Source of the DNA: Ensifer adhaerens
Lineage (GTDB): Bacteria > Pseudomonadota > Alphaproteobacteria > Rhizobiales > Rhizobiaceae
Direction: 5' to 3'
DNA length: 64,000 bases
Assembly (NCBI RefSeq): GCF_002007205.1
Contig: NZ_LAZS01000012.1
Span: 620,001-684,000 of the forward strand
The notes beneath the pieces are model-generated. The model made no database searches. It was given only the letters and a program-made list of their open reading frames with translations, and was not told the origin of the DNA. Of the stretch, positions 1 to 64,000 are shown one piece after another; positions within the stretch are counted from its first letter, which is position 1, and the number at the start of each line of letters is the position of its first letter. Both the position numbers and the translations under genes were made by a program.

Positions 1-929
1 ACGAGCCGGTTGGTCTGGCCGCCCTTGAGGCCGAGCGCCGCCGCGGCCTCGATCTGGCCCTTCGGAACGGCCTCGATGCCGCCGCGTAGCACCTCGGCGA
101 TCTGCGCGCCGTGATAAAGGCCAAGTGCCACGGCCACGGTGCAGAACTGGATGGAAAGGGCGGCGCCGCCCTCCACCGAAAATCCTGCAAGGGCGGGCCA
201 GGAGAGCCCGAGCGGCGCGCTGAGCGCGATGGCAAGTACCGTCGGGACAGCGACGCAAAGGGCAAGCGCAACGGGCAGAACGGCCATGCGACGGCCGGTC
301 AGGGCCTGGCGGCGGGTGGCATGGCGCGCCCACAGCCAGATGAGCGCGCAAACGAGAAAGAGGCTTGCGAGGAGCCAGAGCGTATTGCGCGGATCTTGCG
401 AAAGCCAGGGCAGGTAGATCGCCCGGTTGGAGATCGTGAAGGGGCCGAGCACCAGCGCCTGCCGGATGGCAGGCAGTCCGTTCACCGCAGTGACGAAGAT
501 GATCAAGAGAACCAAGATCTTCGGCAGGTTGCGGAAGAGTTCGACATAGGCGAGCGCGAAGAAGCGCGCGGCCGGCGATGCGCTGACGCTGAGAAGGCCG
601 AGCAGCAGGCCGGCAAGCGATGCGATGACGAGGCTCGCGGCCGCGACGACGACGGTGTTGGCAAGGCCGGCGAGGATCGCCCGCAGATAGCTGTCATTCG
701 CCCCATAGGGGATGAGCGTTTCGCTGAGATCGAAGCCGGCCTGCTGGGTGAGAAAGGCAAAGCCCGGCCGGATGCCGGCCGCGAGCATGTTGGAATGGAC
801 GTTGAACGCGATGACGGCGACGGCCGCGAGGATCGCAAGGCCGACACCGATGTCGGCCAGGGAAACAGCAGGTCCTGCCTTGGGCGGACCGTCCTGCGGG
901 ACGCGAGGAATTTGCAGTTTTCGGTCCAT
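1..929 (-). CDS. Amino-acid ABC transporter permease, HisM/AapQ type (partial, 3' end outside window)
   Basis: The minus strand is open from an ATG at 929 to the window edge, giving 309 visible residues that begin MDRKLQIPRV. A hydrophobic segment at about residues 29-47 is followed by an inner-membrane permease domain, and near the visible end the cytoplasmic EAA loop reads GGIEAVPKGQIEAAAALG, the site that contacts the ATPase. The long insert between the first helix and the permease core is typical of AapQ/BztB proteins of the general L-amino-acid transporter. It lies 8 nt downstream of a phosphatase gene and is the last visible gene of an operon headed by a matching binding protein at 2672-3715. 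The second permease and ATPase should lie beyond the left edge. The family is clear; the substrate is not. Confidence 0.88.
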   Translation of the reverse strand, partial: MDRKLQIPRVPQDGPPKAGPAVSLADIGVGLAILAAVAVIAFNVHSNMLAAGIRPGFAFLTQQAGFDLSETLIPYGANDSYLRAILAGLANTVVVAAASLVIASLAGLLLGLLSVSASPAARFFALAYVELFRNLPKILVLLIIFVTAVNGLPAIRQALVLGPFTISNRAIYLPWLSQDPRNTLWLLASLFLVCALIWLWARHATRRQALTGRRMAVLPVALALCVAVPTVLAIALSAPLGLSWPALAGFSVEGGAALSIQFCTVAVALGLYHGAQIAEVLRGGIEAVPKGQIEAAAALGLKGGQTNRL

Positions 930-937
930 GGGTGCGC

Positions 938-1447
938 TCAGGGATTGATTTCGGCGGGTAGGGCAAAGCGGGCGGCCAGCGCCTTCTGCGCCTCGGTCTC
1001 CGGCCCGGACCCGGCGCTTGCGACAAGGGCGGTCGCCTCAGCCAGATCATGGCCGAAAGCACGCAGAATGCAGATGGCGAAGGTGCCGGTGCGGCCTATG
1101 CCGGCCGCGCAATGGACGAAGACGCGGTCGCCCGCAGAAATCGCCCGCGCCGTCTCGCCGGCAAGCGCGAAGAGGCCGGCCTCGTCCCCGGGCACGCCAA
1201 AATCCGCGATCGGGAACCGCACGACGGGAACATCCATCCCGCCGCCAAGGGCAGCAGCGTAGCCGGGCGCCTTCGCCTCGATCTCCGCAGGCGGGGTGAG
1301 GCAGACGATGCGGGTGATCTTTTGCGCGCGCAGGTCGTCCATGTCGTCGCCGAACGGGCGCAGACGACCGGGCATCGGCCCGAGCCAGAGTGTGCCGGCA
1401 ATGCCTGACGGCAGCCGGAGGGGGCGCAGGAAATGTGTATCGCTCAT
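938..1447 (-). CDS. Dual-specificity/tyrosine phosphatase-like protein
   Basis: This gene encodes 169 residues starting MSDTHFLRPL. The signature loop HCAAGIGRTGT at about residues 112-122 is a complete C(X)5R phosphatase P-loop with catalytic Cys and Arg. An upstream Asp in the segment PIADFGVPGD is a candidate general acid. There is no signal peptide, so the protein is probably cytoplasmic. Its ATG overlaps the stop of the GntR gene by one base (TGATG), which implies translational coupling. It sits between the regulator and the ABC permease. Family members act on phospho-tyrosine, phospho-serine or small phosphorylated molecules; placement in an amino-acid uptake operon suggests a small imported phospho-compound, but that is inference. 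Confidence 0.85.
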   Translation of the reverse strand: MSDTHFLRPLRLPSGIAGTLWLGPMPGRLRPFGDDMDDLRAQKITRIVCLTPPAEIEAKAPGYAAALGGGMDVPVVRFPIADFGVPGDEAGLFALAGETARAISAGDRVFVHCAAGIGRTGTFAICILRAFGHDLAEATALVASAGSGPETEAQKALAARFALPAEINP

Positions 1448-2064
1448 CAGATTTCCGCCGCGACGCCCGAGAGAAGGTCGGCCGGCGTCTGCGCCGTCGA
1501 CACCGCTGCCACGGTCGTGCGCAGCGCCGAGAATGCCGCCTCGATATCCGCATTCACTGCCTGCATGCGCCAGCGGATCACCCGCCAGTGCAGGGCGGCA
1601 TGGGCCTCGGCGGCGATGGGGTCGAGAACCAGGCCGGAGACCAGTTCGAGAAACCGGGCGCGGATGGCAAAGTAGCTTTCGACACGCGCCTCGCCGGGGT
1701 TGGCGGCAAGTTCGCCGATCGTGGCGATCTGGATGCGGGCGGGCATGGCAAAATTCGGCACGCAGCATCGCGTGCACAGGGTCAGCATGTCCGACAGCAT
1801 GGAAAAATGCAGGTTGCGCTGGGCGGGATCGAGCGTGCTCACCACCGTGCCCACGCCCGAGCGCGTTTCGAGCAGATGCTCGAAGGCAAGCCGCTGCAGG
1901 ACCTGGCGGATCGGCGTGCGGCTGACGCCGAACTCCTGCGCCAGCTTGCCCTCGTGCAGCATCATCGGCGTATCGGGATCGGTCGTGCAGATGCGGAAGC
2001 GCAACTCCTGAAGCATATCCTCCGAACGGGGCGGACCGGATCTCGATGTTTGCGGCAAGCTCAC
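1447..2064 (-). CDS. GntR-family transcriptional regulator (FadR/FCD-like)
   Basis: A GTG start at 2064 gives about 205 residues. An N-terminal winged helix-turn-helix includes KLAQEFGVSRTPIRQVLQRLAFEHLL, the typical GntR recognition region, and an all-helical C-terminal domain fits the FCD class that binds small acids. The GTG overlaps the stop of the preceding phosphatase gene (GTGA), and a GGAAAGGGGAAAG purine stretch just upstream can serve as ribosome binding site; this decides the start over longer in-frame alternatives. It is embedded in the transport operon and is probably its local regulator, with a TGTATACA palindrome in front of the binding-protein gene as candidate operator. Confidence 0.85.
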   Translation of the reverse strand: MSLPQTSRSGPPRSEDMLQELRFRICTTDPDTPMMLHEGKLAQEFGVSRTPIRQVLQRLAFEHLLETRSGVGTVVSTLDPAQRNLHFSMLSDMLTLCTRCCVPNFAMPARIQIATIGELAANPGEARVESYFAIRARFLELVSGLVLDPIAAEAHAALHWRVIRWRMQAVNADIEAAFSALRTTVAAVSTAQTPADLLSGVAAEI

Positions 2065-2642
2065 GCTTTCCCCTTTCCTGTGCTTTGGCGCGCATGCGCG
2101 CGGCCGTTGTCCCGGTTGTGCAGCCAGTCTTCCTGAAGCGGGCTTTCGACCGATTCCGGAAAGGCCCGGCGCACCGTCGACAGGGCCTCCTCGACCGAAA
2201 GGCCCCGCGCGTTGAGAATGTGCGCGGCGATCATGCCGCTGCGACCGGCGCCGTAGCTGCAGCAGAGGGCAATGGCGCGGTCCCTGACCAGCAGAGCCGA
2301 AGCCCGCCCCTCCAGCCGTCGCCACGCCCGCATCCACGCCGCGCCGGGTGCGGAAAAATCGTCGATCGGCAAGGCGGTAAACGCCATGCCCCACCGCCTG
2401 ACGTGCCTGCGCAGCAGGGTTCGGTAGCCGGGCGGGCAGTCGCCGTCGCGCGCCAAGAACAGGAAGAGATCGGTCCCGCAGGCGGCAAGTGCTGCGAGCG
2501 TCTCGTCGATGCCCTCGGGATCGACCCAGAGCTCGCCGCGAGGATCGATCGTCACGCCGGGCGCGCCGAGGGTCACGAGGCGTCCCCCGCCGGGGCAGTC
2601 GACGGTGGCGCGGATGGATATGGGTTCGTCTCTATCCGCCAC
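2061..2642 (-). CDS. Second tyrosine phosphatase-like protein
   Basis: This gene encodes 193 residues from a GTG at 2642 with a strong GGAGG seven bases upstream; a longer frame starting at 2675 lacks such a site. The segment CCSYGAGRSGMIAA at about residues 138-151 is a C(X)5R phosphatase loop (C-S-Y-G-A-G-R). A candidate acid lies in PIDDFSAPG. Sequence similarity to the other phosphatase at 938-1447 is low apart from the loop, so the two are not a recent duplication. The gene starts 29 nt after the binding-protein gene ends and overlaps the GntR gene by four bases. Two separate phosphatases in one transport operon are unusual and suggest a phosphorylated substrate or product. Confidence 0.8.
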   Translation of the reverse strand: MADRDEPISIRATVDCPGGGRLVTLGAPGVTIDPRGELWVDPEGIDETLAALAACGTDLFLFLARDGDCPPGYRTLLRRHVRRWGMAFTALPIDDFSAPGAAWMRAWRRLEGRASALLVRDRAIALCCSYGAGRSGMIAAHILNARGLSVEEALSTVRRAFPESVESPLQEDWLHNRDNGRAHARQSTGKGKA

Positions 2643-2671
2643 GCCGCCGTGCCTCCTTCTGGCCGCTCGCC

Positions 2672-3715
2672 TCACCGTATCGGATAGGCGTACATCAGGC
2701 CACCATTGCTGGTCGAGGCGTTCTGGCTGCCTTCGCGCGTGAGCTTGAAGGGCGTCGCGGGACCGAGATGGCGGTCGAACACTTCACCATAGGAGCCGAC
2801 CTGCTTGATCACCTGGTAGGCCCAGTCGGCGGGCAGCTTCATCTTGGCGGCCATGTCCGCGGCCGCGCCGTCCTTGGCGAAGAGACGCTGCACGGCCTTC
2901 GGCTGCTTGTCGAGATCGGCGATGGTCGCATCGACATTGGTCGAGTTGATGCCAAGCTCGTCGGCATTCAACATGACCTGGAAGGCCCAGCGCACGGCCT
3001 TTTCCAGGGTCTCATCCGGCTGGGTCACCAGCGTCAGCGGCTCGGCGGAGATGATTTCCGGCAGGAGTTCGTAGTCGTCTGGGTTCTTGGCGAGACGGCG
3101 GTCGGCGGCAAGCGCCGTCATGTCGGAGGCGTAGGCGTCGCACTTGCCGGCGAAGAAGGCCTGCAGGCGCGCGGTCTTGTCGGCAATGTTCTCGACCTTG
3201 TAGCTAAGCCCCTGGGCAGCGAACCAGTCGGCGATGTTGAGCAGCGTCGTCGAGCCGTCCTCGGCGCAGATCGTCGCGCCCTTCAATTCTGCGGCGGATT
3301 TCACGCCCAGCGCCTTCGGGACCATAAAGCCCTGGCCGTCATAGAATGTGGTCGCGACGAAGGCGAGGCCGGGATCGGCCGAGCGCGTGCCGGTTTCCGT
3401 GACCGAGCGGGAGGCCATGTGCGCCTGGCGGGAGACCAGGCTCTTCAGCGAGTCGGAAAAGCCGATGCCGCGGATGTCCGCCTTGCTCGCATCGCCGAGG
3501 ATCGCGGCTGCCGCCATGCGGCAGAAATCGGCATTGAAGCCCTGGAAGATGCCGGCGCTGTCAGGCACGGAGAAGCCGGGCGCACTGGGGCTGACGAGGC
3601 AGACGAGCTTGCCGCCGGAGACCACATCATCGAAAACCGGACCGGCCTGAGCATGGGACGTAATGGCAAGACTGGCGGCGCAGGCGAGCGCTGCCGCGAG
3701 ATAAGACCGAAGCAT
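2672..3715 (-). CDS. Periplasmic amino-acid binding protein, AapJ/BztA type
   Basis: This gene encodes 347 residues with a Sec signal peptide at about 1-24 (hydrophobic LAAALACAASLAITSHA followed by QAG). The mature protein has the family-3 solute-binding fold, with GFNADFCRMAAAAILGD near the start and the C-terminal GGLMYAYPIR characteristic of AapJ-like proteins. It is the first gene of the minus-strand operon that continues into two phosphatases, the GntR regulator and the AapQ-like permease. AapJ proteins have broad L-amino-acid specificity, but the embedded phosphatases suggest a narrower or modified substrate here. A TGTATACA palindrome lies about 40 bases upstream of the ATG. Confidence 0.92.
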   Translation of the reverse strand: MLRSYLAAALACAASLAITSHAQAGPVFDDVVSGGKLVCLVSPSAPGFSVPDSAGIFQGFNADFCRMAAAAILGDASKADIRGIGFSDSLKSLVSRQAHMASRSVTETGTRSADPGLAFVATTFYDGQGFMVPKALGVKSAAELKGATICAEDGSTTLLNIADWFAAQGLSYKVENIADKTARLQAFFAGKCDAYASDMTALAADRRLAKNPDDYELLPEIISAEPLTLVTQPDETLEKAVRWAFQVMLNADELGINSTNVDATIADLDKQPKAVQRLFAKDGAAADMAAKMKLPADWAYQVIKQVGSYGEVFDRHLGPATPFKLTREGSQNASTSNGGLMYAYPIR

Positions 3716-3750
3716 GATGTTTTCCCCCTCTTTGTCAGGTAAAGACAGCT

Positions 3751-3771
3751 ATACCTGTATACATGTGTAAC
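3751..3771 (-). promoter_or_regulatory. Candidate GntR operator upstream of the amino-acid ABC operon
   Basis: The AT-rich stretch contains the perfect palindrome TGTATACA (3756-3763) within a region otherwise rich in GC, 41-48 bases before the binding-protein ATG. FadR-type GntR proteins often bind short palindromes of the form TTGTATACAA. The assignment to the operon's own GntR protein is inference. Confidence 0.4.
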
Positions 3772-4309
3772 GTATGAGCGGTTTTTCCTGCTGTCAACGG
3801 GGTAGTAGCGGGACAAAACCGAATGCCGACGGCCGTCAACGCTTGCCGGCGCCGGAGGCGATGGAGACCGTGCGCGAGGGTTCAGGTTCGCGCCCTGCGG
3901 TATGCCGGGCACGGCCGAGCATGTGCAGGCCGTGGCCCATGAGGGACTTCACCAAAGATCCCAACGAAGGCCGCCAACCATCTGAAAAATATGGACACGA
4001 TGCGTGTTCTTGGAGGCCAATTAGCTAGGCTTCAACCACTGAGTTCAAGCGCAAAACGGTCATCCGATGCGCCGCTGGCGATGATCGACAGCGGGGCAGG
4101 ACGCCTGGGTTCAGGCTTTGCGGCGAAAAGACAGAAAAGATCAGGATGTGCCGCAGCGGCCCCGGAGTGTTGCGGAGCCGATCGACGTCTTGGCCCCCAC
4201 GGTCAGGTCGCGGGGCTGTAAATGTCGAGATCAGATGCGGAGTCGATCTCGCCCCAGCTTCCCCGTAGGCGACCGTCTTTACCGCCATCCTGCCGGCCTC
4301 GATCACCCT
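3772..4309. other. Gap without a confident gene
   Basis: About 540 bases separate the amino-acid ABC operon promoter from the end of the LysR gene. Short frames exist on both strands, the longest being 93 codons on the minus strand (4025-4306), but none has a recognisable domain together with a good start site. No clear terminator hairpin was found. Confidence 0.5.
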
Positions 4310-5209
4310 CTAGTCGAGCATGACCATATGCGCGGGCAGTTGTTCCTCGAAGAATTTCGAGAACGTTGCGATGCGGGGCGGCAGGGCCTGGTAGGGCGGA
4401 TAGTAGAGTGTCAGCCAGAGGTCCGGTGGCGACCAGCCACGCAAGACATGGACGAGCCGGCCGCTGCGGATATGCTCGGCGATATCAAACCCGGGCAGCA
4501 TCGCCACGCCGGCGCCATCTGCGGCCATGTCGGCAAGCACTTCGCCATTGTTGGCGCTGAATGCCCTTCCAGCAACGATGGTGATGCTTGAGCCACTGTC
4601 GGAAAGCAGCCAGTTCTCCCGTCGGCTTTCGCCGCTGTAAGCGAGGCAATCGTCCGGGCTCAGTTCACTCGGGTGCTGCATCTCCGTAAACCGGCTGCCG
4701 GGCGCTGCCACCAGTATCCTCGGGACCACCTTGATCTTGCGCCAGATCGTAAATTTGTCCGACGGCGCCGACGAAATGCGGATCGCGAGATCGTAGTCGT
4801 CATCGACGATGTCGATCAGGCCGTCCGAGAGCGAGATCTCGAAGCACATTTTCGGGTAGAGTTCCCGAAAGCCGGAAAGGATCGGCGGCAGCACCCTCTT
4901 GCCGAGCCAGGTCGGTGCGCTGATCCTCAAACGCCCCTGGTCGGCCTTGTGGGCGTTCTTGACGTCGCGCCGCGCGTTTTCGAGCGTTTCGACTGCCGGC
5001 TGGATCTGGGCGGCGAAAACGGCGCCGTCCGTCGTCAGGGACACCTGGCGCGTTGTGCGAACGAACAACTGCACTCCGAGATCATCTTCAAGCGCCGCGA
5101 TCGCCCGCGTGACGGCGGCGGGGGTCATGTCGAGCTCGCGGGCAACCTGAGCGAAGTTGCGCTTCTCGGCGGCCATCAGGAAGATCTTCAGGGCTTTGTG
5201 GTCGTTCAT
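4310..5209 (-). CDS. LysR-type transcriptional regulator
   Basis: This gene encodes 299 residues. The N-terminal winged helix-turn-helix (about 1-60) includes NFAQVARELDMTPAAVTRAIAALEDDLG, and the remainder is the usual LysR periplasmic-binding-like effector domain (RLRISAPTWLGKRVLPPILSGF onward). It is divergently transcribed from the ring-cleaving dioxygenase gene across a 117-base gap, a layout in which LysR proteins commonly control both directions. The gap holds an ATTGCAAT palindrome and a related CGCAATT motif, and the same ATTGCAAT core occurs before both isochorismatase genes further right. A quinone or phenolic effector is likely from the neighbour but not shown. Confidence 0.93.
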   Translation of the reverse strand: MNDHKALKIFLMAAEKRNFAQVARELDMTPAAVTRAIAALEDDLGVQLFVRTTRQVSLTTDGAVFAAQIQPAVETLENARRDVKNAHKADQGRLRISAPTWLGKRVLPPILSGFRELYPKMCFEISLSDGLIDIVDDDYDLAIRISSAPSDKFTIWRKIKVVPRILVAAPGSRFTEMQHPSELSPDDCLAYSGESRRENWLLSDSGSSITIVAGRAFSANNGEVLADMAADGAGVAMLPGFDIAEHIRSGRLVHVLRGWSPPDLWLTLYYPPYQALPPRIATFSKFFEEQLPAHMVMLD

Positions 5210-5225
5210 CTTCTATTGTTTCAAA

Positions 5226-5258
5226 AATCGCAATTCAATCGAGAGAAATATTGCAATT
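5226..5258. promoter_or_regulatory. LysR-type operator candidate with ATTGCAAT palindrome
   Basis: The divergent intergenic region contains AAATCGCAATTC (5226-5237 region) and TATTGCAATT (5249-5258). ATTGCAAT at 5250-5257 is a perfect 8-base palindrome with T and A at its flanks, as in T-N11-A boxes. The repetition of this core before two other genes in the window supports a regulatory role. Confidence 0.5.
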
Positions 5259-5326
5259 CCGCGAGGTAATCAAGCCGCGTACATCTCTTCCCATCAACGA
5301 ACAACGTCAATGAGAAAGGCACGGCC

Positions 5327-6259
5327 ATGATCAAGGATATCAGGGGACTGCACCACGTCACTTCCATGGCGTCGGATGCGCGAGAGAATAACAGGTTCTT
5401 CACCGACACGCTCGGTCTTCGCCGGGTGAAGAAGACGGTCAACTTCGATGATCCGAGTGTGTACCACCTCTATTATGGCGACGAGAAGGGTACGGCCGGT
5501 ACCGTCATGACGTACTTTCCGTTCCCGCACATGATGATCGGGCGGCCGGGCGTCGGCGAAGTCGGCGAAACGCAGTTCTCCATTCCCAAGGGGGCGCTGT
5601 CCTTCTGGAAAGACCGGCTCGTTGCGCAAGGTGTGGCCGGTATTCAGGCCGACACGGTGTTCGGTGCCCAACGCCTGCGCTTCACCGGCCCCGATGGTGA
5701 CGGCCTTGCCCTGATCGAATCGGCCGAGGATGCCCGCGCCCCCTGGCTTGCCGAGGGCATTTCCGAAGCCAATGCCATCCGCGGCTTCAGCGGTGCGCGT
5801 TTCAACCTTCACGACACGGCGGCGACCGAGGAGCTCCTGCGTTTCATGGGCTATGAGCGGTCAGAAGTCGAAGGAGATGTCACGCGGTTCGTCATTCCCG
5901 GCGGCAACGGTGCAGACACGATCGACCTGGCCGCGCTGCCGAAGACACCGTTTGCGCGTCAGGGTGCGGGTTCGGTCCATCACATCGCCTTTGCGGTCGA
6001 GAACCGTGAAAAGCAACTCGAAGTGCGCAAGGCCCTGATGGACACCGGCTACCAGGTCACGCCCGTCATCGATCGCGACTATTTCTGGGCGATCTACTTC
6101 CGCACACCGGGCGGGATCCTGTTTGAGATCGCAACCAACGAACCCGGCTTCGACCACGACGAGGACACCGCCCATCTCGGCGAGGCTCTGAAGCTGCCGA
6201 ACCGCTACGAGCCCTTCCGCAACCAGATCGAGGCGAACCTCGTTCCGCTTGCTGCATGA
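5327..6259 (+). CDS. Ring-cleaving dioxygenase, VOC/glyoxalase fold (MhqO/hydroquinone type)
   Basis: This gene encodes 310 residues forming two VOC modules. Metal-ligand candidates are His in GLHHVTSMAS near residue 9, His in GSVHHIAFAV at about 221, and Glu in GGILFEIATNEPGF at about 270, the His-His-Glu triad of extradiol dioxygenases. The C-terminal LPNRYEPFRNQIEANL matches the MhqO/LinE-like group that opens (substituted) hydroquinones and is induced by quinones in Bacillus. There is no signal peptide, so it is cytoplasmic. It is divergent from a LysR gene and upstream of XapX and Old Yellow Enzyme genes in the same direction, which fits quinone or phenolic detoxification. The ring-cleavage substrate is not determined by sequence. 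Confidence 0.9.
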   Translation: MIKDIRGLHHVTSMASDARENNRFFTDTLGLRRVKKTVNFDDPSVYHLYYGDEKGTAGTVMTYFPFPHMMIGRPGVGEVGETQFSIPKGALSFWKDRLVAQGVAGIQADTVFGAQRLRFTGPDGDGLALIESAEDARAPWLAEGISEANAIRGFSGARFNLHDTAATEELLRFMGYERSEVEGDVTRFVIPGGNGADTIDLAALPKTPFARQGAGSVHHIAFAVENREKQLEVRKALMDTGYQVTPVIDRDYFWAIYFRTPGGILFEIATNEPGFDHDEDTAHLGEALKLPNRYEPFRNQIEANLVPLAA

Positions 6260-6404
6260 GATCGGCGCCTGACCGGTGCCATCCGCACGCAGCGCAGCCT
6301 CCCTGGGAAACGCATCGGCCCCCATGCGGCCGATGAAGCGACAGGCAATGCCACTCTGACCCGCTGGATCGGAGTGGCAACCACACCAATCAAGGATCAC
6401 CGTC

Positions 6405-6692
6405 ATGAAACTCTATCTGATGTCACTCGGCGCCGGACTTCTGGTCGGTGTTGTCTACAGCCTCCTCAACGTTCGCTCGCCGGCGCCGCCGGTCATCGCG
6501 CTCGTCGGCCTTCTTGGAATTCTCGTCGGCGAACAGATCGTTCCTTTTGCCAAAACTCTCTGGGGCAAGGAGCCGGCGGTGATTTCCTGGATCAACCAGA
6601 TCAAACCTCACATGTTCGGTCACATGCCAAGGGGAGAAGACCGCAGCGACGTGGCAGCAACGCGACGGGTTCGCGTCACGTCCGACAGTTGA
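6405..6692 (+). CDS. XapX domain membrane protein (DUF1427)
   Basis: This gene encodes 95 residues. It opens with the hydrophobic XapX-type segment MKLYLMSLGAGLLVGVVYSL and continues with VRSPAPPVIALVGLLGILVGEQ, the family hallmark, giving two predicted membrane helices. XapX proteins often accompany quinone or aromatic stress genes and oxidoreductases; no biochemical function is established. The C-terminal tail after residue 70 is polar and probably cytoplasmic. It lies 145 bases after the dioxygenase and 123 before the oxidoreductase on the same strand. Confidence 0.88.
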   Translation: MKLYLMSLGAGLLVGVVYSLLNVRSPAPPVIALVGLLGILVGEQIVPFAKTLWGKEPAVISWINQIKPHMFGHMPRGEDRSDVAATRRVRVTSDS

Positions 6693-6815
6693 GCCCGCGC
6701 CGGGAGCCGGCGCTTACGGGCAAGTCTGCTCGACACCGGCATTGCAACCTCACAGGCAAACAGCGAAACTTTGACGGGCTGCCCGAGCGGCCCCGTCGAT
6801 CTCTGGAGAACGATC

Positions 6816-7919
6816 ATGAGCGGAACCAGGCTCTTTTCACCCTTCGACATAGGGTCGCTTACGCTGCGAAACCGCATCGTCATCGCGCCAATGTGCCAAT
6901 ATTCGGCGACCGACGGGCAGATGAACGACTGGCATCTTATTCATCTCGGTAATCTGGCCCTGTCGGGAGCGGCGGTCCTCACCATCGAGGCGACCGCAGT
7001 CCTGCCGGAGGGCCGCATTTCCTATGGTGATGTCGGGCTTTATTCGGATGCCTGCGAGCGCGCCATGGGCCAGGTTCTGGACGGCGTGCGACGGTGGTCC
7101 GACATGCCGATCGCGATCCAGCTCGGCCATGCCGGACGCAAAGCTTCCAGCGAAGTCCCGTGGAAAGGCGGGGGCCAGATCAATCCGAAGGACGAGGGTG
7201 GGTGGAAGACCGTCGCGCCGAGCCCCGTCCCCTTCCGCGAGGACTATGACCATCCGGCAGCGCTCGATCGCAGTGACCTGGCGCAGATCCGTGCGGCCTT
7301 CGCCGATGCCGCCAGGCGCGCCGCGGCTCTAGGGTTGGACGCTGTCCAGATACACGGAGCGCACGGCTATCTCCTGCATCAGTTCCTGTCGCCGCTCTCC
7401 AATCAGCGTACGGATGATTATGGTGGGACGTTGGAAAACCGCATGCGTTTTCCTCTCGAAGTCTTCGAGGCCGTTCGCGAGGCATTTCCCGCGGACCGAC
7501 CGGTAACGATGCGCGTCTCGGCGACCGACTGGGCGCACGATGGTTGGGATTTAGAGCAAACGGTCGCCTTTTGCCGGGCGCTTGAAGCCCGCGCCTGCTC
7601 GGCCATTCATGTCTCGTCGGGCGGCCTCGCATCCCACCAGAAAATCGCCACCGGCCCAAGCTATCAGGTCCCCTTTGCGCGCGCCGTCAAAGAAAACGTT
7701 GCGATGCCGGTCATCGCCGTCGGCCTCATCACCGAGTTCGAGCAGGCCGAAGCAATCCTGACGATGGGCGATGCCGACCTCGTCGCGATTGCCCGCGCCA
7801 TCCTCTACGATCCCCGCTGGCCCTGGCATGCGGCGGCGCATTTCGGCGAGCGGGTGTGGGCGCCCGATCAGTATCTGCGATCGCAGCCCCGGCAGCTTCG
7901 TCATCTCTTCGACCTTTAG
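6816..7919 (+). CDS. NADH:flavin oxidoreductase, Old Yellow Enzyme family (YqjM-like)
   Basis: This gene encodes 367 residues from the ATG at 6816, which has GGAG eight bases upstream; a longer in-frame start at 6771 has no such site. The FMN-barrel features are clear: PMCQYSATDGQMNDWHL near residue 25 carries the Cys of the YqjM subclass, and IQIHGAHGYLLHQFLSP holds the two substrate-binding His residues. Such enzymes reduce activated C=C bonds of enones, quinones and nitro-compounds using NAD(P)H. With the dioxygenase, XapX and DoxX nearby, a role in electrophile removal is the simplest reading. An ATTGCAA half-motif occurs at 6741-6747 upstream. Confidence 0.93.
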   Translation: MSGTRLFSPFDIGSLTLRNRIVIAPMCQYSATDGQMNDWHLIHLGNLALSGAAVLTIEATAVLPEGRISYGDVGLYSDACERAMGQVLDGVRRWSDMPIAIQLGHAGRKASSEVPWKGGGQINPKDEGGWKTVAPSPVPFREDYDHPAALDRSDLAQIRAAFADAARRAAALGLDAVQIHGAHGYLLHQFLSPLSNQRTDDYGGTLENRMRFPLEVFEAVREAFPADRPVTMRVSATDWAHDGWDLEQTVAFCRALEARACSAIHVSSGGLASHQKIATGPSYQVPFARAVKENVAMPVIAVGLITEFEQAEAILTMGDADLVAIARAILYDPRWPWHAAAHFGERVWAPDQYLRSQPRQLRHLFDL

Positions 7920-8465
7920 GCCGAGGTACGGACCGACGCGCGCCAGGTCGACGTCAGATCGCATCCTGACCTTTCTCCGATCACACCGGCGAAAGAAGAC
8001 CGCCTCCTGCGGCAGGAGGCGGTCTTAGCGGGCCGGGGCGGCCCGGGGCTTCGGGGAGGGGATACCGAAGCCGAGACTGGAGGATACGGTCTGTCGCCGG
8101 GAAGCGAGGCGACGGTCGAAGCGTAGACCTGCGCCGCGTCCGACGTAACTACACTTGGGTATCGATACGCCTGGATAAGCAGGTCGTCTTCTCCGGCCGC
8201 AACTTCGACGGGCCAAGGAGGCGTCAACCCCGGCTCGCATGTGCGCCAGGTTTCGAGAAGCGAGCGTGTTGCCCAACCCGGAGCGTCTTTTGCCAATGGT
8301 TCCGCCCAAACAGCAATGGGTGCTTCAAGATCAGTGACACGGTATCGTCTAGATCTCATCTGGACGCGAGAGGCCGGCCAGCCATCGAGATCGAGCTACG
8401 AGGCCCATAGCTAAGTTTTTGCAACAGGCCGGCTGACGCCCGGCCGGAGAAGAGAGAGGCACTCC
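7920..8465. other. Intergenic stretch with a strong hairpin and possible gene remnant
   Basis: About 545 bases lie between the oxidoreductase and the GNAT gene. The hairpin at 7996-8026 dominates the left part. A 147-codon minus-strand frame (7916-8359) has partly gene-like codon use in its first 95 codons but runs straight through the hairpin and matches no family I recognise, so it is not called as a gene. Confidence 0.45.
7996..8026. terminator. Strong hairpin, probable bidirectional terminator
   Basis: A 14-base-pair perfect stem (left arm 7996-8009, right arm 8013-8026) encloses a three-base loop, beginning AAGACCGCC and ending GGCGGTCTT. It lies 77 bases after the oxidoreductase stop. 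The A/T pairs at the base of the stem provide a short T stretch on either strand. Confidence 0.65.
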
Positions 8466-8756
8466 GTGAACCAGTCCGAGAACAACATCGTCATAGAGCG
8501 GCCAGAGTTGCATCGCTTTGAGCTTGTGGTCGACGGAGGCATCGCCGCCGTCTACTACCGCGTGGAGGAGGGGCGCCTGGTATTGATCCATACGGAAGTC
8601 CCCGAAGAGCTGTCCGGTCGCGGGATCGGGTCGCGGCTGGTGACCGGCGTTTTCGATCTCGTGCGGGCCAGCCACCGGAAGGTCGTCATCCGTTGCCCCT
8701 TTGTCGCCGCCTGGTATGCCCGTCATCTGGATTATGGCGACGTCGTCGACGGTTGA
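8466..8756 (+). CDS. Small GNAT-fold N-acetyltransferase (COG2388/YjdJ type)
   Basis: This gene encodes 96 residues. The acetyl-CoA loop motif is visible as ELSGRGIGSRLV at about residues 57-68, preceded by LIHTEVPEE and followed by VVIRCPFVAAWYARH, the standard pattern of the very short GNAT_acetyltr_2 family. Such proteins contain only the acyl-CoA binding core; their acceptors are mostly unknown. It is convergent with the DoxX gene, the two stops being 27 bases apart. Confidence 0.88.
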   Translation: MNQSENNIVIERPELHRFELVVDGGIAAVYYRVEEGRLVLIHTEVPEELSGRGIGSRLVTGVFDLVRASHRKVVIRCPFVAAWYARHLDYGDVVDG

Positions 8757-8783
8757 CCGGCGCGACCGGGCCGGAGCCTGCCG

Positions 8784-9179
8784 TCAGACCTTCGCGTCAC
8801 CGCGCGCCGCATCGACACTGACGGGTCCTCCGCCTGCGGCAGCGAGGTAGAGGAACACGAAACAGAAAATGATGGCGGCCGTACCGCCGTTTTGTGCGGG
8901 ATAGAAACCCTGCGGGGCATGGCGGAGAAAATAGGCCGACGCCATGACGCCGGAGAGGACGAAGGCGGATAGCCGACTTTTGAAGCCGACCAGCAGTGCG
9001 AAGCCGAGGACGAGTTCGAACAGTCCGGCAATCCAGGGCAGGGAGCCAATGGGCGGTCCGCCATCGCTTGCCGGAAAACCGAGCACCTTCTGCGTTCCGT
9101 AGCTGAAGAGCACGAGGGCGGAGACGACCCGCAACAGGCTGAGCAGATAGGGGGCTAGCTGGTTGGACGAAGCGCGCAT
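8784..9179 (-). CDS. DoxX family membrane protein
   Basis: This gene encodes 131 residues from the ATG at 9179, which has an AAGGA site a few bases upstream; an in-frame start at 9233 lies too far upstream to have a good site. Four hydrophobic helices are apparent, with YLLSLLRVVSALVLFSYGTQKVLG, IAGLFELVLGFALLVG and AIIFCFVFLYLAAAGGGPVSVD, the last being the usual DoxX C-terminal signature. DoxX-like proteins form redox-associated membrane complexes and often sit with quinone or thiol stress genes. It is on the same strand and downstream of the isochorismatase gene but separated from it by a terminator. Confidence 0.92.
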   Translation of the reverse strand: MRASSNQLAPYLLSLLRVVSALVLFSYGTQKVLGFPASDGGPPIGSLPWIAGLFELVLGFALLVGFKSRLSAFVLSGVMASAYFLRHAPQGFYPAQNGGTAAIIFCFVFLYLAAAGGGPVSVDAARGDAKV

Positions 9180-9243
9180 GAGTTTTCCTTTGCAGTCGAC
9201 CGGGCAGGTCAGTGTGAACGTGATCCGGAGCACTCAAAAAATT

Positions 9244-9267
9244 GACCGGCCTCATGCGAGGCCGGTC
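9244..9267 (-). terminator. Rho-independent terminator after isochorismatase copy 1
   Basis: The stem GACCGGCCTC (9244-9253) pairs with GAGGCCGGTC (9258-9267) across a four-base loop. Read on the minus strand it is followed by AATTTTTT at 9236-9243, the classical form. It separates the isochorismatase gene from the DoxX gene. Confidence 0.85.
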
Positions 9268-9298
9268 GTATCGTTGTAGGGCGGGGGGAAATGCCCCC

Positions 9299-9988
9299 TT
9301 ACTTCGCCGGGTTGGGTCCGATTGTCTTGCCGTGGGTGACGCGTTCGCCAGCCTTGTGGACCATGGTGTAGGCGTAATCGATGCCCATGCCATAGGCGCC
9401 GGAATGTTCCTTCACCACCGCGGTGACGGCATTGTAGGTTTCCTTGCGGGCCCAGTCGCGCTGCCATTCAAGCAGCACCTGCTGCCAGGTGACCGGGATG
9501 ACGCCGGCCTGGACCATGCGGTCCATGGCGTACTTGTGGGCGTCGGCCGACGTGCCGCCGGAAGCGTCGGCGACCATGTAGATCTCGTAGTCCGGCATGT
9601 CATGAAGGGCCGAGAGCGCAAAGGTGGTGTTGCAGACTTCGGTCCAAAGCCCCGAGACGACGATCTTCTTGCGGCCGTTGGCGGCATTCCTGGCGAGCGC
9701 ATCGCGCACGTTCTGGTCGTCCCATGAGTTCATCGAGGTGCGCTCGAGAATGTCGTTCTCCGGGAAGACGGCGAGCAGTTCGGGATAGGTGTGGCCGGAG
9801 AAGGATTCCGTCTCGACGGTGGTGATGGTCGTCGGAATGTTGAAGACCTTTGCGGCCTTGGCGAGGCCGACGACGTTGTTCTTGAGAGCCTGGCGATCGA
9901 TCGACTGGACGCCGAAGGCCATCTGCGGCTGCTGGTCGATGAAGATCAGCTGGCTGTTCTGCGGGGTCAGGACTTCGAGTTTGGACAT
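9299..9988 (-). CDS. YcaC-like isochorismatase-family hydrolase, copy 1
   Basis: This gene encodes 229 residues. The family's N-terminal acidic motif is LIFIDQQPQMAFG at about 14-26, and the nucleophile region is IVVSGLWTEVCNTTFALSAL with Cys at about 119, as in YcaC and related cysteine hydrolases that act on amide or enol-ether substrates. It has no signal peptide. The promoter region carries ATTGCAAT-type repeats like those between the LysR gene and the dioxygenase. A second copy at 13845-14534 differs by one amino acid (Met to Val in the HDMPDYE region). The natural substrate of YcaC-type proteins is unknown. Confidence 0.93.
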   Translation of the reverse strand: MSKLEVLTPQNSQLIFIDQQPQMAFGVQSIDRQALKNNVVGLAKAAKVFNIPTTITTVETESFSGHTYPELLAVFPENDILERTSMNSWDDQNVRDALARNAANGRKKIVVSGLWTEVCNTTFALSALHDMPDYEIYMVADASGGTSADAHKYAMDRMVQAGVIPVTWQQVLLEWQRDWARKETYNAVTAVVKEHSGAYGMGIDYAYTMVHKAGERVTHGKTIGPNPAK

Positions 9989-10103
9989 GGTCTCTCTCCT
10001 CTTTGAGCTGGTTGGGAAGGCGGGCGCTAGTGCCTGGTCTTCGCCGGTCTGTGGTGAACTTGTTTGGTGAGAACAGGTGTAGCGGAGTGGTTTGCGTCGC
10101 TGA

Positions 10104-10143
10104 ATTGCAATAATAATTGCGAATGAATTGCTCGTGTTGCAAT
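10104..10143 (-). promoter_or_regulatory. ATTGCAAT-type repeats in the isochorismatase copy 1 promoter
   Basis: ATTGCAAT at 10104-10111 is followed by AATTGCGAAT, AATTGCTC and GTTGCAAT (10136-10143), spaced about 11 bases apart. The first is identical to the palindrome in the LysR/dioxygenase gap at 5250-5257. The arrangement resembles tandem LysR recognition and activation sites. Confidence 0.45.
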
Positions 10144-10148
10144 AATCG

Positions 10149-10464
10149 TGATCTCGTGAATCCGGCGCTGACGGTGATTGCCGGATCCCGCGCCGAAGGC
10201 TTTTCCGAGCTGCTGGTGAGCGACGAGAATCAATGGCTCGTCGGTCGTCGGAAGGCGAGGAATGGAGATCATTCTTGTGCTCCATGGAATGGCTGGCGGC
10301 CGAAAAGATAGTGGCCCGGCGTGTCCGCGGCTTGAATGTAAAGTCGGCTTTTTGTCGAAAGCGCTTAGAATGGTCGCCCGTGATCATCCACGGCGATCGG
10401 GCAGCGCTTGCGGCTGCACGTCGGCTCCCGGCTTCGTGGGAGAAGATCGAAGAAGCGTCGAACG
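10149..10464. other. Gap without a confident gene
   Basis: This 316-base stretch lies between the left duplicated segment and the patatin gene. Short frames on both strands look weakly coding near 10150-10270, which may be a decayed gene, but no family can be named. Confidence 0.4.
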
Positions 10465-11715
10465 TCAGCCAGGATTGCGCTGCTCGGCCGCTTGCACCGG
10501 CGTGAGCGGGGGCTGCTTTCGCCACCGCCCAAGACGGCCTTCCTCGTGGCCGGCGGCAAAAAGCTGTTGCATGTAGCTTCGATCAAATTCGGATTTCGGT
10601 TCCAGCGCGAACCGATCCGGGATCGATGCGTAATAGAGCTGACCGCGGGCAACCGTCGTCTGAAGCTGTAGACGCATCAGATCGGAAATCGCCTGATACT
10701 TGATCAGTGTATCGATCGAGCGGCGGGCGATTCCGAGCGCCGTCTCCTTGGTCGTGGCGTATTCGGGCGTCAATCGCCCGTTACGGATCAGATAGAGCGT
10801 TCGCGAGCGGGCATGACCAAAGTAGCGCTTCTCATATCCCGAGAGCTCAATATCGGGAGGAGCAAAGAAGATCTGCGCTACCGTTCCGCCGTCCACATGC
10901 AGTTCCTGTCTGGCTTGGCCATCCAGGCTCACATCGATCCGAACCGGCGGAAACACTGCAGGTATGGCCGCAGACGCGAGCAGGATGTCGATCATGTGGT
11001 CTCGACGATCGGTGCGCGCGCTAGCGGCGATCGCGGACAGGTCCCAGACAACGGGGCGCTGGGCGTCGATGTTGGTGGTCTGGATCAGCAGACGCCGGCC
11101 GATGCGGTACTCGTCCGCGATTTCCTCGACCATGTCCTCGGTGAGATAGCGGCCGATCAATTGCCGCAACGGCCCATTGTCGTAGAGGCCTCGGCCCATC
11201 ACGCCAAGCAAGCCGAGGTTTCGATAGATATCGCGGTCGCCATACTGCGTAAAAACCTCACGCAGCTCCCTGTCATGACCCGGGCCAAGGAAGGCAAAGG
11301 GGGCGGCCAAGGCGCCCGTGCTGATGCCGGTCACGACCTCGAATTGCGGCCGGTTGCCCCTCTCGGTCCAGCCCGTCAGGTATCCGGCGGCAAAGGCACC
11401 GTCAGCACCTCCGCCCGAAATGGCGAGAAAATCGACATGGTCGACGGCGGCGGACGGGCGCCGCCTCGAGCGAACCGCGTCCCGCGTCTGCATATACTGC
11501 CGTGTAATGAGCGAGCGCAAAGTGGGGGTGACCTCGTCCCCCCAGAAACGGGCAAGGTCCACCTGCTCGATCTGCGCCACTGACGCCTGTTCTGCGGGAA
11601 CGGAGACACGCTCGGGACCCGCGACACATGCCGTCAGCAGAGATGCAAACAGCAGCGCCATGATTTTGGACCGCAATTCCGGATAGCGCGCAAAAATGCT
11701 TGCTCGTAGCGACAT
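10465..11715 (-). CDS. Patatin-like phospholipase, predicted lipoprotein
   Basis: The product is 416 residues from the ATG at 11715, chosen because GGAGGAG lies about nine bases upstream; in-frame starts a few codons earlier lack this. A short signal sequence ends in the lipobox LLTAC, so the protein is probably lipid-anchored to the membrane. The patatin domain is complete: GGGADGAFAAGYL gives the oxyanion hole, GISTGAL carries the nucleophile Ser, and HVDGG supplies the catalytic Asp. Patatin lipases release fatty acids from phospholipids or other acyl esters. It stands alone on the minus strand, 45 bases downstream of the LtrA gene, and may be co-transcribed with it. Confidence 0.92.
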   Translation of the reverse strand: MSLRASIFARYPELRSKIMALLFASLLTACVAGPERVSVPAEQASVAQIEQVDLARFWGDEVTPTLRSLITRQYMQTRDAVRSRRRPSAAVDHVDFLAISGGGADGAFAAGYLTGWTERGNRPQFEVVTGISTGALAAPFAFLGPGHDRELREVFTQYGDRDIYRNLGLLGVMGRGLYDNGPLRQLIGRYLTEDMVEEIADEYRIGRRLLIQTTNIDAQRPVVWDLSAIAASARTDRRDHMIDILLASAAIPAVFPPVRIDVSLDGQARQELHVDGGTVAQIFFAPPDIELSGYEKRYFGHARSRTLYLIRNGRLTPEYATTKETALGIARRSIDTLIKYQAISDLMRLQLQTTVARGQLYYASIPDRFALEPKSEFDRSYMQQLFAAGHEEGRLGRWRKQPPLTPVQAAEQRNPG

Positions 11716-11760
11716 CGCCCTCTGCTCCTCCATCACGATCTCCTGCCGATCCTCGATTTT

Positions 11761-12942
11761 TCAGTCGCGTTCGCCGCCCTCGCGCGGGCTTGCCGGATAC
11801 AGTCGGCGGCGTATCGTTACAGCGACCGCCAGCAAAGTTGCGTTCACTTCCAGAGCGTGCGAGGCGAACACGGTGCTTGCGAGCACGAGCGCCGCCACCG
11901 CCAGGAGAAGCCAGTGCATCGAGCCGTGTTTGGACGCCCGGTCGCGAACGAGCCAAAGGGCGCTCAGGTAGACCGCGATCGGTATGCCGACGGCAAGCGC
12001 GGCAAGCTCTTGCGAAACGGTCGTATTCTCGGCGACGCTGAGAAAAACGGCAAAACCGGCGGCCGTCGCCGCTCCGGCGGCGAAAAGAAGACAGTGTCCG
12101 TAGGCCCAGGTCAGAACGGTGCGCGCTTTGCGGCTGAGCAGTTGTTCGTTGCGGTCAAAATAGAGTCCCCACAGCGAGAACGCGATGATGGCGCACAGGG
12201 TCGCCCACCAGAAGTGCCTGAGTTCCGGCGTCGCCGGATCCGAGATGATCAGGGCGATGGCGGCAAAACACTCGCCAAGGACAATGATGTTGAATGAGTT
12301 GTAGCGATCGATGATGTGTCCGTGATGCCAGTTGATGGCGGCCCCGCGCTCGGCCAGCAACGGCACAGCCAGCTCGCCGGCGGCGCCGAGCGCAAAGAGT
12401 GGAAAGTAGAGCGGCGCTTCAGGCGAAACGGTGATGATCAGGGTGTTCCAGTAGACCTGCATGGCGCCGATGCCGGCCGCGTAGCGCAGGGCTGCCGGAC
12501 GGGCATGCCGATCCCCGTTGGCCGCGCCGAGCCAGAGGACGATCATGCCCAGCCGCATGATGCTGAAACCGATGAGGACGAGCCAATGGGGTTGATCGCC
12601 AAGGCCGCTTCGGATCCCACCGGCAAGGGTAAGCGATCCGAACATGATGACCATCGTCAACACCCGGAAGGCAGCCGACTTGTTGTCATAGCCCGAGGCG
12701 AACCATGTGTAGTTCGCCCAGGCCAGCCAGGCCATGAAGAAGCTGCACGCAAACCGGACGATGCCGGGCGCCAGTTCGCCGGCTTCAATGTCCTTTGTCA
12801 GGCCGTGGGCGGCGGCGGCCACCGCGACGACGGTGGCAAGATCGAACATCAGTTCGAGCGAGGTCGAACTGCGGTTGGCCTCGTCGCGATCGCGCGGGGC
12901 GAGGCTGAAGACGGCGATCGCGGACAAGGTGGGTTCCCTCAC
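11761..12942 (-). CDS. Low-temperature-requirement A (LtrA) family membrane protein
   Basis: The frame encodes a polytopic protein with about ten or more hydrophobic helices. The family marker is SLELMFDLATVVAVAAAAHGL near the N-terminus, and later HHGHIIDRYNSFNIIVLGECFAAIALI matches the conserved core of LtrA. The start is uncertain: the frame is open far upstream, but the neighbouring DUF1275 gene ends at 12984, so a GTG at 12942 (393 residues) or a CTG overlapping that stop is most likely. LtrA proteins have no agreed function despite the name. It follows the DUF1275 gene closely and the two probably form an operon. Confidence 0.85.
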   Translation of the reverse strand: MREPTLSAIAVFSLAPRDRDEANRSSTSLELMFDLATVVAVAAAAHGLTKDIEAGELAPGIVRFACSFFMAWLAWANYTWFASGYDNKSAAFRVLTMVIMFGSLTLAGGIRSGLGDQPHWLVLIGFSIMRLGMIVLWLGAANGDRHARPAALRYAAGIGAMQVYWNTLIITVSPEAPLYFPLFALGAAGELAVPLLAERGAAINWHHGHIIDRYNSFNIIVLGECFAAIALIISDPATPELRHFWWATLCAIIAFSLWGLYFDRNEQLLSRKARTVLTWAYGHCLLFAAGAATAAGFAVFLSVAENTTVSQELAALAVGIPIAVYLSALWLVRDRASKHGSMHWLLLAVAALVLASTVFASHALEVNATLLAVAVTIRRRLYPASPREGGERD

Positions 12943-12983
12943 GAGATTACGCTTGGAGGCGGCAAAACGGGGGCGGCCATCGT

Positions 12984-13658
12984 TCAGCTCGGTTTCTTCG
13001 TGCTTTGCGGTGAATAGAAGAGGCCGACCAGCAGCAGCAGGAGAGCAGGCAGGAGCATTCCCGCAACGCCTACCGTGACTTGCGCAAGCGCGCCAGCGGC
13101 ACACCCGAGCACAAAGCCGAGCACCAGGATAATCGACGTCAGCGACTGGCCCCACTCTTCCGGCTTTTCGGCATAGCCGACGACGCGGCGGGCCGCCGCG
13201 ACCGCAAGGCCGGCGATGTTACCGGTCATCAGCGAAAACGGTGGGCCGAGCCTTGGGTCGAGCCGCTCGATTGCCGTCAGCATTCCCATCGCCGTGACGG
13301 CCAGAAGCGCGCAGGCGGATACCGGCCCGGCATCGAAGATCGCAAGAAGGGCGGAGGTCGCGAAGGCGACTGCGGCAACAATGAGCGTCCAGAATGTTGC
13401 ACGCTCGAGAGGCTTGATCCAGGCGACCATGATTGCGGCCAATCCTGCGCCCACCATGAACAGAGGAAACGACATGATCTGAAGACCGCGCAAACCACCT
13501 TTCTCGTGGCCGACGAGACCCAGCCCGAGAAGCACCACATTGCCGGTGACCAGCCCAACGAAAAGACCGCCCAAGTGAATGAAGAAGAGCGCGTCGGCGA
13601 ACCCGGAAATGAACGCCAGCGCCAGCGAATTGCTTTTGCCGCGAAGTATCGTCAGCAT
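12984..13658 (-). CDS. YoaK family (DUF1275) membrane protein
   Basis: This gene encodes 224 residues with about six hydrophobic helices. The segment LALAFISGFADALFFIHLGGLFVGLVTGNVVLLGLGLV is the family signature (GFVDA...F...TGN), and PPFSLMTGNIAGLAV repeats the TGN motif in the second half, which points to an internal duplication. The ATG at 13658 has GGGGAG about ten bases upstream. DUF1275 proteins are uncharacterised inner-membrane proteins often found with LtrA or stress genes. It is the first gene of a minus-strand group with LtrA and probably patatin. Confidence 0.9.
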   Translation of the reverse strand: MLTILRGKSNSLALAFISGFADALFFIHLGGLFVGLVTGNVVLLGLGLVGHEKGGLRGLQIMSFPLFMVGAGLAAIMVAWIKPLERATFWTLIVAAVAFATSALLAIFDAGPVSACALLAVTAMGMLTAIERLDPRLGPPFSLMTGNIAGLAVAAARRVVGYAEKPEEWGQSLTSIILVLGFVLGCAAGALAQVTVGVAGMLLPALLLLLVGLFYSPQSTKKPS

Positions 13659-13796
13659 CCTGTGCCGCTCCCCTGTTGATTTGGGTAACCTTGTCGATTT
13701 CAGTGAAACCGTCGACGCCAGGTGTTGCCTGGCCTTTGTTCCCTGGCCTTGCGTGAAGCGGGCGACGATTGCGCCTCAAACCTCGGCAGGACGGTG

Positions 13797-13837
13797 TGTG
13801 TCCTCCGGCGCGTCTGGCCGACTAACCGGAGGACACA
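13797..13837. terminator. Long inverted repeat downstream of isochorismatase copy 2
   Basis: TGTGTCCTCCGG (13797-13808) pairs perfectly with CCGGAGGACACA (13826-13837) across a 17-base spacer. It begins just past the right-hand copy's stop codon and could end its transcription, although it lacks a following T tract. It differs from the terminator behind copy 1, so the duplication did not include the terminator. Confidence 0.5.
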
Positions 13838-13844
13838 ACGATGC

Positions 13845-14534
13845 TTACTTCGCCGGGTTGGGTCCGATTGTCTTGCCGTGGGTGACGCGTTCGCCAGCCT
13901 TGTGGACCATGGTGTAGGCGTAATCGATGCCCATGCCATAGGCGCCGGAATGTTCCTTCACCACCGCGGTGACGGCATTGTAGGTTTCCTTGCGGGCCCA
14001 GTCGCGCTGCCATTCAAGCAGCACCTGCTGCCAGGTGACCGGGATGACGCCGGCCTGGACCATGCGGTCCATGGCGTATTTGTGGGCGTCGGCCGACGTG
14101 CCGCCGGAGGCATCGGCGACCATGTAGATTTCGTAGTCCGGCACGTCATGAAGGGCCGAGAGCGCAAAGGTGGTGTTGCAGACTTCGGTCCACAGGCCCG
14201 AGACGACGATCTTCTTGCGGCCGTTGGCGGCATTCCTGGCGAGCGCATCGCGCACGTTCTGGTCGTCCCATGAGTTCATCGAGGTGCGCTCGAGAATGTC
14301 GTTTTCCGGAAAGACGGCGAGCAGTTCGGGATAGGTGTGGCCGGAGAAGGATTCCGTCTCGACGGTGGTGATGGTCGTCGGAATGTTGAAGACCTTTGCG
14401 GCCTTGGCGAGGCCGACGACGTTGTTCTTGAGAGCCTGGCGATCGATCGACTGGACGCCGAAGGCCATCTGCGGCTGCTGGTCGATGAAGATCAGCTGGC
14501 TGTTCTGCGGGGTCAGGACTTCGAGTTTGGACAT
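13845..14534 (-). CDS. YcaC-like isochorismatase-family hydrolase, copy 2
   Basis: This gene encodes 229 residues, identical to the product of 9299-9988 except for Val in place of Met in the HDVPDYE segment. The LIFIDQQ and GLWTEVCNTTF catalytic regions are intact, so both copies should be active. The other base changes are silent, which indicates a recent duplication, gene conversion or purifying selection. The promoter is identical to that of copy 1, so both are probably regulated together. Confidence 0.93.
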   Translation of the reverse strand: MSKLEVLTPQNSQLIFIDQQPQMAFGVQSIDRQALKNNVVGLAKAAKVFNIPTTITTVETESFSGHTYPELLAVFPENDILERTSMNSWDDQNVRDALARNAANGRKKIVVSGLWTEVCNTTFALSALHDVPDYEIYMVADASGGTSADAHKYAMDRMVQAGVIPVTWQQVLLEWQRDWARKETYNAVTAVVKEHSGAYGMGIDYAYTMVHKAGERVTHGKTIGPNPAK

Positions 14535-14649
14535 GGTCTCTCTCCTCTTTGAGCTGGTTGGGAAGGCGGGCGCTAGTGCCTGGTCTTCGCCGGTCTGTGG
14601 TGAACTTGTTTGGTGAGAACAGGTGTAGCGGAGTGGTTTGCGTCGCTGA

Positions 14650-14689
14650 ATTGCAATAATAATTGCGAATGAATTGCTCGTGTTGCAAT
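14650..14689 (-). promoter_or_regulatory. ATTGCAAT-type repeats in the isochorismatase copy 2 promoter
   Basis: Identical to the region at 10104-10143, with ATTGCAAT at 14650-14657 and GTTGCAAT at 14682-14689. It is part of the duplicated segment. Confidence 0.45.
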
Positions 14690-14827
14690 AATCGGCAGAG
14701 GTTCCACTCCAAGGTCCGTCATGGCAAGAGCTCCGGGCAAAGCATCGGAACGGGCCGACCGTGCGGAAACCTGCAGCGCCGGGCGTTCAGATGAGGGCGA
14801 CGTTGCCCGAGCGCCTTGTTTCAAGAA

Positions 14828-14846
14828 CATCCGCTGAATGCGGATG
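14828..14846 (-). terminator. Small hairpin after the exported-protein gene
   Basis: CATCCGC (14828-14834) pairs with GCGGATG (14840-14846) across the loop TGAAT, 12 bases past the stop of the small exported protein gene on the minus strand. The following T content is weak, so termination is only possible. Confidence 0.4.
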
Positions 14847-14857
14847 CTCTGGTTTCC

Positions 14858-15073
14858 TCAGCGGGGCTGCGGCCATCTGAGGTTGCTGAACGCCATCCGA
14901 GAAACGCCCTTGTAATAGGCGCCTGCCTTCGGCGGCGGCTGGTTCACAACCACCTTTGCCCCGGAGGAGCGGACTTTGGCTTTTGACGGGGCACGGTCAT
15001 CGCCGAAGGCGGCCGACGAGGCAATCAGGATCGAGACCGCCGCTATGGCGGCTGTGCCGGCTACGTTTTTCAT
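14858..15073 (-). CDS. Small exported protein of unknown function
   Basis: This gene encodes 71 residues from an ATG at 15073 with GGAGGAACGAGGA directly upstream, a strong ribosome binding site. A Sec signal (KNVAGTAAIAAVSILIASSAAFG) is followed by a basic, proline-containing mature part of about 48 residues with VVVNQPPPKAGAYYKGVSR. No family is recognised. It follows the amidohydrolase gene by 44 bases on the same strand and is probably co-transcribed, so it may assist or accompany that exported enzyme. Confidence 0.65.
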   Translation of the reverse strand: MKNVAGTAAIAAVSILIASSAAFGDDRAPSKAKVRSSGAKVVVNQPPPKAGAYYKGVSRMAFSNLRWPQPR

Positions 15074-15117
15074 TCCTCGTTCCTCCGGGAGAGTTGCCAT
15101 TGAAGGTGCCGCTGACC

Positions 15118-17091
15118 TCACACTGCCCAGCAGGAGCAGCCGAGAGCGCCGAAGAAGCCCTTGAGATCGGCGATCGGCAGTTTCGACGTCCAGGCGCCGG
15201 CGTGGTCGTGGCCGTGTACGCCGCAATTGCTGGCGCAGCCGCAGGAGGTGATCGCGGTGCGCCGGAGCGAGTTCTTGCCGGCACCCTCCGGTTCGCCCCA
15301 GGCGGCATAGCCGCCGAAGGTCCGGACCGGCGACCAGTCGGGCATTGCCGGCGGCACCTTGTTCTCGTCATGGGAGGCGAAGTCGCCGGCGGCATAGACG
15401 ATCTTGCCTCCGACCATGGTCAGCTCCGATGTCAGGAACGAGATCTCATCCTCGGCGCAGGAGAAGAAGTCCTTGTTCGGCACGATCAGGTCGGCAAACT
15501 GTCCCTTCTCGATCCGCCCCTTCTTGCCCTCCTCGTTGGAGAACCACTGCACCTTCTCTGTCCACATCCGAAGCGCCGTCTCGCGGTCGAGGCAATTGGC
15601 GCGCGGATAGAGCTGCAGTCCTCCGACGGTCTTGCCGGTCACCATCCACGACAACGAGACCCAAGGGTTGTAGGAGGCGACGCGGGTGGCATCGGTGCCG
15701 GCCGACACGTTGACGCCCTTCTCCAGCATGCGCCTGATCGGCGGTGTGGCTTCCGCCACCCCGTGGCCGTAGCGCTCGACGAAATATTCGCCCTGGTAGG
15801 CCATGCGGTGCTGGGTGGCGATGCCGCCGCCAAGGGCAGCGATCCGGTCGATCGACCGGTCGGAGATCGTCTCGGCGTGGTCGAAGAACCAGTTCAAGCC
15901 TTCGAGCGGGATATCCCTGTTGACCTTTTCGAACACGTCGAGCGCGCGGCTGATGGTTTCGTCATAGGTGGCGTGCAGCCGCCAGGGCCAGCGGTTCTCG
16001 GCCAGCACCCGAACGACCTCTTCGAGCTCGCCCTCCATCTCCGGCGCCATCTCAGGGCGCGGCTGGCGGAAGTCCTCGAAGTCGGCGGCGGAAAACACCA
16101 GCATCTCGCCGGCACCGTTGTGGCGGAAGTAGTCGTTGCCCTGCTTGTATTTGACCGACGAGGTCCACTTCAAAAAGTCGTCCTTCTCTTCCTTCGGCTT
16201 CTGGGTGAAGAGGTTGTAGGCGAGCCGCACCGTCATCTGGCCTTCGTCGGCGAGCTTCTGGATGACGGCATAGTCGTCGGGATAGTTCTGGAAGCCGCCG
16301 CCGGCGTCGATGACGCTGGTGACGCCCAGCCGGTTGAGCTCACGCATGAAGTGACGGGTCGAGTTGACCTGGTAGTCGAAGGGCAGCTTCGGCCCCTTGG
16401 CGAGCGTCGAATAGAGGATGCCGGCATTGGGCTTGGCAAGCAGCAGACCCGTCGGGTTGCCGTTGGCGTCACGGGTGATCTCGCCGCCCGGCGGGTTGGG
16501 CGTGTCCCTGCCATAACCGACGGCGCGCAGCGCTGCGGCATTGAGTAGGGCGCGATCATAGAGATGCAGCAGGAACACCGGCGTATCCGGCGCCACCGCA
16601 TTGATCTCGTCGATCGTCGGCAGGCGTTTTTCCGCGAATTGGTGTTCGGTGAACCCGCCGACGACGCGCACCCATTGCGGCGCCGGCGTGATCGCCACCT
16701 GGCGCTTCAGCATCTCCATCGCATCGGCGAGCGAGCGCACGCCGTCCCAGCGCAGTTCCATGTTGAAGTTCAGTCCACCGCGAACCACGTGGGTGTGGTT
16801 GTCGTTGAGCCCCGGCAGCACGCGTTTGCCCTTGAGGTCGATGACTTTTGTGCCGGAGCCGGCCAGCGCCATGATCGTCCTGTCGTCGCCGACGGCCAGA
16901 ATCAGGCCGTCCTTGACGGCAATGGCGGTCGCAGCCGGATTGGCGCGGTCAAGCGTCGTCACAAGGCCGTTGGTGAGGATCAGGTCGGGCGTCATCGTGG
17001 GGTCTCCGGTCTGTTGGGCGTGGGCCGCGGTTGCTCTGCCCAAGGTTAAGGCGGCGGCGGTTGCGCCGAGAAAATTGCGCCGTGTGGGCAT
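15118..17091 (-). CDS. Exported amidohydrolase (YtcJ/amidohydrolase_3 type) with Cys/His-rich tail
   Basis: This gene encodes 657 residues. The N-terminus MPTRRNFLGATAAALTLG with AHA following is a twin-arginine signal, so the protein is folded and metal-loaded before export. The metal-binding barrel motifs are LNDNHTHVVRGG near residue 100, a central HATYDE, FDHAE and the late GTDATR. These enzymes hydrolyse C-N bonds of cyclic amides, ureas or N-acyl compounds; the substrate is unknown. The last 48 residues (about 610-657) are unusual: CGCASNCGVHGHDHAG and a terminal GCSCWAV provide five Cys and three His. It is followed by a small exported protein and preceded on the same strand by two AraC regulators. 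Confidence 0.88.
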   Translation of the reverse strand: MPTRRNFLGATAAALTLGRATAAHAQQTGDPTMTPDLILTNGLVTTLDRANPAATAIAVKDGLILAVGDDRTIMALAGSGTKVIDLKGKRVLPGLNDNHTHVVRGGLNFNMELRWDGVRSLADAMEMLKRQVAITPAPQWVRVVGGFTEHQFAEKRLPTIDEINAVAPDTPVFLLHLYDRALLNAAALRAVGYGRDTPNPPGGEITRDANGNPTGLLLAKPNAGILYSTLAKGPKLPFDYQVNSTRHFMRELNRLGVTSVIDAGGGFQNYPDDYAVIQKLADEGQMTVRLAYNLFTQKPKEEKDDFLKWTSSVKYKQGNDYFRHNGAGEMLVFSAADFEDFRQPRPEMAPEMEGELEEVVRVLAENRWPWRLHATYDETISRALDVFEKVNRDIPLEGLNWFFDHAETISDRSIDRIAALGGGIATQHRMAYQGEYFVERYGHGVAEATPPIRRMLEKGVNVSAGTDATRVASYNPWVSLSWMVTGKTVGGLQLYPRANCLDRETALRMWTEKVQWFSNEEGKKGRIEKGQFADLIVPNKDFFSCAEDEISFLTSELTMVGGKIVYAAGDFASHDENKVPPAMPDWSPVRTFGGYAAWGEPEGAGKNSLRRTAITSCGCASNCGVHGHDHAGAWTSKLPIADLKGFFGALGCSCWAV

Positions 17092-17590
17092 TATGCAGGT
17101 TTCCTATCTTTGAAACTGTTGCCGGGCGCCCGGCGCCAGCGCTTGATGTGTCGCGGGGGCCAGGGGTGGATGGCAGGATCAATCTGCCGCCACGCGGCAG
17201 ATGACGGTGCCATTGTTGGGAAAGAGGCGCAGAAGAAGGGGGTGCCAATTGCCCTTGAGGTCACCGGCTTGGCGAACGGATTGTCGGCGCCAGCATGGGT
17301 GAGACGAGAAGGCTGGAGGATGGTGGCGTGGTTGCCAGGATCATCGGCTTCTCCCTGATCAGTTGCCGGTTGCGGGACTGTTTCCCGAATATTGCGTCCA
17401 TTCCGCTGCCGTTTCTTGTCGGGAATGTCTGCTTTTTGAAAATTCTCACCTCTATGCAGCGAAAATCGGCTCTGGGACGTCCGCTGTTTTTCGCTGATCT
17501 TGCCGCCCGTTGCGCCGCCAATGGGTCGGCGTGGCGCCGACCACGCGTGATGGCTTTGGTCAAAACCCGCTGTTACCGCCTTCGACGGAC
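17092..17590. other. Leader/gap between amidohydrolase and AraC genes, with a hairpin at 17182-17202
   Basis: About 500 bases upstream of the amidohydrolase gene contain no convincing gene. ATCTGCCGC (17182-17190) pairs with GCGGCAGAT (17194-17202) across the three-base loop CAC, roughly 90 bases before the start codon on the minus strand. It could lie in the mRNA leader or in the promoter region. Its role is unknown. Confidence 0.45.
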
Positions 17591-18469
17591 TCAGGTGCGC
17601 CTGTCACGCCGGAAGCGAGCGGGCGTGGTGCCCGCGATCAGCGAAAAGCTTCTGGTCAGATGGCTCTGATCGGCAAAGCCGCAGCGAATGGCGATCTCGG
17701 CGATGGGTACATCTTGGAGCAACAATTCCTTGGCGCGGGCTATGCGGTACTCCGTGAGCCAACGCACCGGTGTCTGGCCGAAGCTCGCCTTGAAGGCCTG
17801 GATGAAATAGCTTCGAGAGAGTTCGCAACTTTTCGCGAGATCCATCATCGATAGGTGCCCGTCGAGCCGCGCGGCCAAGTACTCCAACGCACGCTTTTCC
17901 TGCCAGGGAGCCAGCGTTCCCTTGCGATCGCCCGGAATATACAAGCCGCCGTATTTCTGCGCGAGATGCGTCATGATCGCGAGCGCCACCTGATCGATGA
18001 AGAGCCGGCTGGCCTGCTTCGGTCGCTCCAGCGCCGGCAGCAGCGCGTGCGCCAGGCCGAGGATTACGGGGTCGATCGTACCGGGCGGACATTCCAGCCC
18101 CATCAGGTCGGGCCGCCCGATTTCAGCGGCGAAGTCGCGCACATGCTGAAAGGGTATCCGGAAGCGTACATTGTCGAAGGCCGATAGATGATGGCAACGC
18201 CATTCCTCGCGCAGGTCGGTGATGGCAAGTGCCCCCTCCCGGTGGCCGCCTTCGAAGATCAGCGACTTGCCACGCCAAAGTCGATGTAGCCGAAAATCGC
18301 GCAATTGCGTGATGATGCCGAAGGCGTCCTCGCGCGCGTTCGCCGGGCTTGGCGCCAGGTCTTCCCGATCGGACTTCAACCGCATAATGGAGATCGGGGA
18401 CGCATCGACGAACGATCGGCGTATGGCGTCCGGCTCCTGGCTTTTTTCTTGGGCGGACTGCCTGTACAT
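17591..18469 (-). CDS. AraC-family transcriptional regulator
   Basis: This gene encodes 292 residues from the ATG at 18469, which follows GGGAG at a suitable distance; a GTG six codons earlier is possible. The C-terminal 100 residues form the two-helix-turn-helix AraC domain, with LDGHLSMMDLAKSCELSRSYFIQAFKASFGQTPVRWLTEYRIARAKELL and IAEIAIRCGFADQSHLTRSFSLIAGTTPARFRR. The N-terminal part is a variable sensing domain. It lies on the same strand as the amidohydrolase, 500 bases away, and may control it. A second AraC gene is immediately upstream. Confidence 0.92.
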   Translation of the reverse strand: MYRQSAQEKSQEPDAIRRSFVDASPISIMRLKSDREDLAPSPANAREDAFGIITQLRDFRLHRLWRGKSLIFEGGHREGALAITDLREEWRCHHLSAFDNVRFRIPFQHVRDFAAEIGRPDLMGLECPPGTIDPVILGLAHALLPALERPKQASRLFIDQVALAIMTHLAQKYGGLYIPGDRKGTLAPWQEKRALEYLAARLDGHLSMMDLAKSCELSRSYFIQAFKASFGQTPVRWLTEYRIARAKELLLQDVPIAEIAIRCGFADQSHLTRSFSLIAGTTPARFRRDRRT

Positions 18470-18532
18470 CGCGCACTCCCAACTCACGGGCGAATGAAAG
18501 ACTGCCCAACATTCTTCGTTGAAGCAATTGGA

Positions 18533-19297
18533 CTAATGGAGGCCCCGTCGCCGCCAAGCTGAGGGCATGACGCCTGTTTCCCCGACAAAGACCTTCTCAA
18601 GGTGTGCGAGGCTGTCAAAACCGCAGACGCGTGCAATGTCCTCCAGCGAGAGAGCATGGTTGGCGAGATGTGACTTCGCGCTTTCGATTTGTGCGGCAAT
18701 TGGCTGAAGCGTGGCTTTGGATCCTTCCCGCATCAAGCCTCCTTGCGCCGGTCGATCGCGTCCCCCGAACGGCTCGCCATACCGGTGCAGGAGGTGGGCG
18801 CAGATGGCGACCGCCACAGGGCGCAGCGGTGCGGGGGCTGTTCCGGTACCGGAAAAGAACGCAAGGAGCGCCGTACCGAGATTGCAAAGCACCGGATCCG
18901 CTTCGCCGCGACGGCATATCAGTCTGCGTGGTCCGGTTTCCGGCGACAATTCCGCGGTCTCGCTGAACAGGGTCCTCGGCAACACGAAGGCCAGCGAGCG
19001 CAGCCGACGGTGGAGACGGATGGTCGCCCCATCCGCGAGATCGACGAGACAGATCGTACCGCGTGCGAAATGGCGACGCTCGGTGCAGGAACCATCCGCT
19101 CGGATGTCGGCATGTTCGGCGTCCTCAAGATAGAGCATGAGGAAATAGCATTCGGAGGCGGGGAGCCGGACATCGTTTTCGCCGTCGGCCCTCAGTTCCC
19201 GGCAAATGCTGGTCACGGAAAAGGTCGCGGCGCGAATTGGAACGGTGGTCAGGCAGGGGGCCTCCGGCGTCCCGAAGCAGACGCCAACGCATGCCAT
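18533..19297 (-). CDS. AraC-like transcriptional regulator
   Basis: The product is 254 residues from the ATG at 19297; a TTG seven codons upstream is an alternative. Only the C-terminus shows the AraC pattern clearly: HALSLEDIARVCGFDSLAHLEKVFVGETGVMPSAWRRR, the second helix-turn-helix of the family, with a weaker first one in IESAKSHLANHALS. The N-terminal region is cupin-like in character but not assignable. It is adjacent to another AraC gene on the same strand, 63 bases apart; the two proteins differ too much to be a recent duplicate. Confidence 0.82.
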   Translation of the reverse strand: MACVGVCFGTPEAPCLTTVPIRAATFSVTSICRELRADGENDVRLPASECYFLMLYLEDAEHADIRADGSCTERRHFARGTICLVDLADGATIRLHRRLRSLAFVLPRTLFSETAELSPETGPRRLICRRGEADPVLCNLGTALLAFFSGTGTAPAPLRPVAVAICAHLLHRYGEPFGGRDRPAQGGLMREGSKATLQPIAAQIESAKSHLANHALSLEDIARVCGFDSLAHLEKVFVGETGVMPSAWRRRGLH

Positions 19298-19738
19298 GTC
19301 TTTGCTAACTAGGTTCAACGCGCATTCCTTGGCGACATCTCTGGAACGATCTTGCCGAAGGTTCGGCGTCCAGACTGTATTTCAGGCCGTGTCGACGTGC
19401 AACGCGACGGCGCACCGACCTCGCCGCTCCGCGAAAAGGCGGCCTCAAAGGCGGCGAACGCTTTCAATTCGGGATTCGAACATTGCGCTTTCGCTGCGGC
19501 ATGGCCACGACCTGGGCAGATCGTGAGCCCTCTTCCTTCGCATCAGCGGGGTTCCCGCCGAAATTTTCTCCGGCCGCCGTGTCATCCATTCGCTCGGCCT
19601 CTGACCAGGTCCATGACGGCGTGAAAGCCCTGCGCAGTTCTGGACGCAGCCCGTCACCACGCTGAGCGGCAATGGAATGCAACCGTTGCAGCAATGTCAT
19701 CATGGCTTGTCTATCCGTCGCGACTTACGGCTCCAGCG
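19298..19738. other. Gap with a possible short minus-strand gene (19464-19703)
   Basis: The region upstream of the second AraC gene holds a 79-codon minus-strand frame beginning MMTLLQRLHSIAAQRG and ending RKRNVRIPN. Its codon use is moderately gene-like, but it lacks a clear ribosome binding site and any family. It is recorded as possible only. Confidence 0.3.
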
Positions 19739-20122
19739 TCAGACCGCATTGATGTTCTTCAGCGCCGTCAGATAACCCCAGATGTGACGGCGTGGCGGAC
19801 CGCCGTTCGAATCATCGAGGGGGTGGGGCTCAGGAAAGAGTTCTCGCTCTCGCAATAACTCGGAGATCCGCTCCGAACTGAGCGCGCATTCGAGGCTTGG
19901 GCCCGGCTCTATGCGCTCTATCCCTGCTGGTAGCTGCAATGGCCGGCTCTCGGCTGCCGCCAAACGCGCTCCTCGATCGGGAGCTGCCGGATTACCTCGA
20001 TCCGACACCCAAAGGACACCGGCGCTGCGAAGCCGCAGCGCCGGCGTCGCATGTTCATCGCGCGTCGTGGAAAATGATGCCGAGGGTGTGGCGCATGCCC
20101 GACCGGACGCGGCTGACACCAT
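19739..20122 (-). CDS. Doubtful short protein overlapping the oxygenase gene
   Basis: A 127-codon minus-strand frame overlaps the last 68 bases of the oxygenase gene and continues for about 300 bases beyond it, ending RRHIWGYLTALKNINAV. The last 45 residues look protein-like, but no family, start site or signal is convincing. If real, the start lies well inside the frame, downstream of the oxygenase stop. It may be a truncated gene. Confidence 0.25.
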   Translation of the reverse strand: MVSAASGRACATPSASFSTTRDEHATPALRLRSAGVLWVSDRGNPAAPDRGARLAAAESRPLQLPAGIERIEPGPSLECALSSERISELLRERELFPEPHPLDDSNGGPPRRHIWGYLTALKNINAV

Positions 20123-20798
20123 GACGCAGGTTGACGCGGTACGTTCCCTTCGTTCCCTGGACCGGACGGTTGTGGACGGCGAAGGCGACGGCGTCGCCCT
20201 GCCTGAGCGGCACGACCTCGACGCGGCTCTGCATGCGCGGACGCTGTTCGGTCAGTGCAAATTCGCCGCCTGTGAAGTCACGGCCCGGCTCGGAGAGCAG
20301 GATCGCCACCTGGATCGGAAATGCGATATCGCCGTAAAGATCCTGGTGAAGGCAGTTGAAGTCGCCCGGTACATACTGCAGCAGCAGCGGCGTCGGCCGG
20401 GTCTGGCCGGCCTCGTGGCATTGCTCCAGGAACGCGGCATGCTCGCCGGGAAACCGCTCGCCAAGTCCCATCCGCTCGTTCCAGGCGTTGGCGACGTGAG
20501 CAAGGCGCGGGTAGAGCGCGGTACGGATTCCGTCGATGAGATCGGGCAGCGGATACTTGAAATAGCGATATTCGCCTTTTCCGAAGCCGTGCCTCGCCAT
20601 GATGATGTGGCTGCGGAAATGGGTCTCGTCGGCATAGAGCGACGCGATACTGCTGCATTCTGCGGGCGTGAGAAGTTCAGGAAGGACAGCGCAGCCGAAG
20701 CCGTCGAGCTCACCGGCGAGCGCCTTCCAGTCGTAGGTGGCTATTCGGGCCTCCGCGGACGCATCCGCAGGGGCCATGTTGTTCGCAATCTTGTTCAT
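20055..20798 (-). CDS. 2OG-Fe(II) oxygenase (COG3826-like)
   Basis: This gene encodes 247 residues from the ATG at 20798 with GAAGG about ten bases upstream. The double-stranded beta-helix iron site is visible as NCLHQDLYGD (HxD) at about residues 152-161, with the distal His and 2-oxoglutarate Arg in the C-terminal segment VNLRHGVSRVRSGMRHTLGIIFHDA. It is cytoplasmic. It shares strand and neighbourhood with ada (21303-22400), and oxygenases of this group are recurrently found beside ada genes, which suggests oxidative repair of alkylated nucleic acid or protein; this is inference. It is not a typical AlkB by sequence. Confidence 0.85.
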   Translation of the reverse strand: MNKIANNMAPADASAEARIATYDWKALAGELDGFGCAVLPELLTPAECSSIASLYADETHFRSHIIMARHGFGKGEYRYFKYPLPDLIDGIRTALYPRLAHVANAWNERMGLGERFPGEHAAFLEQCHEAGQTRPTPLLLQYVPGDFNCLHQDLYGDIAFPIQVAILLSEPGRDFTGGEFALTEQRPRMQSRVEVVPLRQGDAVAFAVHNRPVQGTKGTYRVNLRHGVSRVRSGMRHTLGIIFHDAR

Positions 20799-21065
20799 AC
20801 CGTGGCTTCCTTCTAGAACCCACTTGCGCTCCGATCGTGCGCGAAGCCCGGTCTGATGCAAGCAAGCGCGAGGCACTACCTTCTCGCTGCCTGAAGCTAC
20901 GCAAGCGCGCAGGGTGAAGAACTCCGTTTCTTATCCTCTAATCGACTTGTCCGGTTGGCCGAGGGGCGCACGCACATCGCAGCACGGGAAAAAAAGGGCG
21001 CGGGGTCCAGAGGCGTAGCGCTCCATCAGTCGTCGTCATGGCTGGAAAGAAATGCAACGGATTCA

Positions 21066-21257
21066 TCATAGCGACAGAGCAAGTTCATGCGGAGGCCTTG
21101 CGTTCGTCGGCGACCGCGCGGCGCCGCCGTTTGCAGATGGTAGAATGTGATTGCCGTAAAGCAGCATCGGCGGCGCAATCGAGCTTTCCGGCAGGCCGGG
21201 GAACATGGCGGTCACGGCCATTGCCGCCCACTGAGCGCGGTCGAAGATCAGCCTCAT
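21066..21257 (-). CDS. Possible small protein after ada
   Basis: A 63-codon frame begins MRLIFDRAQWAAMAVTAMFPG with AGGACGACG just upstream and ends 268 bases before the oxygenase start. It lies 45 bases after the ada stop on the same strand. The first 30 residues look protein-like; the remainder is low-complexity. No family is recognised. Confidence 0.35.
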   Translation of the reverse strand: MRLIFDRAQWAAMAVTAMFPGLPESSIAPPMLLYGNHILPSANGGAARSPTNARPPHELALSL

Positions 21258-21302
21258 CGTCGTCCTGTCCCGCCTCGGAGCGATTGGTTCCCGCCCGTGG
21301 CG

Positions 21303-22400
21303 TCATGCGGTCTGTGGAGCCTCCCGATCGAGCAGCGCGCGCTTGCGGTCGACGCCCCAGGCATAGCCGGACAGCGCGCCGTCGTTGCGCACGACCCGGT
21401 GGCAGGGAATGGCGACCGCGATATTATTTGCAGTGCATGCTCCGGCGACTGCCCGCGTGGCGCTCGGTGCGCCGATACGTCGAGCGATCTCCGAATAGGA
21501 CACGCACTCGCCGACGGGGATCTCCTGCAAGACCTGCCATACCCGCCGCTGGAACGCCGTGCCACGGACGTTGAGTGGCAGGTCGAGGCCGATGCCGGGG
21601 TTTTCGACGAAGCCACAAACGCGCGCGATCAGAGCCTCGTATTCGCGGTCCATGCCGATCAGTCGCGCTTTCGGAAAACGATCCTGGAGATCGCGCACAA
21701 GTTCGTCCGGATCGTCTCCGAGCAGGATTGAGGCCGCGCCTTTCGTGCTCGAGGCCACGAGGATCGCGCCGAGCGTGGTCTGGCCGACCGCAAACTTGAT
21801 CTCCTCGTTGGCGCCACCTGCACGGTATTGCGTCGGTGTCATGCCGAGCATGCCGGTCGATTTCTCATAGAAGCGGCCGCTGGAATTGAAGCCGGCGTCG
21901 TAGATCGCCTCCGTGACGCTCGTGCCGGTTTCCAGGCCCTCTCGCACCTTCTTGGCGCGATGGCCGGCGGCATAGGCCTTCGGGGTCAGCCCGATCGATG
22001 TCTTGAACACACGGTGGAAGTAGCTTGGACTGCGGCCGACAGTCGCCGCCAGCTCTTCCAGTGACGGCTCCTCTTCGCTCTCCTCGATGAGGCGGCAGGC
22101 CTTGGCGATCAGCGCGGCATTTTCGCATTCGAGCGAAGGGCCGTCCGGATTGCAGCGTCGGCACGGGCGAAAACCAGTTGCCCGTGCGCTTTCGAGCGTA
22201 GCGTGCAAGGCGACGTTCTTCGGGTTCGCCGTGCGGGAAGGGCACGAGGGCCGGCAATAGATGCCGGTTGTCGAGACGGAGTACCAAAACTGACCGTCGG
22301 CAGACTTGGCGCGGGTAACGATTAGCGGCCAGCGAGGATCGTCTGCCACGGATGGATGCGCGGTGTGAAGGGTGGGTGCGGGCCGAATGTTCATGTCCAT
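21303..22400 (-). CDS. ada: Bifunctional Ada: methylphosphotriester/O6-methylguanine-DNA methyltransferase and AraC regulator
   Basis: This gene encodes 365 residues with the full Ada architecture. The N-terminal zinc domain has GIYCRPSCPSR and FRPCRRCNPD, giving the four Cys that bind zinc and accept a methyl group from phosphotriesters. An AraC helix-turn-helix follows (SLEELAATVGRSPSYFHRVFKTSIGLTPKAY). The C-terminal methyltransferase ends with the active-site IPCHRVVRNDGALSGYAWG. Methyl transfer to the N-terminal Cys converts Ada into an activator of repair genes. The 2OG-Fe(II) oxygenase downstream on the same strand is a likely member of the response. Confidence 0.96.
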   Translation of the reverse strand: MDMNIRPAPTLHTAHPSVADDPRWPLIVTRAKSADGQFWYSVSTTGIYCRPSCPSRTANPKNVALHATLESARATGFRPCRRCNPDGPSLECENAALIAKACRLIEESEEEPSLEELAATVGRSPSYFHRVFKTSIGLTPKAYAAGHRAKKVREGLETGTSVTEAIYDAGFNSSGRFYEKSTGMLGMTPTQYRAGGANEEIKFAVGQTTLGAILVASSTKGAASILLGDDPDELVRDLQDRFPKARLIGMDREYEALIARVCGFVENPGIGLDLPLNVRGTAFQRRVWQVLQEIPVGECVSYSEIARRIGAPSATRAVAGACTANNIAVAIPCHRVVRNDGALSGYAWGVDRKRALLDREAPQTA

Positions 22401-22791
22401 GGTCTTCCACTCGAATTTGTCGTTGATCGATCGTGCCTCCGATCAGGTGCTGGTCACACTCCGATCCTTGCTCTCGAATTGAACAAGTTCCCACCCGGAT
22501 CTTGCGCAGGCCATCGATGGTCGTGCGGGTTTCCGACGCTCCCTCGTGCTGATTGTGACCGCCAGCAACGGGGCAGCACTTGTTGCCTATGAACGCGGCG
22601 GGTATCGCGTTCTCGACCACCGTCTGCTTGCGGTGATGGGTGATCCGCCACCCGAATAATGCCGCAAGCATGCATGGTTAGGCCAATTCTCCTCAATCCA
22701 ATTCCGTTTGAAGCCCATCGCTATTCAATCGATGCGCCCTGGCACAGAGGACCGCCGACGGCGCCGTAACCGCCTGCGACGCGCAAGCGGA
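22401..22791. other. Gap upstream of ada with a short gene-like remnant (22483-22659, plus strand)
   Basis: Between stops at 22480 and 22657 the plus strand is open for 58 codons without an ATG near its start, and it reads as a plausible C-terminus, with FRRSLVLIVTASNGAALVAYERGGYRVLDHRLLAVM. It may be the tail of a lost gene. The ada promoter must also lie here; no clear Ada box was identified. Confidence 0.3.
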
Positions 22792-23277
22792 TCAACGAGC
22801 CGGCCCGCGCAACAGGGAGATCGTATTGAGCGCCGCAACGATGGCCAGCGGCAATTGGGCAAGTCCCGTCAGTTCGAAGATCACGTCGTCCGGAAGCCGG
22901 TAGATGGGCGCTGGAAACAACAGGCGCGTCGTATCTTCTCCGAAGCCGAAATAGAGAACGTTCTTCAGCACATGGTTCCAGCCGCCCTCCCAGATGCCGA
23001 TCATCGCGACGGGGAAGGCGAGGATGATAATGGCCGCCAGCCAGGATGCTGCCCGTCCAAGCGCTGTTGTCGCCTTCGACCAGCCGACGATCAGCGCGCC
23101 GATGATCAGGATCGCTGCCGGCACGGCCAGATGGACGATGTGGAGACGCCATGGCGTCTCATAGATGTAGGCGCCGTAGGCGTGGTGCACGCTTGTCAAG
23201 GCAAGTAAGAGAAGCGCCGATGCCCCGGCTCGTCGAAAGGGAGACACAGGGACGCGCGTTGCAGAAAGTTCAGCCAT
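22792..23277 (-). CDS. Small inner-membrane protein of unknown function
   Basis: This gene encodes 161 residues from the ATG at 23277, preceded by GAGGAACAGTC. Four hydrophobic stretches are evident: SALLLLALTSVHHAYGAYI, IVHLAVPAAILIIGALIVGW, SWLAAIIILAFPVAMIGIWEGG and ELTGLAQLPLAIVAALNTISLL. The loop before the last one contains NHVLKNVLYFGFGEDTTRLLFPAPIYRLPDD. No family name can be given with confidence. It lies downstream of the TonB receptor gene on the same strand, beyond a terminator, so membership of the iron locus is uncertain. Confidence 0.8.
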   Translation of the reverse strand: MAELSATRVPVSPFRRAGASALLLLALTSVHHAYGAYIYETPWRLHIVHLAVPAAILIIGALIVGWSKATTALGRAASWLAAIIILAFPVAMIGIWEGGWNHVLKNVLYFGFGEDTTRLLFPAPIYRLPDDVIFELTGLAQLPLAIVAALNTISLLRGPAR

Positions 23278-23555
23278 GACTGTTCCTCGATGTTGACCGA
23301 CGAACGATCGGCTAACACGATCCGGAACATGGTGTTCGGAAAGTTGTCGAACACAGGGGCGCCCGTTGTGCAGAACCGGACCGGATTGCGCGCATGTCCG
23401 GAAAAAGGACGACAGGTATGATCCGGCAGGTGTCGCACGCACGGCGCTCTTCATCTTGAGGCGCCGCAAGCGCTACGGTCTCGCGAGGATCGGCGGGGCA
23501 AATCGGCATCGCTTATGCCTCTGGCGTGCCGGATGGGCCTGCCCGAGACAAAAGA

Positions 23556-23585
23556 ACGGTTCTATCAACGGTTTGCTAGAACCGT
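23556..23585 (-). terminator. Terminator at the end of the TonB receptor gene
   Basis: ACGGTTCTA (23556-23564) pairs with TAGAACCGT (23577-23585), so the stem includes the receptor's TAG stop codon. On the minus strand it is followed by TCTTTTGTCTC. The remaining bases 23278-23555 hold no recognised feature. Confidence 0.65.
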
Positions 23586-26182
23586 CTCGTAAAGCTTGCG
23601 CGGAAGGTTCTTCCCGGCGACGGGACGAGGCCTGTCGACAGCGGATCCAGATAGTATTTGTCGCCAAGATTTTCGACGCTGAAGTCGAGAGAGGAGTGCT
23701 CATCGACCTTGTAGCTGCCGAACAGGTCGACGATCTGATCGGCGTGATAGGCCGGCGCTTTCGTGTGGGAACCGGTGTAGTGCGCGTATCCGCCGACCCG
23801 CTCCCCGAAGAAATAGGCGCGTGCGCCGAGCGTCAGCTTCTGATCGAGCAGGCGGGTTCCCACCGTGAGGCTGCCGGAGTATTTCGGCGGCACATTCATC
23901 ATTCCGTAGTCGAACGGCAGCTTTTCAAGGCCGCAGCCGGCTGGAATGACGAGTGTGATCAGATTGGCTTCCTTGTCGCGGCAGAACTTCACGTCGGAAT
24001 AATAGGTTACCGCCGCTTCGAGGAAGAAGACTTCCGCGTCATAGGATGCAGAGAGTTCATATCCCCGGAACGTGGCGTCGGCGATATTGTCCCAACGATA
24101 GAGCCAAAATCCTTCGGGCGTGACGTAACGCTCCCGCCCGATGAAATTGTCGTAGCTGCTGTCGAAATACGCGGCCTTGAGTTTCAACGAGTCGCCGGCA
24201 CGGAAGACATCGTCGTGCTTGACGTTGAGGCCGAACTCCATGTTCGCCGACGTTTCAGGCTTCAGGTAGGGGTTCGGTGTGAAGCCGATCGAGACCGCGG
24301 TTTCGCGCAGGCTGAGCGGCCGCCATCCTTGAGAATAAGTGCCAAAGAACTGCAGGCCCTCGACAGGCTCCAGAGTTACCCCGACCGAGGGGTTCAATCG
24401 GCTGGCCGATGCGTAATCGAAGTCTTTCAGCGAATCCTGATCGCCTTGATTGTCAAAGTAATCCAAGCGCAGCCCGGCCATCAGCGAAAGCCAGTCGTTG
24501 ACCTCGAGCTTCGATTGGTTGAAGGCACTGGCGAGAACCCGGGAGCCGTTGGGGTTGGCGCCGACATAGGCGCCGGTGATGCCGAACTCTCCATTTTCCT
24601 TGGCAGTTTCGTGGACGAACTCGACGCCGTTGGTCATCGTCAGCGTCCCGACGCCGGTCTCGAATTCCCAATCGGTGGCGATATCGCCGCCGAGCGTCCT
24701 TATGGAACTCTCTACCGATTTGAGGACGCGGCCGCCCGCAGTCGTGCCGCCACTGTAGTAATTGACGATGCCGCCCTTGGTTGCGACATCCGTCAGCCAG
24801 ACGTTCGCCTTCAGGCCGATAAGGTTTTCGTGGGCGAACTGATACTCGTAGCTGGCTTTTGCCGTATGCGTCTGGGTCTTCGAAAGTTCGGTTTGCGCGA
24901 GGCGATAGTAGGACGTCGGACCGCTTATGTATGGCAGGAAGTTCTCGTCGATGTTTCCATACTTGTTGGCATAGTAGATGTAGCTCAGCGAGAGCGAGTG
25001 ACCATCGCCCCATTGCATGCTGCCCTTGCCGAGGAAGGATTCCATGTCTTGGGAGGTATTGAAGACCTCCTTGCCTGGGCCGATGGGAGAAAGCGCCTTG
25101 CCCGCATAGGTCGATTGACCATTCGAACCGGCGAAATAGTTGCCGGACTTGCGCCGGGAAAAGCCGGCCAGCAGTTCGTATTCGTCACCGGCCACCGCGC
25201 CGACCATGCTTCCGGACCAGCTATCCCCGTTGAAGATGTCCGAACCCGCTTCACGAGGGCGCGTTATGGGATCGTAGCCGAAACTGAGCGCCGGTGATGG
25301 CGGGGCGATCGTGTTGCCTCCCACGCCTCCCTTGACCCGCAGCGCCCAGTCCTTGCCGGGCTCCAACAAATCTGTGCCCTCCAGCGTGCGCATGTTGATG
25401 ACGCCGCCCATTGCGCCGACGCCACCGGCACCGGCGCCGGGGCCCTTGGCGATATCCACGCCGCCCAGGAAGTCCGGATCGATAAAGACCTCGTTCCGGC
25501 TGCCGCGATAGCCTCGGTAGGAATGACTGCTCTGGCGCGTCCCATCAACCATCAGATTGACGCGATTCTGGCCTTGAAGGCCGCGAACATTGACATCGAC
25601 CGAGGCGCCGACGCGGTTCCCCGAGGCGATGACGCCGGGCGCGTTCTTGAAGATGTCTCCAGCGGACGTCGGCGGCACGCGGGCGATCTGATCGGCGCTG
25701 ATATGGCTATTCGAGCCTGCCGTCTCGTAGGGGATGTCGGCGGGATTTCGGCTGTCCTTGGCGATGGCGATGATTGGACTGAGCGTCGTCGCACCACCCT
25801 CAGCCGAAGCGGCGTGACCGGCAATGCTGCGGTCAGTGATCGACACCGTGCGCGGGCCACTGAAATGGTATGTCAGCCCGGTTCCCGACAGAAGTGCGGC
25901 GACCGCCTGCTCCGCGCTCATTGTTCCGCGAACAGGTCGACCGGCCAGTGAAGCGTTGGGGGTTTCCGCGAAAGTGACGTCGATGCCGGTTTCCCGCACG
26001 ATATCGTTGAGGGCCTGGCGGACGGGCTTTGGGGGAATATTGAACTCATATGTTTGAGAAGCAGCCTGGGCGACGGCGGGGGAAACGCTCAAACTCCCGT
26101 TTCCGGCCACTGCGAAAACCGTGGTCGCCAGCAGGGCGAACGCCCTACGCTTCATATGTCTGCCCGTCATCTTGACACTCAT
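23576..26182 (-). CDS. TonB-dependent outer-membrane receptor with STN signalling domain (haem/haemoglobin type)
   Basis: The frame encodes 868 residues; start codons at 26182 or nine codons later (MKRRAFALL) are both possible. After a signal peptide, an STN domain at about residues 40-120 (FNIPPKPVRQALNDIVRETGIDVTFAE) receives and transmits the surface signal. The plug follows, with INMRTLEG and VNVRGLQGQNRVNLMVDGTRQ, then a 22-strand-type barrel ending NLGDKYYLDPLSTGLVPSPGRTFRASFTRRF, which resembles HasR/haemoglobin receptors. The FecR and FecI genes upstream on the same strand complete a cell-surface signalling system. Haem or a haem-protein is the probable ligand, but the sequence alone does not prove it. 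Confidence 0.92.
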   Translation of the reverse strand: MSVKMTGRHMKRRAFALLATTVFAVAGNGSLSVSPAVAQAASQTYEFNIPPKPVRQALNDIVRETGIDVTFAETPNASLAGRPVRGTMSAEQAVAALLSGTGLTYHFSGPRTVSITDRSIAGHAASAEGGATTLSPIIAIAKDSRNPADIPYETAGSNSHISADQIARVPPTSAGDIFKNAPGVIASGNRVGASVDVNVRGLQGQNRVNLMVDGTRQSSHSYRGYRGSRNEVFIDPDFLGGVDIAKGPGAGAGGVGAMGGVINMRTLEGTDLLEPGKDWALRVKGGVGGNTIAPPSPALSFGYDPITRPREAGSDIFNGDSWSGSMVGAVAGDEYELLAGFSRRKSGNYFAGSNGQSTYAGKALSPIGPGKEVFNTSQDMESFLGKGSMQWGDGHSLSLSYIYYANKYGNIDENFLPYISGPTSYYRLAQTELSKTQTHTAKASYEYQFAHENLIGLKANVWLTDVATKGGIVNYYSGGTTAGGRVLKSVESSIRTLGGDIATDWEFETGVGTLTMTNGVEFVHETAKENGEFGITGAYVGANPNGSRVLASAFNQSKLEVNDWLSLMAGLRLDYFDNQGDQDSLKDFDYASASRLNPSVGVTLEPVEGLQFFGTYSQGWRPLSLRETAVSIGFTPNPYLKPETSANMEFGLNVKHDDVFRAGDSLKLKAAYFDSSYDNFIGRERYVTPEGFWLYRWDNIADATFRGYELSASYDAEVFFLEAAVTYYSDVKFCRDKEANLITLVIPAGCGLEKLPFDYGMMNVPPKYSGSLTVGTRLLDQKLTLGARAYFFGERVGGYAHYTGSHTKAPAYHADQIVDLFGSYKVDEHSSLDFSVENLGDKYYLDPLSTGLVPSPGRTFRASFTRRF

Positions 26183-26314
26183 CCTTCAATGCTCAGGTGA
26201 AGGCATGGTCTTGCTGACGTCGTCTGCCTTCTCATAAGCTCAGTCGCCGGAGAAAGGCGCAGACCCTCACGAAAAAACATCTGATGCGCAAAGAACGTTT
26301 GATCCGGCGGGGCG

Positions 26315-27334
26315 TTAGGGTCCGACGAGGACCAACCGTTCGCCGACATGGGTGACACGCATGCCGACTGAGGCTTGCACCGCAGCGAGCGCAGCGTTCG
26401 GGTCGGCCAGGGAAACGTTGCCGCTGACGCGCCGCTCGCTGAGTTCCGATCCGAGCAAGACGATCCTGCCCTTGCGATAGCGTCCGATCTTGTCGAGGAC
26501 GTTGTCCAGCCGTTCGTTGGTAAAGATGTAGCGCCCCTCGTGCCATGCCGTGCTCGCCTCGAGATCGACCTTGCGCGCAGTTCCCAGTCCCGTTCCGCCG
26601 TAGCTGACCTCTTCGCCAAGGTTGAGGCGAACCTCGTGTGGTTGTCCGTCCACCGACACCACGACGCTGCCGCTGGAAAGCGTCACCGCGACAGTCCCGT
26701 TTCTGTCGAGCGCAACGTCGAACTCGGTGCCGAGAACACGCGCCGTGCCGTCGCCGGCCTCGACGACGAATGGGACGGATGATGGCCGAACCTTCAGCGA
26801 CACCGCGCCCCGAAGCACACGGATCCGACGTTCGGCACCGGAGATGATGCTGTCGATCGCCGTGTCGGCGTCCAAGAGCACCGACGAACCGTCGGAAAGA
26901 GTGATCGTCCGGCGCTCGCCTCTCGCGGCGACATAGTCGGCGGAAAAGTCCTGGACAAAGTTCGGATGGTCGAGCCAGAGCCATGCTCCCAGCACGGCGG
27001 CAAGGATCGAACTCACCACGGTTCCGGCCTCCACGCGGCGCCTTCGCCGCTGCCGTTCGATCCTCTGGAGTGGACCGGCAAGGTCGCCGCATTCCTGCTC
27101 GACAGGACGGCCGGCCGATCCGATCCGTACCCACAGGGATCCCACGTCTTCGAACGCCGCACGATGCGCCTGCGATGCGCTGAGCCAGCGTTCGAAATCT
27201 TGCGCATCCTCTTGCGTGGGTTTGCCGTTCATGCGCGTGAACCAGGCCACAGCCTCTTTTTCGATCTGCGACTTGTCTCGCGGCAAAAAAAGTCGACGGA
27301 TCTGACATGGACGGTTTCTCGCGCTTCGCGTCAA
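26315..27334 (-). CDS. FecR-family anti-sigma/transmembrane sensor
   Basis: The frame encodes up to 339 residues. A cytoplasmic N-terminal FecR_N domain (EKEAVAWFTRMNGKPTQEDAQDFERWLSASQAHRAAFEDV) is followed by a single membrane helix (VVSSILAAVLGAWLWLDH) at about 105-122 and the periplasmic FecR domain (YVAARGERRTITLSDGSSVLLDADTAI). The start is a TTG that overlaps the FecI stop (TTGA); a TTG at LPRDKSQIEK 16 codons downstream is an alternative. It should bind the receptor's STN domain and control FecI. It sits between FecI and the receptor gene. Confidence 0.92.
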   Translation of the reverse strand: MTRSARNRPCQIRRLFLPRDKSQIEKEAVAWFTRMNGKPTQEDAQDFERWLSASQAHRAAFEDVGSLWVRIGSAGRPVEQECGDLAGPLQRIERQRRRRRVEAGTVVSSILAAVLGAWLWLDHPNFVQDFSADYVAARGERRTITLSDGSSVLLDADTAIDSIISGAERRIRVLRGAVSLKVRPSSVPFVVEAGDGTARVLGTEFDVALDRNGTVAVTLSSGSVVVSVDGQPHEVRLNLGEEVSYGGTGLGTARKVDLEASTAWHEGRYIFTNERLDNVLDKIGRYRKGRIVLLGSELSERRVSGNVSLADPNAALAAVQASVGMRVTHVGERLVLVGP

Positions 27335-27861
27335 TCGCAGGAATTCGGTCGTGCCGAAGGCGCCCGATGCTCTTCTCGCGCGGATCTGCAGGCCATGATC
27401 GCCTTGGCTATTTCACGCTCCACAGTGCTGTAGGACACGCCAAGACCGTGCGCGATTTCATCATAGGTGCAGTGGTGAAACCTGTTGAGCATGAATACCT
27501 GGCGGGTTCGAAGCGGGAGGCTTGCCAGCGCAAACTCAAGGCGCCGAAGCTCTTCTCGCGCCGCCGCAATGTCGTCCGGCCCGACGACTGGCGGCGCATA
27601 TTGCTCTTCGGTGATCCGGTCGAAAAAAGCCTTCCGTCTTGTCTCCGCTCGAAAATGACTGATGGCGACGTATCGCGTCGCCTTGGCCAGATAGGAGGGA
27701 GTAAGCGTGACATGCTCCCGGGCCTTTGCAAGAAGAGCGGCGAACACATCCTGCACGATGTCCGGGGCGGCGGTCGGGCCGATCCTTCGGGAAGCGATCC
27801 GCTGCAGGTGGCCGCGTTCGGCCACATAGAGCCTGGCCAATTCTTTTCTCTTCGCGTCCAC
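27331..27861 (-). CDS. FecI-type ECF sigma factor
   Basis: This gene encodes 176 residues from a GTG at 27861. Region 2 is visible in LYVAERGHLQRIASRRIGPTAAPDIVQDVFAAL and region 4 in LPLRTRQVFMLNRFHHCTYDEIAHGLGVSYSTVEREIAKAIMACR. It belongs to the FecI/iron-starvation group and should transcribe the TonB receptor gene when the receptor binds ligand. A TGA-N9-TCA box about 55 bases upstream suggests repression by RirA under iron sufficiency. It overlaps FecR by four bases. Confidence 0.93.
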   Translation of the reverse strand: MDAKRKELARLYVAERGHLQRIASRRIGPTAAPDIVQDVFAALLAKAREHVTLTPSYLAKATRYVAISHFRAETRRKAFFDRITEEQYAPPVVGPDDIAAAREELRRLEFALASLPLRTRQVFMLNRFHHCTYDEIAHGLGVSYSTVEREIAKAIMACRSAREEHRAPSARPNSCD

Positions 27862-27906
27862 CGTCGTACGCTTTCTGGGTTGTCGACGGACTACGCGTCA
27901 GTGTTT

Positions 27907-27931
27907 AAACATGATGATAATAATCATGTTT
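27907..27931 (-). promoter_or_regulatory. Iron-responsive operator (RirA IRO-type box) upstream of fecI
   Basis: AAACATGAT (27907-27915) and ATCATGTTT (27923-27931) are perfect inverted arms. The core is exactly TGA-N9-TCA (27912-27926), the published form of the RirA iron-responsive operator in rhizobia. It stands in a very AT-rich island before the sigma factor gene. Confidence 0.7.
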
Positions 27932-28080
27932 TCTATCAGGCGCGCGAAAGATTTGCAACGCAGCGTTCATGCCAATTCCAGGCATCGATCAATTTGTTTG
28001 GCTTCCTGCAATTCAGCTGCGTGATTTCGAACGGCACCCTGTTGGCAGGGGAGGCGCCGCGATTTTCAAATCGCCGGGCG

Positions 28081-28464
28081 CTACAAATCGAAGGATGCAA
28101 GAAGCGGACAAGGGCCGGACGTGCCGGTCGCGCATTCGGCGACCAGCCGCTTCAACGCTTCACGCGCGCGCTGGAGTTCAGCGATCTTGGCGTCCAGGGC
28201 ATCGATGCGGCGCTTGGCAAGATGGCGCGCCCGCTCTCTGTCTCCCCCGGAATCCAGCTCGAGAAGTTCCTTGATTTCCTCAAGCGTGAAGCCGGCCGTC
28301 TGGGCCTGCCTTATGAAAAGCAGACGCCGTAGGTCCTCGTCGCCATAACGCCGGGCACCCTGCGATCCCCGTGGCGTGTCCAGCAATCCCCGCCGCTGAT
28401 AATAGCGGATGGTTTCCACGCCGACGCCTCCGGCCGCTGCAAATTTTCCGATCGTCGTTTCCAT
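28081..28464 (-). CDS. MerR-family regulator, mercury-type relative lacking the Cys82 position
   Basis: This gene encodes 127 residues. The winged helix-turn-helix is IGKFAAAGGVGVETIRYYQRRGLLDTP, and the dimerisation helix and tail align well with Tn501-type MerR, ending GPCPLLASF where MerR has SCPLIASL. Cys are kept at the positions near MerR 117 and 126 (EC...PC, eight residues apart), but the region matching Cys82 reads SGGDRERA with no Cys, so the classical three-coordinate mercury site is incomplete. It is divergent from a glutaredoxin-MauE gene over a perfect dyad between -35 and -10 elements, the usual MerR switch. Confidence 0.9.
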   Translation of the reverse strand: METTIGKFAAAGGVGVETIRYYQRRGLLDTPRGSQGARRYGDEDLRRLLFIRQAQTAGFTLEEIKELLELDSGGDRERARHLAKRRIDALDAKIAELQRAREALKRLVAECATGTSGPCPLLASFDL

Positions 28465-28467
28465 GGC

Positions 28468-28499
28468 TTGACTCCGTACCATGGTACGGAACGTATTGT
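28468..28499 (+). promoter_or_regulatory. MerR-type promoter with perfect mer-like operator
   Basis: TTGACT (28468-28473) and TATTGT (28494-28499) are separated by 20 bases, the long spacing typical of MerR promoters. The perfect 18-base palindrome TCCGTACCATGGTACGGA (28473-28490) fills the spacer and closely resembles the mer operator dyad (CCGTAC...GTACGG). It drives the glutaredoxin-MauE gene to the right. Confidence 0.75.
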
Positions 28500-28537
28500 C
28501 CTGCCAACGGTTTCGCAAGAGTGAAGGGAGACGTGAA

Positions 28538-29324
28538 ATGTTGGACAGGACGAACCAGGGACACCCGCCCAAGAAGGCCGTTCTCTATCGAATGGTGACG
28601 GCGGAGCACACCTGCCCGTACGGATTGAAGGCGAAGGACTTGCTCAAGCGGTCGGGCTATGACGTGGACGATCGCCATTTGACCACGCGCGAAGTGACTG
28701 ACGCCTTCAAGGCGCAACATGGCGTGGCGACGACGCCGCAGGTGTTCATGGGAGACGACAGGGTCGGGGGGATACGACGACCTTCGAAGGTTCCTTGGCA
28801 AGCGCGTCGCGGACCCAAAGGCAACGAGCTATCGCCCGGTGATCGTCTTGTTCACGATGACCGCGCTTATGGCGATGGCCGCGAGTTTCGCGATCGACGG
28901 CAATCCGTTTTCGCAGCGGGCGGCGGAATGGTTCATTGCCTTTTCCATGGTCGTGCTTGGTTTGCTGAAGCTTCAGAACGTCGAGAGCTTTTCGACGATG
29001 TTCCTGAACTACGACCTGCTGGCGAAGCGCTGGGTGCCGTACGGCTACATCTATCCCTATGCTGAAGCATTGGCCGGGGTGCTGATGATCGCGGGCGCGC
29101 TGAACTGGTTGTCGGTTCCTGTTGCCCTCTTCATAGGCACCGTGGGAGCCATATCGGTCTTCAAGGCGGTTTACGTCGACAAGCGAGAGTTGAAGTGCGC
29201 GTGCGTCGGCGGATCGAGCAACGTCCCGCTCGGCTTTATCTCCCTTACGGAAAACCTGATGATGATCGCCATGGCCGTCTGGATGGCCGCCGCCTCGTTC
29301 GGCATCGCCGGGCACGCCATGTAG
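28538..29324 (+). pseudogene. Glutaredoxin-MauE/DoxX fusion gene interrupted by a frameshift in a G6 tract
   Basis: The first part (from ATG 28538, with GAAGGGAG upstream) encodes a glutaredoxin domain with the redox motif TCPYGLKAKDLL and continues through GVATTPQVFMGDDRVGG. At 28766-28771 a run of six G shifts the frame; with five G the product would continue GGYDDLRRFLGK into a four-helix MauE/DoxX-like membrane domain that ends at 29324 (VIVLFTMTALMAMAAS, FSMVVLGLLKLQ, LAGVLMIAGALNWL, LMMIAMAVWMAAAS). The whole would be about 261 residues. Such fusions probably shuttle thiol redox equivalents at the membrane. The frameshift may be a real mutation, a switchable tract or a sequencing error. 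Confidence 0.85.
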
Positions 29325-29399
29325 TCGCGCTTGCTGCCGATCGGGTGCTCCTCGTCCACATGGGAAGAGGTGGGCTCGATCGGTAATCGCCTTCCGTCG

Positions 29400-29422
29400 T
29401 TCCGATCGCACAGGGATCGGAA
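29400..29422. terminator. Hairpin between convergent genes
   Basis: TTCCGATC (29400-29407) pairs with GATCGGAA (29415-29422) across a seven-base loop, between the convergent glutaredoxin-MauE and methyltransferase genes. No long T tract follows, so strength is uncertain. Confidence 0.45.
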
Positions 29423-29501
29423 ACGGAATCAGGACGGCCGATCGCGCAATCGCGATCCCGTTACGCCAACCGGGCTCGGGTGCCTCGCAAACTTGGCGTC
29501 G

Positions 29502-30305
29502 TCAGGGCCTTGTCGCGCGAATGGCGTAGCGGTGCTGGTTCTGCCGTGCCAGGCCCTTGAAGACATTCCAGTTCCTGGCCTGGGTGCGATGGATCTCGCG
29601 AAGGTCCCTGTCGATGACGAGGTCGGCGAAGCCGGCTTCGCGCAAGAGTTCGACCACGGCCTCGGCGCGGGCGCCTCCGGAGAAATGCACGCGGGAGAGA
29701 ATGCTGCGATGCGTCGCCATCATCTGCGGTGAACCGGTTGGCGTTTCCGCCTTGAACAGGCCGACACGCTGCCCCCAGGCGCTGAGTTTGGAGAACAATC
29801 GCTCCACTGCGGTCGTGTTCACGAAATCGCCGTCGACGATCAGCAATGTTCCGCCCGGCTTCAACACGCGCGACCATTCGGCGAAGGCCGCGCCCGGATC
29901 GACGAGCGTCCAGACGAGATGCCTATTGACGATCACATCGTAGTGGCCGTCGGGCTCCATCGTGTTTTCGGCGTCGCCGAGCGCGAAACGGATCGGGCGC
30001 CCGCGCTTGCGGGCCTTCTCGCGGGCGCGTTCGAGCATCGGCTCAGCCCAGTCAAGCCCTTGCACCTTGAAGCCGAGGTCATCGAGCAGATGCGAGATGA
30101 CGCCGGTGCCGCTGGCAAGATCGAGTGCAGAGCGACCGTCGCCTGGGCCGAGATGCTTGAGAAACAGCCCATGCCAGGCGGCACGCTCCTCGTCGGAGAA
30201 GATCTCGTGCCCCGGTGATAGATCGAAAGTTGCAGCGCGTTCCGACCAGTAGGCCTTTATTTCATCCCGCAGGTTGTAGTTTTGTCGATCCGCTACGTCG
30301 CTCAT
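29502..30305 (-). CDS. SAM-dependent methyltransferase (class I)
   Basis: This gene encodes 267 residues from the ATG at 30305; in-frame codons upstream to 30410 run through the regulatory region and are rejected. Motif I is ALDLASGTGVISHLLDDLG, motif II region VQGLDWAEPMLERARE, and motif IV is GHYDVIVNRHLVWTLVDP, the pattern of small-molecule methyltransferases. It is divergent from the iron-complex ABC operon and shares its 104-base promoter region, including the TGA-N9-TCA box, so it may be iron regulated. A role in siderophore or metal-chelate metabolism is possible but not shown. Confidence 0.9.
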   Translation of the reverse strand: MSDVADRQNYNLRDEIKAYWSERAATFDLSPGHEIFSDEERAAWHGLFLKHLGPGDGRSALDLASGTGVISHLLDDLGFKVQGLDWAEPMLERAREKARKRGRPIRFALGDAENTMEPDGHYDVIVNRHLVWTLVDPGAAFAEWSRVLKPGGTLLIVDGDFVNTTAVERLFSKLSAWGQRVGLFKAETPTGSPQMMATHRSILSRVHFSGGARAEAVVELLREAGFADLVIDRDLREIHRTQARNWNVFKGLARQNQHRYAIRATRP

Positions 30306-30351
30306 GTCGGTACCGCTTGCTCTGTTTGGAGGCGTTCTAAAAGATAATTGT

Positions 30352-30366
30352 TGACTAATAAAGTCA
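30352..30366. promoter_or_regulatory. Iron-responsive operator (RirA IRO-type box) before the ABC operon
   Basis: TGACTAATAAAGTCA at 30352-30366 is TGA-N9-TCA with five-base inverted arms (TGACT/AGTCA). It lies 44 bases upstream of the first binding-protein ATG and 47 upstream of the divergent methyltransferase ATG. The same motif precedes the sigma factor gene in this window. Confidence 0.7.
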
Positions 30367-30409
30367 TGAAACATTAGATCGCGCCAATTTTCCAGCGGAG
30401 CAAAAAACA

Positions 30410-31543
30410 ATGCGGTTTTTCAACAGGGTGGCTGCGGCCGCCACGGGCTTTTGCGTACTTTTTTCCACCGCCGCCTTCGCTGATGTCGTCAAGGTGAAGG
30501 ACGTCACCGGCCGTGATGTCGAGGTCAATGTGCCGGTCGAGCATGTGATTCTCGGGGAAGGCCGTCAGATCTATTTCCTCGGTGCGCTCGACCGCGACGA
30601 GCCGTTCAAGCGCGTCGTCGGCTGGCGCGACGACCTTTCCAAGGCCGACCCGGAAAGCTACGCTGCCTATCTGGCGAAATACCCTGATATCGCCAAGCTG
30701 CCGACCTTCGGCGGCATGAAGGACGGTACCTTCGACATCGAGCAGGCGGTGGCCTTGAAGCCCGACGTGGTGTTGATGAACGTCGACGCAAAGACGGCGA
30801 CGGAAGAAGCCGGCTACATCGAGAAGCTCGCAAAGGTCGGCATTCCGCTCGTCTATGTCGACTTCCGCGAAAAGCCGATGGAAAACACCGAACCAAGCAT
30901 GCGGGTGATGGGCAAGCTGCTCGGCAAGGAAGAAAAGGCCGAGCAATTCATCAAGTTCCGCGCCGAGAGCATCGCCAAGGTGACCGACGTTCTCGCCAAG
31001 GCCAACCCGAAAAAGCCGCTCGTCTTCGTCGAGCGCGCTGGCGGCTATTCCGACGACTGCTGCATGTCCTTCGGCAACGAGAATTTCGGCAAGATGGTCG
31101 AGTTCGCCGGCGGCGTGAACATGGCAAAGGACATCATCCCCGGCACCTTCGGTACGGTCAATCCGGAACAGATCATCGCCTCCAACCCCGACCAGATCAT
31201 CATCACCGGCGGCAACTGGCAGGGTTACGTACCTGGCGGCAACTGGGTGGGCGTCGGCTATGGTGCCGACGAGAAGGAAGCGGCGCGCAAGCTCGAAAAC
31301 CTGACCGAGCGCCCGGCCTTCACCGGCGTCAAGGCGGTCAAGGACGGTCAGGTTCATGCGATCTGGCATCAGTTCTACAACAACCCCTACCAGTTCGTCG
31401 CCATCCAGCAGATCGCCAAGTGGCTGCATCCGGATCTCTTCGCCGACCTCGATCCGGAAGCGACGTTCAAGGAATTGCATGAGCGGTTCCTGCCGCTTCC
31501 CTACAAGAGCGGCTACTTCGTCTCGCTGACAACCGGCAAGTAA
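30410..31543 (+). CDS. Iron-complex ABC transporter substrate-binding protein, first of two
   Basis: This gene encodes 377 residues with a signal peptide at about 1-24 (AAAATGFCVLFSTAAFA). The mature part has the helical-backbone FecB/BtuF fold, with VKVKDVTGRDVEVNVPVEHVILG at the start and FGTVNPEQIIASNPDQIIITGGNW later. It is the first gene of an operon with a second binding protein, one permease and one ATPase. The paralogue at 31601-32743 shares long stretches (KAVK.G.VHA.WHQFY, GYFVSL). The iron box upstream supports an iron-chelate or haem-related ligand. Confidence 0.92.
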   Translation: MRFFNRVAAAATGFCVLFSTAAFADVVKVKDVTGRDVEVNVPVEHVILGEGRQIYFLGALDRDEPFKRVVGWRDDLSKADPESYAAYLAKYPDIAKLPTFGGMKDGTFDIEQAVALKPDVVLMNVDAKTATEEAGYIEKLAKVGIPLVYVDFREKPMENTEPSMRVMGKLLGKEEKAEQFIKFRAESIAKVTDVLAKANPKKPLVFVERAGGYSDDCCMSFGNENFGKMVEFAGGVNMAKDIIPGTFGTVNPEQIIASNPDQIIITGGNWQGYVPGGNWVGVGYGADEKEAARKLENLTERPAFTGVKAVKDGQVHAIWHQFYNNPYQFVAIQQIAKWLHPDLFADLDPEATFKELHERFLPLPYKSGYFVSLTTGK

Positions 31544-31600
31544 GCGTACCGGCAGCCGGAGGAGGGGGGTCTCCGGCGTCGCGATCGAAAGGAATTGAGA

Positions 31601-32743
31601 ATGTCGATCTTCAGAAAAATCGCCGCGGCGGTGATGTTCGCAGCCATCGTGTTCGCAGCCTTGCCGGCAGGTGCTGCGGAAATCGTCGACGTCACCGGCC
31701 GCCGCGTCGAAATCGCGCTTCCCGCCAAGCGCATACTGCTCGGCGAGGCGCGGCAGATCCATGTGGCGGCGGCGCTGAAGGGCGAGCATGTCTTCGACAC
31801 GATCGTCGGGTGGCGCGATGATCTCCTGAAGAAGGACCCGGACTCCTACGCGGCCTATGCCGAGCGTTTCCCCGACATCGAGAAACTGCCGCGTTTCGGC
31901 TACATCCCATCAGGCGATTTCAGCCTCGAAGCGGCAATCGCGCTGAAGCCGGATGTGCTGACGCTGAACCTCGAGGCTGAGAAGGCGGTCGAGGAATCGG
32001 GCTTCATCGAAAAGGCAGCCGCCGCCGGCATCGCCGTCGTCTATCTCGATTTCCGTGTCGATCCGGTCGCCAACAGCGAGAAATCGGTCGAAATCCTCGG
32101 CCAGCTTTTCGGGGCAGAGGCGAAGGCGCGCGAATTCATCGAGTATCGCAATGCCCAGATCGCGCTGGTAACGGACCACCTCAAGAATGCAGGGGAAATC
32201 GCGCGCCCGAAGGTCTTCATCGAGCGCTCTCCCGGCATAACCGGCGACGTCGTCTGCTGCCGAACCTTCGGCCCCGCCAACTTCGGCAAGATGGTAGAGC
32301 AGGCCGGGGGCCACAACATCGGCTCGGACGTTATCAAGGGCACCTTCGGCGATCTCAATCCGGAACAACTGATCGTCAGCGATCCGGACCACGTCATCAT
32401 CACCGGCAGCAACTGGTCGGCGGAATCCGATCTCAACCAGTTCGTCAGCGTCGGTCGCGGCGCCGATGCGGCCTCTGCCCAAGAACGGCTGCGCGGTCTG
32501 ATGCAGCGTCCGGGCTTCCCCGGCCTGAAGGCGGTGAAGCAAGGCAACGTGCATGCCGTCTGGCACCAGTTCTACGGCGCGCCCTACGAGTTCATCCCGA
32601 TCCAGCAATTTGCGAAGTGGTTCCATCCGCAGCTCTTTGCCGATATCGACCCGGATAGAACCTTCCGCGAATTCCACGAAAAATTCCTGCCGGTAACCTA
32701 TCGCCCGGGCTACTTCGTTTCGCTGCCGAAAGGTGGGGAATGA
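31601..32743 (+). CDS. Iron-complex ABC transporter substrate-binding protein, second of two
   Basis: The product is 380 residues from the ATG at 31601, which has GAAAGGAATTGAG directly upstream; an in-frame start two codons earlier is weaker. A signal peptide (FRKIAAAVMFAAIVFAALPAGAAE) precedes a FecB-type domain beginning VDVTGRRVEIALPAKRILLG. It is clearly homologous to the preceding protein but diverged, so the two probably bind different forms of a ligand or different ligands for one permease. Both carry a vicinal Cys pair (DDCCMSFG here versus VVCCRTFG), here in the SPGITGDVVCCRTFG segment. It overlaps the permease gene by four bases. Confidence 0.92.
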   Translation: MSIFRKIAAAVMFAAIVFAALPAGAAEIVDVTGRRVEIALPAKRILLGEARQIHVAAALKGEHVFDTIVGWRDDLLKKDPDSYAAYAERFPDIEKLPRFGYIPSGDFSLEAAIALKPDVLTLNLEAEKAVEESGFIEKAAAAGIAVVYLDFRVDPVANSEKSVEILGQLFGAEAKAREFIEYRNAQIALVTDHLKNAGEIARPKVFIERSPGITGDVVCCRTFGPANFGKMVEQAGGHNIGSDVIKGTFGDLNPEQLIVSDPDHVIITGSNWSAESDLNQFVSVGRGADAASAQERLRGLMQRPGFPGLKAVKQGNVHAVWHQFYGAPYEFIPIQQFAKWFHPQLFADIDPDRTFREFHEKFLPVTYRPGYFVSLPKGGE

Positions 32744-33810
32744 TGGTCGCGGTGACTGAAACCATCGCCGGGCCGGAAGGGCGGGGGCGCTATCGCGCCC
32801 TCGTTCTGCGCCGCCTGATCCTGATCTTCTGTCTCGTCGCCGCGCTCTTTGCGTCGATTGCGGTCGACATGGCGCTCGGACCGGCGAACTACCCGTTGTC
32901 GGACGTGCTGACGGCGCTCTTTCGTGCCGACACGGTGAGCGACCAACTGCGGGTGGTGATTTGGGACATCCGCATGCCGATCGCGCTGATGGCCGTGACG
33001 GTCGGCGCCTCCCTGTCGGTTGCCGGCGCGCAGATGCAGACGATCCTTGCCAATCCGCTGGCAAGCCCGTTCACGCTTGGTATTTCAGCGGCCGCCAGCT
33101 TCGGTGCGGCGCTCGGTCTCGTCGCCGGCATCGCGGTCTTTCCGGTCGCGGTGCAATATATGGTGCCGATCAACGCCTTCCTGATGGCGATGCTGGCGGC
33201 GCTCTTCATTCACTTTGCCTCCACCATGCGTGGCGTCACCGTCGAAACCATCGTGCTGCTTGGCATCGCCCTCGTCTTCACCTTCAATGCTGCGCTGTCG
33301 CTGCTCGAGTATCTCGCCTCCGAGCAGGCGCTGGCAGCCGTCGTCTTCTGGACGATGGGCAGCCTCACCAAGGCAACCTGGCCCAAGGTCTGGATCACCG
33401 GCGCCGTGCTTCTCTTCGCGCTACCGCTCTTTGCACGGCACGCCTGGGCGCTGACCGCGCTTCGGCTGGGTGACGACAAGGCGGCAAGCTTCGGCATCAA
33501 TGTTCGCCGCTTACGGCTCGAAGCGATGCTGACGGTAAGCCTGCTCGCGGCGATCCCGGTCTCCTTCGTCGGCACGATCGGCTTTGTCGGTCTCGTCGGG
33601 CCGCATATCGCCCGCATGCTGGTCGGCGAAGACCAGCGTTTCTTCCTGCCGGCTTCCGTGCTCTGCGGCGCGCTGCTTTTGTCGGTCACCTCGGTCGTCA
33701 GCAAGATGCTGATCCCGGGCGCGGTGCTGCCGATCGGGGTGATCACTGCGCTCGTCGGCGTGCCCTTCTTCTTCGTGCTGATTTTCACCAATAGGAGGCG
33801 CGCATGGTAA
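32740..33810 (+). CDS. FecCD/BtuC-type ABC permease
   Basis: This gene encodes 356 residues; ATG codons at 32740 and 32743 are both possible. About nine to ten membrane helices are present. VGASLSVAGAQMQTILANPLASPFTLGISAAASFGAALGL is the typical FecCD core and VSFVGTIGFVGLVGPHIARMLVGEDQRFFLPAS the C-terminal coupling region. Only one permease gene is present, so it should act as a homodimer. It overlaps the upstream binding-protein gene and the downstream ATPase gene. Confidence 0.95.
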   Translation: MMVAVTETIAGPEGRGRYRALVLRRLILIFCLVAALFASIAVDMALGPANYPLSDVLTALFRADTVSDQLRVVIWDIRMPIALMAVTVGASLSVAGAQMQTILANPLASPFTLGISAAASFGAALGLVAGIAVFPVAVQYMVPINAFLMAMLAALFIHFASTMRGVTVETIVLLGIALVFTFNAALSLLEYLASEQALAAVVFWTMGSLTKATWPKVWITGAVLLFALPLFARHAWALTALRLGDDKAASFGINVRRLRLEAMLTVSLLAAIPVSFVGTIGFVGLVGPHIARMLVGEDQRFFLPASVLCGALLLSVTSVVSKMLIPGAVLPIGVITALVGVPFFFVLIFTNRRRAW

Positions 33811-34556
33811 GCCTGTCCTTGGAAAAGGTCGGCGCGAACTACGGCCGGCGTGTCGTGCTTACCGACGTCGACACCGGCGTGTTGCGCGGTGGCGGTCTGA
33901 CGGCGGTGATCGGTCCGAATGCGGCCGGCAAGTCGACGTTGTTCAAGCGCATCGCCGGCCTCACGTCAGGGCCCGGTACCGTGCACCTGTCGAACTCGGC
34001 CAAGGGATCGCAGGGCATCTGCTACATGCCGCAGGATACCGGCGCCAACGCCGTCCTGACGGTCTACGAGTCCGTGCTTCTCTCGGCCAAGCAAGGTTCG
34101 AGCTGGAAGGTGAAGGACGCCGAGCTCGCCGAGATCGACCGGGTGCTTGCCGAATTGCGGATCGCCGATCTCGCCTTTCGCGGTCTCGGCGAACTCTCCG
34201 GTGGCCAAAGGCAGCTGGTGTCGATCGCCCAGGCCCTGGTGCGAAAGCCCGAAGTGCTGCTGATGGACGAACCGACGTCGGCGCTCGATCTCTTTCGCCA
34301 GATCGAAGTGCTCGGCTTCATGAAGCGTTTGTCGGCAGAGGCGGGAATGGCGGTCCTGATCGCGCTGCACGACCTCAACCATGCGCTGCGCTACTGCACG
34401 GATACGATCGTCATCAGTGGTGGCTCGGTCGTGGCAAGCGGTGCGACCAGCGATGTCATCACGGCGGACATGCTGCGCGCGGTCTATCGTGTCGAGGCCC
34501 GCGTCGAGGCCTGTTCCATGGGCCGCCCGGTCGTCATCGTCGACGAGTCCCTCTGA
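33804..34556 (+). CDS. Iron-complex ABC transporter ATP-binding protein
   Basis: This gene encodes 250 residues with all ATPase motifs: Walker A GPNAAGKST, signature LSGGQRQLVSIAQAL, Walker B VLLMDEPTSALD and switch His in ALHDLNHAL, of the FepC/BtuD class. It overlaps the permease gene by seven bases and ends the operon. The convergent LacI gene ends 29 bases further on. Confidence 0.95.
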   Translation: MVSLSLEKVGANYGRRVVLTDVDTGVLRGGGLTAVIGPNAAGKSTLFKRIAGLTSGPGTVHLSNSAKGSQGICYMPQDTGANAVLTVYESVLLSAKQGSSWKVKDAELAEIDRVLAELRIADLAFRGLGELSGGQRQLVSIAQALVRKPEVLLMDEPTSALDLFRQIEVLGFMKRLSAEAGMAVLIALHDLNHALRYCTDTIVISGGSVVASGATSDVITADMLRAVYRVEARVEACSMGRPVVIVDESL

Positions 34557-34585
34557 CGAAAAGAGCCGGTCGGCCGCACCACGCC

Positions 34586-35650
34586 TTACGCTCTCTTGGC
34601 GAGACGGCCGCTCCTTGGTGCTGCGAGCGTGGCGCGTTCCACCAGGCGGACGCCGAGGTTGACCCGGCGCACGTTGATTTCGGGACCGTTGATCCGCTCC
34701 AGCAGGAGCTGGATGCCGGCGCGGCCAAGCTCGCCCCGGTCGATCCGCATCGTCGTCAGCGGTGGGCGGCTGTGCCGGGCGATGGCGATATCATCGACAC
34801 CGATAATCGAAAAGTCATCGGGAACCGAATGGTTGCCGGCCTCGAGGGCCTGCATGACGTTGATCGCGATCAGATCGGTGCTGCAGAAGAATGCGGTCGT
34901 GTCGACGAAGCGTCCCTGCTGCAGCGCCTGTCGTATCGCGGGCGTCGTGTCGGGCTCCTGTAAACCCAGGCGGCCGAGATCGAAGACGTGCCTGTCTTCG
35001 TCGAAAATCATCCCGGCCTCCTCCAGCGCGATCCGGAAGCCTTCGAGGCGCCGGCGCAGCGAGAGGCGATGGGGGATCGTCACGTGCACGATCTCGCGGT
35101 GGCCGGCCGCAAGCAGCCTTTGTGCGGCGAGCCAACCGGCGGACCAGTTGTCCGGCAGCACGCAGGAGAGCCGCATCGTCCGGTCCATGCCGTTGATGAT
35201 GACGGCTGGAATTCCGCTGTCGACGATCCTGTCGATCATGACCGGATGATCCATGCCCAGCAGGACCAGCGCCCCCGGCCGGATATCGCGCAGAATGTCG
35301 GTGATCTCGCCGATCGCAATCTCGGCATCGAGGGAGACGAGCCGGACGTCGATCCGAAGCGAGCTCGTGTTGGCCTCCGAGAGGACGCCTTGAATGACGT
35401 CCTCGTAGAAGGCCGAACTCGCATAGAACTGCGCCGGCATCACGAGCACCGTGCTCTCGACGCCGGCGCGGATCAGCGAGCGTGCGGCCCGAACCTGGTA
35501 GCCCAGCCGCTCCGCATGATCGAGAATCTTGCGCCGGCTCTCGTCGCCGACGCCGCCGCGATTGTTGAGCACCTTCGATACGGACGCGACCGAAACGCCC
35601 GCGGCGTCGGCGATGTCCTTGAGTGTCGGGGCGTTCGATTCGTCATCCAT
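34586..35650 (-). CDS. LacI-family regulator of the uronide locus
   Basis: This gene encodes 354 residues. The DNA-binding headpiece TLKDIADAAGVSVASVSKVLNNRGGVGDESRRKILDHAERLGYQ is followed by a periplasmic-binding-like effector domain (CVLPDNWSAGWLAAQRLLAAGHREIVHVTIPH). It is downstream of the GH88 gene on the minus strand, and that pair is divergent from the sugar ABC operon. A 10-base inverted repeat in the divergent region is a candidate target. The probable effector is a uronide breakdown product such as KDG or a keto-uronate; this is inference from context. Confidence 0.93.
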   Translation of the reverse strand: MDDESNAPTLKDIADAAGVSVASVSKVLNNRGGVGDESRRKILDHAERLGYQVRAARSLIRAGVESTVLVMPAQFYASSAFYEDVIQGVLSEANTSSLRIDVRLVSLDAEIAIGEITDILRDIRPGALVLLGMDHPVMIDRIVDSGIPAVIINGMDRTMRLSCVLPDNWSAGWLAAQRLLAAGHREIVHVTIPHRLSLRRRLEGFRIALEEAGMIFDEDRHVFDLGRLGLQEPDTTPAIRQALQQGRFVDTTAFFCSTDLIAINVMQALEAGNHSVPDDFSIIGVDDIAIARHSRPPLTTMRIDRGELGRAGIQLLLERINGPEINVRRVNLGVRLVERATLAAPRSGRLAKRA

Positions 35651-35717
35651 ATCGACGAGGGTCCTATCTGGCCGAAGTGGGCGAGACTGATTGCGGCTGC
35701 AGGGTCATGATCGTCCA

Positions 35718-36908
35718 CTACCAGAAGAAGCGCGTATGCCCAAGCGAGCGCATCAACGCCTCCATGAAATAATAGTCGCCATAGGGCAGCATGGCGTCGG
35801 AATAGCCGGCACTGGCATGGGCTGCCCCATGAGCGAGCAGGCCTTCGGCCTTGGGATCGTTCGTCAGGTCGCAACTGTCGAGCAGGCCGGCGATCAGGCG
35901 ATCACCGAAGCCGTACCAGCGCGACGCCTCGTCCGGTTCGCAGAGCCCTGCGAGAATGAAGACCCCGGCGGCCATGATCGCGCCGGCCGAACTGTCGCGC
36001 GGCGCGGTCTTCGCATCGGGAACGGAATAGTCCCAAACCGGAACGGCATCATCGCCCATCAGCGCTTCCGCCTTCGCCGCCAGCCGCCTGGCCGCGTCGA
36101 AGAAGGCCGGGTTGCCCGTCGTTGCGGCACATTGCGCGTAGCCGTGGATCAGCCAGGCCTGGCCCCGCGACCAGCAGGAATCGTCCGCATAACCCTGGTG
36201 GGTCTCGCCGCGCAGCGGCTTGCCGCTTGCCGGGTCGAACAGGAATGTGTGGAAGCTCGTATCGTCGGCGCGAACGAGGTGCTTCAGGGTCGTTGTGGCG
36301 TGACCATTGGCGGCCTCTGCAAAATCGTGACGGCCGGTTTCGCCGTGCGCCCAGTGTAGCAGCGCCAGGTTCTGCATCGTGTCGACGATGACGCGCCCGT
36401 TCACGAATTCGGAGCGAATGCCGCCGTGGATCGAGCGGGCATTCCAGGCCTGAATGTACTGTGCGTCCGGCCGGTAGCGCTCGAGCAGCCGGGACGCGGC
36501 CTCAAGAGCGAGCTCGCGGGCCTCGCGGTCGCCGGTCAGCAGCCATTCGGCGACGCAGCTCAGCGAAAACTGGAAACCGAGATCGTGGTCTTGAGCGTCG
36601 CGATGGCGCAAGATGTCGCGAAACACCGAGCGACGCGCACGGGCGGCGTTCAGGAAGCGCTGGTCGCCAGTGAGCTGCAGCGCAAGCCAGAGCTGGCCGG
36701 CTTGGAAGCTCACGACCCAGTCAAAGGGTCCGCAGTAGCTCCACGTCTGATCCGGAAGCCCGATCTTCGGATTGCGCAGCCCGATCGCCGGCATCGTCTG
36801 GAGCAGTTTGGCGACGCAGCGTTCCAGAGCTTGCTGGTGGCGTTCGCGATTGGGGCGCTGGCCGAGCATCTCGACCGCGTTGAAGTAACTGTTTCGTTCT
36901 ATGCGCAT
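35718..36908 (-). CDS. GH88 unsaturated glucuronyl/uronyl hydrolase
   Basis: This gene encodes 396 residues from the ATG at 36908 with GAGG eight bases upstream. The (alpha/alpha)6 barrel of GH88 is evident, with catalytic Asp candidates in HDLGFQFSLS (matching Asp88 of Bacillus UGL) and VNGRVIVDTMQNLALLHWA (matching Asp149), and GYADDSCWSRGQAWLIHGYA. The enzyme hydrates the double bond of unsaturated uronic acids at the non-reducing end of lyase products, releasing 4-deoxy-5-keto-uronate. No signal peptide is present, so it works on imported oligomers. KduI and KduD, encoded in the divergent operon, would process the product. Confidence 0.92.
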   Translation of the reverse strand: MRIERNSYFNAVEMLGQRPNRERHQQALERCVAKLLQTMPAIGLRNPKIGLPDQTWSYCGPFDWVVSFQAGQLWLALQLTGDQRFLNAARARRSVFRDILRHRDAQDHDLGFQFSLSCVAEWLLTGDREARELALEAASRLLERYRPDAQYIQAWNARSIHGGIRSEFVNGRVIVDTMQNLALLHWAHGETGRHDFAEAANGHATTTLKHLVRADDTSFHTFLFDPASGKPLRGETHQGYADDSCWSRGQAWLIHGYAQCAATTGNPAFFDAARRLAAKAEALMGDDAVPVWDYSVPDAKTAPRDSSAGAIMAAGVFILAGLCEPDEASRWYGFGDRLIAGLLDSCDLTNDPKAEGLLAHGAAHASAGYSDAMLPYGDYYFMEALMRSLGHTRFFW

Positions 36909-36932
36909 AATGAGCCTCACGTTGGTTTCGTG

Positions 36933-36974
36933 AAGTTTCGCACTATTACGATAATTTCGTCAACTGCGAAACTT
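36933..36974. promoter_or_regulatory. Inverted repeat in the divergent GH88/ABC promoter, candidate LacI operators
   Basis: AAGTTTCGCA (36933-36942) and TGCGAAACTT (36965-36974) are exact inverted copies 22 bases apart in an AT-rich region. Further TTTCGT motifs lie around them (36926-36931, 36955-36960). The arrangement fits control of both divergent transcripts by the local LacI protein. Confidence 0.5.
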
Positions 36975-37048
36975 TCTGTTGACGGGAAAATTTCTAGCCG
37001 CTAGGAATCGGATGCTCGGGAGGAGCCGGGCATCGTTGGAGAGGTACC

Positions 37049-37975
37049 ATGTCCATATCAGGGACAACTGAAAGGCCGGTTGCCGGAGGCCGATTGCGGT
37101 TCGGGGACGGTTGGGCCGGATACGGCTTTCTGGCCCCTTGGCTTGTCGGCTTTTTTCTGCTGACGCTCGGGCCCGCGATCGCCTCGTTCTATTTGTCCTT
37201 GACGGACTACAGCGGCCTTGGAGCCGCCAACTGGGTTGGCGCGGAAAACTACGTGCGCATTGCCACCGACGATCCGCGCTTCTGGACCGCGATGAACGTG
37301 ACCTTCACGTTCGTGCTGTTGTCCGTGCCCCTGAAGCTGATCTTCGCGCTCGCCGTTGCCGTGGCCCTGAACCGGGGGCTCGCAGGTCTCTCGTTCTTTC
37401 GGGCGATCTTCTATCTGCCGTCGCTGGTCGGCGGCAGCGTCGCCGTTGCGGTGCTGTGGCGGCAGGTGTTCGCCGGTGACGGCCTGCTCAATCAGGCGCT
37501 CAATGCCCTGTTCGGTTTCGAAGGGCCAAGCTGGATCTCGAACCCTTCGACGTCGCTCTATACGCTCATTCTCCTGGCGGTCTGGCAGTTCGGATCGTCG
37601 ATGATCATCTTTCTTGCCGGTCTGCGCCAGATCCCGCAGGACATGTATGAAGCGGCAAGCATCGATGGTGCCGGCAAGGCACGACAGTTCTTCCGGATCA
37701 CGTTGCCGCTGCTGACGCCGGTCATCTTCTTCAATGCCGTGATCCTGACGATCGATGCCTTCAAGGCTTTCACCTCGGCCTTCGTCATCAGCGACGGAAC
37801 CGGCGGGCCGATCGACTCCACGCTGTTCTACACGCTCTATCTCTACCAGGAGGCCTTCACCAATTTCCGCTTCGGCTATGCCTCGGCGCTCGCCTGGGTC
37901 CTGGTGCTGATCATCGCTTTCTTCACCGCCATGTCATTCCTGACGGCCAGGTTCTGGGTTCACTACGATGACTGA
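37049..37975 (+). CDS. Sugar ABC transporter permease (MalF/UgpA type)
   Basis: This gene encodes 308 residues with six predicted membrane helices after a polar N-terminus of about 25. The EAA loop reads YEAASIDGAGKARQFFRITLPLLTPVIFF at about 211-239. It is the first gene of the plus-strand operon and overlaps the next permease by eight bases. With the binding protein and ATPase downstream it forms a CUT1-class importer for oligosaccharides, here presumably unsaturated oligo-uronides. Confidence 0.95.
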   Translation: MSISGTTERPVAGGRLRFGDGWAGYGFLAPWLVGFFLLTLGPAIASFYLSLTDYSGLGAANWVGAENYVRIATDDPRFWTAMNVTFTFVLLSVPLKLIFALAVAVALNRGLAGLSFFRAIFYLPSLVGGSVAVAVLWRQVFAGDGLLNQALNALFGFEGPSWISNPSTSLYTLILLAVWQFGSSMIIFLAGLRQIPQDMYEAASIDGAGKARQFFRITLPLLTPVIFFNAVILTIDAFKAFTSAFVISDGTGGPIDSTLFYTLYLYQEAFTNFRFGYASALAWVLVLIIAFFTAMSFLTARFWVHYDD

Positions 37976-38861
37976 TGCCGCTCTTTCGACGACCACCATC
38001 GCATCGCGCACCGACGCGGCCGAGCCCAGCGTATCGCCGTGGAAGCGGGCTCTGCTTTACGCGCTGCTGGTCGCGGTCAGCTTCCTGATGCTCTATCCGC
38101 TGCTGTGGATGGTCGCGAGCTCCTTCAAGCCGGACAGCGAGATCTTCACCTCGACGGGGTTGATCCCGACCGATCCAACGGTCGATGCCTATCGCCGCGG
38201 TTGGAGTGGCCTTAGCGTCAGCTTTGGCTGGATGTTCTTCAATTCGCTGGTGATTTCGCTGCTGGTCGTCGTCGGCAATCTCTTTTCCTGCTCGATGGCG
38301 GCCTATGCCTTCACGCGCCTTCGTTTCAAGGGACGCGGCTTCTGGTTCACGCTGATGCTCGGCACCTTGATGATGCCGCAGCACGCGGTGCTGATCCCGC
38401 AATACGTCCTGTTCCTCAAGCTTGGCTGGGTGAACTCCATCCTGCCGCTGGTCGTGCCGAAATTCCTGGCGATCGACGCCTTCTTCATCTTCCTGATGGT
38501 GCAGTTCTTCCGGGGCATTCCGCGCGAGCTCGACGAGGCGGCGATCATGGATGGTTGCGGGCCGCTACGCATCTTCCTGAAGGTGATCCTGCCGCTCTCC
38601 ACGCCGGTGCTCGCCACGGCAGCGGTCTTCTCGTTCATCTGGACCTGGGACGACTTCTTCGCGCCGCTGATCTACCTGAACGACATCGAGAAATACACCG
38701 CGCAACTTGGCCTTCGCACCTTCGTCGACTCCACCGGCACGTCCGATTGGGGCTCGTTGTTCGCCATGTCGACGCTGACGGTGCTGCCAATCTTCATTCT
38801 CTTCATCCTGTTCCAGCGATTGCTGATCGAAGGCATCGCGACAACCGGCATGAAGCGCTGA
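37968..38861 (+). CDS. Sugar ABC transporter permease (MalG/UgpE type)
   Basis: This gene encodes 297 residues with six helices. The N-terminal ALLVAVSFLMLYPLLWMVASSFKPDSEIF and the EAA loop LDEAAIMDGCGPLRIFLKVILPLSTPVL are typical of the second CUT1 permease. It begins inside the end of the first permease gene, so the two subunits are translationally coupled in equal amounts. Confidence 0.95.
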   Translation: MTDAALSTTTIASRTDAAEPSVSPWKRALLYALLVAVSFLMLYPLLWMVASSFKPDSEIFTSTGLIPTDPTVDAYRRGWSGLSVSFGWMFFNSLVISLLVVVGNLFSCSMAAYAFTRLRFKGRGFWFTLMLGTLMMPQHAVLIPQYVLFLKLGWVNSILPLVVPKFLAIDAFFIFLMVQFFRGIPRELDEAAIMDGCGPLRIFLKVILPLSTPVLATAAVFSFIWTWDDFFAPLIYLNDIEKYTAQLGLRTFVDSTGTSDWGSLFAMSTLTVLPIFILFILFQRLLIEGIATTGMKR

Positions 38862-38895
38862 CACAAACGGAAATTGAGAGATAGGGACGGAAGAG

Positions 38896-39978
38896 ATGAC
38901 GACGCTGGCTTTGAACAGGATCAAGAAGAGCTTTGGCAATCTCGATATCATCCGTGGCGTCGACCTGGCGATCGGCTCCGGAGAGTTCGTGGTTTTCGTC
39001 GGCCCGTCCGGCTGCGGCAAGTCGACGCTTCTGCGCATGATCGCGGGGCTTGAACCGATCAGCGGCGGCGAACTCTCGATCGGCGGCGAGCGCATGAACG
39101 AAAGGGCCGCGAGCGAGCGGGGCATCGCCATGGTCTTCCAGTCCTACGCGCTTTACCCGCATATGAGCGTCTATAAGAACATGTCCTTCGGCCTCGAAAC
39201 GGCAAAGATGCCGAAGCCGGAGATCGACAAGCGCGTGCGCAAGGCCGCCGACATCCTGCAGATCACCCATCTGCTCGAGCGCAAGCCGAAACAGCTTTCC
39301 GGCGGTCAGCGGCAGCGTGTCGCGATCGGCCGGGCGATCGTGCGTGATCCGAAGATCTTCCTGTTCGACGAGCCGCTCTCCAACCTCGATGCGGAACTGC
39401 GGGTCCAGACGCGCGTCGAGATTGCCAAGCTGCACAGGGACATCGGGGCGACGATGATCTACGTCACCCATGACCAGGTCGAGGCGATGACCCTTGCCGA
39501 CCGCATCGTCGTCCTGCGTGCCGGCGTCATCGAGCAACACGGCACGCCGCTCGAGATCTACAACCGGCCCGCCAATCGTTTCGTGGCCGGCTTCATCGGC
39601 TCGCCCAAGATGAACTTTCTCGATGTGGTCGCAAGTGACGTCCGTGACGGCGGCGTTGCGATCGACATTGCCGGCAAGCGGGCGCGCCTGCCGATCGAGG
39701 GGCATGTCGCTGAAGGCGCGAAACTAAGCCTCGGCCTGCGGCCTGAACACATCGGAACTGAGGGAACCGGCGGGCTCGAACTCGGCGCGCTGACGGTTGT
39801 GCATGTCGAGCATCTCGGCGGCCAGACTATCGTCTACGGCCGTCTTGTCGACGGGCAGTCGCTGACGGTCGCGCTCGATGGCCAACGCGCAATCAGTGCC
39901 GGCTCGACGCTGGCGGTCCGGATCGCCGCGGAGAACTGCCACCTTTTCGACGAGGCCGGCGACCGCATCGGTCACTGA
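38896..39978 (+). CDS. Sugar ABC transporter ATP-binding protein (UgpC/MalK type)
   Basis: This gene encodes 360 residues. Walker A is GPSGCGKST, the signature [16 protein letters not shown], Walker [13 protein letters not shown] and the switch His lies in [11 protein letters not shown]-terminal regulatory OB-fold region of about 120 residues ([22 protein letters not shown]) marks the MalK subfamily. It is third in the uronide operon. ATPases of this group can serve several importers, which is relevant for the ATPase-less operon at 59-63 kb. Confidence 0.95.
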
Positions 39979-40021
39979 TCTCGGAACGGGATCTCAAAAC
40001 ACAATCATGGAGGAGGAGAAC

Positions 40022-41305
40022 ATGATCAACAGACGCCATTTCTTGCGCAACGCAGCACTGTTCGGTGCCGGTGCCACGCTTGCGACAATGCCGGCCTTCC
40101 GCGCCTTCGCAGAGGAATCCATGCGACTCTACTGGTGGGGTACACCCAGCCGCGCAGAACGCACGCTCGGCGCAGCCAAGCTCTTTGAGGCGGCTCACTC
40201 CGGCGTGAAGATCGTCGGCGAGGTGGGCGGCAGCGACTACTGGGCGAAGCTCACGACGATGATTGCCGGGGGAAACGCGCCAGACATCTTCCAGCTCGAG
40301 CCGAGCCGCTTTGCCGACTATAGCCGGCGAGGCACCAACCTGCCGCTCAACGACTATCTCGGCAAGGTGATCCGCACGGACAAGCTGGTGCCAGGCGTGC
40401 TCGATCTCGGAACGGTCGACGGCAAGGTTACCGGCATGCCGCTGTCGCTGAACGCCTTTGCCATGATCTACGACGCCGATGCGGTGACGAAAGCCGGGCT
40501 TGCGGCGCCTTCTGCCAAAACCACCTGGGACGACTTCGCCAAGTTCTCGATCGACCTCACCAAGGCGATGGGCAAGAAGAACGTCTGGGCGGTCGGAAAC
40601 GCGTCGCGCTACACCTATGCCTTCGAGGCGTTTCTGCATCAACGCGGCAAGAAGCTCTACAACGAGGCGGGAAAGCTCGGATACGAGGCCAGCGATGCGG
40701 CCGATTGGTTCGGCTATTGGGAAAGCCTCACCAAGAACGGCGGCTGCGTCTCCGCCGAGATTCAGGCACTCGACAAGGTGCTGGTCGACAGCAATCCGCT
40801 GGCAACCGGCAACGCAGTCATCGCGATTGCCTTCTCCAACCAGCTGCCGGCCTTCCAGAAGATCTCCAAGAGCACGCTCGACATCACGTCGCTGCCGGTC
40901 AGCAGCGCCGATGGTCCCTCCGGTCTCTTCTATCGTCCCGGCCTGCACTGGTCGATCGCCAGCACGGCGAAGAACCCGGAGCTTGCAGCGCAATTCATCG
41001 ACTTCTTCGTCAACGATCTGGAGGCCGGCAAGATTCTTCAGGTCGAACGGGGCGTGCCCGTCAATACCGACGTGCAGGCTGCCGTTCTTCCGTCTATCGA
41101 CGCGACGGCGAAAAAGACCGTCGACTATGTCAACGGCATCGCCGACCGCGTCGGGGCCTACCCGCCGGCCGTGCCGCTCGGGGCTGGCGAACTCGACGAG
41201 CGCGTCTTCCGGCCGCTCGCCGACAAGGTCGCCTTTGGCCAGTTGACGCCGGCCGAAGCGGGCAGCGAACTCGTTTCGTCCGCCGACCGCATTCTCAAGG
41301 CCTGA
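40022..41305 (+). CDS. Sugar ABC transporter substrate-binding protein (family 1, Tat signal)
   Basis: This gene encodes 427 residues from the ATG at 40022 with GGAGGAGG eight bases upstream. The N-terminus MINRRHFLRNAALFGAG is a twin-arginine signal. The mature protein has the bacterial family-1 solute-binding fold (RLYWWGTPSRAERTLGAAKLFEAA, IAGGNAPDIFQLEPS). In this operon it probably captures unsaturated oligo-uronides in the periplasm. Confidence 0.94.
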   Translation: MINRRHFLRNAALFGAGATLATMPAFRAFAEESMRLYWWGTPSRAERTLGAAKLFEAAHSGVKIVGEVGGSDYWAKLTTMIAGGNAPDIFQLEPSRFADYSRRGTNLPLNDYLGKVIRTDKLVPGVLDLGTVDGKVTGMPLSLNAFAMIYDADAVTKAGLAAPSAKTTWDDFAKFSIDLTKAMGKKNVWAVGNASRYTYAFEAFLHQRGKKLYNEAGKLGYEASDAADWFGYWESLTKNGGCVSAEIQALDKVLVDSNPLATGNAVIAIAFSNQLPAFQKISKSTLDITSLPVSSADGPSGLFYRPGLHWSIASTAKNPELAAQFIDFFVNDLEAGKILQVERGVPVNTDVQAAVLPSIDATAKKTVDYVNGIADRVGAYPPAVPLGAGELDERVFRPLADKVAFGQLTPAEAGSELVSSADRILKA

Positions 41306-41379
41306 GCATCCGCTCTGCTTTGCTGAGCCGCGCGGGAAGTCATCTTTCCCGCGCAGCAATGTTCGAACGGAAGCCTTAG

Positions 41380-43245
41380 ATGACCGATACGATCTTCCCC
41401 GAAACCCTGTTCAAGCCCTGGGCAGGCAATCCACTGACAAGCCGCGCCGATGTCGAGGCCGCACTGAGGGCGCTGGTGGAGCCGGTCGAGAAGTACCGGT
41501 CTCCCGGCGGTGCGCGTATCCGGCTGGATGCGCATGCGGCGCATTTCGACCAGGAATCCGCCGACATGGAGGGCTATTCCCGCCTGCTCTGGGGCCTGGC
41601 GCCGGCTGAGGTCGGCGGCGCGACATGGATCGACTGGACGCCGATCGCACGCGGTCTTGCCAATGGCTGCGATCCGGCGCATCCGGAATACTGGGGCGAC
41701 CCTTTCGACCGCAGCCAGCGCCTGGTGGAACTGGCGGCGATCGGCTTCGCACTGAGGCTCGTGCCGGACAAGCTCTGGGCGCCCCTGTCAGAGGTGGAAC
41801 GGCGTAATGTTGCGGCCTATCTGCTGAAGGGTCATGCTTGCGAATACAGCGACAACAACTGGAAGTTCTTCCGGTTGCTCGTCAGCATGGGGCTGAAACA
41901 CGTCGGCGTCGACTGTGATCGCGGGCTCGACGAACAGTACCGGCAGGAACTCGATGGTTTCTATCTCGGCGACGGCTGGTATCAGGATGGCGATACGCGC
42001 CGCGCCGATCACTACATTCCCTTCGCCTTCCACTTCTACGGCCTGATCCTGGCGGCGCTCGACGGCGCCGACTGGACGGACAGATATCGTGAGCGAGCTC
42101 GATTGATCGCCGGCGACATGTCGAGATGGTTTGCCGATGACGGGCCGGCGCTCTGCTTCGGCCGTTCGATGACCTATCGCTTTGCCATTGCCGGTCTCTT
42201 CGGCGCCATGGCGCTCGTCGGTGATGAGACGATCCCCTTCGGCGAGCAGAAGGGCTATTTCCTGCGTCATCTGCGCTGGTGGGCGATGCAGCCCTTTGCC
42301 GCGCGCGACGGCGTGATGCCCGTCGGTTATGCCTATCCCAACCTGATCATGTCGGAACCCTACAATTCCGCGCAATCGCCCTATTGGGCGCTGAAAGCCT
42401 TCCTTCCGCTGATGCTGCCCGAGGACCATCCGTTCTGGACGAGCGACGAGGAGATCTCTCCACCGCGGCCGGCCGTCTCTGCCCAGCGTCACATTGGTTT
42501 CCTGATCGCCAACCCGCCGGGGGATGCCATTGCGCTCTCCTGTGGCCAGCACACGAGCGCCGAAAACACCTTCATCCGCTTCGCGCCGGAGAAATACGCG
42601 AAGTTCGCCTATTCGGCACGCTACGGCTTCAGCATCGAAAACGATCTCTGGCGGTTCGACAATTCCGTGCTCGAATCCATGATCGGTTTCAGCGACGACG
42701 GCGTGCATTTCCGCGTGCGCGAAACCAATGAAGAGGCGCTGATCGCCGACAACGTTCTCTACGCACGCTGGCGGCCCTTTGCCGATGTTTCGGTCGAGAC
42801 CTGGCTCTACTGGGACGGCGATTTTCACGTCCGGCGCCACCGCATCGACACGCCGCGGCCGCTTGCCACCATCGAAGGCGGCTTTGCGGTCGGGCGTGAT
42901 GCCGGCGAAATCCGGGAACAGGGCACTGGCCGCGCTATTGTCACCACGGCGGACGACCTGTCGGCCATGATCGACATCGGCTCGTCGGTTGCGCGCACGG
43001 GGCGGTGCCACATCGCGGCCCCTAACACCAACCTGGTGTCCGCAAAGACGGTCATTCCTCAACTGCTCGGCACCATCCCGGCCGGTGTCAGCACCCTGGC
43101 AGTGGCGGTGCTTGCGCAGGCCGGCCCGACAGAGGGCAGAACGAAACTTGTTCGTTTGCCCGCGGCACCCGATCTCGAGAAACTTCGGCGTGTCCTGTCG
43201 GAGGAGGGGACGGCCGTTACCCTGATGCGCGGTGTGCCGCTCTGA
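41380..43245 (+). CDS. DUF2264 domain protein
   Basis: This gene encodes 621 residues without a signal peptide. The first 360 residues form the alpha-rich DUF2264 domain (SRLLWGLAPAEVGG, DNNWKFFRLLVSMGLK, DGWYQDGDTRRADHYIPFAFHFYGL), and the C-terminal part (about 370-621) is rich in beta strands. DUF2264 proteins resemble (alpha/alpha)6-barrel glycosidases and lyases and occur in polysaccharide-use loci, but have no established activity. Location between the binding protein and KduI suggests a cytoplasmic oligo-uronide hydrolase or lyase acting beside GH88. Confidence 0.9.
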   Translation: MTDTIFPETLFKPWAGNPLTSRADVEAALRALVEPVEKYRSPGGARIRLDAHAAHFDQESADMEGYSRLLWGLAPAEVGGATWIDWTPIARGLANGCDPAHPEYWGDPFDRSQRLVELAAIGFALRLVPDKLWAPLSEVERRNVAAYLLKGHACEYSDNNWKFFRLLVSMGLKHVGVDCDRGLDEQYRQELDGFYLGDGWYQDGDTRRADHYIPFAFHFYGLILAALDGADWTDRYRERARLIAGDMSRWFADDGPALCFGRSMTYRFAIAGLFGAMALVGDETIPFGEQKGYFLRHLRWWAMQPFAARDGVMPVGYAYPNLIMSEPYNSAQSPYWALKAFLPLMLPEDHPFWTSDEEISPPRPAVSAQRHIGFLIANPPGDAIALSCGQHTSAENTFIRFAPEKYAKFAYSARYGFSIENDLWRFDNSVLESMIGFSDDGVHFRVRETNEEALIADNVLYARWRPFADVSVETWLYWDGDFHVRRHRIDTPRPLATIEGGFAVGRDAGEIREQGTGRAIVTTADDLSAMIDIGSSVARTGRCHIAAPNTNLVSAKTVIPQLLGTIPAGVSTLAVAVLAQAGPTEGRTKLVRLPAAPDLEKLRRVLSEEGTAVTLMRGVPL

Positions 43246-43285
43246 CCCCTTCACCGATCTTCCCGCAAAGACCGAAAGACCTGAT

Positions 43286-44122
43286 ATGACGATTACCGAT
43301 TTCACTTCCCGCCATGCCATCGACCCGCTCGCCGCCGCCGCGATGGGGACGGACGAATTGCGCCACAACTTCCAGATTGCCGGTCTCTTCGAGAGCGATC
43401 GCGTCAATCTCACCTACACCCATTACGATCGCATGGTGGTCGGCGGGGCGATGCCGGTCGAGACCGAATTGACGCTCGAAGCCATCAAGCCGATGGGCAC
43501 GAAGACGTTTCTCGAGCGCCGCGAGTTGATCGCCGTCAACATCGGCGGGCCGGGGCGCGCCGTCGTTTCAGGCAAGAGCCATCCGCTCGCTGCGCGCGAC
43601 ATGATCTATGTCGGCATGGGCGAGGAGGTGACGTTCGTATCGGACAGTCGGGCAGCGCCGGCAAAGTTCTACCTGTTGTCCGCCCCGGCGCACCGTGCCT
43701 TCCCGACGGCACTTTTGACCATTGCCGGGGCCAAGCGCCTCGATCTCGGCAGTCTGGAGACGTCGAACGAGCGCTCGATCTTCCAGTTCACCAATGGGAT
43801 CGAGACCTGCCAGCTGGTCGTCGGCATGACGGAACTCAAGAAGGGGTCGGTGTGGAACACCATGCCGGCGCATATCCATGACCGGCGCATGGAGGTGTAT
43901 CTCTATTTCGATCTTCCCGAGCCGGCGCGGGTCTTCCATTTCCTCGGCGAGCCGTCCGAGACGCGCCATATTGTCATGGCCAGCGAGGAGGCCGTGTTGT
44001 CACCGGTCTGGTCGATCCACTCTGGCTGCGGCACCTCCAACTACGCCTTCATCTGGGCAATGGCCGGCGACAATGTCGATTACACCGACGCCGACCCGGT
44101 GCCGATGGAGACGCTGCGATGA
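43286..44122 (+). CDS. kduI: 4-deoxy-L-threo-5-hexosulose-uronate ketol-isomerase
   Basis: This gene encodes 278 residues, the same length as E. coli KduI. The zinc site of the cupin barrel is seen in NTMPAHIHDRRMEVYLYFDL (His, His, Glu), with a further His towards the end in WSIHSGCGTSNYAFIWAM. The enzyme converts 4-deoxy-5-keto-uronate, formed from unsaturated uronate, into 3-deoxy-D-glycero-2,5-hexodiulosonate. The ATG at 43286 is selected on family length. It overlaps kduD by four bases. Confidence 0.96.
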   Translation: MTITDFTSRHAIDPLAAAAMGTDELRHNFQIAGLFESDRVNLTYTHYDRMVVGGAMPVETELTLEAIKPMGTKTFLERRELIAVNIGGPGRAVVSGKSHPLAARDMIYVGMGEEVTFVSDSRAAPAKFYLLSAPAHRAFPTALLTIAGAKRLDLGSLETSNERSIFQFTNGIETCQLVVGMTELKKGSVWNTMPAHIHDRRMEVYLYFDLPEPARVFHFLGEPSETRHIVMASEEAVLSPVWSIHSGCGTSNYAFIWAMAGDNVDYTDADPVPMETLR

Positions 44123-44883
44123 GTGATCTCTCCGCTTTTAGCCTTGACGGAAAGCGTGTGCTGGTCACCGGCGCCAACACAGGCATCGGCCAGGGCATAG
44201 CAGTGTCGATCGGCCGTGCCGGCGGTGAGGTGGTCGCGGTCGGGCGCTCGTCGATGGCCGAGACGGTGGGAAAGGTCGAAGCGGTGGGCGGCCGGGTCGT
44301 ACCGGTCGCTTGCGATCTTGCCGATGGAGACGCGGTCAAGAGGTTGATCGACCGGGTCTCGGACGAATGCGGACCGCTGAGCGGATTGGTCAACAATGCC
44401 GGCATCATCCGCCGCGCCGCCTCGGTCGAACTTTCGGAGGCGGACTGGGACGAGGTGCTCGACCTGAACCTGAAGGCGGCGTTTCTCCTGAGCCAGGCCT
44501 ATGGCCGCAGGCTTCTTGCCGAAAAGCGGGAAGGGCGGATCGTCAACATCGCCTCGCTGTTATCCTTCCAGGGCGGCATTCGCGTCGCCTCCTACACGGC
44601 ATCAAAACACGGAGTACTCGGTATCACCCGCATTCTCGCCAATGAATGGGCAAGTCAGAATATCAACGTCAACGCGATCGCGCCCGGATACATCGTCTCC
44701 AACAACACCGAGGCGCTGCGCGCGGACATCGATCGCAATGCTGCGATCCTTGAGCGCATCCCCGCCGGACGCTGGGGAACGCCCGACGATATCGGCGACG
44801 CTGCCGTTTTCCTGCTCGCGCCGGCGTCGCGCTACATGCATGGCGCCGTCATCCCCGTGGATGGAGGGTGGCTAGCGCGATGA
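44119..44883 (+). CDS. kduD: 2-dehydro-3-deoxy-D-gluconate 5-dehydrogenase (SDR)
   Basis: This gene encodes 254 residues of the classical short-chain dehydrogenase family: cofactor loop VTGANTGIGQGIA, NNAG, the Ser in IASLLSFQGG and YTASKHG with catalytic Tyr and Lys. KduD reduces the KduI product to 2-keto-3-deoxygluconate (KDG) with NAD(P)H. No KDG kinase or aldolase is encoded in the window, so these must act from elsewhere in the genome. It is the last gene of the operon and is followed by a strong hairpin. Confidence 0.94.
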   Translation: MSDLSAFSLDGKRVLVTGANTGIGQGIAVSIGRAGGEVVAVGRSSMAETVGKVEAVGGRVVPVACDLADGDAVKRLIDRVSDECGPLSGLVNNAGIIRRAASVELSEADWDEVLDLNLKAAFLLSQAYGRRLLAEKREGRIVNIASLLSFQGGIRVASYTASKHGVLGITRILANEWASQNINVNAIAPGYIVSNNTEALRADIDRNAAILERIPAGRWGTPDDIGDAAVFLLAPASRYMHGAVIPVDGGWLAR

Positions 44884-44894
44884 ACGGAGGGTGC

Positions 44895-44916
44895 GCTCAG
44901 GCGCCGGCGCCTGAGC
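44895..44916 (+). terminator. Perfect 22-base palindrome after kduD
   Basis: GCTCAGGCGCC (44895-44905) is followed directly by its inverse GGCGCCTGAGC (44906-44916), 12 bases past the kduD stop. It should fold as a GC-rich hairpin that ends or protects the uronide transcript; there is no T tract. Confidence 0.6.
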
Positions 44917-44926
44917 GGCATGCCCA

Positions 44927-45309
44927 TCAGAACGCGACCTTGAGGCCGAGCTTGCCGTTTAGATTCTGGCCTCGCCCTCAAGGCTGATTTCAGATCGGAC
45001 GCTGCCATAGAGGGACACATAGCGCTCGAGCTCGACATCAACGCCGAGATTGATCTGAGCCGACAGACCCTTCATGTCGGTATGGAACGGAACGTAACCG
45101 TCCTGCGACGAGAACTCGGCGAGGAACTCGTTGACGAGGCTTGCCCGCAGCCAGGTCGTGGCAAAACGTTTGTCGCCTTGATCCTCGTCCAGTTCGACGG
45201 TTCGGGCAAGACGAACGCCGAGGCGCCCCGTCAGGCTGTCGATGTCGCTGTAGCGGATAGTGGTGGCGCCCTGGCGGCATCTCCGGATCGGCAGCATCCA
45301 GCTGCGCAA
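44927..45309 (-). pseudogene. Remnant of an autotransporter beta-barrel gene
   Basis: The minus strand encodes about 100 residues typical of the end of an autotransporter barrel (SLTGRLGVRLARTV, GLSAQINLGVDVELERYVSLYGSVRSEI), then a stop. The adjacent frame supplies the expected terminal strand, QNLNGKLGLKVAF, followed by TGA at 44927-44929, so a frameshift near 44960 separates the last strand. No passenger domain or signal peptide lies upstream. The gene is therefore truncated at its 5' end and frameshifted at its 3' end. Confidence 0.75.
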
Positions 45310-45310
45310 A

Positions 45311-45335
45311 GGACGCCGGCCGTGAGCCGGCGTCC
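45311..45335 (-). terminator. Hairpin terminator after aztD
   Basis: GGACGCCGGC (45311-45320) pairs with GCCGGCGTCC (45326-45335) across a five-base loop, starting 15 bases past the aztD stop on the minus strand. A short TTT follows. It isolates aztD from the autotransporter remnant. Confidence 0.7.
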
Positions 45336-45350
45336 AGGCTCTGACCTTCC

Positions 45351-46580
45351 TTAGTGGGTTGCGCCCGATCCCCCGGCTGCGACGATGGCGAAGGGTTGGC
45401 CTTCGACCGCGATCGAGCGGGTTTCCTTCAGCGTTTCCGTATCGATCAGGCGCACCAGGCTTTGGCGCGGGTCGGTGACGGCGAGATGGTTGCCGGCAAC
45501 GGCCAGGCGCGGCCTCGCGTCGCGCCAGTGGCCATCCTTGCTGTAGGGCTCCGTCACCGTCTCCGATTTGGTTATCACCCCATCCACGACGTCGAGGAGA
45601 TGAAGCTTGCCGTCCTCCGTCAGCACGTATGCGTTGCGTGACTTTGCTGGGTCGAGGATGAAGTCCACGCGCCGCAATGGCAGTTCTACGAGGCGGTAGG
45701 GCTCCTTCGCATCGGCATCGATCAGGACAACCTTGTCTTCTCCGTAGTTTCCAAGGAAGAACTGCATGGAGGTACCGCCAAGCAGCGTCGATACCTTGCC
45801 TTCCGGCAGCTTGTCGCCATAGGCGAGCATCTCGAGCTTGGGGCCGCCGAGCCCGCCCGGACGTGCGACCAGGACACCTTCCGCGCAGCCGAAGGCGACC
45901 AGGCGCGCGGACGTCGCTTCACCATGCAGCCCCGTGCAGGTCGCGACATCGCCGACCTGCTTGCCCTCCTTGTCGAGGACACGCAGACCCAAGCGGGGCG
46001 GAAGCTCACCTTCCTTTACCGTCGCCTCCAGGTTCGGGACCGAAACGAGAAGATGGTTGCCGGTCGAAACCGCGACGCCATGATGCGCGGCGGTCGTGTC
46101 ATAAGCCTTGAGTTCCGCCTTGTCGTCCAACAGTGCACTCTCGCGAAGCAGATCGAACTTACCGCCGCGGTCGTAGAAAATGGCGAGATCGTCGCCATGG
46201 GCAACGACGTGACCCGGCTTTTCCCCCCGGATGGTCGTCTTGAGAAGCCTGGGGTCCTTGACGTCGATATCGCGGTGCTCGCCGTGATCGGAAAATGCGA
46301 TGCCCGTGTCGATGGCATGGATCAGGTTCTGTTCGCCCTGGACGGCAAAGACCGTGCGCCCGGTCTCGCTCAAGGAAAGGGCGGCGTAGCCTTCGAGATC
46401 AAAACGGCTGATTTCCTTGCCCGTTTCCAGATCGATGGCGCGGACCACCGGCTTGCTGTGGTCGGCAACAAACAGCCGCCAGGTTGCGCGCTCTTCTTCT
46501 TCGGCATGAGACGTCAATGGAAAGGCGAGGGGTGCCAAAATGGTGGTCGCGAATAGGACGGACAAACCGAAGCGGGACAT
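45351..46580 (-). CDS. aztD: Zinc metallochaperone AztD, orphan copy
   Basis: This gene encodes 409 residues from the ATG at 46580, with TAGGAG upstream. A signal peptide (LSVLFATTILAPLAFPLTSHA) leads to a periplasmic beta-propeller with repeated WRLFVADHSKPVVRAIDLETG-like blades. Features of AztD are the His-rich DHGEHRD and AAHHGVAVSTG segments and two Cys in TCTGLHGEATSARLVAFGC. AztD delivers zinc to the binding protein AztC of the AztABC importer; those genes are absent here. Zur-like repeats lie in its promoter. Confidence 0.9.
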   Translation of the reverse strand: MSRFGLSVLFATTILAPLAFPLTSHAEEEERATWRLFVADHSKPVVRAIDLETGKEISRFDLEGYAALSLSETGRTVFAVQGEQNLIHAIDTGIAFSDHGEHRDIDVKDPRLLKTTIRGEKPGHVVAHGDDLAIFYDRGGKFDLLRESALLDDKAELKAYDTTAAHHGVAVSTGNHLLVSVPNLEATVKEGELPPRLGLRVLDKEGKQVGDVATCTGLHGEATSARLVAFGCAEGVLVARPGGLGGPKLEMLAYGDKLPEGKVSTLLGGTSMQFFLGNYGEDKVVLIDADAKEPYRLVELPLRRVDFILDPAKSRNAYVLTEDGKLHLLDVVDGVITKSETVTEPYSKDGHWRDARPRLAVAGNHLAVTDPRQSLVRLIDTETLKETRSIAVEGQPFAIVAAGGSGATH

Positions 46581-46593
46581 GAAATCTCCTATA

Positions 46594-46630
46594 ATGTAAT
46601 AACGTAACATCGTTGTGTTATAGCGTTACA
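46594..46630 (-). promoter_or_regulatory. Tandem Zur-like repeats before aztD
   Basis: ATGTAATAACGTAACAT (46594-46610) and TGTTATAGCGTTACA (46616-46630) are imperfect palindromes about two helical turns apart, immediately upstream of the aztD ribosome binding site. Both resemble the AT-rich TGTTAT...ATAACA boxes bound by Zur in alphaproteobacteria. The assignment depends on the AztD context. Confidence 0.5.
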
Positions 46631-46779
46631 TTTCCCTTGTCCAGCGGCAACGATCTGACATTTGCAGTTGCGTCAGCGAAGATGTCACTGCCGCCTCTGC
46701 GGCGGTCCATGCGGGGCTCAAGTCTGGCCATTGGCACTCGGGATCGGCATCTCCTCTCTTGCCAAGTCATAAAAGTTCA

Positions 46780-46793
46780 TGGTAACGTTCCCA
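46780..46793 (+). promoter_or_regulatory. LacI-type operator upstream of the ADP-ribosylglycohydrolase operon regulator
   Basis: TGGTAACGTTCCCA lies 49 bases before the regulator ATG. It differs by one base from the perfect palindrome TGGGAACGTTCCCA found at 47942-47955. A central CG dyad is typical of LacI-family operators, and the position fits autoregulation. Confidence 0.6.
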
Positions 46794-46841
46794 CGAGCTT
46801 AAGGGCCATCGCTGTAGGCGGCTTTCGGCCCGGGAGGAAGC

Positions 46842-47891
46842 ATGAAGAACGGACCCAGGCAACGGGCCACCATCATCGATGTTGCAGAGCGGGCAGGGGT
46901 CTCGAAGAGCACGGTTGCGCGCGTTCTCGCCGGGTCCGCCAGCATTTCCGACGAGGCCCGTGATCGGGTGCTGAAAGCCGTTGCGGCCACCGGTTATGAA
47001 CGCAACCATCTGGCCGTCGGTATGCGCTCGGGGCGCAGCGGCCTGCTCGGCCTGGTCATTCCCGATATCACCAACCCCTTCTGGGCCGAAGTCGCCCGCG
47101 GCGCCCAGGATCGTGCGGCGAAGGACGACATTTCGCTTCTCGTCTTCTCGTCTGACTGGGATGCCGGCAAGGAGGCGACGCATCTTCGCGCCCTGCGGCG
47201 AGCCCGCGTCGATGGCGCGATCATCAATCCGGTCGCCGACAATTTCGATGATCTCGATCGCTTCGGCTTGCCCTTCGTTTTCATCGGGTCGAGCGCCGAG
47301 CGCTTCCCCGATACCTTGAGCGTCGGCTCGGATATCGCCCAGGCGGTCCGTCTCGGCATGGACATCCTTGTCGAGCGCGGGCATCCGGCGCCGGCCCTGA
47401 TGCTCGGTCCGCGGTCGCGTCTCGCACGTGCCCGGTTCCTGCGCGCCGTGCACGAGCACTGCGTCGCGCGCGACATCGATCCGGAAATCTTGCCGGTCGA
47501 GGAATCCGACTACACGGTCGAGGGCGGCCGAAAGGCCATGGGGCGCTTGCTCGCCGGGCCGTGGAGAGGCAGTCGCGCCGTGTTCGTCGCCAACGATCTG
47601 ATGGCGCTCGGCGCGATGATCGCCGTTCGCGAGGCGGGGCTCCGGTGCCCGGAGGATATTTCCATCCTCGGCTTCGACGGCATTCCGGCGGGAGCTTTCT
47701 CGTGGCCGGGGCTGACGACGATCGAAAAGCCAGGCCGGCAGATCGGTATTCGTGCGGTCGAATGCCTGCTCGATCAGATTGCAGGCCGCCCGGAACAGGG
47801 ACGGATTTTTCTGCCGTGCCGACTGGTCGAGCGCGGCTCGCTTGCCGACGTTTCGGCCGCGGCACCCGCACGCGCGGCGGCAGGGAGGTAG
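46842..47891 (+). CDS. LacI-family regulator heading the ADP-ribosylglycohydrolase/ABC operon
   Basis: This gene encodes 349 residues. The headpiece is TIIDVAERAGVSKSTVARVLAGSASISDEARDRVLKAVAATGYE, followed by the effector domain (LLGLVIPDITNPFWAEVARGAQDRA, FVANDLMALGAMIAVREAGLRCPEDISILGFD). GGGAGG-type purines lie upstream. It precedes the first permease gene by three bases, so it is probably co-transcribed. Near-identical operator sequences lie before it and inside the permease gene. The effector is presumably the unknown imported glycoside or a derivative. Confidence 0.95.
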   Translation: MKNGPRQRATIIDVAERAGVSKSTVARVLAGSASISDEARDRVLKAVAATGYERNHLAVGMRSGRSGLLGLVIPDITNPFWAEVARGAQDRAAKDDISLLVFSSDWDAGKEATHLRALRRARVDGAIINPVADNFDDLDRFGLPFVFIGSSAERFPDTLSVGSDIAQAVRLGMDILVERGHPAPALMLGPRSRLARARFLRAVHEHCVARDIDPEILPVEESDYTVEGGRKAMGRLLAGPWRGSRAVFVANDLMALGAMIAVREAGLRCPEDISILGFDGIPAGAFSWPGLTTIEKPGRQIGIRAVECLLDQIAGRPEQGRIFLPCRLVERGSLADVSAAAPARAAAGR

Positions 47892-47894
47892 ACA

Positions 47895-48860
47895 ATGACG
47901 GTAAGCAACGAACTTGTGACAGAGGCAGCCATACCACGAGATGGGAACGTTCCCAACATTCGGCGGCGGAGCGTCACCAAAGGCGTGCGGCAATGGTGGC
48001 CCTATTACCTGATGATGGCGCCCGGCCTGATCTTCTTCGTGATCTTCCACTATTTCCCGATCTGGGAAGCCAAGATCGCCTTTGAACAACTGCGCATCAT
48101 CCCGCCGAACATCTGGGTCGGGATCAAGCATTTCCAAACGCTGTTCTCCTCGCCGATCTTCTGGCAGGTGCTTGTCAACACGCTGATCATCTCGACGATG
48201 AAGATCGTCTTCGTCTTCCCGATCCCGATCATCGTTGCGCTCCTGCTCAACGAGATCCGGGGCGGCGCTTTCCGGAAATTTATCCAGTCGGCGATCTACT
48301 TGCCGCATTTTCTTTCTTGGGTGGTTATTGCAGGCGTGTTCATCGCAGTGCTTTCGCCAAGCGACGGCGCGGTCAATGACATCATCGGCTTCTTCGGACT
48401 GCAGCCGGTCTCCTTCATGACCGACACCGGCTCGATCCGCTGGGTGCTGGTCTTCTCGGAGATCTGGCGCTCCGCCGGTTGGGACAGTCTGCTTTATCTC
48501 GCCGCCATCATCGCCATTGACCAGGAGCTCTATGACGCAGCCGAGATCGACGGCGCCAACCGCTGGCAGAAGATCCGTTACGTCACCATTCCCGGCATCG
48601 TGCCGACGATCGCGACGCTGTTCATCCTGAATGCCGGCATGTTCCTGAACGCCGACCTCAACCAGGTGATCAACTTCTCCAACGACGTGGTGCGCAGCAA
48701 GATCGATATCATCGACACCTATGTCTACCGCATCGGCCTGCAGACCGGCGAGTATTCCCTGGCAACGGCCGCCGGCCTCTTCAAGGCGGTGCTCGGCATG
48801 CTGATGATCGTCGCCGCCCACCTTCTTTCCAAACGTCTTACCGGCAAGGGGGTATGGTGA
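47895..48860 (+). CDS. ABC transporter permease (LplB/CUT1 type) of the ADP-ribosylglycohydrolase operon
   Basis: This gene encodes 321 residues from the ATG at 47895, which has GGGAGG at the right distance. The first 34 residues are polar, then six helices follow (YYLMMAPGLIFFVIFHYFP onwards). The EAA loop is YDAAEIDGANRWQKIRYVTIPGIVPTIATLF. It resembles LplB/YtcP permeases used for oligosaccharides and related compounds. A perfect LacI-type operator lies within codons 16-21. Confidence 0.94.
   Translation: MTVSNELVTEAAIPRDGNVPNIRRRSVTKGVRQWWPYYLMMAPGLIFFVIFHYFPIWEAKIAFEQLRIIPPNIWVGIKHFQTLFSSPIFWQVLVNTLIISTMKIVFVFPIPIIVALLLNEIRGGAFRKFIQSAIYLPHFLSWVVIAGVFIAVLSPSDGAVNDIIGFFGLQPVSFMTDTGSIRWVLVFSEIWRSAGWDSLLYLAAIIAIDQELYDAAEIDGANRWQKIRYVTIPGIVPTIATLFILNAGMFLNADLNQVINFSNDVVRSKIDIIDTYVYRIGLQTGEYSLATAAGLFKAVLGMLMIVAAHLLSKRLTGKGVW
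47942..47955 (+). promoter_or_regulatory. Perfect LacI-type operator inside the first permease gene
   Basis: TGGGAACGTTCCCA is a perfect 14-base palindrome within the coding sequence, 47 bases past the start codon. It matches the site before the regulator (46780-46793) at 13 of 14 bases. The two sites are about 1.16 kb apart and could cooperate by looping or block elongation. Confidence 0.6.
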
Positions 48861-49762
48861 TGGCCGCCCACAACGTCCGCAGAACGCCGCTCGAGCGGCT
48901 TGAATATGCGATCATCGTCTCGACGCTCATGTTCCTCGTCGTGCTGACGGTCCAGCCGCTGCTCAATCTGCTCGCCATCTCATTTTCGGATCCGGGCAAG
49001 GTTGCCGGCATGAGCGGCCTGACGGTCGTCCCCAACGGGTTTTCGACAGAGGTCTGGAACCTGCTGATCAACAATTCGGCCGTCCAGCGCGGCCTCCTGA
49101 ACTCGATCTTCATTACCCTGGTCAGCACCGTCCTTGGCGTCGTGCTGACGGCCTTGATGGCCTGGGCGCTCTCGCGCCCGGGACTGCCGGGTCGGCGCGC
49201 CATCTTCGTATTCGTGCTGGTGACGATCGTGTTCGAGCCCGGCATCATCCCGGACTATTTCATCAACAAGCGTCTCGGCCTCATCGACAGCTACTGGTCG
49301 CTGATCCTCTTCAAGGTCGTCAACGCCTGGTACCTGATCATCCTCGTTCGCTTCTTCGAGGAAGTACCGAAGGAACTGATCGAGGCATCCGAACTCGATG
49401 GCGCCAATCCGTTCCAGATCTTCTGGTACGTGGCGCTGCCGCTTGCCAAATCGGCGCTTGCGACCATCGCGCTCTTCTATTTCGTCTTCCACTGGAACGA
49501 GTTTTTCCGCGCGATGATCTACCTCAACGACCAGTCCAAGTGGCCGCTGCAGGTGGTGCTGCGCCAGTTCGTGGTCGAGGGCGACAAGCTTGCCATGGTC
49601 GGGGTGGTCGACAGCAACAATTACACCGGTGCCAGCCAGATCAACATTCGGGCGCTCAAGGCCGGCATGATCCTGCTCACCATCGCACCGATCCTCGCGA
49701 TCTACCCACTCATTCTGAAGTTCTTCACCAAGGGCACCATGAGCGGTGCGCTGAAGGGCTGA
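48860..49762 (+). CDS. ABC transporter permease (LplC/YtcP type)
   Basis: The product is 300 residues from the ATG at 48860, which overlaps the preceding stop (TGATG) and has AAGGGGG at good distance; the ATG at 48854 is too near that site. Six helices are present and the EAA loop is IEASELDGANPFQIFWYVALPLAKSALATIALFYFVFHWNEFF. It pairs with the preceding permease. Confidence 0.94.
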   Translation: MAAHNVRRTPLERLEYAIIVSTLMFLVVLTVQPLLNLLAISFSDPGKVAGMSGLTVVPNGFSTEVWNLLINNSAVQRGLLNSIFITLVSTVLGVVLTALMAWALSRPGLPGRRAIFVFVLVTIVFEPGIIPDYFINKRLGLIDSYWSLILFKVVNAWYLIILVRFFEEVPKELIEASELDGANPFQIFWYVALPLAKSALATIALFYFVFHWNEFFRAMIYLNDQSKWPLQVVLRQFVVEGDKLAMVGVVDSNNYTGASQINIRALKAGMILLTIAPILAIYPLILKFFTKGTMSGALKG

Positions 49763-49811
49763 CGATGTTGAACCGAACCATAAAAGCCAAAGCACTCTGG
49801 GAGGAACAAAC

Positions 49812-51233
49812 ATGCTTGGAAAACTGATCCTTGGCGCAACCACCGCCATGGCATTGATGGCGAGCGTCGCCATGCCCGCCTTCGCCGATCCGGTGACGAT
49901 CCGCGTCGTCTCGAAGGATCTCACGACGAGCAATCCTGACGACGTGAAGCTGATGAAGGCCTATGAGGAGGCGCTGAAGGCCAAGGGCACCGACATCCAT
50001 ATCCAGGTCGTCGACCTGCCGTCCTCTGGCTATGCCGACAAGCTCAGCGCCATGCTTCTGTCCGGTGATATCCCCGATCTCATCTATTTCCAGGGCGGCG
50101 ACGCCAAGATGGCCGAACAGGGCGTGCTGGAGGACTGGAACACCTGGCTGCCGAAGACGACCTATCTCAAGGACGCGCTCTTCCCGCACAATGTCGAGCG
50201 TCTGAAGAACTATCCCTACCTGCTCTATGTCTATCCGCCGCGCATTCCGCAGCCGGTCATCCGCACGGACTGGCTGGAGAAATCGGGTGTTGCGGCGCCG
50301 AAGACGACCGACGACTACGTCTCCCTCTTCAAGGCGATCAAGGACGGTGACTTCGACGGCAACGGCAAGGCCGACAGCTACGGCGTTACCACAGCCGACA
50401 ACACCCAGGAGCTCGATGCCATCTTCAACCAGGCCTTCGGCGTGACCGGCACCTGGCTGAAGAACGAAGCCGGCGAATGGGTCCATGCCCGCGTTTCCTC
50501 AGCGGAAAAGGCGAAGATCGCCTTCTACGCATCGCTGCGCGAGCAGGGCCTTTATGATCCGGAATTCATCACCACCAAGTGGGACGTGAAGGAGGACAAG
50601 TTCTATTCCGGCCGTGCCGGCGTGATCTTCGGTTCCTCCGCAGAGGTCCTCGACATCTATGGCGGCAAGATGCGTCAGGCCCATGCGGACGTGAGCTTGA
50701 GCCTGTTGTCGCCGCCCAAGGGGCCGGCCGGCCAGGGCCTGATGGCGCTCGACGTTTCCAAGGAAGCACGCGGGCTCGCGATCGCGACGACGTCCGAGCA
50801 CAAGGAAGAGGTGGTCAAGCTGCTCGACTTCATCGCCAGCCCCGAGGGCCAGGCGATCGAACGCCTCGGCTTCGAGGGCGAGCAGTACACCAAGGACGGC
50901 GAGACGATCAAACCGACCGACAAGCTCGCAACCTGGTATGCCCGCTTCCTGGTTGCCGCCAACTGGCAGCCGCCGGTTCAATGGCTGAGCGAGGCGGCAC
51001 AGCAATCGCTGAAGACGATCTCGGCCGACTTCAAGCCGGACAATGCTTTCGTCTGGCCTGCCGAATACGCCACCGACATCGATGCCACCGAAAACGTCTA
51101 CCGGGCCTGGGTCTACAAGTTCGTCTCCGGCGAAGCCAAGATGGACCAATGGGACCAGTTCGTTTCCGAATGGAACGCTGCCGGCGGCGAGAAAATGACC
51201 GAATATGCAAGGACGGTTCTCAATGACAAATGA
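49812..51233 (+). CDS. ABC transporter substrate-binding protein (LipO/family 1)
   Basis: This gene encodes 473 residues with a Sec signal peptide at about 1-25 (ILGATTAMALMASVAMPAFA). The mature protein belongs to the family-1 binding proteins used with LplB/LplC permeases (KLSAMLLSGDIPDLIYFQGGDAKMAEQGVLEDW). A segment DGDFDGNGKADSYGVTT is a calcium-binding-like loop. It overlaps the first ADP-ribosylglycohydrolase gene by 11 bases, tying uptake to that enzyme. The ligand is unknown; no characterised relative is evident. Confidence 0.93.
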   Translation: MLGKLILGATTAMALMASVAMPAFADPVTIRVVSKDLTTSNPDDVKLMKAYEEALKAKGTDIHIQVVDLPSSGYADKLSAMLLSGDIPDLIYFQGGDAKMAEQGVLEDWNTWLPKTTYLKDALFPHNVERLKNYPYLLYVYPPRIPQPVIRTDWLEKSGVAAPKTTDDYVSLFKAIKDGDFDGNGKADSYGVTTADNTQELDAIFNQAFGVTGTWLKNEAGEWVHARVSSAEKAKIAFYASLREQGLYDPEFITTKWDVKEDKFYSGRAGVIFGSSAEVLDIYGGKMRQAHADVSLSLLSPPKGPAGQGLMALDVSKEARGLAIATTSEHKEEVVKLLDFIASPEGQAIERLGFEGEQYTKDGETIKPTDKLATWYARFLVAANWQPPVQWLSEAAQQSLKTISADFKPDNAFVWPAEYATDIDATENVYRAWVYKFVSGEAKMDQWDQFVSEWNAAGGEKMTEYARTVLNDK

Positions 51234-52428
51234 TGCTGCAGGGCTCTCCCTTCGGGGAAGGGTTCGGGCGCTTCTCTTTGGCGTCGCCTACGGCGACGCC
51301 ATCGGGGCGCCGGTCGAAAAACTCTCCGCCGCGGAAATCCGCGAGCGCTATGGCCGGGTGACGTCGCTCGATACCGAGTGGCACCGCATGAAGCAGAACG
51401 ACGCGGCCCGCAACGGCCGCGTCCGAGGCGGCGGCATCGTCACCGACGATACGCTGATGACCCTTTGCGTCATGTCGATCTACGACGACGTCAAGCGCCA
51501 CCTCGATGCCTGGGACATGGCCTCGGGCATGGTGCGGGAGATCGCGTGGACGCCACGCTGGGTGCCGGAGCTGCAGCGCGAGACGATGCTGATCGAGCGC
51601 CTGTTCTATCCGGAGAAGTGGATCTTCCAGCGCCATCAGCTTTCCGGCTGTGACCCGCGCCAGGGCGGCGTCGGCAACATGGTGAACTGCGGTGCGGCGA
51701 TGTATATCGCGCCGATCGGCGTCGCCAACGCCTGTGATCCGAAGGCGGCCTATGACGAGGCGATTGCCTTTGCTTCCGGCCACCAGCAGAGCTTCGGCCT
51801 GGAGGCCGCCGGCGTGCTCGCCGCTGCCGTGGCCGCCGCTTTCGTGCCGGGGACCACGCTTGACACCGTCATCGAAGAGGCGCTTGCCGTCGCCAAGGAC
51901 GGAACGCGTGATGCGATCGCCGATATCGTCGAGGCTGCGCGCACCCTGAAGGGTGCCGACCATCCGACGGTCGTCGCCGAATTTCACCGGATCATCGCCC
52001 GCTATTCGCCGATGGGCAACGACGTCCAGCACACGCCGCAGAAGGCTGGCATTGCCACCGACGCCTACCAGCCGTCGCGTCTGCACGCGATCGAGGAATT
52101 GCCGCTGGCGCTCGGCTTTGCCGTCGTCAATGACGGCGATTTCTACAAGACGATCGTCGACGGCATCAATTCCGGCCGCGACACGGATTCGATCGGCGTC
52201 ATGGCCGGCGCGATCCTCGGCGCCATGCAGGGCGAAAGCATCATCGACCGGTCGATGGCCTCCCAGCTCGACCGCGTCAACAGGCTCGATCTCTTCGGCG
52301 CCGCCGATGCCTTCACCGAAACGGTGACCGCAATCCAATCGGCTGACCGCAAACGCGAAACGGCGCGCGCGCAGGCGCGCGCAGGGCTCTTTTCAACGCC
52401 CGAACTCACCCAGGTTTCCAGTCTCTAG
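51223..52428 (+). CDS. ADP-ribosylglycohydrolase family protein 1
   Basis: The product is 401 residues from the ATG at 51223, inside the end of the binding-protein gene. The dinuclear-magnesium signatures are complete: GVAYGDAIGAP near residue 20, IVTDDTLMTL at about 80 and NSGRDTDSIGVMAGAILGAM at about 325. Family members remove ADP-ribose or other N/O-linked ribosyl groups from proteins or small molecules. There is no signal peptide. Its location inside a sugar-type ABC operon suggests that it cleaves an imported glycosyl conjugate rather than modified protein; this is inference. Confidence 0.93.
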   Translation: MTNDAAGLSLRGRVRALLFGVAYGDAIGAPVEKLSAAEIRERYGRVTSLDTEWHRMKQNDAARNGRVRGGGIVTDDTLMTLCVMSIYDDVKRHLDAWDMASGMVREIAWTPRWVPELQRETMLIERLFYPEKWIFQRHQLSGCDPRQGGVGNMVNCGAAMYIAPIGVANACDPKAAYDEAIAFASGHQQSFGLEAAGVLAAAVAAAFVPGTTLDTVIEEALAVAKDGTRDAIADIVEAARTLKGADHPTVVAEFHRIIARYSPMGNDVQHTPQKAGIATDAYQPSRLHAIEELPLALGFAVVNDGDFYKTIVDGINSGRDTDSIGVMAGAILGAMQGESIIDRSMASQLDRVNRLDLFGAADAFTETVTAIQSADRKRETARAQARAGLFSTPELTQVSSL

Positions 52429-52444
52429 AATTCGAAAGTATCCG

Positions 52445-54544
52445 ATGCTCAGCACCACAGAAATCTTCGAGCGCATCTATTCCGGCTTCATCGGCAAGGC
52501 GATCGGCGTGCGCTTGGGCGCACCCGTCGAGCCGACGATCTGGAGCTATGAACGCATCCGGGACACCTATGGCGAGGTGACGGAATATCTGCGCGATTTC
52601 AAGAATTTCGCCGCTGATGACGACACCAACGGTCCGGTCTACTTCATCCGGGCGCTGCGCGATTACGGCCTCGGCGCGACGGCCGAGGAGGTCGGCAAGA
52701 CCTGGCTGAACTATGCGGCCGAGGAACACGGCATGTATTGGTGGGGCGGCTTCGGCAACTCGACCGAACATACCGCCTACCAGAACCTGCGCGCCGGCAT
52801 CCCGGCGCCGCAATCCGGCTCGATCGCCCAGAACGGCACCACCGTCGCCGAGCAGATCGGCGGTCAGATCTTTATCGACAGCTGGGGCTGGGTGCATCCG
52901 GCCGACCCGAAGAAGGCTGCCGAAGCCTCAGCCCGTGCGGCAAGTGTCGCCCATGACGGCGAGGGCCTACACGGCGCCCGCTTCTGCGCCGCGGCCATCG
53001 CCCAAGCCTTTGTTGCCAAGAACATCGAGGACGTGATCGAGACGGGCCTCGCGACGATCCCGACCGACTCCCTTTATGCCAAGGTTTCGCGCGCGGTACT
53101 CCGCTTCCACGACGGCAACCGGAACGACTGGCGTGCCTGCCGCGACATGCTGACGGCGGATTGGGGCTACGACCGCTATCCCGGCGTCTGCCACATCATT
53201 CCGAATGCCGGCGTCTTGATCATGAGCCTGATCTACGGCCAGGGTGATCTGCCGCGCACCGTCGAGATCGCCACCATGGCCGGCTGGGACACGGACTGCA
53301 ACGCCGGCAATGCCGGTGCGATCGTCGGCACCCTCCAGCAGGTGCAGCCGGGCTGGGACAAGTACCGCAAGCCGATCAACGATTTCGTCGTCGCTTCCGG
53401 CGTAACCGGTACGGTCAACGTCGTCGACATCCCCTCCTTTGCGCGCGAACTGACCGTGCTGGCGCTCCGTCTGCAGGAGCGGGAAGCACCGGCCCTCTGG
53501 GTCGAGGATTTCGAGCGGCGCGGCGTTCGCTTCGATTTTGACGCGCCCGGCGCCACCCATGGGTTCCGCACCGAGCCGTTCAACCAGATCGCCGTCAAGG
53601 CATCGGCGGAGCGCCACACGGAGAACGCCAAGGGATCGCTGGAAATCCTGCTCGACCGGCTCGAGCGCGGCCACGGCGGGCGCATCTTCTGGAAGCCCTT
53701 CTATCGCCGCTCCGACTTCGACGACGAGCGCTATCGCCCGATGTTCACGCCGCTTGCCGACGACGGCCAGACGGTGACGTTCAAGCTGTGGCTCGACCCT
53801 TGGAACGGTGACGGAAATCTGCGTGTGGCGCCTTACGTCCGTCGCGCCATGAGCGGCACCATCCAGGAAACCGGCGCCTGGCACGTGCCTTCGGCCAGCG
53901 GCTGGCAGGACTACGCGTTCACTATCCCCGACGGCAATGGCGAGGCGGTCGACGAGATCGGCATTCTGGTCGAATATTTCGGGCGCCTGAAATTCCTCGG
54001 TCGGCTGTTCCTTGCCGACTTCTCCGTTTCCGGCAAGGGCCGCGCCGTCATCGACCCGGCGAAAGAAGCGCATGAATGGGGCGGCATCACCCGCTTCACC
54101 TGGAACCGCGGCCATTGGAGCCTGCAGCAGGGTCGTATTCATGCCCATACTGCCACTGACGCGGATGCCTGGACCGGCAACGCCTATCTCCGCGACGTCA
54201 GTGTCAAGGCCGAGCTTCAGCCGCACTCGGGTGCCTCGCACCTGGTGGTGGCCCGGGCTCAGGGCACGAGCCGCTTTTATGCCGCCGGTTTCGAGAACGG
54301 CGAAGCCGTGATCCTTCTTGAAGACCACGGCACGAAGATCCTCGCGCGCAGCCCGTTCCGTATCGAATACGGCCGGAGCTACGCGGTCGATCTCACTGTC
54401 GAAGGCGGCAAGCTGACGCTTTCCGTCGATGGCGAGCGGGTGCTTCAGGCGGACGATGCGACGCTGCGCTACGGCATGGCTGGCCTTCGCATGGCCTCTG
54501 CCGGGCGCATGTCGATCGGCCGGCTTGAGGTCGCCGAGCGCTAA
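52445..54544 (+). CDS. ADP-ribosylglycohydrolase family protein 2 with C-terminal beta-rich extension
   Basis: This gene encodes 699 residues. The N-terminal 340 residues carry a variant of the family signatures: GFIGKAIGVRLGAPVE (Lys where the first protein has Asp), AADDDTNGPVYFI and MAGWDTDCNAGNAGAIVG. The C-terminal 340 residues are beta-rich, with W-rich segments such as WHVPSASGWQDYAF and YAVDLTVEGGKLTLSVDGERVLQ that resemble LamG/carbohydrate-binding folds. No signal peptide is seen. It follows the first such gene by 16 bases. The two proteins are distant, so they probably act at different bonds or steps. Confidence 0.9.
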   Translation: MLSTTEIFERIYSGFIGKAIGVRLGAPVEPTIWSYERIRDTYGEVTEYLRDFKNFAADDDTNGPVYFIRALRDYGLGATAEEVGKTWLNYAAEEHGMYWWGGFGNSTEHTAYQNLRAGIPAPQSGSIAQNGTTVAEQIGGQIFIDSWGWVHPADPKKAAEASARAASVAHDGEGLHGARFCAAAIAQAFVAKNIEDVIETGLATIPTDSLYAKVSRAVLRFHDGNRNDWRACRDMLTADWGYDRYPGVCHIIPNAGVLIMSLIYGQGDLPRTVEIATMAGWDTDCNAGNAGAIVGTLQQVQPGWDKYRKPINDFVVASGVTGTVNVVDIPSFARELTVLALRLQEREAPALWVEDFERRGVRFDFDAPGATHGFRTEPFNQIAVKASAERHTENAKGSLEILLDRLERGHGGRIFWKPFYRRSDFDDERYRPMFTPLADDGQTVTFKLWLDPWNGDGNLRVAPYVRRAMSGTIQETGAWHVPSASGWQDYAFTIPDGNGEAVDEIGILVEYFGRLKFLGRLFLADFSVSGKGRAVIDPAKEAHEWGGITRFTWNRGHWSLQQGRIHAHTATDADAWTGNAYLRDVSVKAELQPHSGASHLVVARAQGTSRFYAAGFENGEAVILLEDHGTKILARSPFRIEYGRSYAVDLTVEGGKLTLSVDGERVLQADDATLRYGMAGLRMASAGRMSIGRLEVAER

Positions 54545-54574
54545 CTGGGCGAGGCGGAAAGAAAGGGAGGAAAC

Positions 54575-55624
54575 ATGTCCGAGATAGAGCTTAGAAGCGT
54601 TGGCAAGAGCTATGGCAGTGTAGCCGTGCTCAACGACATTTCGCTGGAAATGGGCAATGGTGAATTCGTCGTGCTTGTCGGCCCTTCGGGCTGCGGCAAG
54701 TCCACGCTGTTGCGCATGATCGCCGGGCTGGAGGACATCTCCGCCGGCGAGATCACCATCGGCGGCAAGGTCGTCAACGACATGCCGGCAAAGGAGCGTG
54801 ACATCGCCATGGTCTTCCAGTCTTACGCGCTCTATCCGCACATGAAGGTCTCGGAAAACATGAGCTTCGCGCTGAAGCTTGCCGGCGCGCCGAAGGCGGA
54901 GATCCAGAAACGCGTGAGTGAGGCGGCCGAGATCCTCGGCTTGGAAAAGCTGCTCGACCGCCTGCCGCGGGAGCTCTCCGGCGGCCAACGCCAGCGTGTC
55001 GCCATGGGGCGTGCCATCGTGCGCGACCCGCGCGCCTTCCTGTTCGACGAGCCGCTGTCGAACCTCGACGCCAAGCTGCGCGTGAAGATGCGCGGTGAAA
55101 TCAAGAAGCTGCACCAGCGGCTGCGCCGGACGATGGTCTATGTCACGCACGATCAGACCGAGGCCATGACAATGGCCGACAAGATCGTGGTGATGAACGG
55201 CGGCAGGATAGAACAGGCGGGGGCGCCGCTCGACCTCTACAACGATCCCGCCAACCTCTTCGTTGCCGGCTTCATCGGTTCGCCGGAGATCAACCTCATC
55301 GAGACGATCGCCGAGGGCGAGACGGCGTTGACGCGCGGCGGGGTCTCGCTGCCGCTTGGCAGGCGGGTGCAGCCGGGAACGCGGGTCGTCTGCGGCATCC
55401 GCCCGCAACACATCACGCTCGGCACAACCGGCGTGCCGGGCCGCATCAGCCTGGTCGAGCCGACCGGCGAGGATCAGGAAATCGTCGTCGATATGGGCGG
55501 GGAGGACATCTCGGTCGTCGTCCATGGCGGCAAGCTGCTATCGGCCGGGCAGGACGTGATGCTTGATATCGACGCCGACAAGGTTCTGCTCTTCGACAAG
55601 GACACCGGGGAGCGCCTTCGATGA
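54575..55624 (+). CDS. ABC transporter ATP-binding protein (UgpC/MsmK type)
   Basis: This gene encodes 349 residues with Walker [10 protein letters not shown], signature [16 protein letters not shown], Walker [13 protein letters not shown] and VTHDQTEAM, plus the MalK-type C-terminal domain (FIGSPEINLIETI, GIRPQHITLG). A GGGAGG site precedes the ATG. It lies between the hydrolases and the CoA-transferase, overlapping the latter by four bases, which binds the catabolic genes into one transcript with the transporter. Confidence 0.95.
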   Translation: MSEIELRSVGKSYGSVAVLNDISLEMGNGEFVVLVGPSGCGKSTLLRMIAGLEDISAGEITIGGKVVNDMPAKERDIAMVFQSYALYPHMKVSENMSFALKLAGAPKAEIQKRVSEAAEILGLEKLLDRLPRELSGGQRQRVAMGRAIVRDPRAFLFDEPLSNLDAKLRVKMRGEIKKLHQRLRRTMVYVTHDQTEAMTMADKIVVMNGGRIEQAGAPLDLYNDPANLFVAGFIGSPEINLIETIAEGETALTRGGVSLPLGRRVQPGTRVVCGIRPQHITLGTTGVPGRISLVEPTGEDQEIVVDMGGEDISVVVHGGKLLSAGQDVMLDIDADKVLLFDKDTGERLR

Positions 55625-56838
55625 GTGGATTTGCGAAGCGACAGTTCGATCCCGACGCCAAGGGGCCGCTTGTCGGCACAAGGGTTCTGGATCTTTCCCG
55701 TCTCGTTGCCGGCAACATGCTGTCGCTGCAGCTTGCGGATGCCGGCGCCGACGTCATCAAGATCGAGCCGCCGGCCGGCGATCCGCTCAGGGACTGGAAG
55801 GACGACGGCCATTCGCTCTATTGGAAGACCTATAGCCGCAACAAGCGCTCCGTCGTCCTGAACCTCAGGCATGAGCCGGCCATGGCAGCGCTCTGGGCGC
55901 TGATCGAAACGGCCGACGTCTTTATCGAGAATTTCCGGCCGGGAACGCTGGAGCGCATGGGGCTTTCGCCGGAAGCGCTGCACGCCCGCAATCCCAATCT
56001 CATCATTGTGCGCATCTCCGGTTTCGGCCAGACCGGCCCCTATGCACAGTTCCCCGGCTTCGGCACGATCGTCGAAGGCATGAGCGGCTTTGCCTTCAGA
56101 ACGGGCTTTCCCGACCGGGAACCGGTTCTGCCGCCGCTGGCGCTCGCCGACATGATTGCCGGCGTCTATGGCAGCTCGGCCACCGTGACAGCGTTGCTTG
56201 CGCGCGATCGCGGCTACGCAAAAGGACAGGTCATCGACCTGTCGCTGCTGGAACCGATGTTCTCGGTGCTTGGCCCCGAAGCGGCGATCTATCAGACGAC
56301 CGGCAAGATCAAGGAGCGCGTGGGCAGCGCCTCCAATACGGCCGCGCCCCGCAATGTCTACCGCTGCCGCGACGGAAAGTACGTGGCGCTGTCCGGATCG
56401 ACGCCACAGGTCGCACGGAGGATCTTCGAGATCATCGGCCGTGCCGACATGAACGCGGATCCACGCTTCGCCACCAATTCGGAGCGCGTCAGGAACCGCG
56501 AACTTGTCGACGAGGCCGTTGGCGGCTGGTTTGCCCGGCACGACCATGACGAGGCGCTGAAGATCATGCGTGACGCCGGCGCGACGGTCGGACCGATCTA
56601 CAATATCGCAGATGCCGCGTCGGACCCGCATTTCGCCGAGCGCGAAATCATCGTCGATGTCGAGGATGACGAGTTCGGCAGCCTGCCGATGCACAACATC
56701 GTGCCGCGGCTTTCCCAGACGCCGGGCGTCTGGCGGCGGCCGGCACCAGCGCTTGGGGAACACACGGCGGAAGTTCTGGCCGAAGCGGGACTGGATCGCG
56801 GCGCGATCGAGACGATACTCCAGGGTAAAGCCGCATGA
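55621..56838 (+). CDS. Class III CoA-transferase (CaiB/BaiF family)
   Basis: This gene encodes 405 residues. Features are VLDLSRLVAGNMLSLQLADAGADVIKIEPP at the start, NKRSVVLNL and the active-site Asp in LALADMIAGVYGSSATV at about 178. These enzymes move CoA between carboxylic acids through an aspartyl-CoA thioester. It overlaps both the ATPase gene and the lyase gene by four bases. With the lyase that follows, it probably activates a dicarboxylic or hydroxy-acid released from the imported compound. Confidence 0.94.
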   Translation: MSGFAKRQFDPDAKGPLVGTRVLDLSRLVAGNMLSLQLADAGADVIKIEPPAGDPLRDWKDDGHSLYWKTYSRNKRSVVLNLRHEPAMAALWALIETADVFIENFRPGTLERMGLSPEALHARNPNLIIVRISGFGQTGPYAQFPGFGTIVEGMSGFAFRTGFPDREPVLPPLALADMIAGVYGSSATVTALLARDRGYAKGQVIDLSLLEPMFSVLGPEAAIYQTTGKIKERVGSASNTAAPRNVYRCRDGKYVALSGSTPQVARRIFEIIGRADMNADPRFATNSERVRNRELVDEAVGGWFARHDHDEALKIMRDAGATVGPIYNIADAASDPHFAEREIIVDVEDDEFGSLPMHNIVPRLSQTPGVWRRPAPALGEHTAEVLAEAGLDRGAIETILQGKAA

Positions 56839-57686
56839 GGCTTCGCTCCCTACTCTACGTCCCGGCCTCGTCCGCAAAATTCATCGCCAAGGCGCACGAA
56901 CGCGGAGCGGATGCGATCATCCTCGACCTGGAAGATTCAGTCGCCCCGGATCAGAAACAGGCCGCAAGGGATGGGTTGAAGGACGCCGTGGCGCAGGTGG
57001 CACGCGGTGGTGCGACCGTCTTTGTCCGCATCAATTCGGCGCCGGATCTGCGGATGGCGGATGCAGAGGCCGCCTGCCGTGCCGGCGCGTTCGGTCTCTA
57101 TGTCGCGAAAACCCGGTCGCCGCAGGAGCTAGAGGATATTGCAGCGCATCTCGCACCAGTTGAGCGGCAGATCGGCAGGCCGCCGGTCGCCTTCGTGCCA
57201 CTCCTCGAAGATGCCGGGGCAGTTCTCGATGCGCGCGCGATTGCCCGCGTCAGCCGCGTGGTCGGCCTTGCCGCTGGCGGCGAAGACATCGCGACCAGCA
57301 TGGGCGCAGAACCGCTGCCAGACGTATTGCGACTTCCGAAACTGATGGTCCACCTTGCCGCCAAGGCGGAAGGCAAGCTGTCCTTCGGCATGCTTTTGAC
57401 GGTTGCGGACTATAGGCGACTGGATGCCTTGAAGGCAGCCGCTCGTGAGGCGAAGGCCCATGGGTTCGATGGCGCGAGCTGCGTCCACCCGTCCGTGGTT
57501 CCGGTGCTGAACGCGTCCTATTCCCCGAGCGCAGAGCAGATTGCCTGGGCAAGGACCGTGATCGATGCAGCGCTGGCCGCTGAAGCGGAGGGGCAGGGCG
57601 CCTTCGCGCTGAACGGCACGATGGTCGACACGCCGATCATCGAACGCGCGCGCCATGTTCTCGAACAGGCAGGCGACCTTCGCTGA
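56835..57686 (+). CDS. CitE/HpcH-type CoA ester lyase
   Basis: This gene encodes 283 residues. The TIM-barrel signatures are LYVPASSAKFIAKAHERGADAIILDLEDSVAP, FVRINS, PLLEDAGAVLDARAI and FDGASCVHPSVV, with the metal-binding Glu and Asp conserved. Members cleave malyl-CoA, citramalyl-CoA or similar beta-hydroxyacyl-CoA to acetyl- or propionyl-CoA and a 2-oxo acid. It ends the operon. Pairing with a class III CoA-transferase is known from itaconate and methylaspartate-type routes; here the acid is unknown. Confidence 0.93.
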   Translation: MRLRSLLYVPASSAKFIAKAHERGADAIILDLEDSVAPDQKQAARDGLKDAVAQVARGGATVFVRINSAPDLRMADAEAACRAGAFGLYVAKTRSPQELEDIAAHLAPVERQIGRPPVAFVPLLEDAGAVLDARAIARVSRVVGLAAGGEDIATSMGAEPLPDVLRLPKLMVHLAAKAEGKLSFGMLLTVADYRRLDALKAAAREAKAHGFDGASCVHPSVVPVLNASYSPSAEQIAWARTVIDAALAAEAEGQGAFALNGTMVDTPIIERARHVLEQAGDLR

Positions 57687-57728
57687 CGCATGTCCGTAAG
57701 CGGGCTTTGGCTGCACGCCGGTCGGTAG

Positions 57729-57769
57729 ATGCGGGATCGACTTGAGCCGATGCGACCGCGTTCCCGCAT
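57729..57769. terminator. Weak hairpin between convergent genes
   Basis: ATGCGGGA (57729-57736) pairs with TCCCGCAT (57762-57769) across a 25-base spacer, between the lyase gene and the convergent DUF882 gene. Confidence 0.35.
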
Positions 57770-57778
57770 TCAGCCGGA

Positions 57779-59086
57779 TCAGAAACGTTCCGTGTCGAAG
57801 GTCTTCTTTTCCTTGCCGACCTGGGAGACACCTTTTTGAACGCGCCGCGTATCCTCGGCGCTTGCCACGGAGAGTTCCAGATTTGCCGGAAGAGCCAACC
57901 GCTCGAGATCCTTGGCCGGCGCCAGCGCCCATTTGAACAGCGCGGCATCGCGAATAGTCCATTCGGCTTTCGTGGGCGTCGGGCCGGTGAGGCTGGTTTC
58001 GTGCGCAGCCGGCGGCCGCATCATGCCCACGCCAAGCGCGACCTTGAACGACGAGGAGGGAATGAACGCGGAGACATTTGTGGGGAGACCACGCTCGGCA
58101 GCAACAGGAGCAGTACCGAGCGCGGCGGTGGCCGTGGCCGTGGCGCGGAGCGTCGGCAGCGGCACGGTGATCGCCGCAAGGTCGAAGAAGGGCGGTTTTT
58201 CGGCGGCCACCTTCCTTATGGTCTGAAGCTCGAGGGCTTCTTCTCCACGGCTCTTGCGCGTCGGAAGCATCGCAGTCAGCAGCGTGTTGCCGGAGGATTC
58301 GCCGTTCTTGAGTTTGGCCGTGCCGGCGCTGTTTGCAGCCACGATCGAGGTGGCCTTGACCCGTCGCTTGTAGTCGGCCATCGCCTGGTCATAACCCGGC
58401 AAAGCCCCGCCGCTGGCAGGAAGGTGGAGCGTCTGCCCCTTCGGGAAGATGCGGGCGAGCTCCTGGCGCGACATGCGCGGCCACGCCCGCACGTTTCCGA
58501 CGTCGAGATGCACGAAGGGAGATCCAGACGTGGGGTAATAACCCACGCCGCCGACCTGCATCTGCATGGCGATCTCCCGCAGTCGGGTGAGCTTCACGCC
58601 GGGGATGTAGAAGTCCATTGCCTTGCCCAGCATATGCTGGCTGTTCTTGGCGACCCCGGTGCTGCGCGAGCGGCCGCGCAGCATGCTGTTGGTGGCTGGC
58701 GAACGGTAGGCCGAGACGACGTTGATATAGTCCTTCGCACCGGCGCGCTGGTAGACCTCCCAGACGAGGTCGAGAAGGCGCGGGTCCATGCGGGCAGGCT
58801 CGTTCCTTCGCCAGTCGCGCAGGAAACGGTTGATCTGCGTGAGCCCCTTCTGGTCGTATTTGCCGTCGCGCTTGTAGGTGATCGTCGCGCGTTCGCCGGT
58901 ATGCGTGAAGAACAGCTTCAGTGACCGGACTTCTGCCGAAGACGCGGTGCTGGTGAAGGTGATCGTGGACGCTGCTATGGCCGCGGTCGCGGCGACTCTC
59001 GCAGCCCACCGGGCGATACGCTTCGCGGCCCTGCCGATAGCAGGCGAGGCAGGCTCTGGATACGCGGTTACAAGATACTCAGACAC
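57779..59086 (-). CDS. DUF882/YcbK-type murein peptidase-like protein
   Basis: The product is about 435 residues from a GTG at 59086; the start is uncertain. A basic N-terminus and hydrophobic helix (AATAAIAASTITFTSTASSA) act as signal or anchor. The peptidase M15-like zinc core has YRSPATNSMLRGRS, SQHMLGKAMDFYIPG and FVHLDVGNVRAWPR, supplying the His-Asp-His ligands. The C-terminal 200 residues are low-complexity and variable. It probably trims peptidoglycan cross-links in the periplasm. It is convergent with the lyase gene and not functionally tied to it. Confidence 0.88.
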   Translation of the reverse strand: MSEYLVTAYPEPASPAIGRAAKRIARWAARVAATAAIAASTITFTSTASSAEVRSLKLFFTHTGERATITYKRDGKYDQKGLTQINRFLRDWRRNEPARMDPRLLDLVWEVYQRAGAKDYINVVSAYRSPATNSMLRGRSRSTGVAKNSQHMLGKAMDFYIPGVKLTRLREIAMQMQVGGVGYYPTSGSPFVHLDVGNVRAWPRMSRQELARIFPKGQTLHLPASGGALPGYDQAMADYKRRVKATSIVAANSAGTAKLKNGESSGNTLLTAMLPTRKSRGEEALELQTIRKVAAEKPPFFDLAAITVPLPTLRATATATAALGTAPVAAERGLPTNVSAFIPSSSFKVALGVGMMRPPAAHETSLTGPTPTKAEWTIRDAALFKWALAPAKDLERLALPANLELSVASAEDTRRVQKGVSQVGKEKKTFDTERF

Positions 59087-59359
59087 GGCGGTTTCCGATT
59101 CAAACGAGGTACAATCCACCGGCGGCAACGGCCGGCGGCTCGGCTCTTCGACGGAGATTATGGTCAACAAAGGATTAAGAAGCGGTTGATGCCGCCAGCC
59201 GCACGTCCTGATGTCGGATTGTTTCCCTCGCCGGAAACGGAATTGCTGCCAAACCGTGCCCAAATTGCATCGCTGCGCCGGCCGGGTGGCGAGGCATGCG
59301 GCGGCAACGCCGTCATGCGTCGATCTTGCGGCGCGGCCTCTTCGCAGCCGGTCCGCTGG

Positions 59360-60175
59360 CTACTTCACGCCGCCATGGGCAAGCCCGCTCACGAGATAGC
59401 GTTGCATGAACAGCGCAACCAGATAGACCGGCGCGATACCGGCCAGGGAGGCGGCTGCCATCTGGCCGAAATTCACCAGCCGGTCGCCCTGAAAAAGCGA
59501 GATGCCGACCGGCAAGGTCCGCGTGGCGTCGGAGAAGGTGAAGGCGGAAGCAAACAGGAACTCGTTGTAGGACAAGACAGTGACGATGATGAAGGTCGCG
59601 ACGATGCCGGGCGCGATGATCGGCACGACGATCTGCAGCAGCGTGCGAAACGGTCCGGCGCCGTCCATCGCCGCTGCCTGCTCGATTTCGATCGGCATGC
59701 GGCGCAGGAACGGCATCAGCAGCCAGAAGGCGACGGGTACATTGGCGAAACTGTAGATCAGCACCAACCCGGCGCGCGTATCGAGCAGGCCGATCGTCTT
59801 CAGCAGGAAAAACAGCGGGATGAGCGCCACGATCGGCGGCGCCATGTAGCTCGAGAGCGTCACGTCCGACAGCCACTTGCCACCGATCTTCAGCCGCAGC
59901 ACGGCATAGGCCGACGGCAGTGCCAGCGCGATGGTGACGAGGCCCGAGAGCAGCGACACGATCACGGAATTCAGGATGAAGCCGAGGATGTTGGCCGCTT
60001 CGAAGGCTGCCGGCCAATTGGCAAGGGTCGGCGTCGTCGGCCAGAAGCGACCGTTGAGCACGTCGTCCTTCGTCTTCAGCGAAACGGCGATCAGATAAAG
60101 GAATGGCAGGGCAAAGAAGCCGACGATCGGCGCTGCCGCAAGGCCAAGCCACAGATGTCGTCCGCTAGGTCTCAT
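59360..60175 (-). CDS. ABC transporter permease (MalG type)
   Basis: This gene encodes 271 residues from the ATG at 60175, which overlaps the preceding stop (ATGA). Six helices are present and the EAA loop is IEQAAAMDGAGPFRTLLQIVVPIIAPGIVATF. It is the last gene of the minus-strand operon. The 270 bases upstream of 59360, up to the DUF882 gene, hold no recognised feature. Confidence 0.95.
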   Translation of the reverse strand: MRPSGRHLWLGLAAAPIVGFFALPFLYLIAVSLKTKDDVLNGRFWPTTPTLANWPAAFEAANILGFILNSVIVSLLSGLVTIALALPSAYAVLRLKIGGKWLSDVTLSSYMAPPIVALIPLFFLLKTIGLLDTRAGLVLIYSFANVPVAFWLLMPFLRRMPIEIEQAAAMDGAGPFRTLLQIVVPIIAPGIVATFIIVTVLSYNEFLFASAFTFSDATRTLPVGISLFQGDRLVNFGQMAAASLAGIAPVYLVALFMQRYLVSGLAHGGVK

Positions 60176-61113
60176 AGCTCGCGCCTCTCGAAGTGCTGGT
60201 GGAGCCGCACGACGGGCAAGGTCACAAGCCCGATGACCAACGCATAGACCATCGTTTCGGCTGCGGCGCGACCGACGTCGAACTGCTCGATCGCGCGTCG
60301 ATAGATGGCAAAGCCGGCCGATGTCGTCGCAAAGCCCGGTCCGCCGAAGGTCAGGATGTAGACGAGGTCGAAGAGTTTGAACGACAGGATGAGCTTCAGC
60401 AGATAGATCGACGATAGCGGCGCGGCGACCAGCGGCAGCGTGATGTGCCAGAAGCGTTGCCAGCCGTTGGCCCCGTCCACCAGCGCCGCCTCGTGAACAC
60501 CCTCGGGAATGGTAGAAAGGGCCGCAAAGCAGAGAATGACGATGAAGGGCGTCCACTGCCAGAGATCGGCGACGCCGATCGCCAGCCAGGCAAGGGTCGG
60601 ATGGCCGAGAAAGGAAATCGGCTCGGAGACCACGCCATAGGTGATCAAGGCGCCGTTCAGGAGCCCGCCAGCCGGCGCGAAGATCAGCTTCCAGGCGATG
60701 CCGACCATGACTGGCGGCGTCATCAGCGGCAGAAGCACAAGGCTCATCAGGAAGCGGCCCGCCTTCAACAACGAGGTGAACAGCAGCGCGATCAGGAAGC
60801 CGAGCGCGAGCTGTACCATGGAGGTCGCAAGCGCATAGGCGACGCTCCTGCCGATGGCCGAAAGGAAGACCGGATCCTGGAGCGCCGTTGCGAAGTGCTT
60901 GATGCCGACGAAACCGCGGAACGGCTTTCCGAGCGTGCTCTTGCTGAAGGCGAGGGCCAGCAGAAATACGGTCGGGTAGAGCGTCGTGACGGCAAGCGCG
61001 ACGAGGACCGGCGCGATCCAGGTGAGCCGACCGAGACGCGCCCAAAAGGCGTGCCGGCGCGCGGCAACGCCCGCCGTGTCAGGCTCCAGGACTTCGACGG
61101 CAAACGCAGTCAT
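60172..61113 (-). CDS. ABC transporter permease (MalF type)
   Basis: This gene encodes 313 residues with six helices following a polar N-terminus. The EAA loop is HEAALVDGANGWQRFWHITLPLVAAPLSSIYLL. The start overlaps the aldo/keto reductase stop (ATGA). It pairs with the MalG-type permease downstream and the binding protein at 62207-63547. No ATPase is encoded in the visible operon. Confidence 0.95.
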   Translation of the reverse strand: MTAFAVEVLEPDTAGVAARRHAFWARLGRLTWIAPVLVALAVTTLYPTVFLLALAFSKSTLGKPFRGFVGIKHFATALQDPVFLSAIGRSVAYALATSMVQLALGFLIALLFTSLLKAGRFLMSLVLLPLMTPPVMVGIAWKLIFAPAGGLLNGALITYGVVSEPISFLGHPTLAWLAIGVADLWQWTPFIVILCFAALSTIPEGVHEAALVDGANGWQRFWHITLPLVAAPLSSIYLLKLILSFKLFDLVYILTFGGPGFATTSAGFAIYRRAIEQFDVGRAAAETMVYALVIGLVTLPVVRLHQHFERREL

Positions 61114-62141
61114 GCGGCCTGTGCCAGATTCGGGCGCGTCGGCCCGCTGCCGGCCCGGGTCGCCAGCAGCATGTCCTCGATATCGTCGAGATCACGAGGC
61201 GTAAGCGCGATGGTTGCAGCATCGATCCAGCCGTCGATCTGCAGCGGTTCGCGCGCGCCGATGATGGCGCCGGTAACGCCGGGCCAGGAGATCGCCCAGG
61301 CGGCAGCGATCGCTGCGACGGTCGTCTCGTGCCGCGCGGCAATCGGCCTCAAGCCTTCGGCGAAGGCCAGGTTGCGGTGAAGCGCTTCGCCCGAGAATTC
61401 CTCGTCACGCGATCGCCAGTCGTCCTTCGGGAGGGCCCGGGCGCGCGCCGGAGTGAAGGCGCCGGTGAGCAGGCCCGATTGCAACGGACTGTAGGCGATG
61501 ACGCCGCTGCCATGCGCCTGCACCCAAGGCAGGTCCGCTTCGGCGAACTGGCGCTTGATGGCCGAAAAGGGCGGTTGCACGACATCGACGGGCGCGACCT
61601 TTGCCGCGCGCTCCAGAAGCGCCCGGTCGTGGTTCGAAAGCCCGATCGCCCGCACCTTGCCCTCTTTCTTGAGCTCGGCGAAAGTCGCCCAGTAGTCCTC
61701 GACCGGCGTGCCGTCATTGGTCGGCCAGTGAACCTGGTAGAGGTCGATGACGTCGACGCCGAGCCGCTTCAGGGAAGCCTCCAGCTCGCGACGGATGGAT
61801 TGGGCATTGCCGATGCGGGCGGGAAGGGCATTGCGGTTGTGCGGGTCCCATATCAGCCCGGCCTTGGTGAAGATCAGCGGACGTTCGGATCGCGGGATGA
61901 TGGAGAGCGCCTCGCGGACGACCTCTTCGGAATGGCCGAGGCCATAGACGGGTGCCGTGTCGATCCAGTTGACGCCGCGTTCAACCGCATGACGGATGGC
62001 GGCGATCGACCGGGTATCGTCCTGGCTTCCCCATCCCCAGCCCCAATCGGGGCCGCCGATGGCCCAGGCGCCGAAACCGACGGGCGTGATGTCGAATTCG
62101 GTTCGGCCGAGCCTGCGCTTCGGCAAGGATCTTGCGCTCAT
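61110..62141 (-). CDS. Aldo/keto reductase
   Basis: This gene encodes 343 residues. The catalytic tetrad is visible: Asp and Tyr in WIDTAPVYGLGHSEE, Lys in IFTKAGLIWD and His in YQVHWPTND. The cofactor end includes AAWAISWPGVTGAIIGAREPLQ. It uses NAD(P)H to interconvert aldehydes or ketones and alcohols, here perhaps oxidising or reducing the imported sugar or polyol. It lies between the binding-protein gene and the permease genes and overlaps the latter by four bases, so it belongs to the transport operon. Confidence 0.94.
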   Translation of the reverse strand: MSARSLPKRRLGRTEFDITPVGFGAWAIGGPDWGWGWGSQDDTRSIAAIRHAVERGVNWIDTAPVYGLGHSEEVVREALSIIPRSERPLIFTKAGLIWDPHNRNALPARIGNAQSIRRELEASLKRLGVDVIDLYQVHWPTNDGTPVEDYWATFAELKKEGKVRAIGLSNHDRALLERAAKVAPVDVVQPPFSAIKRQFAEADLPWVQAHGSGVIAYSPLQSGLLTGAFTPARARALPKDDWRSRDEEFSGEALHRNLAFAEGLRPIAARHETTVAAIAAAWAISWPGVTGAIIGAREPLQIDGWIDAATIALTPRDLDDIEDMLLATRAGSGPTRPNLAQAA

Positions 62142-62160
62142 GGTCTTTTGCCTCGTTGAG

Positions 62161-62200
62161 AAAAATGGCGGGGCGGAGCCGGGAGGAAGCGCCGCCCCGC
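62161..62200 (-). terminator. Intercistronic terminator/attenuator after the binding-protein gene
   Basis: GCGGGGCGG (62168-62176) pairs with CCGCCCCGC (62192-62200); on the minus strand the stem is followed by CATTTTTC. It stands between the binding-protein gene and the reductase gene, a common device for making more binding protein than permease. Confidence 0.7.
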
Positions 62201-62206
62201 AAGCAA

Positions 62207-63547
62207 TCAGCCGTTGGTCTCGATGATCTCGGTCCAGGCCTGGTGGGCATCGGCGATCGCCTGTTCCGCGCTCTTGGTGCCGGCGAGCGCCAGGGCGAGC
62301 TCGTCAGTCAGCGCATTTTCGAGTTTTGGCGCATAGACCGCAGTCGGCCAGGCCAGGCTGTTTTCCAGTGCGCCATCATCGAGCAATGGCTGAACGAGCG
62401 GCTGGAAGTCCTTGAATTTTTGTGATTTCAAGCCTGACTGGCGGTCCGGGTCGATGCCCGAGCCGGTGAGCGCCAGAAGCTGTTCGTGATAGTCCCTGCT
62501 GGTCGCAAACTTGATCAACTCCCAGGCGACGTCCTTGTTCTTCGATCCGCTGGTGATGGCAAAACCGAAACCGGCATTGAAGGCGAGACGCGGCGTCCTG
62601 TTGCTGCCGCCGACGGGGATGCGTGCCACGCCCCATTTGTCGACGATTTTCGAACCCTTCGGATCCTGCGCATAGCCGCCGAGATCGGTCCAGAAGTCGA
62701 TCTGCGCCGCCTTGCCGTTGAGAAAGGCAGGCAGGCCTTCCTCGAAGCGCGTTTCGAGCGGGGTCGGCAGCGCGTGAGGTGCCGACGCAAGCAGCGACTT
62801 CAGCGCCTCGACCGCCTCCGCGCTGTCGAGCGCGGACGTGCCATCCGGTTTCAGGAAGTTGCCGCCGAAACCGGTGAGGCGGTTGGCATAGGTGGAGAGG
62901 ATGATGACCGGGATCTTGGCTCCGAGCACAGCTGCGCCATAGATGCCGTTCTTCTTTTCCGCCTCGGTGATCACCCTGGCGTTCTCGTTGTATTCGTCCC
63001 AGGTGCCCGGCGCCTTCAGACCGTAGCGGTCAAAGAGTTCTCGGTTATAGAACAAGAGATGGCTGTCGCCGTCATAGGGCAGGCCGTAGCGACGGTCGTC
63101 ATGCAGCGTGTACTGGTCGTAGATCGTCTGGATGAAATCTTCCGGCTGGATCTCGGCCTTGTCGCGCGCGATGAGATCCGTGACATCTTCGATCACGCCG
63201 TCTTCAGCAAGCTGCCCCTTGTAAGTGTAGAAATAGTCGATGACATCGAACTGGTTGGCGCCCGACTGCACGTCGAGCGTTGCCTTGACGCTGACCTGGT
63301 CGTATGGCACCGCGGTGACGTTGACCTTGGCGCCGGTTAGCTTCTCGAAGTCTTCGGCAATCTTCTTGCCGGTGACGACGTGCGGCTGGATGATCAAGAG
63401 ATTGACCGAGCGCCCGGCGTATCTGTTGCCGGACGCGCGGGCCGTCGAGGCGGCAAGCGGCGCGATGAAGGGAAGGGTGCCCGCGGCGGCGAACGATTTC
63501 AGCACGCTGCGACGGCGATAGGCCTGGCCGAAAATGGAACTGGACAT
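62207..63547 (-). CDS. ABC transporter substrate-binding protein (family 1, Tat signal)
   Basis: This gene encodes 446 residues. The N-terminus YRRRSVLKSFAAAGTLPFIAPLAAS is a twin-arginine signal. The mature domain matches family-1 sugar-binding proteins (KIAEDFEKLTGAKVNVTAVPYDQVSVKATLDVQSG, LPYDGDSHLLFYNRELFDRYGLKAPGTWDEY). It is the first gene of the minus-strand operon, with an AT-rich repeat upstream. The substrate is probably a sugar or polyol, given the aldo/keto reductase. Confidence 0.94.
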   Translation of the reverse strand: MSSSIFGQAYRRRSVLKSFAAAGTLPFIAPLAASTARASGNRYAGRSVNLLIIQPHVVTGKKIAEDFEKLTGAKVNVTAVPYDQVSVKATLDVQSGANQFDVIDYFYTYKGQLAEDGVIEDVTDLIARDKAEIQPEDFIQTIYDQYTLHDDRRYGLPYDGDSHLLFYNRELFDRYGLKAPGTWDEYNENARVITEAEKKNGIYGAAVLGAKIPVIILSTYANRLTGFGGNFLKPDGTSALDSAEAVEALKSLLASAPHALPTPLETRFEEGLPAFLNGKAAQIDFWTDLGGYAQDPKGSKIVDKWGVARIPVGGSNRTPRLAFNAGFGFAITSGSKNKDVAWELIKFATSRDYHEQLLALTGSGIDPDRQSGLKSQKFKDFQPLVQPLLDDGALENSLAWPTAVYAPKLENALTDELALALAGTKSAEQAIADAHQAWTEIIETNG

Positions 63548-63651
63548 GGGATCCTCCGTCGAAATCTGGGCTTGGCCAGCGTTGTCATCCGTCGCGGCCG
63601 GAGCGGGTCCGGCTCACGCATTGTTGGCAGCATCATGCGCGAGAAACCTGG

Positions 63652-63676
63652 ATACATACACATACAGTCTATGTAT
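63652..63676 (-). promoter_or_regulatory. Inverted repeat in the promoter of the reductase/ABC operon
   Basis: ATACATA (63652-63658) and TATGTAT (63670-63676) are exact inverted copies 11 bases apart in an AT-rich tract about 105-130 bases before the binding-protein ATG. It could be an operator for an unseen regulator. The remaining bases to 63851 hold no recognised gene. Confidence 0.4.
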
Positions 63677-63851
63677 TTTATATACTATTGCGGAATGATT
63701 TTCCTGCTCTCTCCCCGCCACCGGAGTAGGAATTTCTTCGAGAGATCGTTTCCGGCCCGCCGGAGCCGAGATGAAAGCCATCCCGGTCCATCCCGTTGAG
63801 CGAAGATTGTGAGTACTATCCGATCGCCACGCGTTCGGTCGTCGATCAGCC

Positions 63852-64000
63852 TCAGCCGGTAGCCGGGCGTTGAGCTTTCAGCGCGAGCAGAAATCCGAGG
63901 GACGGCAGGATCCCCGCCAAAAGCACGTTCGTGCCAAGATCGAATTGATCGACAACCCGACCGCCGGCAAGGGATCCGACGGCAATACCGATGTTGAAGA
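63852..64000 (-). CDS. MFS transporter, C-terminal end (partial, 5' end outside window)
   Basis: The minus strand from the right window edge to a TGA at 63852 encodes 49 residues with FNIGIAVGSLAGGRVVDQ and NVLLAGILPSLGFLLALKAQ, the last two helices and the connecting glycine-rich segment of a sugar or drug efflux MFS protein. The stop is clear; the start is outside the window. Confidence 0.75.
   Translation of the reverse strand, partial: FNIGIAVGSLAGGRVVDQFDLGTNVLLAGILPSLGFLLALKAQRPATG

Follow-up and report, generated by a model that had tools for sequence, protein, structure and literature searches.

The nine-gene operon described here, from Ensifer adhaerens, is in our preferred reading (probability roughly 0.55) a LacI-controlled catabolic system that would import a beta-hydroxy acid conjugated to a furanosyl group, most likely D-ribosyl, split the conjugate and degrade both halves. 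This reading draws on gene content, conservation, the operator, predicted folds, kept residues, the grouping of the CaiB proteins and the alternation of two acid modules, all obtained by computation. Positions refer to the window, the whole stretch of 64,000 nucleotides that was analysed.

All nine genes listed in the first-pass annotation, from the LacI regulator to the CitE/HpcH lyase, were recovered on the + strand by Pfam and profile matches, with positions and family names unchanged. The locus spans 46842-57686 (+ strand) and, with its predicted operator sites, is laid out as follows.

46781..46792, no strand assigned: predicted LacI operator copy 1, GGTAACGTTCCC, upstream of lacI
46842..47891, +: LacI-family regulator (Pfam PF00356/PF13377)
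47895..48860, +: CUT1 permease A (PF00528)
47943..47954, no strand assigned: predicted LacI operator copy 2, GGGAACGTTCCC, within the 5' part of the permease A gene (called from 47895)
48854..49762, +: CUT1 permease B (PF00528)
49812..51233, +: CUT1 solute-binding protein, SBP (PF01547)
51223..52428, +: hydrolase 1 (ARH1), ADP-ribosylhydrolase fold (PF03747, E 6.5e-43; the open reading frame opens at 51205)
52445..54544, +: hydrolase 2 (ARH2), ADP-ribosylhydrolase fold (PF03747, E 1.3e-49)
54575..55624, +: UgpC/MalK-type importer ATPase (NF008653, 479.7 bits vs cut-off 432)
55621..56838, +: CaiB-type class III CoA-transferase (PF02515, E 4.9e-118, 394.8 bits)
56835..57686, +: CitE/HpcH-type CoA-ester lyase (PF03328, E 1.2e-31, 110.1 bits)

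By profile matches the CUT1 ABC importer set is complete, with two permeases, an extracellular SBP and a MalK/UgpC-type ATPase with TOBE, and the SBP has AlgQ1/AlgQ2 among its profile matches, along with other proteins that bind sugars or oligosaccharides. The two hydrolase genes are the only PF03747 genes found in the genome. Hydrolase 1 does begin inside the SBP gene, as had been proposed, and the overlap is about 11 bp rather than 29, since three annotated relatives (L024-L026) start this protein at the residue equivalent to ATG 51223 and in Ensifer sp. PDNC004 the gene, at 93% identity, shares 11 bp with the SBP gene; the true start is probably ATG 51223 and not 51205. The two CoA genes had both been described as overlapping the ATPase gene; the CaiB gene does so, by 4 bp, and the CitE gene overlaps the CaiB gene instead, also by 4 bp.

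Only two exact copies of the predicted operator occur in the 6.87-Mb genome, flanking lacI, with none deeper in the operon. The pair is kept in 16/16 genomes of the genus; fourteen of these have no further site and two (G014 and G015) have one each, which may be chance, since a reversed-pattern control yields 0-8 sites per genome (2 in the E. adhaerens genome). In a consensus scan of positions 46600-57900 a single promoter-like site came up, on the - strand, against 1.8 expected; terminator-like sites numbered 15, against 8.2 +/- 2.9 expected, and every one on the + strand lay within a coding region. None of the sites in this interval was read as splitting the operon. The earlier proposal of a single system held up on gene order, which is kept well beyond close relatives, and on regulation, where both exact operator copies flank lacI and no sign of a split was seen at the sequence level. 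At that level, the nine genes are one conserved system.

Agrobacterium, Phyllobacterium and Nitratireductor share the gene order from LacI to the ATPase, their hydrolase 1 being 80%, 77% and 66% identical, respectively, and many Devosia carry this order plus CaiB and CitE. The operon is not confined to one strain: three bacterial phyla contain its core, in related versions. We picked 87 related loci by similarity to the hydrolases; Ensifer, Devosia and Paenibacillus supply most of them, so that they do not count as independent cases, and 76 of them have both hydrolases. Within the order of E. adhaerens the distribution is patchy, with hydrolase 1 found at E <= 1e-60 in only 5 of 297 genomes, its own included. 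A hydrolase 1 match was present in 139 of the 197 Streptomyces-order genomes searched, and one Streptomyces-type locus (L108) encodes four ADP-ribosylhydrolase-fold proteins in tandem. This frequency, taken with the three-phyla core, suggests that the consumed compound may be common in soil and on roots. Neighbour clusters c13-c21 each occur in 4-7 loci; c15 is partly recognised as a permease and c21 as LacI.

In the proposed pathway, the importer would take in a beta-hydroxy acid linked to a furanosyl group, as a glycoside or a glycosyl ester, and both ADP-ribosylhydrolase-fold enzymes would then work as cytoplasmic nutrient glycosidases. Hydrolase 1 would release ribose and hydrolase 2 the acid-bearing part, perhaps anchored to the substrate via its CBM66-like domain. 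Ribose would enter the pentose phosphate pathway via a ribokinase, which most of the Firmicutes and Streptomyces versions examined encode within the locus and E. adhaerens elsewhere in its genome. The CaiB enzyme would transfer CoA onto the acid, and the CitE enzyme would cleave the resulting 3-hydroxyacyl-CoA to an acyl-CoA and an oxo acid, namely acetyl-CoA and pyruvate if the acid is citramalate. Most Firmicutes versions would use AtuA and DUF4387 in place of CaiB and CitE, perhaps to cleave the same acid without CoA. The first-pass idea of a glycosyl conjugate of an acid gains independent support from ribokinase-type neighbours in other phyla, the CBM66-like domain and the AtuA+DUF4387 swap; on the other side, some relatives have only part of the acid pair or none of it, and the chemistry is one that we infer.

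A different and rather unlikely reading is the scavenging of nucleosides or ADP-ribose, in which a base or a piece of a nucleotide would be the aglycone, with CaiB and CitE processing a later product. Known ADP-ribosylhydrolases do cut ribosyl bonds, acting at ribofuranose. In E. coli yegTUV, too, a gene predicted to encode an ADP-ribosylglycohydrolase accompanies those of a predicted nucleoside symporter and a predicted sugar kinase (PMC10819704). However, no base-degrading gene occurs among the nine genes or the annotated shared neighbours, the SBP is of the sugar/oligosaccharide kind, and the transporters of two Burkholderiales loci are of the GluP sugar type.

The acid half of the preferred, furanosyl-conjugate reading concerns the end of the operon. 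A complete acid module is present in 61 of the 76 two-hydrolase loci, as CaiB+CitE in Proteobacteria, Streptomyces and Sporosarcina and as AtuA+DUF4387 in most Firmicutes, where AtuA stands in place of CaiB/CitE in 24/28 loci (the AtuA of L077 matches PF07287, E 3.2e-25). Of the other two-hydrolase loci, nine lack any acid module and six carry CaiB but no CitE; three of the nine and one of the six run up to the end of a contig. The CaiB motif L175-A176-D177 is invariant in 16/16 aligned rows (15 loci selected out of 41, and the E. adhaerens protein), and its Asp is presumably the catalytic one, by reference to known class III CoA-transferases. CitE residues E33, D34, R65, E125 and D151, presumably the functional acidic and Arg residues of the superfamily, are invariant in 15/15 aligned rows. 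CaiB reached none of the named CoA-transferase equivalogs (succinate-glutarate, oxalate, mesaconate, carnitine; best 271.9 bits vs 750), and CitE scored under the cut-offs for the citrate lyase beta subunit (151 vs 443.4) and the citramalyl-CoA lyase RipC (106.3 vs 375), so the identity of the acid rests on general family chemistry. Because no hydratase is found among the nine genes, the acid should carry its hydroxyl group from the outset. Citramalate would be the likeliest candidate. Other substrates considered and set aside were conjugates of the bacillithiol type (glucosaminyl-malate), methanopterin-like ones (ribose with hydroxyglutarate), and nucleoside, TIR-signal and HMG conjugates. 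Of these HMG may still apply, since the locus CaiB is related to the human-type succinate-HMG CoA-transferase and AtuA takes its name from an HMG-like substrate.

It is unlikely that two modules are simply co-located, a sugar or riboside importer with its hydrolases and an unrelated CaiB/CitE acid pair riding on the same transcript. Some relatives lack the acid pair (L023, L024, L025, L026, L059) or have CaiB without CitE (L035-L038, L058), and the acid pair is not strictly tied to hydrolase 2, since of two Streptomyces-order regions L164 has CaiB and CitE with no second hydrolase detected and L166 has hydrolase 1 alone. Nevertheless, in a CaiB tree (midpoint rooting only, with the paralogues on long branches) the locus proteins from three phyla cluster together, apart from six paralogues, and CaiB+CitE is kept in 19/20 Streptomyces-order regions; both results argue against CaiB/CitE as a passing neighbour, which we set aside. 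CaiB+CitE also alternates with AtuA+DUF4387, the two occurring together in 0/87 loci, and the acid module is missing from the nine loci without hydrolase 2, of which three stop directly behind hydrolase 1 and so give no verdict. With only 4 PF02515 and 4 PF03328 matches in the genome, a repeated chance neighbourhood is improbable. The CitE tree, which took in 2/4 of the non-locus lyases tried (L126 and L129 gave no tblastn hit), does not resolve a single origin, with long branches leading to the three phyla and locus group support of 74/78, and CitE may have entered these loci on more than one occasion.

Both hydrolases passed the ARH fold test on their predicted folds and score 147.9 and 169.8 bits with PF03747 (cut-off 26.2), and they would hydrolyse ribosyl-type bonds. 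We take the positions of the two-metal site (Glu, Thr-Asp-Asp, Asp-x-Asp) from ARH3/DraG. In alignments of 29 rows each, chosen from 70 (ARH1) and 69 (ARH2) available, ARH1 keeps E32, T74-D75-D76 and D320 in 29/29 rows and D322 in 28/29, and ARH2 keeps E29, D58-D60, D282 and D284 in 29/29, an Asp replacing the family Thr. The predicted fold of hydrolase 2 has the ADP-ribosylhydrolase fold at residues 1-348, a beta-sandwich at about 355-530 and, at 534-699, a region that resembles CBM66 in both sequence and fold.

Ribose as the sugar is suggested by the neighbouring kinases. Ribokinase-type genes lie in 24/28 Firmicutes loci and 14/20 Streptomyces-order regions, and in only 5/53 Proteobacteria loci; the E. 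adhaerens operon has none, and the best match elsewhere in its genome (295.6 bits) is just under the ribokinase cut-off of 299.65. That the same system handles another furanose, such as apiose, arabinofuranose or fructofuranose, is very unlikely in our view. Levanase CBM66 binds terminal fructofuranosides, PfkB kinases may accept sugars besides ribose, and the TIGR02152 cut-off (299.65) was reached by only three of six kinases (L047, L077 and L086 above; L025, L057 and L107 below), but ribokinase was the top model for 6/6 kinases tested and known ADP-ribosylhydrolases work on ribofuranose. DraG-like regulatory de-ADP-ribosylation, placed inside a sugar operon by chance, has in its favour the shared fold family and a weak match of hydrolase 1 to the DraG model TIGR02662, but is rejected as highly improbable because that score (50.6 bits) falls far under the cut-off (337.05), with no ADP-ribosyltransferase among the nine genes, carbohydrate-binding-like domains on hydrolase 2 and linkage to importer and ribokinase across phyla also against it.

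More tentatively, and at somewhat less than even odds, the ADP-ribosylhydrolase fold may serve as nutrient furanosidases acting on some naturally occurring conjugate of ribose and a beta-hydroxy acid, with the unrelated acid-splitting modules CaiB+CitE and AtuA+DUF4387 interchangeable, in a so far undescribed carbon-source pathway of Alphaproteobacteria, Firmicutes and many Streptomyces-order genomes. If so, a fold known for signalling would also be used for nutrition, the AtuA and DUF4387 proteins would gain a function, and an unrecognised, widely available soil metabolite would be indicated. The roles of AtuA and DUF4387, of the tandem Streptomyces ADP-ribosylhydrolases and perhaps of E. coli yegTUV become testable, and the SBP offers a direct handle for ligand capture. 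No paper among the matches listed from one open-access collection joined an ADP-ribosylglycohydrolase with CaiB/CitE, AtuA or DUF4387, and the word DUF4387 occurred in no paper of that collection.

Among known systems, the Rip/Ict-Ich-Ccl pathway of itaconate/citramalate degradation combines, as the locus does, a class III CoA-transferase with a CitE-type lyase, and the Streptomyces locus lyase (L108) comes nearest to RipC (143.8 bits vs cut-off 375); the locus differs in having no hydratase among its nine genes and in scoring under the equivalog cut-offs. DraG, ARH3 and MJ1187 differ from the locus hydrolases, whose sequence is far from the DraG model, whose genomic setting is carbon uptake and of which hydrolase 2 has two added beta-sandwich domains. 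The CBM66 of the levanase SacC (PDB 4b1m, 4azz) has its apparent counterpart here fused to an ADP-ribosylhydrolase domain. The acyclic terpene utilisation protein AtuA, the family of the Firmicutes locus protein, lies in the related loci beside DUF4387, ribokinase and the hydrolases; of two papers, one gives its reaction as tentative and the other assigns it to LiuE (PMC4847356, PMC4097962). The E. coli operon yegTUV, of the GgaR/YegW regulon, resembles the locus in that its predicted hydrolase gene adjoins genes for a transporter and a putative sugar kinase, all controlled by a repressor with this one target, and the gene functions are called unclear (PMC10819704); it differs in having one hydrolase, a predicted nucleoside symporter and a GntR-family repressor, in being a three-gene operon without CoA-transferase or lyase, and in being tied to glycogen accumulation.

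The operon comprises nine genes, all on the + strand, running from 46842 (lacI) to 57686 (CitE-type lyase gene), and its neighbouring genes either overlap or are separated by gaps of at most 49 bp. The gene families that the first-pass annotation had claimed for this LacI-headed string were borne out, with all nine assigned by Pfam and NCBIfam models: LacI, two CUT1 permeases, a substrate-binding protein, two PF03747 proteins (hydrolases 1 and 2), a UgpC/MalK ATPase, a class III CoA-transferase (CaiB) and a CitE/HpcH lyase (CitE). No PF03747 gene besides these two was detected in the genome. The window's genome is Ensifer-like: Ensifer sp. PDNC004 has the same nine genes in identical order on a plasmid of 834 kb, where hydrolase 2 is 98% and hydrolase 1 is 93% identical to the proteins of the window. 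The genes on either side of the operon are as follows.

38896-44883, + strand: MalK-type ATPase, sugar-binding-protein-like gene, KduI (5-dehydro-4-deoxy-D-glucuronate isomerase; 391 bits against a cut-off of 250) and, by eye, an SDR-like frame
45351-46610, divergent, directly upstream of lacI: AztD-like (zinc metallochaperone) gene (408.8 bits, cut-off 400)
57782-59263, - strand, downstream: MepK-like (peptidoglycan endopeptidase) gene (180.7 bits, just under the cut-off of 185)

By its gene content, the cluster at 38896-44883 looks like a pectin-fragment uptake operon.

Conservation was assessed by tblastn in 87 distinct loci, drawn from 80 genome-collection loci and eight plasmid regions, which were picked by similarity and are not independent of one another. 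Both hydrolases are present in 76 of the 87, hydrolase 1 only in nine, and a distant hydrolase 2 only in two. A complete acid module accompanies both hydrolases in 61 of the 76 loci, as CaiB and CitE in 35 Proteobacteria or Actinobacteria and two Sporosarcina loci, and as AtuA and DUF4387 in 24 loci of other Firmicutes; the two pairs never occur together in one locus (0/87). CaiB stands alone in six of the 76 (one at a contig edge), and nine have no acid module (three at a contig edge). None of the nine hydrolase-1-only loci carries an acid module, but three of these loci stop directly after hydrolase 1 and are uninformative for hydrolase 2 and the acid genes. The system is sporadic in the window's own order (5 of 297 genomes drawn) and is found in 16/16 genomes of its genus.

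Some loci depart from these arrangements. Four from Sinorhizobium/Ensifer relatives (L035, L036, L037 and L038) keep CaiB with no adjoining CitE after it, at about position 15670. The copy in Rhizobium sp. RCAM05350 (L030/L106) is fragmented: the annotation divides LacI and hydrolase 2 into pieces, and tblastn splits hydrolase 1 and CaiB, which reflects either decay or sequencing errors. At L088:2599-5460, an open frame of 954 residues has AtuA at its C-terminus, and no Pfam or NCBIfam model matched its first 560 residues; the long frame may be an artefact of the called start.

Hydrolase 1 was detected at E <= 1e-60 in 139 of the 197 genomes searched from the order to which the Streptomyces-type genome G334 belongs. 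CaiB and CitE lie beside it in 19 of 20 regions taken from those genomes, a second hydrolase nearest to hydrolase 2 of the operon in 18/20, and a ribokinase also in 14/20. One region (L164) has the acid pair with no second hydrolase detected, and another (L166) has hydrolase 1 alone, with no CaiB or CitE. In the G334 locus (L108:7442-12492), four tandem PF03747 genes are followed by a PfkB kinase, CaiB and CitE, and the extra two may widen the substrate range. This locus, in which no importer was recognised, lies between a glutamate-synthase gene and the genes lgt and trpA. In another locus, L107, the hydrolase genes come after a LacI-like gene and permease genes, and no model matched the gene at the binding-protein position.

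A CaiB tree was built from 14 locus proteins and paralogues from Ensifer, Sporosarcina and Streptomyces genomes, with the paralogues on long branches and the root at the midpoint. A branch with 100/99 support separates all locus proteins from six true paralogues, and the one "paralog" on the locus side (L119) is the L108 gene itself. Judged from this tree, the locus CoA-transferase is a dedicated lineage. The CitE tree did not resolve the branching, and the best-scoring model is RipC for the Streptomyces lyase and CitE for the Ensifer lyase, so that an exchange of the lyase is possible.

The genes are read as one regulon. Comparison of the regions upstream of lacI revealed a common near-palindrome, GGTAACGTTCCC; the first transport gene has another copy, GGGAACGTTCCC, at its start. 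Exact matches to GGKAACGTTMCC were counted in the 47 loci that have 300 bp of sequence upstream and whose LacI is more than 45% identical; the motif was derived from these same loci, so the counts (first copy in 42/47, second in 45/47, no further exact site in their 913,566 bases) describe the motif and do not test it. The window's genome has two exact sites only, at 46781-46792 and 47943-47954; a reversed-pattern control also gave two, and the weight therefore rests on where the operator sites fall. The pair is kept in 16/16 genus genomes, on the same contig as hydrolase 2, and 14 of these have no other site. Only the second copy has an exact match in three Burkholderiales loci (L047, L055 and L074), and in L047 and L055 the gene that follows it encodes a GluP-type sugar symporter, so that regulator, operator and hydrolase 1 remain together even where the importer has been swapped.

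We propose that the importer would bring in a conjugate, whose hydrolysis would release a pentose and a part that bears the acid; a ribokinase would handle the sugar, and CoA would be transferred to the acid before a retro-Claisen-type cleavage. Because no hydratase or dehydrogenase was found among the nine genes or those shared neighbours that were annotated, the acid should already be 3-hydroxy relative to the thioester, as in citramalate, malate, HMG or citrate. Of these we favour citramalate, because a route of this kind is unnecessary for malate and citrate, and HMG is usually cleaved by a different lyase family. Ribose is suggested as the sugar by family knowledge and by the neighbouring ribokinases, three of six tested being over the curated cut-off. 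A ribokinase-type gene occurs in 24/28 Firmicutes, 4/5 Actinobacteria and 5/53 Proteobacteria loci. Among these five, L034 has no more than a 30% match, located upstream of lacI. The GntR regulator of a Paenibacillus locus (L079) scored best, always under cut-off, against LldR, NanR, PdhR and GlcC, which are mostly regulators of small organic acids. AtuA and DUF4387 could be a second means of splitting the same kind of acid if the assignment of AtuA is right; one review (PMC4097962) gives to LiuE the step tentatively assigned to AtuA elsewhere.

No description of the present gene combination appeared among the matches listed in the open-access literature. The nearest published arrangement found is yegTUV of E. 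coli (PMC10819704), which differs in that the acid genes are absent from it. We describe the system as a catabolic operon of the LacI/CUT1 type whose enzyme set is new.
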